A stretch of 64,000 nucleotides of DNA from positions 682,001-746,000 of the forward strand of contig NW_024881538.1 in assembly GCF_019059575.1 (NCBI RefSeq). Reading direction: 5' to 3'. The DNA comes from Amphibalanus amphitrite (Eukaryota > Arthropoda > Thecostraca > Balanomorpha > Balanidae). This document shows positions 1-64,000 of the stretch, in pieces. The notes under the pieces are model-generated. The model was not told where the DNA came from and did not search any database. It was given only the letters and a program-made list of their open reading frames with translations. Each line of letters starts with the position of its first letter. Within the stretch, counting starts at the first letter, position 1. The position numbers and the translations under genes are program-made.

Positions 1-1998
1 GCCGCTCTCGTCGCCGATATTTCGGACTTAGTTGATACTGATATCATCAGTTTTCGGAACGTTGTTTGGCTCAGCAAAGCTCTGAGAGATTTAGGCCTCT
101 TCACAGAAGATTAGTGCTGAATATGCTGTTTGTATGCTTCCTGCTTATGTGCTCTAATGGCTCATCAATGTTTCTCTTTTCATTCATCTTTGTTCGCTTT
201 CATTAAATCACCGGGTAGGAATATGTCGTAATTGCGTTCTCGCAACAAGTTTTGTCCTCTGTTTCTCTTCTTAGGGTGACGACGGTCGTGCTTCAATTTC
301 CTAAAAGTGGCTGGCTATTCACGCGGCGTAGCCTGCGCACTCAAAGCAGCTCATTTGTAAGTGTCGCACTAACTCAAAACAGCTCCCCCGCTAGCCTGCC
401 GTCTCTGCCCCAAGCTGTCGTAGGGTCACCCTGTGTAAGACGCCTGCGCGTTCCTGGGGATTTTGAAATTCGCCAGACTCGGTGGCGAATGATCACATGC
501 AGAGGCGGAGGATGTTTTATGGGAGGCTCGACCGGCGTCGGTGCGGCTCTCCCCCGCTCACATGACAAGCTGAATGTGTTTCGCTGAAGATGCATGGCCT
601 TTGTCGTGTATGAAATGGATGGGATAATTCACCTCACGGCGCTGAATAAAGGTGTCTCCGCACCAAACAGTGCGGTTTGCGTTTTCTCAGGGATGAGAAC
701 GGCAGCGCGACTTGCAGTGTGCTTTCAGTCTCCTCGGCATGACGTCATTTTCCAGTGACGTCAGCTGGCGTCCGTCTGTGCTCTGGCTCATTATTATAGA
801 TGCCGCGCTAATGACTCACTCACACTCATACAACCGCCGCTAATAATATCTCGGTGGTGGAAGAACTCCTGCCTTTTGGCGCTTCCCGGGTCATTATTTC
901 GCGCTTCTGCCGTGGCTCGCACTTCTCTGGCGTGCCGGCGCCGGCCTCTGCGACTTTGGAGTACCGTGAATGCGCTGTTTTAGCACCGAGAGGCAACTTT
1001 TCTTGTCGAGAAGTTTGGGTGATTATAAAGTTGGGAGCGGATGCGACTGGAGCAGACCGTTGTCCGCCGTCAGCTCGGAGAGGAGCACGTCCGGGGCGTG
1101 CATCTCCTCCTCTTCCTCCTTCGTTTCCTCATTCTAGGACGGTCGACTGCGCAAACAAGACTGACCCGCTGGACGGACCGCTCTCCGCCGGTGCCGGCTT
1201 TGTTCGAAATATTTCACCGTGCGATCGTATTGTGAGACATTTCCTTGGCTGCTTTCCGGGAACAGTCTAAACATCGCATGCATGTCGTGTTTGTCATCGC
1301 CGCTTTTTGTTTGTGTGAGCCTCCAAAGGACCAAAGCAACCACGAGCCGCCAAACAACACACCTTCGGCCAATTTTCATGCCGAGAATGAAGCGTAGCCG
1401 TTAGCTGTGCACTGTACAGTCTCATCACTGTCTGTTGTTCTCTCGGTTATATCGAAATGAGGCGCCGCGACTCTGTCGTTCTGACACGGTATTGATGTGT
1501 CAGTGTGCCTAGGTGGTGGAAGGTACTGCAAACTGTCGGCAGTGAAAGCTCATGAATGGCCGACATGGGTCCCGGTAAAATAGCACCTTGCTCGACTGCT
1601 CAACTCAGGATAGTCCACTGCTTGCAAGGAGTGTTTGGTGTATAGGTGACGCTGAAATATAACCCTGAATCGCCTTGCATACATGATTTGATTCACACCG
1701 CTAGGTAATTTGTACGAGCGTGTTCACCGAATGCCAGCGCCGCCTTTCGCTGCCGCTGTCAGATAGTGTGACATTGGTCAGATAGTGTGACATTGGTCAG
1801 ATAGTGTCATATTGAGCACGTGCTTACGTAAGAACAGCATTGTCTGCTGCCGCTGTCACATTGTGTCACGGCTGACCACTGGTGGTCGCGTGCTACTGTA
1901 AGTGACAGCCAGCGCGGCAGGTGGCTGCGATGCGACGTCATACGTCTGTTTGATGACGTGGAGTGATTTCATGACGTGGCGTTTTTATTTTGTTTCAG
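1..1998. other. Non-coding upstream or intronic sequence
   Basis: I see no convincing exon here. The first exon found (1999) starts in phase and needs an upstream partner, so at least the right part of this stretch is intron. A short tandem repeat of about 20 bp occurs three times at 1758-1815 (core tcagatagtgtgacattgg). The apparent small reading frames have no recognisable domain and no sensible splice junctions. The missing signal peptide and the start of the N-terminal domain of the gene at 1999 could be here unrecognised, but more likely lie left of the window. Confidence 0.5.
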
Positions 1999-2066
1999 CC
2001 AGCAGAGCTGCTACATCTGCGTAGTGATGTTTGAACGTCACACCAACATCATCGAGTTCAAGCAAT
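1999..2066 (+). CDS. Exon a: DUF7044-like CYICVV segment
   Basis: The acceptor is tgtttcag ending at 1998 and the donor is gtgagt at 2067. One base completes a codon from an upstream exon; 22 codons follow, then one base (t) is left. The peptide contains SCYICVVMFERHTNIIEFKQ, which matches the cysteine-flanked hydrophobic strand closing the N-terminal domain of this family. The left-over t joins the next exon to give Ser before RYCSPHPSLRQVC. The upstream partner exon was not found. Confidence 0.75.
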
Positions 2067-5000
2067 GTGAGTACGAGGCCAGCTGGAAACTCTGCGATGT
2101 TTGGAAATGCCAGTAAACTGTAACTAGGGTCAATCAGTGTTACAGCGCGGTTTACGACGTGTTCTTGAGTGAGCAGCACTTACATACATATCCTCAGTGC
2201 GACCCAACCAGTTGTCTTCACCATATCAGATAATAGTTTGAGCCTGAATTTACGACCGTTTTGTAGCAGACAGTGGACGTGAAACAACTAGAGCGGCTCA
2301 GGCAGCAGTGACTGCTATTTGATTGAGCGCAAGCGCTTGGAGCAGACTGTTTTGAAGCGTTGTCGCAAAGCGGATTGAAGTGAGCACAAAGTGGCGCAGC
2401 GCTTTAGATGTCGCCCAGTAACAAAACAAACCTGCCACCGAAAAACATAGCGTCTATGTATACCGTTTGATCTCTGATACCACCTGCGGCGAGCCATTGA
2501 AGTCTTCTGTTATACCGTGAAACTAAAGGTTAAGACAATTCTGGTAAAATATCAACCCTACGCGATTCCTCGCTGTATACTTTTGACAAATTGTCAGGGA
2601 ACTCAGATTTGTTTTTCAATAGAAAAACACAATTCTAAAGAATAGTGTTTTAACTATTGACAACAAACCTTCGGTTAATAATCGCCTATTGCCATTGCCG
2701 TGTGTTGAGGTGTTTCATCGCTGTTACGCTTTTTGTCTTGAATTCGCTTTGCCTCTTGAGCAAAGGGTTCGCTGCCTCCTTTGATCTGATATAATTTGCT
2801 GTTTTTTTTCTTAACGGAGTTTGTCTCTCCACCGTTTGTTACACCTTCTGACAACTTTGCTCACCCTCCCACTGTATAAGAATTTGCCGTCCCTCTGAGA
2901 AGCAGAATTTGTTTCTCTCGCTTGTTGCCTGCTGCACCTTCTGACCGTTATTTTGTGCACCCTTTCAGCGCGGTACTGCAGCCCGCACCCGTCGCTACGC
3001 CAGGTGTGTCGCTCCATCGGTGCCGACGCGCCGCTCAACACCATGATCCGCGTGCGTCCGACGCCCGTGCCGTGCCCGTTCCGCGGCCGGTTCACGTTCA
3101 ACTACCGGCGCTCGGACCGCGTGTGCGCCGACCCCGTGTCGCGCGCCTGGTCGTGCGCCGATCCGTGGAGTCTGGTGCTGCAGCATCAGGCCTGCCCGGA
3201 CGTGGCCGGCGCCGAGCGACTCTCAGAGACCCTCACCTGCCTCGCCACCTGGCGCAACCACGACACTCACTTCATGTTCGGCAAGCTCAACAGCGTCAAA
3301 ACCAAGACGGACGCGGACAGGTGGGTGCATTGTGAGAAGGGATGATGCTTTTAGTGGGGTGGCTGACGGTTGGTGCTCTGGTTATGTTTTCATGACATAA
3401 GTTTCCGGTCGAAATTCACACATTTTTTTGCGAATTGTACAACAAATTGCAATTTCAGAGAAAACAGCGCCCTGTAAAACAGCGCCCCTGTACATTTCCG
3501 GTCGGTGTTTTTGTTCACGCTGCTAGCTTCTATTGGGCGTTTCATATTTGTTTTATGTCGATTCAATCTCCCCTCTCTCCCACCACCTGTCTATCGTCCG
3601 TTGCCCTCACCCCATCAGAGCCCGCCCGTCAGTCCGTCAGTTCCCCTCTCATCCTCTCTGTCCGAGCCCCCGGGCACAGCCGTGTGAGTGGTCCAGGTGT
3701 GCTGAATGTGGCGCTCTGCCTACCGATGATACGAAACGTGCCGCACTGCGGCCACCACGGATCGCTCACCCGTGAGCTACTCTTTGAACCGGGCCTTCAA
3801 AGTGGGCCTGCTCGTCCACTAGTAGCCAGGGATATGTCTGGAAATACGGCTGAGTGGTTTCAGGCCGGCACTGGCATAACTTCATAGCTAGGCCCATAGT
3901 GGATCATTGCTTAACATAATGAACCACTATTATAACTACTCGTTAATTTAATTGCTTGATGTAGCTCATGCGTAGCTATGCTAGGAATGTGAAATGCTGT
4001 AATTTTCAACAAAGCTGTCACGCCTTTTGTCTGCTTTTGACTGGCCGCGCGAACCGTTTAGAATGATGTTATTTTCCTGGAGGAGCGACGCCGGAACGAC
4101 AATGTTTTCGACGAACACAAGCGGTCTGCGGAAAGCAATTTTGCCGTGCAGCTCCTTTGAAGTTTGCGCGGCGCACGTGCGTGTACGGCGGCAGCTGGTG
4201 ACGGGGTGCTCTGTGCCGGCCGGCAGGTACCGGTGTTTCATCTACCAGCCGTTCGACCTGGGCGGCGGCCAGCAGGGCTTCCACGTGGTCCAGTCCGGCG
4301 ACTCGACCTGCCAGGGACTGCAGTCGGTCCACGTGGGGCACAAGGTCATGAACCTTACCAATGGTGAGTTCATCTGCTGTGGGGCACAAGGTTGTGAATC
4401 TTACCACGGTGAGTGGGTCTGCCATGGAACACAAAATCATGAATCTTGCCAATGGCAAATGGCTCCTCTGTTGAACAGTTCAGCCATGAGTCCTTCTACC
4501 CGTTAATATTTCTGCCGTCGGTCATGAAATCCAGTAAACTAGACAATGGTGTACGACAGAAACTTCGTCTACAGCCTGTAATATGTACTCTGTATGAACC
4601 TAACTAGCGATAAGTCAATCATGAGTTTCAAATTAAGATTATGAATCACACTAATTGTGGGTGAATGTTCGCCGCAAAACCTACCCATGGTAAGTGCCAA
4701 TATCGCGCTTAAGGCTATAAAATGAACTCACCCACGTTTGTGGCGGAGATGACTAATGTTTGCACACACTCCGCCGTGAATCCGAGGCTGGCCCGAGAAG
4801 GACCGATAAGATCTCTCACCGCGAGAGAGTGAGATCATCCTGGCGCCACGCCGTGTCACGAGAGTGTATGGCTCAGTGTCCTTCAACGGAACAGCACACG
4901 ACATCTCGGCTGTTTTCATTAAGAAATGATATGATGAGTTACCATTCATCACGAATGTATTCGAGTGTGTCACGAGCTTTTCGGGCATATCCAAATCGTG

Positions 5001-8000
5001 GTTTATGCTTGCGGTATTATACGTATTCTATGGTTTAAAATCCATAAAACAGCATTATTCGCACTAGCCTTTAGATATGGAGTGATGATCTAGCGTATTA
5101 CTTAACTATAGCTATTTTCTTCTCACAAACTACGGTTAGCTGTTGAGCAAAGACAAGAAAATCACAGAAAGATGTCATTACTTCGTTCAATTGAGTATGG
5201 ATTTCGTGTACTAGAGGCCTAATATCGAGATAACCACAATAATTCGCGGTAAATAAAGTTTCAAATAAAGCTCACTCTGAGCAAATGAATCATGGAGCAC
5301 CTCTGGAGTCTGGGTGTTCCACCACCGCGCCGCCAGGTGGCAGCACAATACAATGTCTGCAGTTATGCTGTGCCGCAAAGCACTTTGCTTATAATCTCGC
5401 TCATAGATGGCAGCAGTAGTAATCACTGGGAGCTAGGCTGTACCGCAATGTTTCCCGTTACCGCGCGGGGTTCATGCTATCGTGTAGTGAGGCGAAGCTA
5501 TTCGCGGATCAAATATTTTATTTTAGAAATGTGAGTGTATCTGCATGTTTCTGTCCGCTATGACTCAGCGCACACTGTACAATGTTGACTGTATGTGTGA
5601 GATCAATTCCTGATTGTGTATGTACGCAGTGACGCGCTGACACCTCCGCCGCGCCGGCCTGGTTTCAGAGCGGCGCCGGCTAGCCAAGTGTCGCCTGCCA
5701 GAGTGGCTGACGGCGCACCACGAGTGGCACAGGATGGACTCGAGACTGCGGTTCCACATCTTCCACAAGAATCACTCGATCAAAGTCAGCCACGAGCAGG
5801 GGTGAGTACGGCGCTCAGGGCACCCTCGGGAGCACCGCCGGAGCACAGTCTCGCGGCCCGTCAGTCCGACAGAGCTGTCGCTGTTCGTGCCGGCCAGTAC
5901 TAGGCAGGTTAACCCGCGCACCGACGGGGGTCTGCGCCAACTTCGCACCGACGGGGGGGGGGCGGATGACCGCCCCCCCCCCTGAGATCTCGAGAACGAA
6001 GCAAGCTAGCGACAAGCGGTAAACGGCATCGGATACGCACGGACAAGGTCTACAATTTTTACTAAGGTCATTTTCAGGTCAGGTCAAAGATGACGTCACA
6101 GGGGTCGAAAAAGTCAAAATGGCGGCGCTAGATATGGAGAGTTTTTCTCGAATAACTTTTGAATTAGTCAAGATAGGAACAAACTAAGAGCATCATCGTG
6201 ATCCTCTCGTCAATCCGCATCGAATGATATATATGTTGACCTCGAAAGGTCAAGGTCAAAGGTTGACCTCAGGTCACGTGACCTCGAGGTCATCATGTAT
6301 ATCATTCGATGCGTCTTGACGAGCTGAACACAATGAGACCATCCGCGCGGCTGTATCTTGCTCCTGTACGGAGTTATTGGCAAAAAACCGCTGGTGACCT
6401 TTGATGACGTCACATGACCTTACAGCTGCCCAACAGCAAAACAGACCTCAAGGTAGTGAAGGTTGATCGGATATGAAGTCATGTATGGTATATGGGGCCA
6501 TTCCGACCCGTTTTAGTGGTAAAAACAGGGAGTTGATTTTTCCCCCATTGACTTATAATGGGGAGGTCGCGAAATTGACCTGACCTTAGGTCACCGATAT
6601 CAAAACTCCGAGATATACAAATTGTAGCTACTAATGACCTTATAACATCCTGCGAATTTCAAAGGCCTCCGACTTCTACTGTAGCTCTGGCACGGTGACA
6701 AAGTTGCAAAAAAGTGACTTGAGGTTGGGTCATTCAAAGTGACCTGGTGACCTGACCTTAATAGGTAGGAGGTTCAAACTTGCACACCATGTGTAAAATT
6801 GATGAGGTAATAGTCATACCAAATTTCGCGGCGCTACGCGCCGCGGTTTTCCCGTTATTCGCGAAAAACCTCAGGGGGGGGCGGATATCCGCCCCCCCCC
6901 CGTCAGTGCGCGGGTTAATCTTGTAGGTCTTGGTAAAGCAAGCTGACTGAGAAGTCCTCTTGAACTCGAGGGTGAGTTGTAACTTGTAACCTCTGAGTTT
7001 CTGATCCTTCTGTAGAGTCCCTACTTACACTTTCTGGTTTCAATACGTGTCCTTCTCCTTTGTGTTATCTCTCTTATTCTCTCCTGCTGATTCGCTCTGA
7101 CCCAGGGGCCTCCGCTCGTCCAGCCTCCAGTTTTCCTCCCCTCCGGCTGGTCAGACCAGCGGCCGAAATACCGACAGCGATTGGCTGTTCCCCGTAATAT
7201 ATCCCCATCGACGGTCCACGGCCCTCCACAGACTAATGACGACATCAGCTGCAGGCCTGCGCCGCTATTGTCGCAGATCGGCACTCGCCCCTCCTCACTC
7301 CTTGCTCCTCACTCCTCACTCCTCGCTCCTCACTCCTCGCTCCTCACTCCACTCCTCCTCCTCACTCCTCTTCCTCCTCCGTCTAGAGGAACAGCGAGGG
7401 AGGGAAGGGAGTGTTGACTTGAACCGGTGATGGGCCGGCGCTATCTGTAAATTGGGCGCCATTCAGCGCCACCGTTGCGCGGCAGAGGCGATTGTGTTCG
7501 CGCCGTGCGCGCCAGTTTGACCGACATTTGGCGAAATGGTGGCGCTAAAAAGATGGGTGCCTCAGCCGTTGTGTTCTAGCTTTTACAGTTGGTGTCACTT
7601 GTAAGCTTATGTGTCATTGTGTACACAGTTATTGTCTTGTCTGGTCTCGTATTCTGAAAAGGAAGCGATAGACTGATAACAATTAATGCGGACTGTTTTT
7701 GGGATTACTTAGACGGCGAGCAAGTCTGACTAATGTGGAGTGCTGACTAATAGAACACACGCCGGATCTGGCGTCAAAATGTCCACCTGACCCTGTTCGC
7801 TCTCCATTGCTCCGCTAACATTCGATCATGTGCAGCCTCCATTGGTCCTGGCTGTGACGCAGCTCTCTGGAATGCGCTCGCTCTGTGGCGCGTGGGCCGT
7901 ACTGACGCGGGGTATCTGATGTTTCCAGGCCGGGTCAGGAGCGTCAGGACGACGAGTCGACCAAGCTGATCTGCAGTCAGATCACGGAGCTGAGCGAGAA

Positions 8001-11000
8001 CAGCGCGCAGGTGGTGTTCCACCACAGTCGAGGATGGTAGGTGCCGCCGCGTGGACGGGGGGGGGGGGGTAACTCTTCCCCGCCACTACCATGGGCATGG
8101 AACCGGGCAGTGGCTGTGACTATTCGACTATTAAAACTCTGCATTCGGTCAATAGTTTAAATTAAACACTATTCGTTAGAATGACCCATCCGCTGGGACT
8201 GCAGTAGCCCACCCAGTGAGCCCGCAGTAACTCACTCGTTGGGACTGTAGTAACCCATCTAGTAGGACAGCGGTAACCCACCCAGTGAGACCGCGATAAC
8301 TCACTCGGTGGGACTGCAGTAACCCATCCAGTGGGACCGCAGTAACCCACCCGATGGAACTGCAGTAACTCACCCAGTGAGACTGCAGTAACCCACCCGG
8401 GACTGCAGTAACCCAGCCGGTGGAACTGCAGTAGCTCACCCGATGGGACTGCAGTAACCCAGCCGCTGCCTGCTACGGGCGGGTGGGCCAGCCCGGCTTA
8501 GTACAGCTGACTCACATTAACTTCAATCCACATGCGCCAACAATGGGCCCTTTGAAGCCTAATTTATCATGCCGACGGATAATACACATTTCAACTCGGC
8601 TTTGACATTGACGAATATGACACGTTCACTAAGCCACTTAGTGAGAAAGGCTGGGCACGTTGGACACTTAAGCTATCTTTGCGAGGCATATTAACTATGC
8701 GTTTATGAAAGTCGGTGCTGTTCAATGGAATTGATTTACCTCGAATATGATACTAAGTGCACAGACATCGGGATATCAGGCTAACCCGTTCCTCTGTGCC
8801 CCTATCACCCTAATCCCGACATCAGCCGCAGAGGTTTCCGCCTCGGACGTGTCTCATGAATTTCGTCCGCTGGTCCACTGATACCAGCACGTGCCGGCGG
8901 CGGACCAAAAGATTTCCGGGTGAATCCGGAAAACTCTGCCGGCCGCGTCTGGGCTATCTCCCTCCAGAGCGCGCTAAGGCAAAGATAAAATGATAATCCG
9001 GCCGTTTTGGCGCTCAGTGTGGCCACTATCTCCCCTCGTCACTGTTCCCGGTTCCCGGTCCCCTCGTCTGGCGGCGATTGCTCCGTTCCGCCGCGCCGCC
9101 TTTCTGCCTATCTGTAGCCCAAGGTCGGTCGTTCTGTCCGTACTGCCGTCGTTACGGACGCGTCTCGTCTCTGTATCTGGTCCATCGGCGTCGGAAGAAT
9201 CGGCGCGTCCGCCCTCGCCCTATATCACTGCGCGCGGGGGATGATCACTGCCATGAGATGTTCCTCGGTAAGGCGGATGCTCTGCGCAGTTAGCACAGGC
9301 CAGACAGGTTATCAGGCATACATGCCGGATCTCGAACTTTGGAATGAACAATAGGTGCTCGGTATTTGTCTAATATCTGCGAGTTTCACAATGGTCGAGC
9401 TCCCAGCTCTGTGAATAAACATTCTTTTCAGTTTAGAACCCACGCGTTCCGCGGAAGATGTTGAGTTTCAAACTTCAAATGAACTTTGTTGTGCAACTCT
9501 CGCAATTAAAGTTCATGGCCGGTTTCAACTATGGTCTGGCTCGTGTTTACCCTGTGCCTTCCTCGTGCCTTAATTACTGAACCTGTCCGAGTCATACGGT
9601 CCGCTACCTCGCTAAGCCGCCTTCCAAGCATTTTGATTCGCTGTTCTAATAAGCGTACCATTTTCCTCGGCTTGCGAAGCCACTATCCACGTATCTCGCT
9701 CCTTTGTCTCCTGTTGTTCGGTTCCCCGTTATCCGTCTTTCTCGGTTCGCTGTCCCGTTATCAGTCTGTCTCGTTTTGCTGTCTGGTTATCCGTGTGTCT
9801 CGGTTCGCTTCCGCATTATCCGTCTGTCTCTGTTCGATACCACGTTATCCACGTGTCTCGGTTCGCTGCCCCGTTATCACGTGCCTCTGTTCGCTGCTCC
9901 GTTATCCGTCTGTCTCGGTTCGCTGTCCCCTTATCCATCTGTCTGTTTGCTTACCCGTTATCCGTCTGGCTCGCTTCGCTGCGCGGTTCGCTGTCCCGTT
10001 ATACCTCTGTCTCGGTTCGCTGCCCGTTATCCGTCTGGCTGTTTGCTTCACCCGTTATCCGTCTGGATCGGTTCGCTTCCCGGTTCGCTGTCCCGTTATC
10101 CCTCTGGCTCGGTTCGCTGCCCCGCTATCTGTCTGTCCCGGTTCGCTGTCCGGTTAGCCGGCTCGCGCCGATACGGACAGGCCATTACCGAAATGGCGGC
10201 CGCCGGCTCGCGCCGCCGACAGATCTCGGCCGTAATGCCGAAATCGATGCGCCGAGTATGACATGCCGGGTGCCGAGACGGAGTCGGAGGTGCGGGCGGG
10301 TGTCGCTGGTGTGTCTTCCAGTAATGAGTGTGGCCTGCTGCTGCCTGTGAGGAAGGCTTGGTGGGCCTCTGTGCGGTGGCGTTGTCCGATAGGTGGATGT
10401 GGATAGAACTAAGGTAGGCGCTGTCTTTGGTTCGTCAAAATGTGTTGAATATAGTCGAGGGTGTGCTATATTTGAGAGCAGTGCTGATCCTCCTTGTGCT
10501 GCATATTGTGTGTCAGCGGCAGTGGAATCTCCGAAATATGCTGCGAAGGCGTAGCTCTTTGTGTCTAAGCAATGACTCTGTGTCAGAAGGAGGGTAAAGG
10601 TCAGTCTTACGTTCTCAATCTCAGAAACTGTGGGCTTTGGAAGTAGTGGGAGGTGATACCAAACAGTCTTCTTTGCGAACTGGGCGTTACCCTTTAGAAT
10701 CCAGACTTGTAAACGACTCAAATTTTTTTTTGAGTCGATTCTTTGTTTGAGTCTGGAAATTTGAATCGATTCATCAAACGACTCATGATGTTAAATTTAA
10801 TTGATTCGAATCAACTCATGACTCATCAAGTTCCTCGATAAAATGATTCGAATCAACTCATGACTCGAGCAACTAGCCAACGGAATGATTCGAATCAACT
10901 CATGACTCACATTTTGATGAATCGATTCAAATCAACTCATGACTCACGCGACATTTTTATTGAACTTATTTCATTCAACCCATGACTCACTATAGGCATT

Positions 11001-14000
11001 TGTTGATTATTTGACTCAAAGCTATGATAAAATGAATATGCCGCATACCACAATTGTATTAAGCAGCATAGTAGCCTTGACGAAAGATTCAAGCAGCTAC
11101 CTAGTAGGACTAGGTACATAGGTATCTACCTTACACCTACCTATCTTCAACACTCAACAGTCAACAGTGCAATATCAGATAAATTTGTAAGTAACTCTGA
11201 GAGACAATTATAATATAAGTGAGGACTAAGGAGTAGCATAGTAACCTATCTATTACCTAGAAAGTCTTTTTGAAAATTCAAAAGCACAAGTTCCGAGAGG
11301 CATTCATGTTTTTTTTAATCAAACTTTTTCTACATGATAATGAAACAAATGTTACTACTTCTTACTTATCACATAAAATTATTCAAACAGTACAACCTCA
11401 AAAATAGGATTAATCCCACCTGTGACACATTCAGCATCAGCAGGGACTTCATGGGCCACGAGGAGCAAACGAGGAGGCCATGACCTTGCATGAGTGGCTC
11501 AGGCCTCAGAATCAGATATGATCTTGAGTTGAGACTCATTGAAAGTAGTTAAGGTATCGGTAAAGCTGGCGTCACCGTCGCCTTCCCGCCAAGGTAGGCC
11601 ATAATGACCAAGGTCACGTATGTCAAACTAGTGGCAGCTTCAGATCGCAGTTACCGTGCGATCGTACTAACTTACTGCAAATTTGTGCTAACCTGCTGCA
11701 GTGGAAAACAAGTAAGTATTATGTCCGTGAAGTTAGCGTCAGCAACAACAACGAATACAGCGTCGGATTCAGAACCGCTCAAAAAACTCATATTAGGTCA
11801 ATTGGGGGACGGGGAGCAAGAATATGACCTTTATTTGGCCCTAGCTCTTACCCCTTACCCCTTAATCGGCCCTTAAAGGAAGGGGCGCGTCAAAAGTGCC
11901 TCAAGGGTTCGTCTGATCGCCAAAATAAGGGTTGCAATAGATTCCCCGGGTTAATGTCTAGCCGCAGCCTCGGGTTCCAGATGTGTGCAACTTACCCCTT
12001 GCCCCTTAATCGGCCCTTAAAGGAAGGGGCGCGTTAAAAGTGCCTCAAGGGTTCGTCTGATCGCAAAAATAAAGGTCGCAATCGATTCCTCGGGTCCATA
12101 TCTAGCCGCAGCCTCGGGTTCCAGATGTTTGCAACTTACCCCTTACCCCTTAATCGGCCCTTAAAGGAAGGGGCGCGTCAAAAGGGCCTCAAGGGTTCGT
12201 CTGATCGCATAACTAAGGGTCGCAATCGATTCCTCGGGTTAATATCTAGCCGCAGCCTCGGGTTCCAGATGTGTGCAACTTACCCCTTACCCCTTAATCG
12301 GCCCTTAAAGGAAGGGGCGCGTCAAAAGTGCCTCAAGGGTTCGTCTGATCGCCAAAATAAGGGTCGCAATCGATTCTTCGGGTCAATACCTAGCCGCAGC
12401 CTTGGGTTCCAGATGTGTGCAACTTACCCCTTACCCCTTAATCGGCCCTTAAAGGAAGGGGCGCGTCAAAAGTGCCTCAAGGGTTCCTCTGATCGCAAAA
12501 ATAAGGGTCGCAATCGATTCCTCGGGTCAATATCTAGCCGCAGCCACGGGTTCCAGATGTGTGCAACTTACCCTTGAGGCACTTTTGACGCGCCCCTTCC
12601 TTTAAGGGCCGATTAAGGGGTAAGGGGTAAGTTGCACACATCTGGAACCCGAGGCTGCGCCTAGATATTGACCCGAAGAATCGATTGCGACCCTTATTTT
12701 GGCGATCAGACGAACCCTTGAGGCACTTTTGACGCGCCCCTTCCTTTAAGGGCCGATTAAGGGGTAGGGGGTAAGTTGCACACATCTGGAACATCTGGAA
12801 CTAACAAATTTGAAGTAAGTTAGTACTTACTTATTTTCCACTGCAGCAGGTTAGCACAAATTTGCAGTAAGTTAGTACGATCGCACGGTAACTGCGATCT
12901 GAATCTGTCACTAGTTTGACATACGTGACCTTGGTCATTACGGCCTACCTTGGCGGGAAGGCGACGGTGACGCCAGCTTTACCGACCTAGGTGAGTTTAT
13001 TTATATTATAGCATAGCCTATAGGTAGTTTGGGCGTATTTGACTCTATAGACGCCCAAATTCTTATGCTGTTGATTGATTATTGGGACCAAATTGGGACT
13101 GGGAGAAGGGGAGGCAGCCGCAGGTGTCAATTCTGACTTCTGACATGTAAAATGTAGGTACCTAGGTAGTGTAGCAGGCACTTGGTTTGGTAAGACTAAG
13201 TACCTATCAACTGCCAAATGCTTTTGGCTCATTAGGCGCCTGTGCCTGAGCCTCTGAGGCTCTTGTAAGTCTGAAATATGGAGTTAAGTGATGGCTAAAG
13301 CTGAGGGGGTGATCTAGCATTGATTATTAGGGTGTTGATGCTGACTTGTGAACGACTCAAATTTTTTTTGAGTCGATTCTTTGTTTGAGTCTGAAAATTT
13401 GAATCGATTCATCAAATGACTCATGATGTTGAATTTAATTGATTCGAATCAACTCATGACTCATCAAGTTCCTCGATGAAGTGATTCGAATCAACTCATG
13501 ACTCATCGAAAAACGGTTTGATTCTGAGTCGATTCACGAATCAACTCAGAGTCGTTTACAAGTCTGTTAGAATCACGCTTTATTTAACAATGATAATCTG
13601 CCTAGGGACCTTTATGTTCAGGCATTCATCGTTATCGAGCCATATAAATAACTGACTATAACGCGGCTGTGGGCCGAAATGGTTTCAAGCGTGGGTGTAA
13701 ATGCCACGGCATATTCTTCGTTCTTGAACGCCAACCGCGCCATTGTTGTGAAATCAGTATGCACGCCTCAGCGAACCGAGAACGCTCCATTAAATCATCG
13801 CTTAGTGTGGTACGGAGATACGTCCATCGAATCATCTCCAGAAAATGTCACTTTTCGGGCGGCTGACTGCGTCAGAATGCCATCCCGTGCCCGCGAACGT
13901 GTCGGTGGGCGGAGAATTTGGCCGGCCTGTTCCGGAGCTGCCCGGCTCTCTGCCGAGGCCAGATGTGAGGGATCGACCCAAGATTGATGAGCTGAGCCCG

Positions 14001-17000
14001 AGTTGAGTTTAACTCGCCGGCCAAGTAGCGACACTCGGCCGGCGCGCTCGATCTCAGAGAGCTCAAGTGGCAACAGGATGAAGCGGCTCTTAGGTTCATC
14101 GCGGCGATTCGTGTTTTATTGGCGCGTCCGATGGCGCCCGGATGGTCAGACCTTTCCGAAGGGCACTCCGGGCGCCGGTGGTCCGATTTAGTGCTCTCCT
14201 AACTTTACAGCGGCCTCCTGTCGGGAGCTCATCTCGTTTCCGTTATTAACCGTACCAGCTTGACTGACTCCGTCGACTTTTTGCGATCGTAAAGCAAGCT
14301 GCGGAGGGTACTGGGACCAACTGCTTACGATGATAGACGCACAAGTTTTGACATGGCCATTTGGTGACTCTGTGAGGCACGGCTCGTCATTTGGTGAGCT
14401 ATGCGCAGATCACCAATCATCCGTGGTCCATCATCAGAGGAATGTCACTAATGACTCGGGCCACGCTATCGATTAGCTAGTTCCATTAGCAGTCGTGGGG
14501 GAGCGGTGTGCGCCTGACGTCATGAAGTTTCAGCTCACTGGTCACAAACAGACGTAGCAGCGATGTTCGGTTGATTCAAATGTTTGGTATTTACTAATGG
14601 CAGGCATTAGGTGCAATGTAATACGGATTCTGAACAGTTTTGAGTCTTGCCATGACACTTGTCAGGACTTGGCAGACAAACTCTCTCGCTCGCAATGTGT
14701 TGTGCTCATATGCACACGCCCTGTGGTGTACGCTTGTGTAGTGTGTACGTTCACCTATCGCCCATCAGCCAACACACGTACGTTTCCAGTCTACATCACT
14801 CACACACCATTAGGTACACATAACACATCACTCATATACCACATGTCACTCATCGCTCACGGCCCCGCGTTCCGACAGTGCTCATCAACGCGCCAGGTAT
14901 GCGCCTCATTCAGCGTTACCCGCACTCTTTTCAATAGTGCACCATAACACTTCTGCAGTGGGGGGGGGGGGCACTCCATATCGCCTGTAACGTATCGCCA
15001 AGCGCGGCCTACCGATACAGCAGCCCGCCGCCCCTGACGCGTTCGATGGCTAAGTATTCATTACGGCATATGGCCGTCTGTCGTGTGTGCTCATTACCGT
15101 AGAGAGATATGGCCATTAGGACGGTGGGTGCCGACCCGCTCGGCTATATTGCTCGTGCCGTGAAGGCGGGGCCGGTCCGGGTGCGTGGTCGACGCTCGAT
15201 ACCCCGACTCGCGTGCGACCGGTAATATGTTTTCCACCTGGAGCCCGAACGCTGCCGGCCTGAAAGTGATTACTGTTTGCTATCACATATGAGGCTGTCC
15301 CTGATCACTTCGGCATGAGTGCATTTAATTTACATTTCATAAGGCCCACAATTGGTGCAGCAGTTTGAATTTATAAAGACGCGTCACCGCTGTCCGAGTT
15401 TTCGCTTTGTTTCCGGCACGCAATAACAACGAAACGTAATACCTGCAATTTCACTCGCTCGTTGTCTTTGTTCAGTCCGCCTAATATCAGCGAAACACAA
15501 TGTTGACTCGACAGCTGATAAATTATGATAACGGGTTTGCGTAGGTCTGGCCATTCTTTACTCGCTGTGACAGAATCGTCGCCGCCCCTCCCGGGCTGGT
15601 CTTCCGTCCTGTTCGGGCAGCCTCCAAAGGCGTGGCCCCCATAGTTCATCCTGCCATAACCCGGCTCCGTGGAGAGTCTCTTCACCGTCGTCTATTTGGA
15701 CCTGTCTCCGCCGCCTGACCCCTTCCATCCCAGTCCGCCAGCGCGTCGGCCACGTGCGTCGACTGGTGTCTCTTTTGGCTGCTCTGGCCTCACCACACCT
15801 CTGTGCCGGTCCCACATAGCAACAGACTCAGTACCTGACCCCTCCGGACCATCAGACCTCATACCGGCCCCCTGTGGCCTCAGCTCCTTCCTGCGCGGGC
15901 GCCGCGGATTTATTAAAACCGTGTCAACTGAGCGTCTCTCTGATTAAGTCGCCGCCGGGGGACGCTGAGACGCCGATGTTATTTGGCAGCCGGCTCCTGG
16001 CGCCCCCGGGACGCCGGCCATATGAACCGCCGCCGTGATTTAGCATTGCACCCGGCGGCTTTCGAACCGGTCGGTAATATCAGTGTGAAAATGGCGCCGT
16101 GCCCTCGGGGCTGAGAAAGAGACGGTGTGCGAGCCGACGCACTCGGAGAGCTGCGCTCTCAAGCGTGTCGATTTGGTGGTTTGGCAACATTGCGATGCAA
16201 TGTTGCTTGTGGATTGGAATGCGTTGCATTTCGATGCACACACCATCGCTTCCATTGCAGCATTAGTTTATTCGGTGACTGACTGAAACCGCATTGGGAC
16301 TGTCTTTGAATAGGAGAATAGCAATGTGTTCCCTCGTGATAACAACTTTTCAATGATCACTTTTTCATGGTTGTGCGGTTTGCTATCCACTTTTACCAAT
16401 CAAATGTGATGTAATGTGTCTCTCACCACACCAGTTTTCCCACTCTCCCATCCCTTCGCCCGTATCTTACCTGTGTATTCTCTTGTCGACAGCACGAGCG
16501 GCTACCAGTGCGCCGTGCTCTATCGACGTGACCGGCACGTGGTGGAGATAAAACTTGGTGAGTGACGGACCCACACCCACACCCACACCCGTACACCTCT
16601 CATATTCAGTCACCTGCTCATGGTGCAGAGGTCAGGGGAAGGAAGATAAATGGCGGGGGGTCCTGTGTATGTGAATGTGTATGTGTGTATGTGGTCTGTG
16701 GGAGAAAGGTCACGAATATCTCAAAGACAGGAGGTGTGAGCGTGGGGGTCAAGGACGTAAGCATTTCGTCTGCTGATGTCAGTGGAATGCTTCTTGGAAG
16801 GAACGGCAATGAAAGGCGATCTAATATGATAAGTGGTAGAGTACCTAGGCGGGTACGGGCCACGGGGTGGCCACACTTCTGTAGGAACTGACTTTGGAGA
16901 CAATAATTATGATACTTTATTCTACATTATCGTTATTTTAGCGACTGTTCATGAACGTTTTGCTTCTGCCATCTACAATATGTACTTAACCGTTTTAGTT

Positions 17001-17893
17001 CGCTGGTCGGTCGGTTAGGAATACGCGGAACACATCAAGCAATGTGTATACTGTATCCGTAATAAATTGATGTCCGCTGTTGATTCTATTGAAGCTTTTA
17101 CCCGCGACGGGTATGGTTGGCCTATTGATCGTAATTTTGTTGACATCTCATCCCTCTCTTCAGGTGATGTAGTGCCCTCGCCCGAGGCCGCCTGCCAGTT
17201 CTTTGACGAGACGCGCCACAACTTCACCACGCTAGTCGGTCAGTACTGACTCTCCTGGGGGTAGGGGGCTGCTGGGGGTGGGGGAGTGGGGTCGTGCGCA
17301 GACGAGACCAAACTAGGTGGCCTCGGGAGTAGAATGACTCGAATGGAGCTGTTTGATATGATGTGCACGGATCTGCTATGATTCGGAGGAAAATGTGTTT
17401 TATACATAAATACGAGTGCATAAAATCACACGATTCACAAAAAAAACATGGATAACATCGCTATTGTAATGCTCACCTAAATGTTATGTGTTCAAACTGA
17501 TGTGCTGGTGAATTGTTTCACCTTTGGAACCTGTAACATCCTCCTATATGATGCGATTCGATGCAGTCACAAACGCTTATGCTCATTAACTCTGACTTCT
17601 GCTGCCGTCGACTCCCAGTATCATCAACACTCTGTCTCCTCTCTGCACGTCTGCACCCTCTAACCGTTTGTATTTGTGTTTCTGAACAGCGGCCTCCCAC
17701 CCGTCCCACCCGTGCCCGTACCTGGGCCGACACGCGGTCATTGGTGTTCAGCGGGAGGGCCGCCGCGTGCGAGACGCCTGCTCGGGGGCGTTCAGTACCC
17801 TGGTGATGGGTTGCCACGCCTCTGATACACTGGAACTGCGCTCAGAGTGTCGCCAGAGGACAGAGAGCTCAGGTGAGAGGGGAGAGAGAGGGG

Positions 17894-17976
<83 letters not shown>

Positions 17977-20900
17977 GAGATAGGGTTCTTTTGAGAGGAA
18001 AGAGGGGCTCAAGTGAGGCACGGACCGGACCAGGTCCAGGCCAAGCCCGGATCACGGACGTGATAGGCTGTGATGGTCAGACTTGACCAAGACATAGACA
18101 ATGCCAAGCTTGCTTGTGTCTACTTGCTCATTCATACAGTTATCATATTGGGTTTCCACTTTCCAAGTGTAGCCGATGCAACTATTGCACGCCATACAGA
18201 AATGACCTATTGGATCTGCAATCCGCATAATGCGTACGGTGGCATTTTTTCCATGTATCTTGCTAAGTGCTAACCCTCCGTACGGCGACTCCTCCCCCCC
18301 CCCCAATAAGTGAACAAGGCCATACACTGAATGCATTCGTTGGATGTACGATTACGGGCCGGCACGCGGGCGGATCTTCCCCGAAGCTTTCCCCACGGCC
18401 GATGCTGTTCGCTCCGTTCCGGTACTTCCCCCGCCTGCTCCGCTGTATGTAACGCTGTAATGATTTAGCAGCCTACACTCAGCTGCTGACCGGGCCTCTC
18501 ACACCGTTTTCTCTCTACCGGCAGAGTATCGTTGCCACGGTAGCTGGCAGGAGAACAACACCCACTTTCTGGTGGCCTCTCCTCTGTCGAGGTCATCGCC
18601 CTCGGCTCGTCGCGTCTGCTTCATCTCCATGGCAACGGGCGACGGTCTGCACTTCTCCACACTTCAGGAGGCCTGCTACCGGAGCGTGCTACCCGGTCAG
18701 GAGGGCAGCCTGGCCTTCAACGTCACCATCAACGGTCAGTGCGAGCTGACTGGCTGCGATAATCGGGACTAGGGCCTGCTTACTTGTCTCTTGGGTCTGG
18801 GGTTTAGGAAAGCGAAACTGTAGATAAATATATTCAAATATAAACGATTTATAGGTACGTGTGTGGTGTGGACGATGTGTATTTTATGTATTTTTGTTCA
18901 GTGTTTCCAAATGCGGGGCCAGTTGAACAGCAATCAATGCTAAGTGCGTTTGCGTCGTTGGGTGTCCTTATGTATTTCTGTGTGTGTGCACCTCCCTATG
19001 CGTATGTGCCTGTGTTTATTTGTTTATGCGTATGTGCCGGTGTGTGTATGCCTGTGTGCCGGGTGCCGCGGTGTGTACTCGCCGGCGCGTGTTTGTGAAC
19101 TCTGCCTGCGGCGCGGCGGCCGTCCCCCGGGACCGCTCAGCAGACCGGACCCGTCACGGGCTGCAACGTGGCGCTGTTTTTCTCCCCGCTGCCGGCTTAT
19201 TGGTTGAAAGCCCGCTTTAGCAGCTGCGTCGCCGGAGGCTCAACACCGCGGCTGCTATGCAGATGCGCTCTTTAAAAAGTCGTTTCTCTGTCATGGCGCC
19301 TTAAAGAAGTATTAACCGGCAACGTGGAAGCGGTTGTAAAATTTTAGCACACAAGATGCGCGCGAAAGGCGTTCAGATGCTGTGTTCCGAGAGCCGTACG
19401 CCACTTAAGGTGATGAGATGCGAAGTGCTCAGGGATGCTATATGGGAGATCGGGTAGCATTAAATTGAGAAGGAAGCCACTTTACTGTACACCATACGGC
19501 GATGAATGTTGCATTCGTTTAATAACGTTACAAGTGGGACTTTATATTGAACTATAAAAGTTAAATGAAAAGTGACCTTTGTGGTAGTTTATATGAAATG
19601 AAACGATGCATTTCTGTGCAATGTGCTTACGCGTTGTGGTTACTTTTACTTGTCCTTAGGTCGGTATCTTCTTATTCATAAAACGTGTTTTCTGTTATCG
19701 CATAAAGTTAAAATTAGATGTCCCTACATACACCCAGAACGACGGTACTGATGAAGATTTTTCACTGACCACCAGCCTCCCCCCCCCCTCCCACACACAC
19801 GCACACATGCCACCGAAATCCGCCTGTCCACAGTATGGTAACTCTACATACAACGCGTAACCACGCTGTTATTCATTTTCGCCTTATCCGTTTGACGGAG
19901 AGGTAGCCACATGTGGAGGCTCATTACTAAAGCCGGGCGGATGAAGCCACCGCTCGAGTGTGCTCCCGCTCTGCGGCTCTGTCAAGTGTCTAATTGGACG
20001 TTAGGTTGCGGCATAATTAGTTTACCCGGCCCGGTGGCTGGCAGGCTGGCTGGCCTTTCCAACATTATCTTCCGATGGTTGATGCAGGTTGTGTTCAACA
20101 GATTAAACACATTACATTCCTTCAGCTGAATTATACATATAATCCCGGCCAGAGTTGAGAGTTCTACGCATGTTCGCCTTTCTTCACTTCGTGTGATGAA
20201 ATCATGTAAATAATGCACCCAGGATCGGCGACACCAATGTCTTTCAATTGAAGCCAGTTTCCAACATTGTGAAGGGAAATCCTTAGGTGACGATACTTAA
20301 CATAATTGCTGTCTCACCGCAACTGAACAAAATTACGAGGCTTTTTTCCACTAGGAAAGTGCCAATCAGCTCTGCCGAAAGCCTTGATTCTTACCCGGTT
20401 CATTCAGCTTGACAGGTCACGTCCTTTGACCCCGTTCTGACCCGTATGGTCAGATCTAACTATATGGCCCGTTATCTGACCACAGATGGCATCCTATTAC
20501 TGACCTGTTGATGTCAGTTACCAATTGCTGACCTGGCCTCTTACTCTTGGTCTTCACCTCTCACCTCTGGCCTGTAAAGACCACCTACAGACCGCTGGCG
20601 AACTCGGACATGTGCCCTGTCCCCCTCATGGTACTGTCGAGCGGAGGCCTGTGGCTGTTGGCCCCTGCTCTGTCTCGCTCGGGCGACTGTCGAGTGGGTG
20701 CCACTGACCTCTGACCCCTGCCCTGTCCCCCTCAGGCGACTGTCGAGCGGAGGCCACTGACCGTTCACTTTGACCTCTGACCTGACCTGTGACCCCTGTC
20801 CCCCTCAGGCGACTGTCGAGCGGAGGCCTGTAGCCGTTGAACGCTGACATGACCTCTGACCTGTAACCCCTGCCCTGTCCCCTCAGGCAACTGTCAAGCC

Positions 20901-21574
20901 TGTGACTTACGAACCCTGCCCCGTTCTCCCTCAGGCGACTGTCAAGCGGAGTCCTCTGACCACTGACGTGACCTCTGACCTGTGACCCCTGCCCTGTCCC
21001 CTCAGGCGACTGTCGAGCGGAGGCCTCTGACCACTGACATGACCTCTGACCTCTGTCCCCTGCCTTGTCCCCTCAGGCAACTGTCGATCGGAAGTCTGTA
21101 AACGCTGACATGACCTCTGACCTGTGACCCCTGTCCTGTCCCCTCAGGTGACTGTCGAGCGGAGGCCGCTGACCGTTCACTTTGACCTCTGACCTGACCT
21201 GTGACCCCTGCCCTGTCCCCCAGGCGACTGTCGAGCGGAGGCCGCTGACCGTTCACTTTGACCTCTGACCTGACCTGTGACCCCTGCCCTGTCCCCCCAG
21301 GCGACTGTCGAGCGGAGGCCGCTGACCGTTCACTTTGACCTCTGACCTGACCTGTGACCCCTGCCCTGTCCCCCAGGCGACTGTCGAGCGGAAGCCGCTG
21401 ACCGTTCACTTTGACCTCTGACCTGTAACCTCTGACCTGTAACCCCTGCCCCTGTCCCCCTCAGGCGACTGTCGAGCGGAGGCATCCACCAGCGGCTCGC
21501 GGTCGGCGGCTGCGGTGACCGCCGTCAGCTGGCTACTGCTCCTGGCGCTGCTACCCCTCTTCTCAGCACGGTGA
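1999..21574 (+). CDS. Secreted/GPI-anchored cysteine-rich protein, DUF7042-DUF7045 family (10 exons, 5' end missing)
   Basis: Gene-level entry. Exons: 1999-2066, 2969-3320, 4227-4363, 5669-5801, 7929-8036, 16493-16557, 17164-17238, 17690-17872, 18525-18734, 21465-21574. Joined they give 479 residues ending in TGA. Intron phases agree at all nine junctions and all introns are GT-AG, which is strong internal support. The motifs match the arthropod extracellular family annotated as DUF7044, DUF7043, DUF7042 and DUF7045 (recalled, not searched): CYICVV, CPFRGRFTF, QACPDV, CLATW, YRCFIYQ, QSGDSTCQGL, CRLPEWL, CTSGYQCAVLYRRD, YRCHGSWQENNTHFLVASPLS. The molecular function of this family is unknown to me. 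The last exon encodes a Ser/Ala-rich stretch and a hydrophobic tail ending in Ala-Arg, as in a GPI signal. The start codon and signal peptide are missing from the window. The fifth intron is 8.4 kb and full of transposons. Confidence 0.8.
2067..2968 (+). other. Intron a-b
   Basis: Intron of 902 bp with gtgagt donor and ccctttcag acceptor. I see no repeat or gene in it beyond AT-richer unique sequence. Confidence 0.6.
2969..3320 (+). CDS. Exon b: DUF7043-like core
   Basis: The largest exon (352 bp) lies between acceptor ccctttcag and donor gtgggt. It encodes RYCSPHPSLRQVC, then CPFRGRFTFNY, CADPVSRAWSC, the motif LQHQACPDVAGAERLSE and CLATWRNHDTHFMFG. These conserved cysteine and aromatic positions are those of the DUF7043-type domain. 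The exon ends in phase 2 (ag), completed by g of the next exon to Arg before YRCFIYQ. GC content is much higher than in the flanking introns. Confidence 0.85.
3321..4226 (+). other. Intron b-c
   Basis: Intron of 906 bp (donor gtgggt, acceptor gccggcag). The two reading frames around 3435-3890 show no domain. Nothing else is recognised. Confidence 0.55.
4227..4363 (+). CDS. Exon c: YRCFIYQ / QSGDSTCQGL segment, duplicated donor
   Basis: The exon begins after gccggcag and ends at donor gtgagt (4364). It encodes YRCFIYQPFDLGGGQQGFHV, QSGDSTCQGL and VMNLTN, the junction between the DUF7043-like and DUF7042-like domains. The 3' end of this exon with its donor is tandemly repeated: a second consensus donor lies exactly 45 nt downstream at 4409. 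The extension between the two is open and in phase, so it would add 15 residues including three cysteines. I take the first donor because VMNLTN followed by the next exon fits the family. Confidence 0.8.
4333..4470 (+). repeat. Tandem duplication of exon end plus splice donor (3 copies)
   Basis: Three degenerate copies of a 45-46 bp unit start at about 4333, 4379 and 4424 (core ggcacaaggtcatgaacctt). The first is the true exon end. Copy 2 keeps a consensus gtgagt donor. In copy 3 the donor is gone (ggcaaa). Confidence 0.8.
4364..5668 (+). other. Intron c-d
   Basis: Intron of about 1.3 kb. Its first 100 bp are degenerate copies of the preceding exon end and the rest is unique sequence. The chosen acceptor is ggtttcag at 5668. 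An alternative AG at about 5632 (tacgcag) is rejected because it would put a TGA in frame. Confidence 0.6.
5669..5801 (+). CDS. Exon d: DUF7042-like CRLPEWL segment
   Basis: The acceptor is ggtttcag and the donor gtgagt at 5802. In phase with exon c it reads ERRRLAKCRLPEWLTAHHEW and on to FHIFHKNHSIKVSHEQG. The C-x-(L/F)-P-x-W-(L/I) motif and the following His/Trp-rich stretch are typical of the DUF7042-like domain. It ends in phase 2 (gg), completed by g of the next exon. Confidence 0.8.
5909..6918. mobile_element. TTAA-flanked foldback MITE-like element (copy 1)
   Basis: About 1.0 kb within an intron, bounded by TTAA at 5909-5912 and 6915-6918. The inverted ends read ccgcgcaccgacggggg on the left and the complement of gtcagtgcgcggg on the right. 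Each end holds a G-run/C-run hairpin of the form gggggcggat..ccgccccc. The interior has many aggtca/tgacct half-sites and a cgcggcgctacgcgccgcgg palindrome before the right end. It has no coding capacity. TTAA duplications with CCC...GGG ends are known for piggyBac-type elements, so a non-autonomous piggyBac-like element is likely but inferred. A related copy is at 44404-45591. Confidence 0.75.
6919..7928 (+). other. Remainder of intron d-e with a ctcctcact simple repeat
   Basis: Intron sequence. A pyrimidine-rich degenerate repeat of units such as ctcctcact lies at about 7290-7385. No exon is seen. The acceptor of the next exon is gtttccag, ending at 7928. Confidence 0.6.
7929..8036 (+). CDS. 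Exon e
   Basis: The exon runs from acceptor gtttccag to donor gtaggt at 8037. It reads PGQERQDDESTKLICSQITE and continues to VVFHHSRG, and ends in phase 2 with tg. The first base of the next exon (c) makes this Cys, giving CTSGYQC. It closes the DUF7042-like domain. The downstream intron is the longest of the gene at 8.4 kb. Confidence 0.78.
8037..8179 (+). other. Start of the 8.4-kb intron e-f
   Basis: Includes a run of about 11 G at 8059-8069. No coding signal. Confidence 0.5.
8180..8465. repeat. 24-bp minisatellite (gggactgcagtaacccaccc)
   Basis: About 11 to 12 tandem units of roughly 24 bp with consensus gggactgcagtaacccaccc plus agtg, degenerate at both edges. Because 24 is a multiple of three, reading frames stay open across it on the minus strand (Trp-Val-Thr-Ala-Val repeats). 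They are not evidence of a gene. Confidence 0.85.
8466..9689 (+). other. Intron e-f, unique part
   Basis: About 1.2 kb without any recognised exon or repeat. GC-rich segment at 8990-9240. Confidence 0.5.
9690..10160. repeat. ~30-bp minisatellite (cgttatccgtctgtctcggt)
   Basis: About 15 degenerate tandem units of 25-31 bp built from cccgttatccgtctgtctcg and gttcgct. Overlapping open frames in all three plus-strand phases come from the repeat itself. Confidence 0.85.
11557..12985. mobile_element. Nested foldback element with ~165-bp inverted repeats
   Basis: The left end (11557-11722, beginning tcggtaaagctggcgtcacc) and the right end (about 12822-12985) are inverted copies that differ at only a few positions by eye. 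Between them sits a 144-bp satellite. It carries no protein-coding potential. I could not define a target duplication confidently. It lies within the hAT-like element, so it either inserted later or is that element's internal cargo. Confidence 0.75.
11845..12795. repeat. 144-bp satellite, five direct then two inverted units
   Basis: The anchor ttaatcggccctt recurs at 11862, 12006, 12150, 12294 and 12438, exactly 144 bp apart. After a breakpoint near 12574 the same unit continues in reverse orientation (gattaagggg at 12611 and 12755, again 144 bp apart). As 144 is divisible by three, a 150-codon frame stays open through the direct units. I do not regard it as a gene. Confidence 0.9.
13575..16492 (+). 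other. Rest of intron e-f
   Basis: About 2.9 kb with no recognised exon. There is a run of about 12 G near 14959. Several reading frames of 60-116 codons exist here on both strands but show no domain and no composition shift. Confidence 0.5.
16493..16557 (+). CDS. Exon f: CTSGYQC segment of DUF7045-like domain
   Basis: A short 65-bp exon between acceptor cttgtcgacag and donor gtgagt. Its first base completes the Cys codon left by exon e, giving CTSGYQCAVLYRRDRHVVEI. The C-T-S-G-Y-x-C and YRRD motifs are the start of the DUF7045-like domain. It ends in phase 1 (g). The exon is too short to stand out as a reading frame, but phase and motif agree. Confidence 0.8.
16558..17163 (+). other. Intron f-g
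   Basis: 606 bp; begins with a short (cacacc)n run at about 16570. No exon is seen. Acceptor ctcttcag. Confidence 0.6.
17164..17238 (+). CDS. Exon g
   Basis: 75 bp between acceptor ctcttcag and donor gtcagt. It encodes GDVVPSPEAACQFFDETRHN followed by FTTLVG, continuing the DUF7045-like domain. It enters and leaves in phase 1, so it is symmetric. Confidence 0.75.
17239..17689 (+). other. Intron g-h
   Basis: 451 bp with no feature recognised. Acceptor ctgaacag. Confidence 0.6.
17690..17872 (+). CDS. Exon h
   Basis: 183 bp, phase 1 on both sides, between ctgaacag and gtgaga. It encodes CPYLGRHAVIG, then RDACSGAFSTLVMGC and SDTLELRSEC, with the Cys-x-Gly and (S/T)DT(L/M)E motifs of the DUF7045-like domain. 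The donor is followed almost at once by a long GA microsatellite. Confidence 0.8.
17873..18524 (+). other. Intron h-i with (GA)n microsatellite
   Basis: 652 bp. A nearly pure GA tract runs from about 17895 to 17974, starting about 23 bp after the donor. The rest is unique sequence. Confidence 0.7.
18525..18734 (+). CDS. Exon i: YRCHGSW / LVASPLS segment
   Basis: 210 bp between ctaccggcag and donor gtcagt. It encodes YRCHGSWQENNTHFLVASPL, ARRVCFISMATGDG, EACYRSV and FNVTIN, with two N-glycosylation sequons (NNT, NVT). It ends in phase 1. If the donor is skipped, the frame runs on for 12 codons (GQCELTGCDNRD) to TAG ending at 18773. That would give a protein without the hydrophobic tail. Confidence 0.82.
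18735..20620 (+). other. Intron i-j, unique part
   Basis: About 1.9 kb without recognised exons. It has a tg-rich stretch at 18960-19050 and short ca runs near 19790. It leads into the acceptor array. Confidence 0.55.
20620..21488 (+). repeat. Minisatellite of duplicated 3' splice sites (~12 decoys plus the real one)
   Basis: Each 48-88 bp unit contains tgacctctgacctg, a C/T tract, and an exon-like start (gcgactgtcgagcggagg). Ten upstream copies keep CAG at the splice position, ending at 20735, 20808, 20886, 20934, 21005, 21076, 21147, 21223, 21300 and 21376. Two leftmost copies near 20628 and 20691 have lost it. The true acceptor ends at 21464. Spacings are 73, 78, 48, 71, 71, 71, 76, 77, 76 and 88 bp. 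Each decoy would be joined in the same frame, but those I read hit a stop within about 8-12 codons. Confidence 0.9.
21465..21574 (+). CDS. Exon j: last exon, hydrophobic/GPI-type C-terminus and stop
   Basis: The acceptor is a long C-rich tract ending ccctcag at 21464. With the phase-1 g of exon i it reads GDCRAEASTSGSRSAAAVTA, then VSWLLLLALLPLFSAR and TGA (21572-21574). The small-residue region followed by about 13 hydrophobic residues and a short end fits a GPI-attachment signal or tail anchor. This copy differs from the decoys right after the shared start: ggcatccacc replaces the ggcc..ctgacc that leads to a stop. Confidence 0.8.
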
Positions 21575-24500
21575 TAGGTCAGAGGGAGACGGACACCGCC
21601 AGTGAGGGTCAGGGATACCGCCCGGCACCAGGACAGTGTGCCTCCCGGCGACAGGACAGTGTACCGCCCGGCGCCGGGATAAAGCACCGCTCCAGCGTCA
21701 GTGTTTGGCCTGGTGAGCTGGACGGCCCTCCAGCCCCAATGTTGGCCAGGGGAGCTACATAGACAGCGCTCCCGTGCCAGTGATAGACTCTGTAGGGAGG
21801 ACGAACTCCTGACGCTGGTTTGGATCGACCACCTGGCTCGTATGGTGTCAGAGCGAGCTGGACGAAGGCACCGGGTTATCACGGATATCGCCGCGCCCTG
21901 ACAACAGAACTGCTGACCGCCGCTCCACGGTTCCAGAACAGATGGGTAATGGCGGGACAGTTGGCTGGCCACTCCCTGATGCTGTGGGCTGCTAACAGAC
22001 AGCAAAACGGACTCCCTAACACCAGGAGCCCCTCAGGCCCCAGACATCCTGCTGCGTGGTGTCGTGGTGCGCCGTGTACCACACCCATCGTGCTGGTCCC
22101 GCAGCGGTAGCGGACAGGGGCAGGTATTTTTCTATATATGCGTGAGACCGCCGGCGCGGCCGTGTGATGCGATGGAGCAGGTGCTCTCTGTGATCGGACG
22201 GAGCGAGCTAGTGCCGCTCCCGTAGCCAGTATGTGGATGAACGAGTGATTTGTGTGAGCACGTACTACACGGTACATAGGCCGGATGCAGTGGTTAGTCA
22301 TACGACACTATAATGAGATGGAGCTTGGATAGTCATCTGATCTGCCCACGTCACTGGATAAATTGGTGGTAAGCGGAGATTATTGCTTTGTGATTTGTTT
22401 TCTAAATGATCCCACATTTGTTCTCCCGTGAAGTTCAGACAAGTTGTTTAGAAACCTTCAAAAAAGGTACAGTCACTCGATTTTTCTCAAGTTTGTCTGT
22501 CTTGGCAGATCAAGCAATGCCAGAGCAAGCTTACGAACACACAAATTTGATCAGGATCGGACGATTGGACACTTCTAAAAAGAGATCTTTCGTGCTTCCC
22601 GGAAATTCACCGGAGAACAGAAGTGGGGTTTAAAAAAAGGTGTCGAATTGGTACGTTTCTGAAGCTCCCGGAAGGTAGGCGTCGCGACTGTGGCTGATTT
22701 CTTGAGACGTGGGATTTGCGGATGCATCACTGAGGCAACTGGGGGTACTGAGGAGTTCTGAGTTACTGAGACAACTGTCACCGCCGTGACTGCGAGGATA
22801 ACGTGTGCTGGCCGGGTCAGAATCGGTTGGTGTTCGCTTGTGTCGAGTGTTGCCTGCTATAAGCGACTGTGTGTGTATGTGTTTGTGTGTGCGCTCGTCA
22901 CTAGACTGCAGTCTGGGATCTCACGGCGCCGTGGGCTGCTCGGCCGGTGTGCCGGTCTGCCGCGCGGCTCGTGCCGGTACAAAGAGGCCCGCGCGCCGGC
23001 ACACGGCCCCCGCTGCTCTCTCTCCGGGCAGCTGCCCCCGCCGCTCTGCTCAGGATTCAGCGGCCCGGCGGCTGCGCGGACCAGCTCCCGTGGACAGCTG
23101 CGGCGGCTGCGACTCCGGCCGAGTTAGAATGGCAGTGTGGCGCGGGCTGTAGCGCCGCAGAAGTGTTATCTGCGGTGTTGTTTTTCTTTCAGCAGTCATT
23201 TATTTACCAGTATCGACGTTCAGTGGCACTGATATCATCACCAAGTTTATCTAGTTTTCTGGAGTCGCCTTTGTTTTTCTGTGTCTGGTCTTTTTTAAAT
23301 AACTTTGCTGTGCTCTTGCTTATATCGGTAAACCAAGATGGCTGGATCATTCGTCCAAGCCTAACGATCGTTTTACACGTGTTTTCTTATCAGTGATTTC
23401 CGGTTACTATACCGCTGTCTTGTGCCATTGTTAAGATATCCTCATTGTTAACCATACTTACTCATGCATACAAAGACGTTTTGAATATATCTCAAAGCGG
23501 AGTAAATCGACTTTGACTTGCTATGGTTTTAATGAGAATAGAGTGGTTGGCAGTGGCACCGGTGGCAAGTATGCCAACCCAACATTGTTAGCCCAAAGTA
23601 ACGTGGCCGCGGTATACAGCGCCTGCGGGCTGTGTTTCGCCAGGTCTTCGGAATTTAATTTAAGGAGGGCCCTGGGTAACCATCTACCGAGTCTAGGGGA
23701 TCAGGAGCCTGGAAGATATGCCTCCTTAGTTAGTGCACCAAGCTGTCTCTAAGAAATGAACGGAGAAGTGAGGCCGGTGCCCTCTGACTTCCCCTGCCGG
23801 CGTCGCCATACGATCCATACGATCCCAGGTGTAGAAACCGGGAGGTACGGACGCCCTCCGACTACCCGCAACAGCTCCGTCCCGGGAGTACCGTCCACCC
23901 GGTCTTCCCCGCGGCGGAGCCGTCACCCTGTTTGGTCTCGGGTCTGCTATTGCCTGGGCCACTGACCATTAGCGCAGTTATCGGTGTATTATACTGGCGG
24001 CGGCACTTAAATGCGTCGCGGGGGACTTTGGCCGCTATATATCAGCAGGGCGGATGGACGGGCGGACGCGAGGGGGCGGTCAGTGGATGGTGCTGCCGGG
24101 AGCCGCAGAGACCATCCCTCAGGGGGGGGGGGGCACAGGACGCCGATATGCGATGTGACCAGCCAGCACACAGAGTGACCGGTGGTGTAGCTGGTCGAAT
24201 TGACGGAGCTGCTCGACAAGTCTCTTGAGTCTGGAGCAATAACTGCGTCATGGTGCTAGCCGCTACGCAGTCTGCTTTTCATTTGTTACTGAATGAAACA
24301 CATAAATTAATACTTGACGAGGTAATTTCCGGATCAAATCAAGGGGTTTCCGCAGAATAATACTTCGTAATTTGGGTTTCTCAGTACCATATTCAGGTGC
24401 CGTAATTTCGTTGTACAGTCTTGTATGAACGTCAAGATTATTTTTCACCGGTGCAACACCGTTCGTATGTAGTTGAAAGACTTTCCTGGGCGCGAACTCA

Positions 24501-27085
24501 ATTAGTGGCATTTGTCGAAGCAGGCCGGAGCACTTTGATCGTCGGAGGAGCGGCGTCTAAAAGCGTCCCCGGCAGTATGTAGGTACTGAATTATGGCGTC
24601 GGTTTCCGGAGAGGCTAAATCAGCGACGCCTGGGCTGCGAGCGACACTCGGACTGTGAGTTATTCGGTGGGCGTAATGGAACGACACGGATTCTGCACAC
24701 TAGTCGCCGGCTCAAACAGGCTCGAATTGGGCACACGGTAGTCTCCGACTTACATAGACCGGAGTATCCTTCACAGCAGCAGTCGCCGAGTCAGGCAGGG
24801 CTCGGCATGTGGACGCTTTTAGGAACCAATGAAATACACAAAGGAACTGAAGCGTAGCCTTTATTAGAGACTTAGCTCGTTAATCTGCCATCTTCCATCA
24901 GGGCTGGGCAGCATGCCCGAGAGTTGCATTGCATACTTGGCACATTAACGCTGTTTTTCGCACCCTTTTTCAGATGATCATGCTCCAACGAGATCAACTA
25001 AGATCTATGCTTAGACTATAAAAGCCAATCGTTGAATTCAAATCAATGGTGTACTATGCGACTATTGATTGAATTGCGAAGGTGGGACCGGCAGATAGGT
25101 ACTCACTTGGAGCGGAGATGGCAGTCGCTAGGAGACACCTGACGACTTCCGAAAAAGCTCAACCGGCCGAAACGTTTTTCTAGCAGACATCTCAAATCAA
25201 GCCAAGGATAAAAGTCAAAACAACTATAGCATCCGTGAGGTCACACCATTTAAGGAAATATCCAAAGGCATATAACGTTATGTTAATACAAGTAAAGTAC
25301 AAGTAGGTAAGTTATCTATTGCGCAAAACTCTGAACTCCAAGCACTGGCTTTCACAGAGAAGTTACGCTACGTAGCTCTCAGCCACTACGCGATATTTTA
25401 GAGCTGTGTGTTCCGAACCGGGCTAGCCCGTCACGACTGTGTCAGAACGGTGGGGCGGTAGGCGGCGCATATCAAGTTGAGCTCTGGCGTCCCACGGCTG
25501 ATGCCGCAGCCCGACGCAGCATATTTACCTCAGCTCTGGCCTTGTGGTGTGTGTATCCGGCGGAAAATCATATTTCCGCTAACTGCAGCCACAGGGCGGC
25601 GACTGGCGGCGGGTAGCTACGACTTACGAGTCTTTTCTGAACTGGAGAGACATTTCACGCGGAACACACGGTTATACTACACCGTTTTGCGTTAGCTTTA
25701 AACCATTGGACAAAACATTTGTACACATTCGCCATGTAGGTGGCGCTACAAATGGGCGGTTGGTCACAAAGAATCACCATTGAGCAAAACTATTCGGCGG
25801 TCCTCCTCTACAACTCGGCGTTGAGCGAATGGTTCAAACTTCAACATTGTGAAAAACAAATCGTCAATGGTCGAAAATATTCGCCATATGCCAAGCTAGC
25901 CCACTAAATGCCGAAGTCTGGCGAAGTGTCAAACCGTTTTGCACATCGCTCATTTCAGTGTTCAATCTGTTTTGCTGAATAGCTAAAATGAGACACACAA
26001 CGCCGGAATAGTTGTGCTCAATGTCGATTGTCGAAATGGCTCCCCAAACAGTTATGGCGAATGGTTGAATTCAAATGCAAAAAGGTGTAGTAGACGGGGT
26101 AGAGATGCCCGGGTTGACCCACCTATCCTGGTCAGAAAACCATCGTCATTCGTCAATCCGTTTCTTTTGCGAAGATGTTCATTTTCGTGTACCTATATGG
26201 GCTATTATGGCACATCCAATAACATATCCTTGGTATGCACACTGCCGGATTCAAGGCATTTGTGGGCAAATGCCTGTGGGTAAATGGAATACGTGCATTA
26301 CGTGCATTTGGGCCAAATGCACCCTCCCAGCGCCTGAAAACGATGAAAATATATCGTTTTTGTAGAACAGTAGGAAAACTAAGCAATTTTTATTTGGAAA
26401 AGTCTGCTTATTGCCTGCTTGCATGCACTTGTTGGAAAAGCTGAATAGCACAGCAGTTCGAAAGAAATTGAAACCGAGGATGTTTCTTGATTTTGGAAAA
26501 AAAATTGGGGTAGCACCCCTCCCCCGTAGCGTCCGAGACCACCTTTCCGGATCCGGCTATGGATGTGGGATTCAACATTGATGCGCTATGCATCCAATTC
26601 CGCTAGGTCACTTATTAGCCATGGTTGATTTCAGTTTATCTACATTTTGTCCAAACATCTTCTTAGACCGTAGAGGCTTGTGATTTCATAAATTAAATGT
26701 GTTTTTCTTACATAGGTATTACGAACATTGCATAGCTTCTTCTCTGAATCTAAAATATGATGTGCACTTTTTGGGGAGCAAAATATCAAACAGTTAGACA
26801 TACTAACTACAACGCCACGTCGTGACGTCACGTCAGTCCAACAGCTGAACCAACCCACGTCACGCCAGTTCCCACAGCTGTGTCGGCCCACAGTGCAGAG
26901 CCGCGGCCCGGGCCGGCGCGGCGGATGGCACGATTAACGCCTCCCGGCCGCGGCAAACTTGCCGAGCTGCCAACTTGTGACGGCCTCCGATTACTGGCGT
27001 CGGCTTCAGTAACGACCCGGCCAATTAGAGATGAGGCCGCGGAAATCCGAGCGACGCCCAGCTGCCGGCCGAGACTGGGTGAGGG
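21575..27085. other. Intergenic, no gene recognised
   Basis: 5.5 kb, the first part being presumably the 3' UTR of the preceding gene. No exon with a recognisable domain was found on either strand. There is a G-run at 24122-24133. The segment 25143-25186 contains ctgacga and ggccgaaacg spaced as in hammerhead-ribozyme/Penelope-element ends, but with little stem complementarity. Confidence 0.5.
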
Positions 27086-27207
<122 letters not shown>

Positions 27208-27462
27208 GAGAACGGACAACGCGGAGATACGAAGAGAAGAGGTGTGCCGTGGCATGGGGCCATATTTGTGAGGACAGGTCAGGAAAGGGCGAGATTGGCT
27301 CGGTTCTGAAGCATTGTGAGGTAGGTCAGGAACTGGTGCGTAGTTAGTTCTTGTTAGATACTTGTTTTTTTTATACACCGGCGACAAGAACAGCATTTTG
27401 AACAGGCTGCCACTAAGGGGCTTAATGGCAACCAGATTAGTGAATACCTTCTCATCAATTTT

Positions 27463-27670
<208 letters not shown>

Positions 27671-27811
27671 GCATAGCACGCACTGGTCAGTGACCGGTGC
27701 GTTGGTCAGCCGTTCAGCCGTCCTCAGCACCGTGCTCCCATACAGCCCAGTCTGACGGGGCCAATGTCCTGCGGCCACCGTCTCTCCCCCTTCCGGCCTC
27801 TCTCGGGTGTC

Positions 27812-28024
27812 CAGTCTGTCTTAAAAGTACCGCGCAAAGTGACGGTGGATCCATCAAGCCTGACCGAGGAAGGGCCTGCTGAATTTGAAAGTCACCGAAG
27901 CAATTGACATCCTCGTCCATTCCCCAGGTCAATTGTTTCGGTGACTTTCAAATTCAGCAGGCCCTTCCTCGGTCAGGCTTGATGGATCCACCGTCACTTT
28001 GCGCGGTACTTTTAAGACAGACTG
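27812..28024. repeat. Near-perfect palindrome, 97-bp arms, 19-bp loop
   Basis: The left arm 27812-27908 is the reverse complement of 27928-28024 with one mismatch that I can see (gaagcaattgac against gtcaattgtttc). The loop is 27909-27927. The flanks are not duplicated. Sequence in the arms matches nothing else in the window. Confidence 0.9.
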
Positions 28025-28868
28025 TCCATCACCGTCCTTCCGGCGGTCGGCCCGGTGCGTTGTTACGGTTAGTGGCCCGGGGTGAGGCTCTGAATGCTCC
28101 CCTCACCCCATGTCATCGCCCCGGCCGCCAGCCGGCGCCGCGCCGGTCGGAAGGAAAGGAGAGCGCAGGGTCGGTGTCACTTCTGGCTAGCCCAGGGGGA
28201 CTGGTGCGGTCTGGCACTCTGCGGCCGGTGATCCTGGTGCATTGCTCAGCACAGGACAGGACAGTGTCTTTCTGAAAGAGTCGCTATCTAATTCATTGCA
28301 TCATTTAACACGCTGTTGAGTTCAGGCTATACGTTCGACACTAACTCAGTGGCAAGCGGGTCACTCAACAGAACAGTCGGAAGAACAACACAACACAGTC
28401 CAAGTGGTATACCGGCGAGAAACGGTGACCTTGTTGGGTCACTGAACAATGAACATTGAACCGGCAGGCAACACTAGCGTGCGTCTCGGCAGTTGAATCT
28501 GCATCCGTGCAGCTGCATTGTCCGGCTCATAAAGGCGGCTGAGTTATGCTGCCGTTTATGAATGCGTTCCGTCTCTCTCGCCAGCGACAACAGATGGCAG
28601 CGACAACAGATATTATCGAAGAGAAGAGCTCATCGTTACATAAAGACTTACGTATTTTTTAATGACGCACTCAACGGCGCAATTTTTAAGCGTCTATCTG
28701 CAGTCGTTTTCAAGATAATCATCAAGTTCTGCAGGACTATTTTCTCTCCGCCGCGCATGCCTTCAAGGCTCAAGTCTCCCCCTCCCAACCGCCGTCGGTT
28801 GCCATGGTGACCAGCCCCTATGGGTCCCGGCCGGCGCCCGAGACGCCGGTAGCGGCCGGCTAACAACA
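28025..28868. other. Sequence upstream of the LINE ORF
   Basis: 840 bp without a gene. The right part is presumably the 5' UTR of the LINE. The motif gcagcgacaacagat occurs twice near 28583-28610. Confidence 0.5.
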
Positions 28869-31800
28869 ATGCCGGCCGACCCTCGTCCCCTGCCCCGGCG
28901 GCCCGCTCGGCGCGGCCGTCGCGCGGGCTGGCGTGCTCGGCGCGCGAGGGGACATGGGAGCAGCGAACAGCTGACTGCTCCCGGCACTGGGACCCCTCAC
29001 GGGTCTCGCCGTGTAGAGTGCCAAACACCTGTCATCAACCATCGACGGGACGACCAAATTGCTCCTGCCTGTGCATACGACCTGGCATTTCTGATGGAGG
29101 TGCGTGACCGGCTGAACAACAACACGGCTCGGGAAGTCGCCGAGACTATCCGGCGCAGTCTTCCCGCCCATGTCATCCGCCGTCATAATCGGCCACGCCC
29201 CCTCAGCCCAGTGGACGGGGCACATGGCCGGCCCGCTCGACAGACTCAGCGCCAGTCTAACCGGCCGACCGACCCGCCCAAATTACTCATCGGCTCCCTG
29301 AATATTCAAAGCCTGAAGCCCAAAATTCAGGAGCTGACGTTTGAGCTCAATCGTCACAACTACGACGTCATGCTTCTGGCTGAGACCTGGCTGCGCTCGA
29401 CCACCCCGAACCGCCTCCTGGTCATTCCAGGATATACGCTTTGTCGTGTGGACCGCCCAGATGGTAGCGGTTACGGCGGTGTCGCAATTATCACCAAGGC
29501 TAAAATCACGTCAACCCGACTCAAGATCCCGGGCAGTGGGAGCCCTGCCAGCAGCCTGGAGTCACTGTGGGCGCTGCTAAAGCTTGAACAGGGCCGGCAG
29601 CTGATTATCTGCTCCCTGTATCGGCCACCCCGACACAGTGAGGCTGCTCTGGTTGCCGACTTCATGGACCTCGAGGCCCAACTGCAACGAGTTATAATCG
29701 ATTACCCCAGTGTTCCGCTTGTCATCTGCGGCGACCTCAACTGTGATTTATTGAAAGAGCCTAATTTCCGCGCGCGTCAACACCTAAGCAGCTTCCTATC
29801 AAATTACTCATTAGATCAATTAGTGACAACTGCAACATTTTCCTCCGGCTCGCTCCTGGATGTGTGTATTGTTAACAACCGTGAGCTCGTTTGCGACACC
29901 CGTGTTAAATATTGTCACTTCAGTCCTCACAAACTTATCGATGTCGTTGTGAATGTGCCGAAACTGCGTCAAAAGCCCACTGTTATCTCGTCTCGCTCTT
30001 TTAAGCGTTTAGATCACCCTGCACTGCATCATGACTTACTCGATGTTGACTGGGATTATGTATTCTCCGCCGAAACCGTCAGTGATAAGTGGGATGCTTT
30101 CTTGTCTTTCTTCGTACCTGTTTTCGATGCCCATGCCCCAATTAAGCGTGTGTCTATCCGTAACCCGACTGCTCCTCCCGTCTCCGTCGCCACTCGAGAT
30201 CTCATGTCCCAACGTCGCGCTGCGCTCCGCCATTTAGGCCGCAACTCGAGCGAGTACAAAACCCTTAACCGCTCTGTCCGGGCGGCTTTGCGTCGCGACC
30301 GGCGGGTGGAACTACAGAGGGAAATCGGGGAACGGGGCCCCAACAAAGTTTGGCAATGTATCAGGTCGGTGGTTGCCGGTAAGAAGGATGGTCCTGATGT
30401 TCAGCCTGACCTATCTGCCAATGACTTAAATTCTTTCTTTGTATCCGTCGGTCCTCGTGTCGCTGCCGAGATCCGAGCCCAAAACGCACCTACCGATTTG
30501 AATGTACGTCTTACCCGTGTTGGCGCATGCAGTTTTCAACTTCGAGAAATCACACTTGCCGAGCTTGAGCGGACGATTTTCAGTATGCGTAGCTCGGGTG
30601 CTTGCGGTACCGACAGTGTCTGCGTTCGCATGCTGAAAGCCGGATTCCGAGCTATTGGTGGCGTCATCCTGCATATTATCAATACCTGCTTAATTCAATC
30701 CGACATCCCCGATTCATGGAAACATTCCATAGTTCACCCTCTGTTCAAATCCGGCAATCCTTCAGACCCCGCAAACTTCCGGCCCATTTCCCTGGTTCCT
30801 GTAATCATGAAAGTGGTTGAGCGCATTGTCCATCAGCAGCTCTACATCTACCTCTCTCACAATCACCTGCTGGCATCCTCACAGCACGGCTTCCGCCCCC
30901 GGCACTCTACTGAAACCGCGTTGTTGTCCGTCACTGAACGCATCCTGGCCGCCACCGACAGGGGGGAGATCTCAATGCTATGCCTTCTCGACCTTAGTAA
31001 ATGTTTTGACGTGATAGACCACGAGCTTCTGATGCAAAAACTTATGCTGCACGGTATCGAAATTTCCTGGTTCGCCGCCTATCTTCATGGACACACCCAG
31101 AGCGTGTCGTTGAAAAATGGGTCCGGAAGTAGAGTGCTGTCTCGGCCTCTTCCTAATACCATGGGTGTCTTCCAGGGCTCTGCGTTAGGTCCGTTACTTT
31201 TCACCATCTTCTCTAACAACCTATCGCTGTACGCGGGTGATGCAGTAGTCTTTCAATATGCCGACGACACCCAAGTATTGGTTAGCGGTCCTGCCAGGGA
31301 CCTTGGAGTTCTCATCTCGCGCATGGAGGTTTCGCTCGCGTCACTCAACGAATGGTTCTGCGCTAACGCCCTGAAGGTCAACGCCAGTAAAACACAGCTC
31401 ATTGTCTTCGGCAGTCGTCAAAATTTACGCAAATTGCCAGATTTCAGGGTATCGTTCCGTGACGCAGCGTTGCAGCCGTGCGCGCAGGTGGGGAACCTGG
31501 GCGTCACTTTTGACAGTACTCTATCCTGGGACGCTCACGTCTCCGAACTCAGTCGCCGGTGTACGGGACTGTTGATCGGTCTCTCCCATGCGCGCCACAG
31601 TCTCCCGGATGGCATCATTAGAACGCTCGTGACAGCACTCGTTATATCACGCATCCAGTACTGCCTCTCAGTTTATGGCAATGGGTCCCAAAAAAATTTC
31701 GATCGTCTCCAAAAAATTTTGAACTTCGCTGCTAGAGTCATTTTCGGTCGCCGTAAATTTGCCCATGTCTCTGACCTGCGAAAAAAGCTCGGGTGGCTGT

Positions 31801-32210
31801 CCCCGCGTCATATGGCTGATTACCAAACCCTTGTTATCGCCCACAAAGCCATTCAGCGCGGCGAACCCGAGGAATTGGCAACCATGTTCGTCACAAACAG
31901 CGCTGTCCGGGAGAGACACTCCAGGCAAGACCACCTCTTTCACCTTCCGCGACCACGGCTGGAAACGGGTAGGCGGCGGTTCGGCTATCGAGCCGCTGCT
32001 CTACTCAACAGTCTCCCAACTCAGCTGTCGCAGCTGTCTCCCGCCCGCTTTGCCCGATCTGTTAAAGCCGCGATAGTGGACGGGGCATCAACTGATCGTC
32101 GCTGACCAACGGGTTGGTGGGTGGGTGAGTTGTACCTGTGGCACTACGAAAGTGTCTCAGTCCGTGCTTTGACGTGAGTGAATGTGTGAATGCTGTGAAT
32201 GTTTAGATTA
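28800..32210 (+). mobile_element. LINE element (approximate limits)
   Basis: Holds the single ORF at 28869-32105. After the stop, a short 3' region contains degenerate tgaatg repeats (gtgaatgtgtgaatgctg, about 32178-32200), as often found at the 3' ends of CR1/L2-type elements. There is no poly-A tail. I found no clear target duplication, so both limits are estimates. Confidence 0.6.
28869..32105 (+). CDS. Non-LTR retrotransposon (LINE) polyprotein: endonuclease + reverse transcriptase, intact ORF
   Basis: An uninterrupted 1078-codon frame from ATG (28869) to TGA (32103-32105). Residues 1-135 are basic and Pro/Arg-rich with no zinc knuckle. An apurinic-type endonuclease domain follows at about 138-370 (GSLNIQSL, LLAETWL, ICGDLNCDLL). 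The reverse transcriptase is at about 615-860, with HPLFKSGNP, RPISL, the catalytic LLDLSKCFDVIDH, GVFQGSALGPLLF and QYADDTQV. The layout resembles jockey/CR1/L2-type elements, but I cannot fix the clade. The usual endonuclease Ser-Asp-His is Ser-Pro-His at residues 352-354, a loss of a catalytic Asp. FSNNL stands where I/NDL is usual in the RT. Lack of frame breaks suggests recent insertion. Confidence 0.92.
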   Translation: MPADPRPLPRRPARRGRRAGWRARRARGHGSSEQLTAPGTGTPHGSRRVECQTPVINHRRDDQIAPACAYDLAFLMEVRDRLNNNTAREVAETIRRSLPAHVIRRHNRPRPLSPVDGAHGRPARQTQRQSNRPTDPPKLLIGSLNIQSLKPKIQELTFELNRHNYDVMLLAETWLRSTTPNRLLVIPGYTLCRVDRPDGSGYGGVAIITKAKITSTRLKIPGSGSPASSLESLWALLKLEQGRQLIICSLYRPPRHSEAALVADFMDLEAQLQRVIIDYPSVPLVICGDLNCDLLKEPNFRARQHLSSFLSNYSLDQLVTTATFSSGSLLDVCIVNNRELVCDTRVKYCHFSPHKLIDVVVNVPKLRQKPTVISSRSFKRLDHPALHHDLLDVDWDYVFSAETVSDKWDAFLSFFVPVFDAHAPIKRVSIRNPTAPPVSVATRDLMSQRRAALRHLGRNSSEYKTLNRSVRAALRRDRRVELQREIGERGPNKVWQCIRSVVAGKKDGPDVQPDLSANDLNSFFVSVGPRVAAEIRAQNAPTDLNVRLTRVGACSFQLREITLAELERTIFSMRSSGACGTDSVCVRMLKAGFRAIGGVILHIINTCLIQSDIPDSWKHSIVHPLFKSGNPSDPANFRPISLVPVIMKVVERIVHQQLYIYLSHNHLLASSQHGFRPRHSTETALLSVTERILAATDRGEISMLCLLDLSKCFDVIDHELLMQKLMLHGIEISWFAAYLHGHTQSVSLKNGSGSRVLSRPLPNTMGVFQGSALGPLLFTIFSNNLSLYAGDAVVFQYADDTQVLVSGPARDLGVLISRMEVSLASLNEWFCANALKVNASKTQLIVFGSRQNLRKLPDFRVSFRDAALQPCAQVGNLGVTFDSTLSWDAHVSELSRRCTGLLIGLSHARHSLPDGIIRTLVTALVISRIQYCLSVYGNGSQKNFDRLQKILNFAARVIFGRRKFAHVSDLRKKLGWLSPRHMADYQTLVIAHKAIQRGEPEELATMFVTNSAVRERHSRQDHLFHLPRPRLETGRRRFGYRAAALLNSLPTQLSQLSPARFARSVKAAIVDGASTDRR

Positions 32211-33775
32211 GTAACCGCGGATACGGATTCTGAGCAGTAATCGCCACGCACTTTTAGAATGTGGATCGCTCATGATTGTTCAATACAATGGCGTGTATTA
32301 ACGGTCCCTGGATGGACGGCCAGGGGCCATTCGTCAGGCACAGCACCGGCAGCGGATATAAGACTACGGATTTAAACTCGGTATGCATTGTGATGGGTGA
32401 TGTGTGGGCTCCTTTTTCTGCGGTGGGCATGTTGCTAGTGAGATGAAACGGGTTGGTGGCACGCCTGTTCTTGTGTAAGGTATATAATTCATTATTTAGT
32501 CGATTTTTTTTATTCAAATGTGATTTTCTGTTATGTAAATCTTGAGATTTTTCTCCTTATTTGTGTTAGGTATTCCTCCACATAATTTACACAAAAAAAA
32601 TGTGAAATGTTTATGTAGAATTCAGCAGAACAAACTAAAAGGTTCCTTTTATCAGCTCCCCATGGATGCCTTTGTCATAAGCAAATACACGCAAACAAAT
32701 GTATATACTTGGCATATAATCAAACTACCAAGGTCAAAGTTCATCAGCGCTCATCCCTTTATCTGATTGGTTATGTTGTCTTTGCACATTTGTTGTTTGG
32801 ATTTAGGAATGTTAGCTGTGTGCTAACTACATTCATTTTTTTATGAAGGAAAGAGCACGCCAATCGAAGACTGGATATTCTGCACCGTCTTTTGTGCATA
32901 AATATTGTAACTTGTTTTATACGCAGAAAGCATCTTGGTCTGATTGTAATGAGATACTTAGCTCAACAATTCAACGCACATCAATAAGATCTTTAAGAAC
33001 TACTGACTACTCACCTGAACATTACCATACGAGATACTCAGAGCAACTAAATAATGCAGCATTGCTCCCGGCTTCCGCACTGTTGGTGTTCATACCAGGG
33101 AGCAAATAAAATATGCAGAACTCTGTCTTTTAGCTCGGTAGTGTGGGCCTTGAACTTCAGCACTCGTCCGTGTAAGTCCCTGAGTGTCGGACAGCCAGGT
33201 CATGGACCGGAAGAGTTCCCGGATGTGGGTCTCGCGACACGGGTGCTGCCCACTCGGAGACATGCGAGGCGACCGCCGCTGGAAATATTGCAACGGGTCA
33301 AAGACATTTGGCAAAAGTTTGAAACTCGCTTGGCTTAGAAACCTTTTACTGGCGGATTTCACGTTCATTAATATTCCAGAGGAATATTGCAAACTTTGCG
33401 AAGCTATCTTCCCTGAGAAGCATCGTATATCTAGGGAGATGCGCAATGTGCATTGCATTAACATCCTGGCAATGGTACCTACACTTGATCTTAATCAGCC
33501 CTGCAGAGTGAAAGCAACTGTTGCGAATAGTACGTTGACCGTGCATGCCTGTGAAGTGTGAATCATACCGTTCGTTGCAACTCGCAAGTCGCAAACCAGT
33601 TCACTTCTAGCTATAAGGGCAAATTTCGTTAAAAAAAAAAGATGCCTCAGCCTTTAGTAACGCTCTTCTTGAATTCGTGCCTTTTTGGTGTAAATTATTA
33701 AATGTGTGTACCTAACGAATGTGTAGGATAATAATGAGCAGTAAAATGGCATGAAACAATGCAACACTCCATATA
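32211..33775. other. Intergenic
   Basis: About 1.6 kb with no gene recognised. AT-richer than the flanks. There is an A-run near 33632. Confidence 0.5.
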
Positions 33776-33888
33776 AGCCGTTTTCACTACGGCCATCTGG
33801 TACACATTTGGTGCACATTTGGTGCAGATTAGGTGCAGATTTGGTCAAATTAGGAGCACTCGCCGGATAGTCCGTCGTGAAAACGGCT
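33776..33888. mobile_element. 113-bp foldback MITE
   Basis: Ends agccgttttcactacgg and its near-complement (ccgtcgtgaaaacggct) form inverted repeats with one mismatch. The interior carries four variants of an 11-bp motif of the acatttggtgc type. Confidence 0.7.
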
Positions 33889-36800
33889 ATTACGTAACAT
33901 CATCCATATTAGCCAGCCATGGCTATGGCGAGTTTAAGGATGCGCGCTGCTGATGGGTTCTGAATTCTGAGTCGCTGCCGCCTTCACGATGACACCCCGG
34001 CCGTGTGACCTAATCTACGGGTGGAGTAATTTCGGTGCTGGCGCGTACAGGATGAGGCCAGCTGCGCGCCGGGGGACGGGACAGTGCCATTGATCATGGC
34101 TATCTGTCTGGGTCACTGACAGGCCGTCCCGCAGCGCACATTCATATTGAAATCGGGCCCCGGTGGCCGCGGGCGGCGCGGGGTCGTCGGCGCACCGATC
34201 CCCTTATCTATCCACCGCCTCCGTCCGTCCGTACACACAGAGAAGCCCCGGCCCGCCCGCTGGCCGACTGATTATATCAATTAGCCTGAGGAGGTCGGAA
34301 GGGCTTCGGGCGACTGGAATCACCTCGTTCCACCGCTGTGGCCGTCGGGAAGCCTGTAACCGCCGCAATCTTGTTAGGAGCCCACCGACGATTAGACGAT
34401 TGCTGCGCGTCGACTGGCGGTGGCAGCCGCGCGCCGAGCAGCCCCGCTCAGCGCGGGCCAGCGGTGCCGACAGTCGTGGGCCCCACCTCTAATAGAGGGT
34501 GATCGTCGGCCGTCGGCGGACCACCGCTGCCCCGTCCGACCAGCATTACAACGCCGCCGCCTGAGCCGCGCGTCAGCCACTAAGCTGGCAGAACAATCTC
34601 AACACCGGATCCCATGCATTTTTATTGGATGTGCGCTGTGTTGTGCAGGTGGCGCTAGCGAAGGGGGAGAGAGACTCGGGAGATAAGGGAGACTCCGAGG
34701 AGGGAAGGGGAGAAGAGAGAAGGGTAGAAAGCTGAAGACTGAGGTGGGATAAGAAATGGTTCAAGACTGCGGGGAAGGGCTGGGATAGGACCAAGCAAGA
34801 TGGCTATGCGGTGGGGAAAAACTGGGGGAGGGTCAGTGGAGAGTCGTTGAGTAAGGCAGGCCGGGCATAACTTTGTGCTATTGGGATAAACGAGAAAATA
34901 TTAACACAATGAAATAAAAAGTGTTCTCATCAAATTATAAATGTGGCGTCAAATAAAATTAGCCTGTGCATTTAGAGACTCCGAATGGTTGATTTGCATA
35001 GAGCAAGACCGAGCTGAATCATCCTATCTGCATTATTTGGAGTCTGCATATCCATATCCATTTCTTTTGTTCAATAAAAAATATTCCAGAATTTGCAGGA
35101 TCAAGCAATGAAAGAAAGATAATCCAAGTGTGTTCTAGGCATGTATAGTCGTTGGAAACTAAAGACGAACAACAATGAAATTTTCTAAGACATGGCACAC
35201 GCAAAAGAAATCGGCAACCAAGAGAAAAAAGTATCCATCCGAGAACGAAAAGTATCCAAGAACGATTCTAAGTAGATTGTGGAAAGATTGAGATCCGCTG
35301 TAGAATGGCTGTTCATCACATAAGAGACTGGGGGACCCGGTCATCTTCTGAGAGCAGGATCTTCATGCGCTCTTTTTGTCAGCGCATAGAGTTCAGTGGT
35401 TAGCGCAGACGTGCTGTGAGCGAAACCACTCGGGAACGACTGGAAGGTAGGCTGTACCGCAGAGCACCACCGTGCCGCGGCGCAGTCTACCACTGCTGCC
35501 ACTTCCTGAACTTTTCAATGCCAGCCTCATGGAATTTATGGTCTTGAAATATTTCTATCCATATTTCGCATGGCTGAAACATCTAGGGCCAATCAGGGCA
35601 ATGGCCCCGCTGTGTATGTACATTTATAAGCGAACTGTTATTTTCATGGCATAAAAAGGAAACTTGAATCGTTATGAACGAAAATTTGGCTAAAGCTGCT
35701 CTGGAACACATTCAGACACAAAATCAGACAATTTTCAGCTTTGAGAGCTTCATTGAAGATTTCGTTGCATTCAATTATCTCAAATGATCTTTCGTTGCCT
35801 TGTGAGGCCGACACAAACATTGGAAAAGCCAAGCACCGCCAAGCATTCCTTTCAACCAGGTTACCGATGTTTTGAGCAGAGAACTCGAGTGTGAACTCAA
35901 CACTGCACACTTGAAAAGGTCGTAAGTACGTGCGCCGCTGGGCTTTATTCGGTGTGCTCTTACTGGCGTGCGGTAAGTACGCTTTCAAGCCAATTGAATT
36001 AGTGGCGCTGTCTGGCTGAGGGCTCCAGGCTGGCGGGCGCTCCCCGAACTGGGTGCCCTCCGGCCGGCGGGATCCGATATAGTCCCTCTCAGAGGGCGCC
36101 GGCGCGGCGCGGCTGCCACTCCCGAATTACACGGCACAAACGCCCCCAGCTAACGGGCCTGATGCAAAATCGCCTGCTTACGTCGAGGACACGGTGCGCA
36201 ATTATCATCCGCTTAAAGACAGCCGGTGGCGGAAATCGATACCAATTACGGCGACTCGCCCTCCCCGGACGGCAGATTTGTGACGCCGTCTCTGTTCGCC
36301 GTACATGGAGACAGCCACTCTGCAGCCCGCCGCGTTTATAATCTGCCGTCTGGTGACCCGTGCAGCTTGACGGGTCATTTAGAGTAGACAATAGACATAT
36401 CTTCACTTCAATGAGCACAATGACACTTCATCAAAAATATGGCAACCTCTAAATATCTCTTCACTATAACTTATTAGCCGGAGTATATAATAAAACTTGA
36501 ACATAAACCATAAGTGCTTAATGCTCAACTAATTGTATGAGAACAATTGGCACGTCGGTGATTCTTCAACAACCGAGACGCTAAAAATAAAAAGCCGCTC
36601 ATTTCGCGCTCACTCATCCGACTCAAATCAGGAGTCTTATTTTAAGAAATCAAACTGTAGTTAGGAAGTTGTTGATCGAGCCACAAGGCCGGAGCTGCTG
36701 GAGCTCTACGCTGCGCTGTAAAAACTCGGTCGACTCGTTTCTTCCTTCCGGATACGTGCTGTTGAGTTGGAGCAGCACTGAGGTGGTGTGGAGGCAAAAA

Positions 36801-38312
36801 CTGGACCTAATCACGGCGCTAACCGGCCTCAGAGGCCCGGGTTCCAGCCCGACTGTGGGCGAACCGCTTCTCGACGGAACGACAGACACAGTTGAACGTT
36901 TTCGGCATTGCATTTCAAAACATGGGTGCTAAACTTTGTTTACAGTGTGCCCTAAATTTCAAATCTCTCATAATATTTTAGGCAAAAATCTTCTTGAAAT
37001 TTAGATATATAAAAGTGTTTAGCACCAGATCAGCTCTGTTGCTGCTGACCTTGAAGAGTGCATGTATTTTTTTTTACACATGTTTGCCGTCTTTCTTTTT
37101 TCTGTTTTTTAACTAATGTCACATTGAGATTATATCTTTAAGTATCACTTAAGATTTTCAATTTTAGGCAAGCCCTATCATATAAACTCTGACATTGCTT
37201 TGCACAAAGCATCGTTTGCCGTTTACAACAAGTCGTTTTTAATGCATTGAACCTATCCAAAGCTGTTTGACGTCGACACTATAGTTATATCGCTGTTAGG
37301 TGTATCGCTGCCCACAGCAGATCTCCAACTATATACAGACCAGCCCTCCCTTCCCGACTCCCCGCGGTCTGTTGATGCCTCACAGCGTGGCGTGAGGCTG
37401 GGAAGGCGCCAGACTTGGTCGGCCGGTCCCCACAAGTCAATAAATTCAAATCAGGCCGAGACACAGAAATCCGATATTGGCGGAATAAATCTTAGGGCGT
37501 GACCGCTTGCAAATGGTAGGGAAGAAATGGACTGAAATCAATTCAGTGTAATCCCAATCGGTCTGTGAGTGGAATAGGATCGGCAAGCTGGCTGGATCGA
37601 TCGTGTGTGTTAGATATTGAAGCGTAGAAGCGTAGTATCAAATATTCTAAAAACTGCATGTTTTACATGCTATTGCTATTGTGTTTCATGCATACCACCA
37701 AAACAACATGTATATTGTACCTTGTAAATCATTCGCTGTAAACGACTAGTTGGAGTAGAGATAATCTGGCACCAGAAGCCCAAATTGATTTCTGCCGCAA
37801 TGAGTACATACTCGTACATATATAGCAACTGGACAAAACGAATAAATCTTAGTCAGACTGAACGGATATAAGCTCCAATTTCAGGATGAAACACTACTAA
37901 CTGCTTCGTTGAAAGCCAAAAAAAGAGGAAAAAATGCCACCAGTAACACATATTTTAATTTTTACACCTGATGATATTAAAATGGGATAAACAGCTCTCT
38001 CAAATGATCTGTACATAGTTTCAAATGATATCTCGAATACAGTAAGTGCTTCCCTATGCGATCCTGAACTCGCACTTGCCTGCCCTTTTGCGGATTCGGT
38101 GACCGCCTATGTATGGTACACAGCTGAGGAAACACACTGTACTGTCAAGTGTTCCTACGGGCCATGTTTTCCCCGCGGCGATTGGTGCTGCCTCCTGGTT
38201 GGAGCCGAGCGCTGTTGGTTCAGCTGCGTGCCGACGCTGCACCGGGGCCGTGAGCGGACAGACGGACGACACTGAACGACAAGGACTCCTCTGGTTTACA
38301 GCGCCGCCCGTC
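33889..38312. other. Intergenic
   Basis: 4.4 kb with no gene recognised on either strand. Around 35385-35450 there is a weak tRNA-like block (agttcagtggttagcgcaga followed by gggaacgactgg). It is too degenerate to call a tRNA or a SINE. The right end is the promoter region of the gene starting at 38313. Confidence 0.5.
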
Positions 38313-38373
38313 ATGGCTCGACCGGTTCAACTTGGCCTCGCCGCCGCCCTGCTGGCACTGGTCTCCTGTCAAG
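38313..38373 (+). CDS. Exon 1: signal peptide
   Basis: Encodes the whole signal peptide and ends in phase 1 at donor gtaatt. If unspliced, the frame runs on 51 bp to a TGA. Confidence 0.82.
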
Positions 38374-40472
38374 GTAATTCAAGCGTGCTGACCTCTCTGT
38401 CTTACACGGTCACGGATAGGGTTTGATGAAATTGCTGGAGGGCAGGGGTAAATACTAATCGGTCTACCGCGAGACACGCAACCTGTCTGCCGAGTCATGG
38501 AGGTCTCAAAGACTAATGTCCTTGCATATGTCTGTGGTGTTTGCATTTGTGTCAACTCTCCGGTCCCTGCACTTCGTTACCGGTGTGTTGCTAATGACGA
38601 GGTCACGGCAATGAGTGGATACTGGCCGTGGTATGCTACCTCAATGCTCATTGCTCAGTGGCATGGTGTTTGTGTTTTTTTTTTGTGAAAAGGTGTAGGT
38701 TTATGACACTATATCTGTGTTTATGTTTATTTGCCATTGCCACCAGTAGCGCTACACTCCATTGACAAGTGAAGGCCGGAAATCTGTGAAAAAATGTCAC
38801 TGCATCACGGTATTGTTTTCTCTAAGACTGAAACGCTCTAACATGAAACTGTTCCTCGAACAGATTCTGGCAATGCGGTGTTTTCCACCGGCCACGTGGT
38901 CGACATCGCGTATCTACTCTCCCGTAACTGTGCTGCCGACACCGTTGACCTGACCGAGGCGGAGCACCAGGCCCTGCAGGCCGCCAGGACGGAGTGCGAG
39001 GTCAGGGCGGCTGCAGGAAGTCACGGTGATGCCTGTGACGGCGTCCCGTATGCTGGACGCTACTACATCTGCATGGCCAATCGGTAAGAATTTCAGAGAT
39101 CTGTTTTTGGAAATCTCTACTTACTGGTTTCTATCTACGACCATCAAAGAATCTACAAATATATGTAGGCGGATCTTAGTATGCGCGATCACATCATATG
39201 TTTTATTATCTTCCTTGAAATGAATATTATCATATATTCAGTTGAATTTTTACCTATCATATTTTAATTGGTGTGTATCATGCTCCGTAGAGCTCTGTAG
39301 TTTTTGACAAATATTTGTGTGACTGTCCTGAGACAATTGTGCGAGCTATGACCATTGACCATCGCTGTGTGAGGCAGTACTCACTACTCAAGCAATAAGC
39401 ACACGATATATAAAACTGCAGCTATACATCCATGTGTACATAATTCGGCATTATTGTCCTATGATGCAGCAAATTTGTCCGCAACAGTGCGGGGATGGAA
39501 TACGTGATATTTCTTCCGCATATGCCTGTATCAATAACTTCGAGTGTGTCTACCTCCGAAAGGATGATGTAAGCATGGGGCGGGTAGGATAGGGGCTCTA
39601 TGCAATATGCATGCAATAAACGCATCAACGACATCTTGCTTCTAGCCTACTGTCCTTCTACTCTTAATCCGATGACGATATGTTGTGACAGTGAAGTAGC
39701 TTCTCTCAAGTAGGCAAGCATATTTCATTTCATAACAATGAAGAACGCCTGTGCCAACACTAGATTGCAAGTGCTTATAGCATGAACCATTTATTTCTCT
39801 TTCAGCCTTCAGCAGCTTGATGCTGCCGGGACGCAGTTCGACCTCAGTGCCTTCCGACGCACTGCGCTGGGGGATGAGGACGGCCCGAACTGGTCGGGAA
39901 CCAGAGCCGAGCTGTTCTCAATGTGTATCGGTGACGCCGACATCGACCTGCTGCCCCGCCAGCAGGCCGTGTACGTCCACGCGTGCCTCCGCTGGAGTTT
40001 GAGCGCCGCCTGCGACGTGCAGCAGGCGCACGAGATGAGACTGGACGACAAGGGCAGAGAGCGTCTGTCGCGCTTCCTCACCGGTCAGTGTCCGATGAGT
40101 CCCAGCCAACTGCTGGACGCCTACGGGCTGATCACCAGCCGCACCTGGCCAGAGTGCAGCCGCAGCCTGGCCGGCGCGGCGGCTGGAGACGGTTTCTCCT
40201 CCGCTGTCAGTCAGGTGACCTGTCTGCTGCAGGACTTCCAGACCGAAGATGGCGCGCTGGACGCTACCCACCTGAAGAGCGCGGTCAGCTCGGCTCCGGG
40301 CGCCGGTCGCTCCTCTTCCACCGGTGTTCTGAAGCGCACTGTGAATGCCTGCGGCGAGACCCAGTCCCTGGGCGAGTTCGTCATGTGCTGGGCCGCCCGG
40401 GGCATCTTGACGTGTGTCTTTGGCGAGGCTAACCAGCTGGCCCGTCAGTTCCCGCCGGCCTGTACCGTCTAG
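38313..40472 (+). CDS. Secreted 14-cysteine helical protein, duplicated OBP-like halves (3 exons)
   Basis: Exons 38313-38373, 38864-39083 and 39806-40472. Phases (1, then 2) agree and all junctions are GT-AG (donors gtaatt, gtaaga; acceptors cgaacag, ctttcag). The product is 315 residues. MARPVQLGLAAALLALVSCQ is a signal peptide. The mature part has 14 cysteines. Each half ends with a Cys-x8-Cys pair (CLRWSLSAAC and CWAARGILTC) in a predicted helix. Cys-x8-Cys is also the C5-C6 spacing of arthropod odorant-binding proteins, but the C2-x3-C3 hallmark is not seen. I would call it a two-domain secreted helical protein, with only weak OBP resemblance. Function unknown. The start has a good context (cgtcATGg). 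Confidence 0.82.
38374..38863 (+). other. Intron 1
   Basis: 490 bp, acceptor ctcgaacag. No feature inside. Confidence 0.7.
38864..39083 (+). CDS. Exon 2
   Basis: Encodes DSGNAVFSTGHVVDIAYLLS through CDGVPYAGRYYICMANR. It holds four cysteines and ends in phase 2. Confidence 0.82.
39084..39805 (+). other. Intron 2
   Basis: 722 bp, AT-rich, nothing recognised. Acceptor tctctttcag. Confidence 0.7.
39806..40472 (+). CDS. Exon 3, to stop TAG
   Basis: Begins LQQLDAAGTQFDLSAFRRTA after the completed Arg, and runs to FPPACTV and TAG. It holds ten cysteines and both Cys-x8-Cys pairs. Confidence 0.88.
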
Positions 40473-40745
40473 CTGGGCGAAATGATGCATTTCTGAAGCC
40501 GGTTGGCATGACATGCGCCCTGGAAAATGATGGTAGGTAATATATCGGTAAAGGCAAAGTGGATAGGTATAAACGCGTGTTGAAATATGCATACAGCCGT
40601 TTAGCTGTATGCGTAAAGGTGGAAGACGTGCATCTCTTTAAGTGCATTACAACTAGCCGTCAAAAGTTATCTGGGCATGCGCGTGTCCGATTATTGTTCC
40701 ATATTCTGAAAAATGCTTAATTGTCTTTGGCTGTAAACGACCGAA

Positions 40746-40751
40746 AATAAA
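40746..40751 (+). terminator. Probable polyadenylation signal AATAAA
   Basis: First AATAAA after the stop of the secreted 14-cysteine protein, about 275 bp downstream. Position is plausible but unproven. Confidence 0.5.
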
Positions 40752-41579
40752 ATTTGAATCACTTGTTTGATTATTGGGTCTTTAGGGTGCGCCGACTCCT
40801 GAGGTCATTTTGCGCCCAAAATTTGAATCACTGCAGTAGGCATGTGTAAAGACCTTTAGGCATCAAATGCCTACACCGGACTTCCCTGGTAAGTCTCATT
40901 TGGGTTTTTGACTGCGTTCTCGGTGGGAGGCAACCGATGCCTAGAAAATCGAACAAAATGAATAAAATACCAATAAACCACTAATTTCACCCATTTCCGC
41001 CAGGCGACTCAGCAAGAGGCGCACCAATAACGACGAGGGGAGGCCGTTAAAGGGACGGGACAGGGCCCGGGGAAGTCGCCTCGCGTGTCAGTGCGGATGA
41101 ATGACTTGGCTGGAGAACAGATGAGGCAGAAGCCGGGCCGGCGTTGTTGGCAGCTCTCACAGCCCCTGGGTATTTGGCGTTGGCGAATGATAGTTGAAGT
41201 AAAACAGCACGAAGACTGGTGCTAAAATAAAGTTCGTTTAATTTTTGAATGCAAAACTGCCTACTTGTGATTTTTTTTAGCAAATATGGTAAAAATATCA
41301 CACCCCAGTTTCTCAATGAGCAAACACTATTCTGTAGGTTTATAGTCTGACATTCCTATATGTATAGCACGCCGCTACTCACTCGTTTCCTAACAGAAGC
41401 TTCTTTCTAACTTCACCAGAGAAGAAGCATTATCAAAGTAACTTTTATTAAAAGACTGCCCGCAGACATACAATGTTCGCAGGTCTCTGTCATATTGAAC
41501 GTTTAAATTCAAGTTCATCAAACAGCTTTACTCAACTGCTGTCGGGAGCCGAAAGAACTGCCGATTAATCGCCCCTAAT
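40752..41579. other. Intergenic
   Basis: About 830 bp with nothing recognised. Confidence 0.5.
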
Positions 41580-42573
41580 TAGGGTAGAGTGGGGCAAAGC
41601 GCCCACCCTAACTTTCCAGCCCCAGTATCTCTTTATCTTACAAATTTGAAAGACAACTAGGTAGCTGATCTGGTAGCTCATTACCTTGGCTTTCTTCGAA
41701 TAACACATCAGAAACAAGTGGCAAGCATGGTTTTTGAGATATGCCATCCGAATTGAGAGGACTACAAATCGGGCGTTTTGCCCCACCCATGGGGCATAAC
41801 GCTCATATGAGTGGGGCATAACGCCCAGTCCTGAACGTTTCATTACACGCTCGGTACTCTGACAAAAGAATGCAGTATTTATCCATTCTCATTTCGTTTG
41901 ACTTTAAATCAATAGATTACACCACCAAACACATCTTGAACACCGTTGTTACCACCCCACTCCTCATTCAGTCAACGGGCTGTCACCGCCTTAAAGAGCG
42001 GAGATTAGTTCGTGCGAATAAATTGTTCCAGGCGATACTAACCAGTATATTGCATATTTCATAAGAATCCTGAGCAGTAGAAACGTATCCCGACACTCAC
42101 TTTCAGCCAAAAATGTTCGCAAATACCCGTACTGTATAACTCCCATTAGGGGTAAAACGCCCATGATGGGCGTTTTGTCCCACACCAAAGTGGGCGTATT
42201 ACCCCAACAGCACATTCAAAACGAAGTCCACCAAAATTAAGCGTGTGACGATTGTGTTGCAAACCAGTAAATGCTCAAAACGTAGCTTAAATCCGCAGGT
42301 TCTGCGTAGCTAAATTTCATTGCCTACTTTAATCTCTGTCAGACAAAGTTTTAGTAGTATGAAAACATGTAATATCTAAAAATTGTCTGAAATAAACTAA
42401 TCTTTATCTTACGTCCAGAACAACCCACTTGTAGATCCGAAAAAGGGGGCAAAAGTAGATTCCTGCTCGTTCTTGAAAATGGCTATCGAGAATTCTTCGA
42501 AAAGTCGAGCACTTCATAAAAAAGAGGGGTGGGCGTTTGACCCGCCCTGGGCCCTTTGCCCCACTCTACCCTA
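41580..42573. mobile_element. TA-flanked MITE, gggtagagtggggcaaag ends (element A)
   Basis: 990 bp between TA at 41580-81 and 42572-73. The ends gggtagagtggggcaaag and its complement are inverted. Inside are further copies of a palindromic gggcgttttgcccc-type motif (41770, 42140-42200). TA duplication is usual for Tc1/mariner-type elements. No coding capacity. Confidence 0.75.
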
Positions 42574-42699
42574 TGCATAAATGCAATATAAATATATTTT
42601 TATTGTGTTTAACCTAAATACATAATTTCATATTTTTGTGTCTTAGTGTAATGTCATATTATCATGTTACAATATATAAAGTATGAATGCAAAGGCGCA

Positions 42700-43920
42700 T
42701 AGGGGAAGGAGGGTGAATTGCGCCACCTTAAAGAAAAACGCTAATTGTAAGAAAACCACTGGAGATATAAGCATGCATTGGTGACCATTTCAAAGAGGAA
42801 CTCATTGGCTACGATTTAAGAGCCTCCCGATCAATTAAGAATGTTTCGTTTGCGTCTGACAGCTGCTTTTTCAGCAACATGTAAAAGGGCGCATTTGCCA
42901 ACAACTGCTGTAAATTGCGCCAGGGGGATGGCGCAATTAGAACCCAATTGCGCCCTATACTTTAACATGGCTAAGCGAATGAGGCGGAATGCATACACCC
43001 CGGCAGTCTAATGTCATTGCGGCTTACTTTAACATTCATAATGTTATTCACGCTGGTTAAATAATAAATGTAGGTGTAAATCGCGATGTTTTTTTGCCCA
43101 GGTAGATAACTTTACATGTGTTCGTACGCTTGTTAAAGTGTAACGAAAACGTTTACTGTAACCGACTAGATATATGTGAACGTATGCGCCTATACGGTTA
43201 TATTTCCAATCCTTTCTCTCAAAATTAATAATTTTTTTGGTTTCGACAGTTTTATGACATCAGTTTTTACTTTTTTATCATAGCTGTCACCTCTCACGCC
43301 TGAGTCCATGTTTAAAATGTCGTATTTTGTCAATTACACAAGTTCGTAGCCTAAATGGCAGCTGCATTATAAGTTTGACGAGAGAAATAATTTGCGGACT
43401 GACGACAGCGGGTTGCTCCCCTGCCTGACATTACCTAAACTCCTTCTTTATTGCAATCAGTTAATGATGCATTCATGCTGTCGTGATATACAATAGCTAC
43501 ACCATTATTCTAATTGCGCCCCCCTGGCGCAATTGCCATGGGCGCAATTAAAATTGAGGTACTTTTTAATAAAAGCGTGGAAGTTACCATAAAGATGTTG
43601 AAGGAAATTAACTGTTTTAGTGAAATATAATGAAAAAGGGTTTTCTTTCTAAATATCACTCTGAAAATCAAACAAATATCACACATTTTTATAGCCAACG
43701 GTTCAAAACACTGCAAAAAAGCTAAGAAAACGCCAAAACATCTTTGATGGCGTAATGAGCCTTGCTGATTGGCTTCATCGGGGAGCTTGGGCCATAAAAG
43801 GAACTATCCAGTGGGGAAAATAATGTTTTCGAACACAAAATTCAAAACATGCCATTGAATTCGTGGGAATGTTGGTGGGCGCAATTGGTAAGGAGGGCGC
43901 AATACACCCACTTTCCCCTA
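42700..43920. mobile_element. TA-flanked MITE, ggggaaggagggtgaattgc ends (element B)
   Basis: 1217 bp between TA at 42700-01 and 43919-20. The inverted ends are ggggaaggagggtgaattgc (left) and the complement of the right end (ggggaaagtgggtgtattgc). The motif gcgcaattg and its complement recur inside (42900-42955, 43515-43550, 43875-43905). No coding capacity. Confidence 0.75.
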
Positions 43921-43955
43921 CATATATCTTGCAAAAAGGTTGCATTCCTGTTTCC

Positions 43956-44000
43956 TACTGAAGATACCGAAATATATGCAATATTTCGGTATCTTCAGTA
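43956..44000. repeat. Perfect 20-bp-stem hairpin
   Basis: tactgaagataccgaaatat, loop atgca, then the exact complement. Short and sharp; no known identity. Confidence 0.85.
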
Positions 44001-44030
44001 TCGCTATCAATGTGATATTTGTGCTCTTCG

Positions 44031-44392
44031 TGCCTCGTGGCCAAGTGGATAAAAGCGCCGGAATTCGACGCTTAGTCGATGGTGAGAGCCCGGTTCAAGC
44101 CCCAGCAATGACTTGGCTGCCAGCAATGAGGGCGGCCAGCAATTAGCTCCTACGTGTAATGGCGTGCGTGTCTGTGGCAGGGGCCGCACAGAGGCCAGGT
44201 AACGTGAGTGAGCAGAGGGGGCCGTGTCCAGTTGTGAGGGCACGTTAAACGTTCGGACTAAATTCTGCCATACAACTGGAATTGCGCGATCGGGTGGTGG
44301 GGTCAGGGTCAGCTCAACAAGCTATGCTTAGTGCGGGCTCTGATTCCTCAAATCCTCCCATTCAACCATTCGGACTAAATTAAAAAAAAAAA
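44031..44392 (+). mobile_element. tRNA-derived SINE with poly-A tail
   Basis: An A-box-like tggccaagtgg (44038-44048) and a B-box-like ggttcaagccc (44092-44102) are 43 bp apart, as in an RNA polymerase III type 2 promoter. The spacing suggests a tRNA with a long variable arm. A tRNA-unrelated body follows, with the phrase ttcggactaaatt occurring twice (about 44252 and 44369), then an A-run at 44382-44392. Total about 360 bp. No clear target duplication was found. Confidence 0.7.
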
Positions 44393-44403
44393 TCAGCTAA
44401 TTC

Positions 44404-45591
44404 TTAACCCGCGACCCAGTGGCGGTCTCAGCCAATTTCGCCCTAGTGGAGGGAGGGGGGGGGCATATGTTACCACCCACCTCTAACTCAAAAACTAAGA
44501 GGGCTAGAAAGACGCGATAAAAAGCGAACGACAGCTCTCAATGCGTACGTTTGAAAGTATTTCTGTCATTTTTCATCTTAGAGCAATATTAGGGTCACTG
44601 GAGGTCATCAAAGGTCAAAATTTGCCAAACGTCATTATATTTTTAAGAAAACATGCATTTATCTCAGGAACTATGATAGCTAGAAAAATGCATGGAAAGC
44701 AATCGATAGCTCTTGAACTCTTCTTTCGATAAGGTCATCATCAAAATTGATATCAGGTCAACGGTTTAGCCTCCAGAGAGCAAAAACTCCAAAAATAGCT
44801 GCTTTTACGAAAAGTGTTTTTCGACAATAACTTTTGACTAAAAAAGGCCACGACATTTCTATTGCCAGAATCATGTTCCATTCGCCGAGACGCATCGAAT
44901 GAACTATAATTTGACCTTGAAAACTTCAACTTGAAAATTTGACCTCAGGTCAAGGTCATGACCTGACCGGAAAAGGTCATGTTGCATATCAGTCGATGCG
45001 TCTCGGCAAGACAAACACAATGAGACCATCCCCAGCGTTCTATCTCTTTCCAATCGAAAGTTATTGGCAAAAATCTGTTTGTAGCCTCAAATGACCTCGG
45101 ATGACCTTTCTAGAGGCTATCAGCAAAAAAGACACCTTGGTCGTCACGGGTGGTCCAAATCATTGTGATTCTGAAATATTTGGACTGTTCCTATGCGTAC
45201 ACACGGATCTAGAGGCATTTTCATTTTTCTCCATTGACTTATAATGGAAAGGTCACGTCACTGACCTGATCTTAGGTCACGGATATAAAAAATCCGAGAT
45301 ATACAAATTGTAGGCGCCCATAACATCACGCAATCCACCAAGTTTAAAACCTCTCTGACAAACACTGCAAGCTGGACATGATTGCAAACTTTTTTAGGCT
45401 TGGTCAGTTAACTTGACCTGGTGACCTGACCTGACATGACCTGGGGTCAAAAATTTCACACGTTGTCCAAAATTGATGTACCAAAAGCTACCCCAAGCGG
45501 CGCGGCGCTACGCGCCGCGGTTTTTATTTACACGCAAAAAACGCGACAGGGTGGTAACATATGCCCCCCCCCACACTGGGGCGAAGGTTAA
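44404..45591. mobile_element. TTAA-flanked foldback MITE-like element (copy 2)
   Basis: 1188 bp between TTAA at 44404-07 and 45588-91. The subterminal inverted repeats include gggggcatatgttaccaccc and its complement. The interior shares with the 5.9-kb element the phrases ccattgacttataatgg, ccgagatatacaaattgtag and gcggcgctacgcgccgcggt, plus many aggtca half-sites. The ends have diverged from copy 1. It directly follows the poly-A of the SINE. Confidence 0.75.
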
Positions 45592-46269
45592 TCATAACGT
45601 TTTCATTTCCTAGATCATAGTACTTTTGAAATAAAACATTTAAGCGCACGTTTATATGACTAACAGCTCAAAACAGTGAAAAGTAATTAGGCATTGCATA
45701 ATGTGAGCCGTGCTTCCGAAACCAAAATATTGAACTTGCACATGGTTTGGGAAGATTGCTAGTGCGGGCATGCATTTGGTAAGGGGCGCAAAATCCCCCT
45801 ACACGTGTGATCAGTTTTATGAAAACAATTTGTATCCATTCTTTGTGATATCACAAATATCATTCGATGTGTAACCTCAATAAATGTGTTTAGAATGTTC
45901 ATTCAAAAACAAGCATTGGAATAATATTGTAGTTAGCTCACTGACACTGCCGACCGACGGAGTCTAGTGTATGTAAAATCAGCAGAGGTCAAGGAGCTGC
46001 TGCAGCCGCGCCGGCCACTGTGTCAAGGCGACTGCATGCGGCAGTTAGGTAACCGATTCTCAGTAGAGTGACCGCGCCTAATCCGCTTACTCGAGTGAAA
46101 TCCCCAGTCGAAGTGTTGCGAAATTCCCAGAAAACTCTCCGCAGGGAATAGGAGGTACGGAATCGTCTCAGAGTGATGTGAGGACAGTCGTATCGAAAGG
46201 GTTATGCACATATAGACCTCTACGAGTAGTCTGCAGGTGGTTAGTCAAAGGTAGACAGGTGAGAAGGTC
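45592..46269. other. Intergenic
   Basis: No feature recognised. Confidence 0.5.
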
Positions 46270-46783
46270 TAAAGGCCGTGTTACACTGCCGAATTTTGGT
46301 CACGACCCTGTCGCCGAATCACGTCGTGTAGGAAATCGGCGAACAGTTCAACGACAGAGGCGAACAGTTCGCCGACAGAGCCCGATTTGCAGAAAACGGG
46401 TGGGGGCCCCCCTAATCGTGCGCGGGTCAAAGCTGATCCATGATTCGGCGAACATCGCGAATGAATGGCGAATCTGTTGCGAATAGTCGGCGATACCTTG
46501 GCAACAAGTCGGCGCACGCAGCGACATGTCGGCGGCGACTCGGCAACTGTTTGGCGATCATGTTCGTTTATTATAAGTTCGGCGAACGGCCACGAAATTT
46601 TCATTTTTCATGAAATATTCGTGGTGGTCGTGACGAACCGTAAAAGTCGCGCGGTGGACACCGACTGGTCTGCGAAATGCCAAGACATTGGAGGAAAGAT
46701 CCCGAATCGGTCCGCGACATAGGATGACTTGCATATTCGTGCACATTCGTGTACCAAAATTCGGCAGTGTAACAAGGGCTTAA
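46270..46783. mobile_element. TAA-flanked MITE (Harbinger-like)
   Basis: 508 bp (46273-46780) flanked by TAA on both sides. The ends aggccgtgttacactgccga and its complement run for about 28 bp with two or three differences. A 3-bp TAA/TTA duplication and this end type fit PIF/Harbinger MITEs. The interior is full of tcggcga-type repeats and has no gene. Confidence 0.75.
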
Positions 46784-46883
46784 GATGTGATCTAATGATT
46801 CGCATGCCTATGATATGTCGTACCTATATGTAGAACGGCCATGTCACCTCCAAATAGGTATTATCCGCAAGAGGTTTTTGATT

Positions 46884-47725
46884 ACGAGCGAGCGAGCGCA
46901 GCGAGCGAAGTTAGTCTTTTCAATATAACGGAAAAATCTCAGTATGAGCGGCCCGGCCCGGCCCGGCCCGGCCTGTAACGCTTTTGAGAGGCTTATATCT
47001 CAGCAACCGCTGGACCGAATGGCCTGCGGTCTTTTTTGCTGGGTAGCCCCTTCCCTTCTACCCCGTAATTGACTACTTTTGATACATCTCAGTGACCGCC
47101 GTGGCACGTGCCACGTGAAAAGTCAAGGGTGTTCAAGCAGTTTTGCAAAAGTAATGATTTTGAGAGGCCCATATCTCAGCAGCGGCTTGAGCGATTGTCT
47201 TGCGGTCATTTTTATAGGGTAGCTGCATCCCTTCTACCAAAGGTCGGATACTCTTCATCTATGTGAGTGACCCCCACTGCACGTGCAAAATACAACAATA
47301 AGAGGTGCCAAATTTGTTCCCATTTCAGTAACTCAGTAATTACTGGGGCAATTTCGCTGAAACTTGGCATACAGGTAGGCACCCACCAGGCAATGCATTC
47401 CCATGTGTTGTGGTTAGGGTGCTACTGCACGTGCGCACGTGCAGGGGGCGTTTCCAGATCTCGAGAACGGTTGGGCCGATTGCGCTCAAATTTGGTACAC
47501 GGTTGGGGACCGGTTAGTAGGGTGCCGTGCAAAAGTCATTTTGGACCCCGTTTGCACGTGCGCACGTGCAGAATGCCGCTTCCAGATCTCAGGAACGGCT
47601 GGGCCGATTGCGTTCAAATTTGGTACACCGCTAGCGACCGGTTAGAAGGGTGCTTTGCACAAGCCCGTTGGAAGTACCCTCTCGCCCTTCTGCACGTGCA
47701 GGGCTCACTATCTCGCTCGCTCGTT
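46884..47725. repeat. ~130-bp tandem repeat with CACGTG ends, bounded by acgagcgagcgag inverted ends
   Basis: About five degenerate units of 122-177 bp end near 47118, 47290, 47444, 47572 and 47702, each with gcacgtgc (the first with cacgtgccacgtg). The core of each is atctcag-aacgg-tgg-ccgattg followed by caaatttggtac. The block is bounded by acgagcgagcgagc (46884) and ctcgctcgctcgt (47712-47724). A short ggcccggcccggcccggcc run lies at about 46952. It reads like one dispersed repeat element. Confidence 0.7.
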
Positions 47726-48064
47726 CTTCGCCCAAAAGGCGTTTTACTGGTATTATTCGTGGACAAAACATCAATGTCGATCAACTGCATAAACTTGCTT
47801 TGGGACGTCGGAATTGGAGTACTACATACCTAGGTACTCGGTAGCATGCCATAGCCTTTTCTCCAAAATACATTCCGCTGGGCTGCATGTTGATGTTGTG
47901 TTCGTTCCACTCAAAACACAGATTCATTTTCCGGGAACTGGCGCGTCGCGGGGCCGTCTGCGTCGCGAATCAAGGTCCGGTGACGTCACAGACAAACACA
48001 TGACGTCACCAGTGCCGGTGAAAGGATCCCGCAGCGGTCGCGCACAGGCAGGGTCACCCTCGTG

Positions 48065-48198
48065 CAGCTGCTGGTCGCTCGCGGTCGCCCAGTAGCTCTC
48101 AGTCTGCTGATCGCTCGCGGTCGCTCAGCAGCTCTGCAGTCAGTCTGGTGATCGCTCGCGGTCGCTCAGTAGCTCTCAGTGTGCTGATCGCGGTCACC
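48065..48198 (+). repeat. ~40-bp minisatellite in the 5' UTR of the defensin-like gene
   Basis: Three full units and one partial unit of ctggtcgctcgcggtcgctc plus agtagctctcagt, running to within a few bases of the start codon at 48199. It very likely lies in the transcribed leader, but no transcription start can be read. Confidence 0.75.
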
Positions 48199-48280
48199 AT
48201 GAAGGCTCGCTCGTCGGCGCTGCTGCTGCCCCTCCTGCTGGTCCTGCTGACAACTGCAGTCGGCGGATTCCCTAAGCACG
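48199..48280 (+). CDS. Exon 1: signal peptide
   Basis: Starts at gtcaccATG and ends in phase 1 at donor gtcagt. Confidence 0.82.
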
Positions 48281-51200
48281 GTCAGTCTTTGCGTTCTCTA
48301 CAGAACCTTCCGCTCAATTTATTCATTGGTATTTGGTTTTCAGACTTAAGCTGTTGTTCCTCTCATGCATATGCACATGTCTTGGCCTTTTTATGATCTA
48401 GGTAGATACTTGTGAGTTGTGACATTGCATGAAGTTCTTGTGCGCTTTATGTCAACATAAGATAGATAATAGTTTTTGCGGGTCTTTACGTGAAACCATC
48501 TTATTTGATCCTGCATGTTGAGTCGTTACCGCACCATTCAGCCCCATGCTTTAGCACCTGTACGCGCCTAGTGTAGGCTGTGGTTATATTGCTTAAATCT
48601 CGGGCAGGCATCAATCCAACAAATTCAAACACTTCAACCGACGGAAAAGGATTAGGTGCAACATTCATCAATCGTTATATAAGCTCATGGGTGTCGTTTT
48701 GGTATTTACCTGAGCTGAGCGTAGGGTAGACCGGGGCAAGTCGCCCCGCCGAGGTAAAACGCCTCACCGATGTTTCTCGGAACTGGCAGGGTTCTGGGGA
48801 AACATCATCTCTTCTATAAAACGTGCACTATATGATCATTATATGAGCAGACTGGAAAGAAATTGTGATGACTATTTCGGGAGATATAGCCAAAAATGTG
48901 TTTTTTGAGTGATTTTTATGTTTTGTTGTCAGATTATGAATCATGGCGTTCTTTTATGGTCCACATTAGGTTAATTAACGACTTTTATGTATTTTGAGCA
49001 ACTATTGTCTAACGCTTATCATGCCGGGTTGGTTCGTGTTAAATTATGTCTTACTGGAGTGCAAGGCGTTGTTCTCTGACCGAACTACGTGATGGGGTAA
49101 AACGCCCCAGTAGGTCGCGGGGCAAAAAGCCCCTGGGGCGTTTTACCTCTTGTGTTGTTGGGGCTACCCACTTTCTAATGTTCGATAGCTGGCGAACAGT
49201 AAGTTTCTATGCCTTTATGTGTATTTTTCTCAGCAACTGGATGGCAAAGGAAGTATTTTGTTAACATTTGCATTGCAATAATTTATTATTTGGTCTTATG
49301 AGGTAGGTGAAAAACCTGCTCATACAACAGTGTCATATGCTGAGCACCTGACAGGATGGAATGTGCTAGCTTCAGTGCCGTGCCTCCAGAGGTCTAACGG
49401 ACCTCTCACATAAGATTTAGCCAACTACCATGTTAAATCTTTAATCTAAGGTATGGGGCTACTTGCCCCAGGCCGTGGGGCGTTTTGCCCTGGGGTTGGG
49501 GCAAAATGCCCCATTTGCAGTTGCTTCACAAATCACTTCCTAGCTTGGAGTCCGATCATAAGTGAATCAATTTGAGGGGTGCAATTTAAAGTAAAATGTC
49601 CAAAGAACGCATTGAGCACAAATTTGGCCTTTCAGGTGATGTGGGACAAAATTTATGTAGCAAAATAAATTATCTGGGGCGTCTTGCCCCAGGCTACCCT
49701 ATACCTAAGCTCGGTAGGGCCCGTGCCCTACCAATAATTACCTACATAATTTTAACATTTACCCTATGGGGCTGCATGGTAAAAATGGCTTTGGTTTCCT
49801 AAAATTAAACATTAGAGCCGTATACCAATAAATAATGATTATGTAGGTAAGGACATATTTGTGTTAGGAGGTTATCGGTGGAGCCAACGAATGACTAAAT
49901 GAAATTACTTTTATTGACGTTTCGGTTCCAAGCAACCTTCGTCAGAATTACAAGTTAAAATGTAAGCATACGTATCAAAATGATGCGTATCATTAAAATA
50001 CGTATGTATTGTTTATAAAATACGTATCATTAAAATACGTATCATTAGATTAAATAGTATATATCAAAAATCAATATTCGTATCATTTTGATACGTATAC
50101 CTATAAATTGTAATTCTGAAAAGGTTGCTTGGAACCGAAACGTCAATAAAACTAAAAGTAATTTTATTTAGTTATTTGTTGGCTCCACGGATAACCTCAT
50201 AATAGGTATGTACCAATAAATATTGGAAAGTGACACCCGTGTGTAGGCTATTAGGCATATGCAACTCAGTGTTTGCTTAAATGTCGCATAAAGGCTTAGC
50301 TGCCGTAACTGCTCGGAATGTGATTCAGATTCGGTCATAGTAATAGTCCAAATTTGAAATAAACATCCTCAAATCAGGAAGTGGTGGCCAACAAGAACGG
50401 ATAATATTGCTGTTTTTATCTATTTATTTAGTATGTTATAGTAATACCTATGACTAAATAACGACTCGTCTGTCAGGTACAAGGAAATTATCTGCAGGCA
50501 AGCCTGAAGGCGCTGCAAAGTCAGCTCCTGAGCCGGAGCCTTCACCAGAGCCAGAGTCGGCCTCGGAGCCGGAGCCGACGCCGGAGCCTTCCACAGAACC
50601 GGCGCCAGAGCCTTCAGCCGAGCCGGAGCCTGAGCCTTCCACAGAACCGGCGCCAGAGCCTTCAGCCGAGCCGGAGCCTTCCTCGGAGCCTGAACCTTCC
50701 TCAGAACCGGCGCCAGAGCCTTCACCCGAGCCGGAGCCGACGCCGGAGCCTGAGCCTTCCCCGGAGGCCCGCCAGGCTCCGAAGCAGCGGTCTATCCCGG
50801 AACAGCCGTCTACCACGGAACAGGCTCTAGAGCAGCCAACCATCCCGGAGAAGCCAGTCATTCCGAAGCAGGCTCCGGAGCAGCCTCCCGCACCGGAGCA
50901 GCCAGCTACCCCGGAGCAGCCGCTCGCCCCGGCTGGAGACCCGCTGGACGATGCGGTGGTGATCGCTCCCCCTACCAATGCGGCCGAGTGTCTCCAGGCC
51001 GGCGGGGAGTGCATCCCGGCGGACCAGTGTCCCAACGCCGAGAACAGGTGGAACCAGCCGTTCGAGGGCATCTGTGACAAAGAGGGCTACGAGTGCTGCT
51101 TCAAAGGTCAGTGCCGCCCTGGATTCTGTAGATATGTGCTACCCTCGGTGATTCAGCGTGGCGAAAATCATAATTGCGATTTTCTTCTGCACACGCAAAA

Positions 51201-51644
51201 CATTTTATTTTGGCCTCGAACATTATATCACGAGACACAACACCACACTGTTCGAACGTTCGCTTAATTGTTAGGTACTTAACAACCGTGCATTTTAAAA
51301 TTATCAAGAATATCAGGCTATACCAGCAGCTTGATCCTGACTGGTCAAGCGACAAGCGTTTATCAATGATGATAAGATGGCGACGTGCAGGTTGATAGTC
51401 GGTACTGATCAGGCGTCCTATGTCGATGCGGAATTGACAATCACCGAACCTATTCTCTACGTTGTCGCCTGTAAGTCTAATCACGTGCTTTCCATTTCTT
51501 TCCACAGACATTTCTCAGCACGCAGCCGCGTGCGGAGTGTTTGGTGGCGACTGCGTGCCGAGCGAGAGGTGCGGAGCCGCGCCTCGTTACACCCGAGCTC
51601 GCTGCGCCCGCTCCGGGGAGGTCTGCTGCATCTGGCTGTTTTGA
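48199..51644 (+). CDS. Secreted protein with Pro/Glu-rich linker and two beta-defensin-like six-cysteine domains (3 exons)
   Basis: Exons 48199-48280, 50477-51106 and 51508-51644, all introns in phase 1, GT-AG. Product 282 residues. Residues 1-22 or so are a signal peptide ([20 protein letters not shown]). Residues about 45-125 are a Pro-Glu-Pro repeat, and about 125-185 a Pro/Glu/Gln-rich stretch. Domain 1 (C199-C235) has spacing C-x6-C-x5-C-x14-C-x6-CC. Domain 2 (C246-C278) has C-x6-C-x5-C-x10-C-x6-CC. Both have Gly-Gly-x-Cys at the second cysteine. That spacing and the GG-x-C signature are those of beta-defensins, which crustaceans are also known to have. An innate immune or antimicrobial role is inferred. 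The domains could also be another small disulfide fold, such as a protease inhibitor. Confidence 0.82.
48281..48721 (+). other. Intron 1, left part
   Basis: No feature before element C. Confidence 0.6.
48722..49701. mobile_element. TA-flanked MITE, gggtagaccggggcaagtcg ends (element C)
   Basis: 976 bp between TA at 48722-23 and 49700-01. The ends gggtagaccggggcaagtcg and the complement of the right end (gggtagcctggggcaagacg) are inverted. Inside are repeated ggggcgttttgcccc-type palindromes (49090-49150, 49455-49515). Clearly akin to element A at 41.6 kb, though on a different backbone. Confidence 0.75.
49868..50198. mobile_element. Foldback element with hammerhead-like ends (Penelope-related?)
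   Basis: The left end (gaggttatc-ggtggagccaacga, 49868 on) and the right end (ttggctccacggataacctc, to 50198) are inverted. Each contains gacgtttcggttccaagcaa or its complement. Read on the minus strand, 49945-49916 gives ctgacga, a ggtt/aacc stem and gaaac, the hammerhead core. The right copy (50116-50144) has lost it (ctgaaaa). The interior is a degenerate atacgtatcattaaa repeat. Such ends are common in Penelope-like elements, but no reverse transcriptase is present here. Confidence 0.55.
50477..51106 (+). CDS. Exon 2: Pro/Glu-rich repeat and defensin-like domain 1
   Basis: 630 bp between acceptor ctgtcag and donor gtcagt, phase 1 on both sides (symmetric). It begins [20 protein letters not shown] and ends YECCFK. 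It has no in-frame ATG near its start, so the coding frame is easily missed. The antisense frame across it (Gly/Ser-rich) is a shadow. Confidence 0.85.
51107..51507 (+). other. Intron 2
   Basis: 401 bp, AT-rich, acceptor tttccacag. Confidence 0.7.
51508..51644 (+). CDS. Exon 3: defensin-like domain 2 and stop
   Basis: Encodes one six-cysteine domain (CGVFGGDC to EVCC) and ends IWLF-TGA. One exon, one domain, entered by a phase-1 intron like domain 1, as expected after exon duplication. Confidence 0.85.
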
Positions 51645-52842
51645 ACCGTCGTCGCTAGGTGACTCTGCATGCAGCCTATAGATGTCTCTGCCTTCTAGTT
51701 CTACCCACGGCGGTGCCAAGACTGGTCGAGATACCCCGTCGCAACTCGGCTTATGGCACCTTTACTTACGGGCGGGTCCGTGCCCGGCTTTAAAAGTGTT
51801 TGAGTGTTTTTGTAAGGCAATCGGTTTGTCCTAAAGTAGTAGATATGATTGCAGCACGGAGCTACCAAGGTAAGGTGGAGTTAGTAAGGGGCATTCGCTC
51901 ATTTGATGGTCAGTGATCGTTCAGCGCTATGGTAACTGGGTCGGTCTGACGTTCGGCGTCATTCACACAGCAGCATTTCGGGACGAGTGAGACTTAGCTA
52001 GCGGGAGCGGCCGGTGACTCTCGGTCTTATTGCCGAACTATAGCCATGACGCCCACAGCACATCGTCATTGTGTCCAGTCAGAGGGTGACGAGCCAGAGA
52101 CTCGCGATCACTGTTGCTGTTCGTTCGTGTCGATGTCAGAGAGGCCCTCTTTTCGTTAGTGTGATTGAAGTTTCTCTGTGGTGTCACTCTCAGGCCACCA
52201 GCAGGTTGGTACAGTTTATCATATGAAGGAAATGACACTAAATACATTCGTTATATACATGTTACCTCGTTTATAAAACATTTGTGGATGCATTCAGACT
52301 TCCAAGGCAAAAAAAAATGACTTGTCACCGGCAGCAAGTCGTGTAAAAATCAAGCAGCACTCAAGAGCAAATTGCACTGAGAAGTACGTCACAATATATT
52401 TGACCAGAATTTCAGCATATGAACACACTTAATGAAAATGGGAGGGGCGATGGCATTCCACTGCAGGCAGTATGGGGATGGGGAGGGAAACGAATGGACG
52501 TATGACGGGCGCCGCAGCGCCGGCAGAAAATGATTGATGCCATGAGACAGACACACGGCGTTAAAACCACACACCTTTATCCCCTAAATCAGACACAACC
52601 GCTCGGCTCGGGCACTCTGAGATGCGAGCGGCAGAGTAGATTCACACAAGCATGCAAAATGGGCACAATTCCATCATATAGCCCCGTTTCGTTCACATGA
52701 ACATCGTCGCACACGCTCTCACTCACACAGATTCACGGCTACGCCAGCGCCATCTGTTTGTCTCTGGATCCCCTCCCCTGCCGGTGCGGTCGGAGCTGGC
52801 GCTGCGTTGGTCCTGAGCCGACGGTACAGTGAGCGCTCCGCA
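51645..52842. other. Intergenic between convergent genes
   Basis: 1.2 kb shared by the 3' ends of the plus-strand defensin-like gene and minus-strand BUB3. No canonical polyadenylation signal is obvious and no other feature is seen. Confidence 0.55.
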
Positions 52843-53583
52843 CTATTTGGGCTTGGCCTCCTGGTCGGTAACGTGCCGGATGTAGACGGCGTCTGGGGGG
52901 ATGTAGTCGGGCGTCTCCTTCTGCTCGTACAGGTACGAGCTGGCAATGGCCAGGACACTGCCGTCCGGAGAGAACGCCAGCGACGATATGGACGTCGGGT
53001 AGCGGTGCAGCTGGCACAGACGCTTCTTATTGAGGCCGTCCCAGATGTTGACGTAGCCGTCCGAGCCGCCCGTGGCGAACGTGTTGTACTGGTTGTGGAA
53101 GCTGATGGCGTTCACCGGGTACACGTACTCCATGCCGGCCTCCTTGATGCGGTGACACTTGAAGGCGTACTTTTTCTTCTGCACCTCGGGGCTCGGGTCG
53201 AAGTACTCGACGGCGACTCGGCCTTCGATTGAGCTCAGCACGTAGCCGAGCTTGTTGGGGAAGCAGCGGATGCAGCGAGTCTGATACTTTAACGACGCCT
53301 CCTTTTTCTGCAGCGGCTGCGCCATGTTGCGCAGGTCCCAGATGTGCACCTTGCGGCCGGCGGTGCCCACCACCAGCCGGTCGGCGCACGTACTCAGCGC
53401 GTACACCCGGTCGGGTTGGGCGTGCACGCCGGTGCCGCGCTGCTGGCGCGGGTCCCAGAGCTTCACGTAGTTGTCCCAGCCGCCGGTGACCACCACGCCG
53501 GCCTCGGCGGCGTACTCGACGCAGCGGATCGGTGCCCCGTGCTGGCCCACCACCGTCTCCGTGCTGGTGTTGAAGTCAAACAC
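52843..53583 (-). CDS. BUB3: BUB3 exon 2 (last coding exon)
   Basis: 247 codons with the stop, holding most of the WD40 propeller. The frame continues exon 1 as [15 protein letters not shown]. Confidence 0.95.
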
Positions 53584-56279
53584 CTACCGGAGAAACGTCC
53601 ACTCATTATCTTGGGAACTCACGGGAAGGCAAAAAAAGAGTGGTCACTGTTTTAACTTATTTACACCACAATTTTTAACAGGTATTTGACAGACCACGGC
53701 CATGTTAATTATTCCAAACAGCGTTGAAGGCGTCGGGCAACCAATACACTAGGTACAAGAAAACTTTGCTGTGTCTCTTCCATCACAGCTGCTTTAATCT
53801 AATGGTTAGAATGTGTCGGGTCAGTCGACTGACTGTGGCTGATTAGTGTCGCGGAGGCGCGGAAGGAGAGACGACTGAGCGGGCCGAGACTTGTATTGCA
53901 ACTGTGGTTCTGATTCTGATTCGCCAGTGCCTGTGCGTTATATGCAGGGTGGTTGCACAATGTAGGACCGGTCCGCCGACCCGCCGGGTCGGTGGACGGT
54001 GCCGACACGTGGGGAAAGTGACGGCTATTTCTATGTAACAAAGCTTGCACGTGTACTCTCTTTATCATGATATGGAAGAAGGGAATCGGTCCCACATTAT
54101 CTTCCCTCCCCCAGGGAAGCGTAGGGAACCGAAGCGATCATAACACTGCAGCCCCATGACAGCCACTGTCGCGGAGGCGCGGAAGGAGAGACGACTGAGC
54201 GGGCCGAGACTTGTATTCCAACTGTAGTTCTGATTCTGATTCGCCAGTGCCTGTGCGTTATATGCAGGGTGGTTGCACAATGAAGGACCGGTCCGCCGAC
54301 CCGCCGGGTCGGTGGACGGTGCCGACACGTGGGGAAAGTGACGGCTATTTCTATGTAACAAAGCTTGAACGTGTACTCTCTTTATCATGATATGGAAGAA
54401 GGGAATCGGTCCCACATTATCTTCCCTCCCCCAGGGAAGCGTAGGGAACCGAAGCGATCATAACAAAGAGAGGAAACGTTTAGCTGACGGAGAAAGAAAT
54501 TTCCATATGAGCGTATCACAAAATGGTATGAACAGATAAGTAAGTTTCGTGACAATTACACCTACTACCGGGCGATCCCTCCGCACTCTTGGCGGGGACC
54601 GTCCCTGGGCATCTCCATGGCCCTCGGCATCTTTGGCCGAATATCAATACAATATAATTTCAGTGAATTGACCACGATTAACGTATTTGAATGTTCATAC
54701 CGACTTCAGAATATGCTCTTTGTATGCTTAGGTACTAGTGTCAAAATGACACGGCAAAGTGCAGGCAAAATTTAAATGCACTTGCAATTTCTCCGTAAAT
54801 TTTGGGGTGAGCAACCACAATGAAGCGCAACAAACGACAGAACACTGACGAAAACGGATAATGAAACAGTACGGTTTTTGAAACACATCGAAGTTAAAAC
54901 AAATTTCACAGCACAATTTCACTGTCACTTTTTGACGAAAATACAGCAAAAGTTCATAATGGGTGAATTTTCTTGATTTCGGTGCCAATTTGTCCTGAAT
55001 TTAGCGTTGAAGTTTTTGTTTTATCTTCTCTCCTCCGATCTTGAGTCCTTCAGCGAGGTGGTGTCCATCACTCGATGACGGTGAGGAGGACGGCGCGGGC
55101 TGATGAGCCGTGCGCTGTCGGCGGGCTCCGTAGTAGTCCAGGGCAGCTGATGACGTTGCCGCAGGGCAGATGGTATTGCCGGGCAGAGCTACTCACTGGA
55201 GACGGTGATGTCGGACGATGACGAGTCCAGGATGGTCAGCTCCCTAGTCGATGACGTGACGTAGGGGCGATACACCGTCACGGAGCACGGACTAACCAGT
55301 CTGCGATGTCAGTGCAGATGTAGAGGCTGGGGTCCGTGGTGAGGGGCACAAGTCCCCTCGACCGCCGCTGCCACCATTATCGCGGAGGCGCGGAAGGAGA
55401 GAGACGACTGAGCGGGCCGAGACTTGTATTGCAACTGTGGTTCTGATTCTGATTCGCCAGTGCCTGTGCGTTATATGCAGGGTGGTTGCACAATGTAGGA
55501 CCGGTCCGCCGACCCGCCGGGTCGGTGGACGGTGCCGACACGTGGGGAAAGTGACGGCTATTTCTATGTAACAAAGCTTGCACGTGTACTCTCTTTATCA
55601 TGATATGGAAGAAGGGAATCGGTCCCACATATTGTCGCGGAGGCGCGGAAGGAGAGACGACTGAGCGGGCCGAGACTTGTATTGCAACTGTGGTTCTGAT
55701 TCTGATTCGCCAGTGCCTGTGCGTTATATGCAGGGTGGTTGCACAATGTAGGACCGGTCCGCCGACCCGCCGGGTCGGTGGACGGTGCCGACACGTGGGG
55801 AAAGTGACGGCTATTTCTATGTAACAAAGCTTGCACGTGTACTCTCTTTATCATGATATGGAAGAAGGGAATCGGTCCCACATTAGTCAGCTCCGTGACC
55901 GAACAGTTGCCTGTGATCGCCTGGACCGTAATAGCTAGTACTGTGTTCTGTTGGCTGTGACTGTTGACTGTGTTGGCTGTGTTGACTGTGACTGCTGCCT
56001 GCGTCGACTGTCCGCTGGCCGCGTCGTACCAACCTTGAGCTGCTGGTCGAGGCCGCCGCTCCACGCGTGCACCGCATCGTGGAAGCAGCAGTCGAGTACT
56101 GGCGCCGAGTGGCTGTACTGGAGACGCTGGGTATTGGACACCACGTCATACAGGCGCACCGTGCTGTCCCACGAGGAGACCAGCAGGAACTGGGACGACG
56201 TCGGCCCGAACTTGACTGCCGATATGCCGTCCTCGGGCGGTGAGTTCAGCTTCAGCTCTGAGCGACTGGCGTCCGCCAT
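52843..56279 (-). CDS. BUB3: BUB3 mitotic checkpoint WD40 protein (2 coding exons)
   Basis: Minus strand: exon 1 56279-56034 (82 codons from ATG), exon 2 53583-52843, joined in phase 0 (AAG|GTG). Donor GTTGGT, acceptor CTCCGGTAG. The product is 328 residues, which as recalled is the length of vertebrate BUB3. Diagnostic stretches are [112 protein letters not shown] and the C-terminal [21 protein letters not shown] type tail. BUB3 is a beta-propeller that binds the GLEBS motifs of BUB1 and BUBR1 and phosphorylated KNL1 at kinetochores. I chose MADAS as the start because an intron acceptor (CCTGGTAG, ending at about 56302) lies just upstream of the longer frame, implying a 5' UTR exon. Confidence 0.95.
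53847..54464. repeat. Intronic repeat, copies 1 and 2 (~300 bp each)
   Basis: Copies begin at 53847 and 54167 with tgtcgcggaggcgcggaagg and run in the same orientation to gaagcgatcataaca. Almost identical to each other. Compared with copies 3 and 4 they carry an extra ~50 bp (cttccctcccccagggaagc onward). Confidence 0.9.
55378..55885. repeat. Intronic repeat, copies 3 and 4 (~253 bp each)
   Basis: Head-to-tail copies at 55378-55632 and 55633-55885, same orientation as copies 1 and 2, ending at atcggtcccacatta. On the minus strand all give the same open frame ([14 protein letters not shown] start), a repeat artefact. Confidence 0.9.
56034..56279 (-). CDS. BUB3: BUB3 exon 1 (start codon exon)
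   Basis: 82 codons from [18 protein letters not shown] to GGLDQQLK, phase 0 at the donor. Confidence 0.93.
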
Positions 56280-56610
56280 TGCTGCGGCAGGCAGGGGCAC
56301 CTACCAGGGAACGAAGTCAGCGTCAGGGTGCCAATGCTTGGTAAGGTAAGATTAACAACAAAAGCAATGCCTGTCAACACTTTTAAACTAAAAGTTTTAG
56401 TTGTGTAGAGATCACTCAACATGTTGAATCAGGGTCGTGACACCATTAAAGGAAATAGTTCACTTTCACGAAATTATTTTTTTTGCAACGGATTTATGAT
56501 TTTTTATGTTCAAAATAATCAGCAAAGAAAATAAAACCTTTTTATAACAAAATATTATTTTCTATATTTTGATATAGGAAGAACTTTTCAGTTTCTGTAA
56601 GGCACACGCG

Positions 56611-56816
56611 ATCCAGTATGAAAAGAGCATGGGTCCCGAAAATTCTTCAGAAACAGAGAAATTATCGCAGCCACCGGCATTTGGGCGATCTGCTCGATCT
56701 GATAATGTTCCCCTGAATGTCCTAATTGATCAGTACGAGAATTTGTCTAGAGTTCTCGTAGATAATTTCTCTAGTTTCTGAAGAATTTTCGGGACCCATG
56801 CTCTTTTCATACTGGA
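56611..56816. repeat. Foldback, 56-bp arms, 94-bp loop
   Basis: 56611-56666 (atccagtatgaaaagagcat...) and 56761-56816 are inverted copies with about one mismatch. A 9-bp direct repeat aaggcacac lies outside both arms (56599-56607, 56830-56838), a possible target duplication. It lies upstream of the BUB3 start. Confidence 0.8.
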
Positions 56817-57083
56817 TGGAAATATATGCAAGGCACACATCCTCAACGCAAGACACCTTTTCCGGGACGAAAAATAGAATATCTTTGAATTATAAGTGGA
56901 AAACAATGGGAACGTTTTTGGTTATATTACTTTAAGTTGGCTACACATGTGTTTCGATATACATCTTTTTCAAGCCATAAAGACAAAATAAAATGTAAAT
57001 AATTCGCCTAAACATCAAAGTTGTCAAAATAGTTTGCGGCACAGATTAAAATTCAAATAGCAATGCTTCACACCCGTCGCTTA

Positions 57084-57524
57084 TCACTTTGCACTTCTAG
57101 TTTTTAGATCGTGCAAAATAAGTTCAGCCGTAAATCTGCTCAGTTTCACTTTTCCTGCATTACCATTTAGATTGTCAAAGATGTGAATATAAGCTGCTTC
57201 TACAGCCTGCCTATGCTTCTTTGTCAAACCCCTACACAACACAGACATATCATCCCAGTTGGGGAGATGTCCCGCCTCATCTACGTGTTGCACAAGGGCG
57301 TTGGACAGACGGTGGTACCTAAGGTCACTCTTATGCTCCTTTTGCCTGGTTTTAATGCCCCTGTATGTTTCACCGACGTAACATTTATCACATGCACCAC
57401 AAGGAATTTTGTAAACGACACTATCCTCATTAGTAGAACCTTTCTTCTTCGTTTGCACAAGGTTTTTAATGGTCAGGCCCGCTGGGGATGAAATATTGAT
57501 AGTTTCTCTTACAAAATTGTCCAC
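57084..57524 (-). pseudogene. GIY-YIG fragment in the inverted arm
   Basis: A minus-strand copy of the last 146 codons of the Penelope-like ORF, within the left inverted arm. It is a structural part of the element, not an independent gene. Confidence 0.9.
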
Positions 57525-57652
57525 AGCTTCTACTTCTTTTGATGCTGGGACTGAGAGATACCTCCTCTTGCTATTCCTTGTGGCGTTTGAAGCTCTAGCT
57601 CGTATTTTGACGGCCCTCTTCTCTAGCTGACATAAAAGACCTGGCGGGTACA

Positions 57653-58699
57653 GCAGAATTCAAGCAGATTGATGGCCTGGCGATGGGTTCGCCGTTGAGC
57701 CCGGTACTCGCCTGCCTTTTCATGGAGACATTAGAAGCGGACCACTTCTTGAGCATTGCTGGTACCGATACGACCTGGCTCCGGTATGTCGATGACATTC
57801 TGGTCATCATCAACAAAGATGTGGATTTAAATTGTATTTTGCAGCAGCTGAACAGTGTGCATCAGAAGATACAATTTACCTCCGAAGAGGAGGAAGATGG
57901 CACTATTGCATTTCTGGACGCGTGCATCCATAATCGGGGCAACAAGGCTGTATTTTCAGTGTACCGGAAGCCCACCAACAAGAATGACCTGATACACTTC
58001 TACTCGGCGCACAGCAGTCGAACAAAAACTGGAGTCGTGCTGGGATTTTATCTTCGAGCACTTCGCATTTGCTCAGAAGAATTTATCAGGGACGAGCTGA
58101 ACTACATTAAAGAAGTATTTATTGGACTCAAGTACCCGCCAGGTCTTTTATGTCAGCTAGAGAAGAGGGCCGTCAAAATACGAGCTAGAGCTTCAAACGC
58201 CACAAGGAATAGCAAGAGGAGGTATCTCTCAGTCCCAGCATCAAAAGAAGTAGAAGCTGTGGACAATTTTGTAAGAGAAACTATCAATATTTCATCCCCA
58301 GCGGGCCTGACCATTAAAAACCTTGTGCAAACGAAGAAGAAAGGTTCTACTAATGAGGATAGTGTCGTTTACAAAATTCCTTGTGGTGCATGTGATAAAT
58401 GTTACGTCGGTGAAACATACAGGGGCATTAAAACCAGGCAAAAGGAGCATAAGAGTGACCTTAGGTACCACCGTCTGTCCAACGCCCTTGTGCAACACGT
58501 AGATGAGGCGGGACATCTCCCCAACTGGGATGATATGTCTGTGTTGTGTAGGGGTTTGACAAAGAAGCATAGGCAGGCTGTAGAAGCAGCTTATATTCAC
58601 ATCTTTGACAATCTAAATGGTAATGCAGGAAAAGTGAAACTGAGCAGATTTACGGCTGAACTTATTTTGCACGATCTAAAAACTAGAAGTGCAAAGTGA
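57653..58699 (+). pseudogene. Penelope-like RT (C-terminal part) + GIY-YIG endonuclease
   Basis: Open from the inversion junction at 57652, with the first ATG at 57683; stop TGA at 58697-58699. The 338-residue frame from that ATG starts inside RT motif 4 (KQIDGLAMGSPLSPVLA), followed by the catalytic WLRYVDDILVI. The C-terminal part has CGACDKCYVGETYRGIKTRQ, a GIY-YIG nuclease core with the zinc-binding cysteines typical of Penelope-type elements. The N-terminal RT motifs are missing because of the truncation, so it cannot be a full polymerase, although the remaining frame is undamaged. Confidence 0.88.
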
Positions 58700-58806
58700 T
58701 AAGCGACGGGTGTGAAGCATTGCTATTTGAATTTTAATCTGTGCCGCAAACTATTTTGACAGCTTTGATGTTTAGGCGAATTATTTACATTTTATTTTGT
58801 CTTTAT

Positions 58807-58844
58807 GGCTTGAAAAAGATGTATATCGAAACACATGTGTAGCC
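58807..58844 (+). ncRNA. Hammerhead-ribozyme-like motif in the Penelope-like 3' arm
   Basis: ggct and agcc could form stem I. Between them are ttgaaaa in the place of ctganga, a small gat/atc stem II, gaaa, and the self-complementary cacatgtg as a very short stem III before ta. The order fits the minimal type-I hammerheads known from Penelope-like elements, but the ctganga box is not canonical. The same motif is inverted at 56939-56976 in the left arm. Confidence 0.45.
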
Positions 58845-58927
58845 AACTTAAAGTAATATAACCAAAAACGTTCCCATTGTTTTCCACTTATAATTCAATT
58901 TGTCTATCTATATCAAGAATATCTTTG

Positions 58928-59754
58928 CCTAGGGTGATCGTTGGGCTGTAAAAGCTCCTGATTTATGCTCGTCTCAGCCCAAGCTACGGAACTGCTATTC
59001 CAGTTCAAAACCCATGTTAAAAAGTGAACTATTTCCTTTCAGTGATGGTACTTGACATCATTAAATCTAAAATTGGCTTTTGGCTGGGTGTGCCGTCTGT
59101 GCCGATGAAGAAAAACATGTCCTAGAATGAGAAAAGGGAAAAATAAATTGAAATACTTTTTTAAAAGGGTGTGCAAATATTTTTCATTTGTATTTTTGCA
59201 AAAGGGTGTAAGATCATTTTTAACACCATTTGATAAAGCAGGATTTCATGTCAGGATCTTGACAGGGGTGGTGTTTCACCTGTGATAGCAGCATGCTGCT
59301 ATTCTGCTGACATCGCACTTGTGGTAGTGTTGGAGCAATGGGCTTGTTGACCGTTGACGTCTCCATGGAAACCCAATATTGATATGACACGTAGTAAGAG
59401 CATCGTGCTGCTATCGCCGGTGAAACACCACCAGGATATGAAGGAAAAGGAGGACATTGATGCATCCAACTGTTAAGTCATATGTAGCTTTGGTTTCGAA
59501 TACATGGAACTTTTTTAACGGGTGAAATAATGATGCTTTTTCTGATTCTGGGGATGCAAATATTTCCCCAAGAGTAGTGATTTTCCACCAAAGTCCTGAA
59601 AAATGGAACTCTGTGTTAAATTGATTTTGAGAATGAGCTATGACTTCCACCATTTTAGTTATCAAAAAACGAAAGTTGAGGTAGGCAGTTTTCATTGGTG
59701 ATGAAGTCAGAGGAGAAAAATTGATGCAAAACCATATTGATATATTCAGCCCAT
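58928..59754. other. Intergenic
   Basis: About 830 bp with no recognised feature. Confidence 0.5.
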
Positions 59755-61340
59755 TAGCGTCGCCACGGGGGGGCAAGCGGGGCAGCTTGCCCCCCCCAAC
59801 CTCGGACCGGGCACCCCCTGAGATCGATACAGATCCGATGAGATTTTGGAGTCGGGAAAAAATGGGGGTACCTTTCTGAGAATGCCTGTGAGGTCAGACT
59901 CGGTTTGAGCGTGCAGTTCAAACCAGAGTCTGACTTGCAGTCGCCAAAATCTTCAAGACTCCGAGTCCAGACTCGGAAATGTCAATGCTTTGATTCATTA
60001 CATGTTCCTAGTTCGTTCTTTATTACATTTTACAGCTGATTTTCATAAGTTTTGGAGTGCTGACACAATTTTCGTTCAAAGCGTGAAACGAAATCTTCGG
60101 GGCCTTTCTCAACTCGTCAAATGTCTGCGACAGGCTCAAGTACCTACCGTACAAGTGTCGCAGGGCTCATGAGCTTGCTTTAAACAAAGGCTCCTAAGGA
60201 GCTCCAGTGAGCCCTAAAGAAGCTTTCAGAGGGCCCAAACCGGCCTCTGAAAGTCCCACTGGTGTTCATGTTCTCTGAGGGCCCATACAGGGATCTTTGA
60301 GCCTTCAAACATTTCTGAGAACCTTAACTGGCCTCTGATAGTTCAGCCAAATTTTTGAGGCGACAGACTTTGCCAACCCCAAGCCGGCATCTGAGGGGTC
60401 ACAGCCCACGTGTCCCTCCGAGGTCCGCAACACATGTTTATTATGTCCCTACGTAGGGTCCTTAGGGATTCGACACAGACCCCGAGGGTTCACACTGCTA
60501 TCCGAGGGCTCCAGGCTCACCTTGGGCCTAGTCTCTTAGCGCCCGCCGCCCACACTGCTTCTGAGGGCCCCACCTTGGGCTCGGAAAGCCCTAAAGCACC
60601 ACGTACACGTAAATATTTGAGGTGACCCACGTCGATCTCCGGGATCCTAAGCAGGCTTCTGAGAGTCAGCACTGACCCTGAGTGGCCTGAAATGGCCTGG
60701 AAGTCACAAACCTATCTCTACGGGATCCCTTGCCGCTATGCCGTGCGTTACTTTTGGTTCCGTTGAACAGTTTTTGTTCGCGTTTGCAGCGCTTCCCTTC
60801 ACACGAAAAACGAGAAACTTTTGTTCACACTCGAGTGAACAAAACACTTCATCTCACTGAAGCAAAGATGAATTACTTCCGAATTCCGATTCACACTTCC
60901 GACATTCACTCTCCGCCGAATGCCCAACTTAGCTACGATCGGCGGCTGGGATAAGTCCTATGCATTTCACGTAAAACTTCTGCATGCATGCGTGAATGGA
61001 GGTTCTAGCAGGGTGATCCGATTAAATGGAGCGTTTTTCACCCCTTAATGGGTAAGGATCATGAGCGTCGAGCGTCTGCACAGGGGCCCTCTGCAGTGCG
61101 TCGGCAATCGCAGCCACTATAATTCTACCAGTCGTTTTGTTATGAAATTTCAAAATTTCGAATTTTTCTGTAAAAAATTACATGTCATAGCTAGAAGGAA
61201 ACCTTTGTCACCATCGGATTCCTCGCACCATTGCGCGTCGAATGATATGTAAAACGAGTGAGTAAAGACTGGGGAAAGGCAAGTTTTTGACACAAAAGTT
61301 GATTTTGCCCCCCCCAACCGACAATCTCTGGCGACGCCTA
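59755..61340. mobile_element. TA-flanked element with gcgtcgcca ends
   Basis: TA at 59755-56 and 61339-40, with inverted ends gcgtcgcca and tggcgacgc. The left end holds a G/C-run hairpin (gggggcaagcggggcagctt then gccccccc). A second hairpin is at 59893-59934 (gtcagactcggtttga and complement), and a degenerate repeat of ctgagggccc-type units fills about 60180-60720. Non-coding. Confidence 0.55.
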
Positions 61341-62905
61341 TGATTCAGCCAACAACAAAAAACAAAAACACCCACCAAAAAGGAAATAAAATGCTTATAG
61401 GTATCTTGTAAAATGCACTGCCAAGCCAATGCGCTGAAATACCAACCGCTGGAAGAAAAGGTATATTACACAAATCCAACACAAATCAGTTCAGGTTCAA
61501 ACAGTAGCCCGCGTCAACAAGGCCGAGAAGTTTTCGTTTCAGTTTCAGTTGGTGACATACCAGGGAAATAAGCTAAAATTAGAGCACTCTATTTATTGCT
61601 CCTGCCCCATGTTGAAGAGATACCCCTAAAAGCGTGATCTTTTATCGGCCCTTACGCAGCAAGGCAGTAATTCTCAGACCGGTGGATGGTATCAATAGAA
61701 AGAGAATGCGTCAAGGATTAACATGAATTAATTAAAAAAACATTAAAATGTTAATTAAGCGTGGAAATTAGTCCCAAACATAAGCTAATTATTGCTCCTA
61801 CCTCGGCGACGGCGCTCCCCGCAGTCGGCGGAGAAGCTAAAATAAAAGCCACCATCCTCCTCCGTAAGTCAATTTTAGAGCAGCCGAGTGGGCCGATGCG
61901 GGGCCACCAAACTGAGGTGAGACGTGGCTAGTAATTGCAAACCGCCATAGAAATCAATATCTTAAGACGTACAATATGGGATGATTACTCTGAAGCTGGA
62001 ATGAAAGCATGAGTAGATTGCAAGAAACGAAATGCATAGATTGGTTGAATTATGTACAATAGGCACAGCTCAGATGAAGCCATTTCTATGATGTTGACAT
62101 ATGACATAACCCTTCCTCTCCTCACCTATGACCTAAGTGCATTGGCAGTTGGGGCGTTCCACGACAGATCGACCAAGCCATAACACCCTACCTCTCAGAT
62201 TTTGATGAAATTGCGTCTAGGGGGTTATCCGTACCGTAGATTCATAATCTCTTATTTTTAGCGTTATACTACGAAGGGTTTACGAGTTATAGCCAGAGGC
62301 ATTTTTCAAAATGCCCAGAGTAACCCTCTTTTAAACTCGTATTATCAAAAAATATAGCCAGTAACCTACATTAATATGCATATCATTGGAATCATCATTG
62401 ACAGTAGAAAATTATCCAACCAAAATATTTTGAAAATTTTCAAAATCGCAAGATTTTTTGAAATAATGAATTTTTGATTTTCGATTTTCAAAAGGTGGCC
62501 ATTTAATTTTTGACAAAAATATTATGCCAAAAGATGCCTCTGGATATGGAAATTTAATGTCCAAAAAATTAGAGACATGTTTTGCCTTTAACTTTTTATA
62601 TAATTTTTTGTTTACGACAATGTTTGTAGTAAAAGGGAACATTTGGTGATGCCTTCCAGAGCCAATCATTCTCCTACCCACATATCCTCGAACTGTTTCA
62701 TGAAAATTAGAAATAAAAGTCTGGCACTCACACTCACAGACCAGGCATGCGATTATTGAATGATGTTTGCTTCACTTTCGCTGTAGTTTCGAACATTGTT
62801 CAGGCAAAAAAAAAAAAAAAATGAGCTGAACACTGATATCGGCCGCCTCGCATGTAATTCTGAATTCTGATATGCTTCTAAGCAGCTTGCATTGGTGAAA
62901 CGTTA
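61341..62905. other. Intergenic
   Basis: 1.6 kb, AT-rich to the right, no gene recognised. A-run at about 62807-62821. Confidence 0.5.
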
Positions 62906-63088
62906 CACTGGCGGATCCAGGGGGTAGGGCCATGCTCCCCCCAAAGCCCGTTTACCCCCCCCCCCCCCCCCCCGCAAAAACCCGAGTTTTAACATTGCGC
63001 CTATGGCGGTGCATGGAAAGGAAGGGGCCATTTCGGCCATTTGCCCCCCCCCCCCAAAAAAAAAAAAACGTCCGGCTCGATCCGCCAA
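62906..63088. mobile_element. 183-bp MITE with 10-bp flanking duplication
   Basis: The ends cactggcggatccag and gctcgatccgccaa form short inverted repeats. TGAAACGTTA directly flanks both sides (62896-62905 and 63089-63098). The interior has long C-runs. Confidence 0.7.
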
Positions 63089-63098
63089 TGAAACGTTA

Positions 63099-64000
63099 GG
63101 AATTATCAAAATTGCTAATCGGACATTGTGGCCGGACATACCTACACAACTTCCGTTCATAAGAGCCGAGGCTGTGTTAGAGTTAAATGAGGAGAAGGCT
63201 CTAGCTAGTAATCGCATGAAGTTCGCTCTGTCCTTGTAATAACGGACTTTCAGTAATTTTGATGAATAAATTTGCCACAAAAAAAAATTATATGAGTACC
63301 AAAATGCGGCATTTGAAGGTAATTGATTGCAATTGCCAGGGGCGTGACCAGGTCAGAGTGGGAGGGGGTGACAAAATTACAAGTACCTACTTGAAAACTC
63401 GCCGATATTGAATTCTGTTTTCTTGAAACTGGAAGCATCTCTAACGTTTTGAAATTAATGCATTTCGAGGTAGCTAGTGGCTTGGGATGCTCCATGTATC
63501 ACTAACATTCACTTTCATAGTATTTTTATTCCCACCCGGCCGAAGGGGAGGGTTTGATGTGTAGCCCCAACGGTTTTCTCGATATTGTTTGCAGTGGTGT
63601 AAGGCTGGAGAGCTGAAAGTTGACATTCCGAATCTGTTGACACCAACAGAACAGGCTCAGGTCAGCTTACTGACATATGACGTCACAAATAAACCTCGGA
63701 ATAATGCAAAAAGTTGCAGCTTTGCACTGTACTCTCAGTGTAAGAGAACCTTTTGCAGGGGATGACACAAGTAACGGCAGTAACGGCTCTTGAGATTTCA
63801 CAACATCAATTTCCCTAACTTTCCTAAATTTTCACCCGAAGTCAAGCTGGTCACGTGACTTCACTAATATAAGTCAATGGGAAATATTGAAACATTTGAA
63901 CTGTTATTTGGATGCCGAAAATGATCCAAGCCCATCTCAAACGCCTGTAATCGTGATTTCATACACTTTTGCGATGAGCGATTCTTAGGTTTTGCATTGA
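63099..64000. other. Intergenic to window end
   Basis: No gene. At 63660-63900 there are aggtca/gacgtca motifs and the phrase ataagtcaatgggaaa, resembling the interior of the TTAA-flanked elements at 5.9 and 44.4 kb. This may be the start of a third relative that runs out of the window. Confidence 0.45.

Follow-up and report, generated by a model that had tools for sequence, protein, structure and literature searches.

The last intron of a DUF7042/7043/7045 gene of Amphibalanus amphitrite ends in a minisatellite in which 12 decoy copies of the 3′ splice site stand in tandem ahead of the real acceptor of the last exon. The array is probably a neutral minisatellite that has grown over this splice site, with the real site in use, some of the decoys leaky, and the repeat tolerated rather than selected. 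Positions given below are those of the window, that is, the whole stretch of 64,000 nucleotides that was analyzed.

Structure of the Array

The array and its two parts are as follows.

20630..21464, plus strand: minisatellite with 12 tandem decoy 3′ splice sites, start-to-start spacing 48-88 nt
20736..21464, plus strand: part of the array holding the ten CAG decoys, reaching to the AG of the real acceptor (21463-21464)
20630..20735, plus strand: two distal decoys without AG (CAT at 20630, CGG at 20683)

Each unit contains, in this order, a branch-point-like CTGAC, a C-rich pyrimidine tract, an AG and nucleotides 1-19 of the last exon (GCGACTGTCGAGCGGAGGC, the exon stretch common to the copies). 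The original prediction, made from the sequence of this region, was that about 12 tandem copies of an acceptor and exon start precede a real acceptor at 21464 and that ten of them keep CAG. This description was borne out: 12 decoys were counted, the CAG is intact in 10 of them, and the real last exon opens at 21465, 21464 being the final base of the intron, which brings the acceptor copies to 13 in total. The exon starts of the CAG decoys lie at 20736, 20809, 20887, 20935, 21006, 21077, 21148, 21224, 21301 and 21377. TRF gives overlapping rows across 20613-21483, including two rows of period 71 (76% and 85% matches), and the array fits the definition of a minisatellite (tandem units of roughly 10-100 nt). 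Bases 1-19 of the real exon are matched exactly by 5 of the 12 decoys, whereas base 20 is A in the real exon and C in the 11 untruncated decoys; the decoy at 20887 is a truncated copy.

In every CAG decoy, the A of the nearest yUnAy motif lies 22-28 nt before the exon start (the motif is CTGAC, or CTTAC in copy 20935), pyrimidines account for 76-88% of the 17 bases from -20 to -4, and the run upstream of the AG is free of other AGs for 36-60 nt. The real acceptor is built alike, with a pyrimidine fraction of 0.88 and CTGAC at -30. Because the unit carries the branch-point-like motif, the tract, the AG and the exon start, each of the ten CAG copies is, judged by its sequence, a complete and working 3′ splice-site module.

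Three units of 76-77 nt are nearly identical, and the repeat slippage that had been supposed is thereby visible as a recent expansion. When one 71-nt unit was compared with the animal's own genome (807,550,619 bases), all ten matches among the best-scoring candidates fell inside the array; the search covered the best candidates, and further weak copies are possible. The array locus was found as one copy in the assembly, whereas other loci have two haplotypes, and own-genome DNA searches with pieces of 71, 936 and 1321 bases gave no second haplotype of it among their best candidates.

Several other features of the array were noted. The hexamer TGACCT, the complement of the nuclear-receptor half-site AGGTCA, occurs 20 times within 20601-21464, several copies lying one base apart. 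At 21145-21153, a decoy reads CAG/GTGACT, an acceptor joined to a donor, which resembles a recursive-splicing point. This is the lone donor-like site (at least 7 of 9 positions) in the array, at 21148, and the use of decoys as cassettes was rejected, since the exon that it would define (21077-21147) still holds a stop at 21107. Minus-strand frames of 148, 152 and 208 amino acids, measured from stop to stop, run through or into the array between 20626 and 22032; a profile scan of the frame at 21002-21457 gave no significant Pfam match.

The Host Gene

The array lies in a gene on the plus strand with the domains DUF7042, DUF7043 and DUF7045 (Pfam PF23069, PF23070 and PF23073). Phase and domain order were the grounds for assigning its exons to one gene, with more than 10 kb separating 5801 from 16493.

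2969..3320, plus strand: coding exon, first part of DUF7042 (63.3 bits, E 2.7e-17)
4227..4363, plus strand: coding exon, end of DUF7042, with its donor inside a 45-nt tandem duplication (25.7 bits, E 1.2e-5, just under the cut-off of 27)
5669..5801, plus strand: probable coding exon, start of DUF7043 (a weak match, E 0.0098, under the cut-off)
16493..16557, plus strand: coding exon, DUF7043 positions 52-81 (E 3.7e-4, under the curated cut-off)
17164..17238, plus strand: phase-compatible coding exon, without a family match when taken alone
17690..17872, plus strand: coding exon, DUF7045 region in the joined translation only
18525..18734, plus strand: exon with the C-terminal part of DUF7045, ending in phase 1 before GTCAGT (33.6 bits, E 4.4e-8; 33.0 bits in the genome search, cut-off 27)
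18735..21464, plus strand: last intron (2730 nt), which ends in the array (by inspection)
21465..21575, plus strand: real last coding exon, split G followed by DCRAEASTSGSRSAAAVTAVSWLLLLALLPLFSAR and a stop, with a GPI-signal-like tail

The matches to DUF7042 (63-64 bits) and DUF7045 (33-35 bits) are both above the curated cut-off of 27, and the DUF7043 pieces are weak matches below theirs. Neither AATAAA nor ATTAAA occurs after the final stop codon, at 21575-24500. A (GA)n microsatellite at 17882-17980 begins about 10 nt past a donor of the gene. A search of the open-access literature returned nothing matching DUF7042-7045.

Predicted Consequences of Decoy Entry for the Protein

The exon at 18525-18734 ends with the first base of a codon (a split G), and the codon register computed for the decoys shows that all of them open in that of the real exon, as had been predicted; the phase is correct at every decoy because each copies one junction. 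The tails that would be added by the ten CAG decoys are of 10 residues in four cases, 12 residues in five and 26 residues in one (copy 20887), the last extending through the next copy before a stop. The expectation that a stop would be met within about 8-12 codons therefore holds for nine of the ten (10-12 residues) and fails for the copy at 20887.

The real last exon adds 36 residues, the split codon counted, and ends in a GPI-signal-like hydrophobic stretch; the hydrophobic C-terminal tail was read by eye in this gene and in its paralogs. Entry at any of the ten CAG decoys would, by the translation, remove this tail, in agreement with the earlier claim. The cysteine that is the third residue after the junction is retained by all ten. 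Retention of the intron would also lose the anchor, because read-through past the donor soon meets a stop: the corresponding open frame (18464-18772) ends in ...NVTINGQCELTGCDNRD.

The Paralog and Other Family Genes

A search of the genome with DUF7045 gave 13 exon matches. A paralog, retrieved by DNA search as well as by this domain search, lies on contigs C396 and C2045, which represent two haplotypes and agree at 97% over an alignment of 6133 bases. The phase in which its DUF7045 exon ends (phase 1) is that of the host gene, and its last exon, opened by one acceptor, reads AECLTSSARRWRPVLSPLLLSVAAAVLVRR and a stop in both haplotypes, with a GPI-like hydrophobic tail here as well. Three haplotype differences fall in this last coding exon, all synonymous (by eye), and the last intron (loci L015 and L016) measures 4868 nt in C396 against 8378 nt in C2045. 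No copied acceptor within 9 mismatches of 36 was found from 1500 nt upstream to 600 nt downstream in either haplotype of the paralog.

The third residue after the phase-1 junction is cysteine in both the host gene (GDC) and the paralog (AEC). Three further family genes, A, B and C, have a phase-1 junction after DUF7045 followed by an exon that opens with DTC, APC and APC, respectively, and genes A and C have a separate tail exon with a hydrophobic end (all by eye). The phase-1 junction with a third-residue cysteine is a trait seen in these genes and is not taken from the curated family definition. The paralog and the family genes match the host gene, and on this comparison the last exon belongs to the DUF7042/7043/7045 gene; the chance, raised with the original prediction, that it is foreign to the gene was not borne out. 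On the same comparison the exon start is older than the array, because the paralog, with its one acceptor, agrees in phase, cysteine and tail, and because genes A-C also carry the third-residue cysteine.

Tests for Selection on the Decoys

In the 19-nt exon blocks of the decoys, 15 substitutions relative to the real exon were counted (copy 20887 counted up to base 13, an indel putting the rest out of register), and they are split 5/5/5 over codon positions 1, 2 and 3. In the alignment of all 13 copies, minority cells number 20 of 247 in the exon block, 2 of 39 in the CAG, 25 of 194 in the pyrimidine tract and 45 of 404 in the spacer. The divergence of the exon block does not differ from that of the spacer, either in the 13 copies (Fisher p = 0.23) or without copies 20630, 20683 and 20887 (8/190 vs. 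21/305, p = 0.24). With 12 short, related copies these tests have low power; within that limit, neither a codon-position bias nor a slower drift of the exon blocks relative to the spacer was detected, and selection on the decoys was rejected as an explanation on this low-power result.

The CAG is unchanged in 30 of 30 cells over ten rows, nine decoys and the real site (p = 0.25 against the rest), which fits either a selected or a neutral view. The spacers of the array contain one AG in 571 nt as a raw count. Such scarcity would suit selection for clean splice sites, and it also fits the inheritance of TGACC-type sequence common to all copies.

Possible Recurrence of Splice-Site Duplication

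The host gene also carries a duplicated donor.

4339..4452, plus strand: donor duplication, 2.5 copies of 45 nt, with GTGAGT at 4364 and 4409 and GCAAAT in the third copy

If the second GTGAGT (4409) were used, 15 in-frame residues would be inserted, three cysteines among them. Family gene C (locus L032, C134:271210-271350, minus strand) carries a single decoy acceptor 68 nt before the real one, the two copies lying at reverse-complement positions 1406 and 1474. This decoy copies the tract, the CAG and about 35 nt of exon, with 7 mismatches over 36 positions, whereas 300 shuffles gave at least 13. Six of the seven differences in the copied exon part (35 nt) are at third codon positions (by eye), a hint that this copy may formerly have been coding sequence.

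The base rate was surveyed in 43 loci (L022-L064) drawn from two family searches (13 DUF7045 matches, and 30 of 140 kinase matches) with haplotype pairs included. Of 44 candidate acceptors in 27 loci, three had a copy, all in L032, and none of 33 candidate donors in 21 loci had one. The test used was ungapped and undercounts: at 21465 it found 4 of the 12 decoys, and it missed the donor duplication at 4363. At 12 further positions of the host gene, some of which were guesses and of which at least one (16478) is no junction, no copied junction was seen. Three cases suggest that splice-site duplication recurs, and in the DUF7042/7043/7045 family it looks like a mutational habit; the claim of a habit of the whole genome is thin, given that one of the 43 surveyed loci was positive and the 12 other positions of the host gene were negative. 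The array itself also gives a hint of repeated tandem duplication over exon boundaries in this genome. Minisatellite arrays vary between paired haplotypes of the assembly (28 nt x 4.6 in L046, none reported in L047), and a change of array length is therefore credible in this genome generally.

Probable Origin and Possible Use of the Decoys

In the explanation regarded as probable, a segment running from the TGACC-rich end of the intron across the acceptor to nucleotide 19 of the last exon would have been tandemly duplicated, with expansion later. The exon-proximal site at 21465 presumably stays in use, because its tail is common to the paralog, and it is expected to be kept by its exon context. 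Some decoys may be entered less often than the real site, which would yield a secreted form with the conserved cysteine and without the anchor; leaky use of this kind is plausible. The array itself would be tolerated and not selected, and any effect of its copy number on the isoform ratio would be a by-product. According to the parts considered here of a study of internal exons, the choice between 3′ sites at least 20 nt apart is made at first recognition and the upstream site is preferred, less so with large flanking introns (PMC9225289). Mixed use is therefore to be expected in the array. The competing acceptors described there typically have their own tract and branch point, as do those of the array; they occur as pairs, however, whereas the array holds many tandem copies of one site.

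It is possible, though rather doubtful, that the array is inert, exon definition and the full exon context confining splicing to 21465 so that the decoys are ignored. Exon sequence and proximity reportedly took part in the choice among duplicated splice sites studied by Reed and Maniatis in 1986, which counts in favor of such confinement, as does the fact that each decoy has just 19 nt of exon. The weaker upstream preference with large flanking introns points the same way, as far as the passages considered go (PMC9225289). Against this, pyrimidine content and branch-point-like motif are similar in the decoys and at the real site, and the decoys are transcribed first.

The original prediction went further and had the number of acceptors tune the ratio of the two forms. 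That each added unit raises the share of transcripts stopping before the anchor, with slippage alone making individuals differ in the ratio of secreted to membrane-bound protein, is improbable. As a maintained function, in which the acceptor number sets the ratio of soluble to anchored protein, length-variable control of splicing is very improbable. It would account well for ten intact modules, all in phase and all stopping before the anchor, for the cysteine kept in all ten, by which the soluble product would end just past a residue common to the paralogs, and for the recent expansion seen in the near-identical units. The phase and the stops, however, follow automatically from the copying of one junction, the decoy exon blocks have neither codon-position bias nor extra conservation, and the array is absent from the paralog. 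In all, the array shows no sign, in tests of low power, of being kept for removal of the anchor.

A donor-side counterpart is known in human ABCA7, where intron 18 contains a VNTR with a 25-bp unit whose first two bases are a splice donor (PMC5954066); the passages considered suggest that this array starts at the donor of exon 18. An isoform that keeps one VNTR unit exists at 2 +/- 1% and is unaffected by VNTR length, which was instead correlated with skipping of the next exon, exon 19 (PMC5954066). In both genes the tandem unit bears a splice site. ABCA7 differs in being donor-sided, whereas the present array, known from DNA alone, repeats a 3′ site together with its branch-point-like motif, its tract and adjoining coding bases before a last exon (PMC5954066). 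In so far as these passages go, a one-unit isoform that is rare and independent of length speaks for leakage and against an acceptor number that sets the ratio (PMC5954066). The tuning part of the prediction is consequently not upheld: codon bias and slower drift were not detected (at low power), the paralog has one acceptor, duplications recur in the family, and retention in ABCA7 is about 2% and length-independent in the passages cited (PMC5954066). The statement that no such mechanism has been described was also too strong, given the donor unit and the one-unit isoform reported there for ABCA7 (PMC5954066).

Two other systems are similar in part. VNTR6-1 in intron 6 of TERT is likewise an intronic minisatellite, and the title of the report ties the region to splicing; the portions considered contain no mention of a copied splice site (PMC11830802). 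The Rlec lectins of a river prawn are a crustacean family with both variable tandem repeats and alternative acceptors; in the portions considered, however, the repeats belong to the coding sequence within exon 2, and the alternative acceptor is in exon 5 and is no copy of the repeat (PMC7536079). A search of the open-access literature found no 3′-side precedent for an array of copied acceptors, which is not proof of absence. The acceptor-sided, many-copy form before a last exon is thus a variant for which no precedent was found, with a donor-side counterpart in the ABCA7 account as far as considered (PMC5954066).

The reverse order, in which the array would predate the exon and its last unit would have supplied the exon start, is extremely improbable in spite of the five decoys identical to exon bases 1-19, and was rejected on the evidence of the array-free paralog, which opens its last exon in the same phase, with the third-residue cysteine and a similar tail, and of the cysteine-third exon that follows DUF7045 in three other family genes.

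The probable history, a neutral repeat with some leakage, leaves a single intron with a naturally occurring row of almost identical 3′ splice sites. Junction counts across this row could reveal which rules govern the choice of acceptor: first transcribed, closest to the exon, or exon context. If the decoys are used, the anchoring or release of a surface protein would be influenced by the repeat, and variation in the population would provide a test of dose dependence.

Other Repeats in the Window

A long inverted repeat at 11557-12985 has arms at 11557-11721 and 12821-12985 that are 97% alike and encloses a 144-nt tandem array with an inverted copy; it looks like a mobile element. Tandem duplications are present at 53847-54465 (320 nt) and 55376-55883 (253 nt), both with 98% matches, and their units are similar in the TRF consensus.
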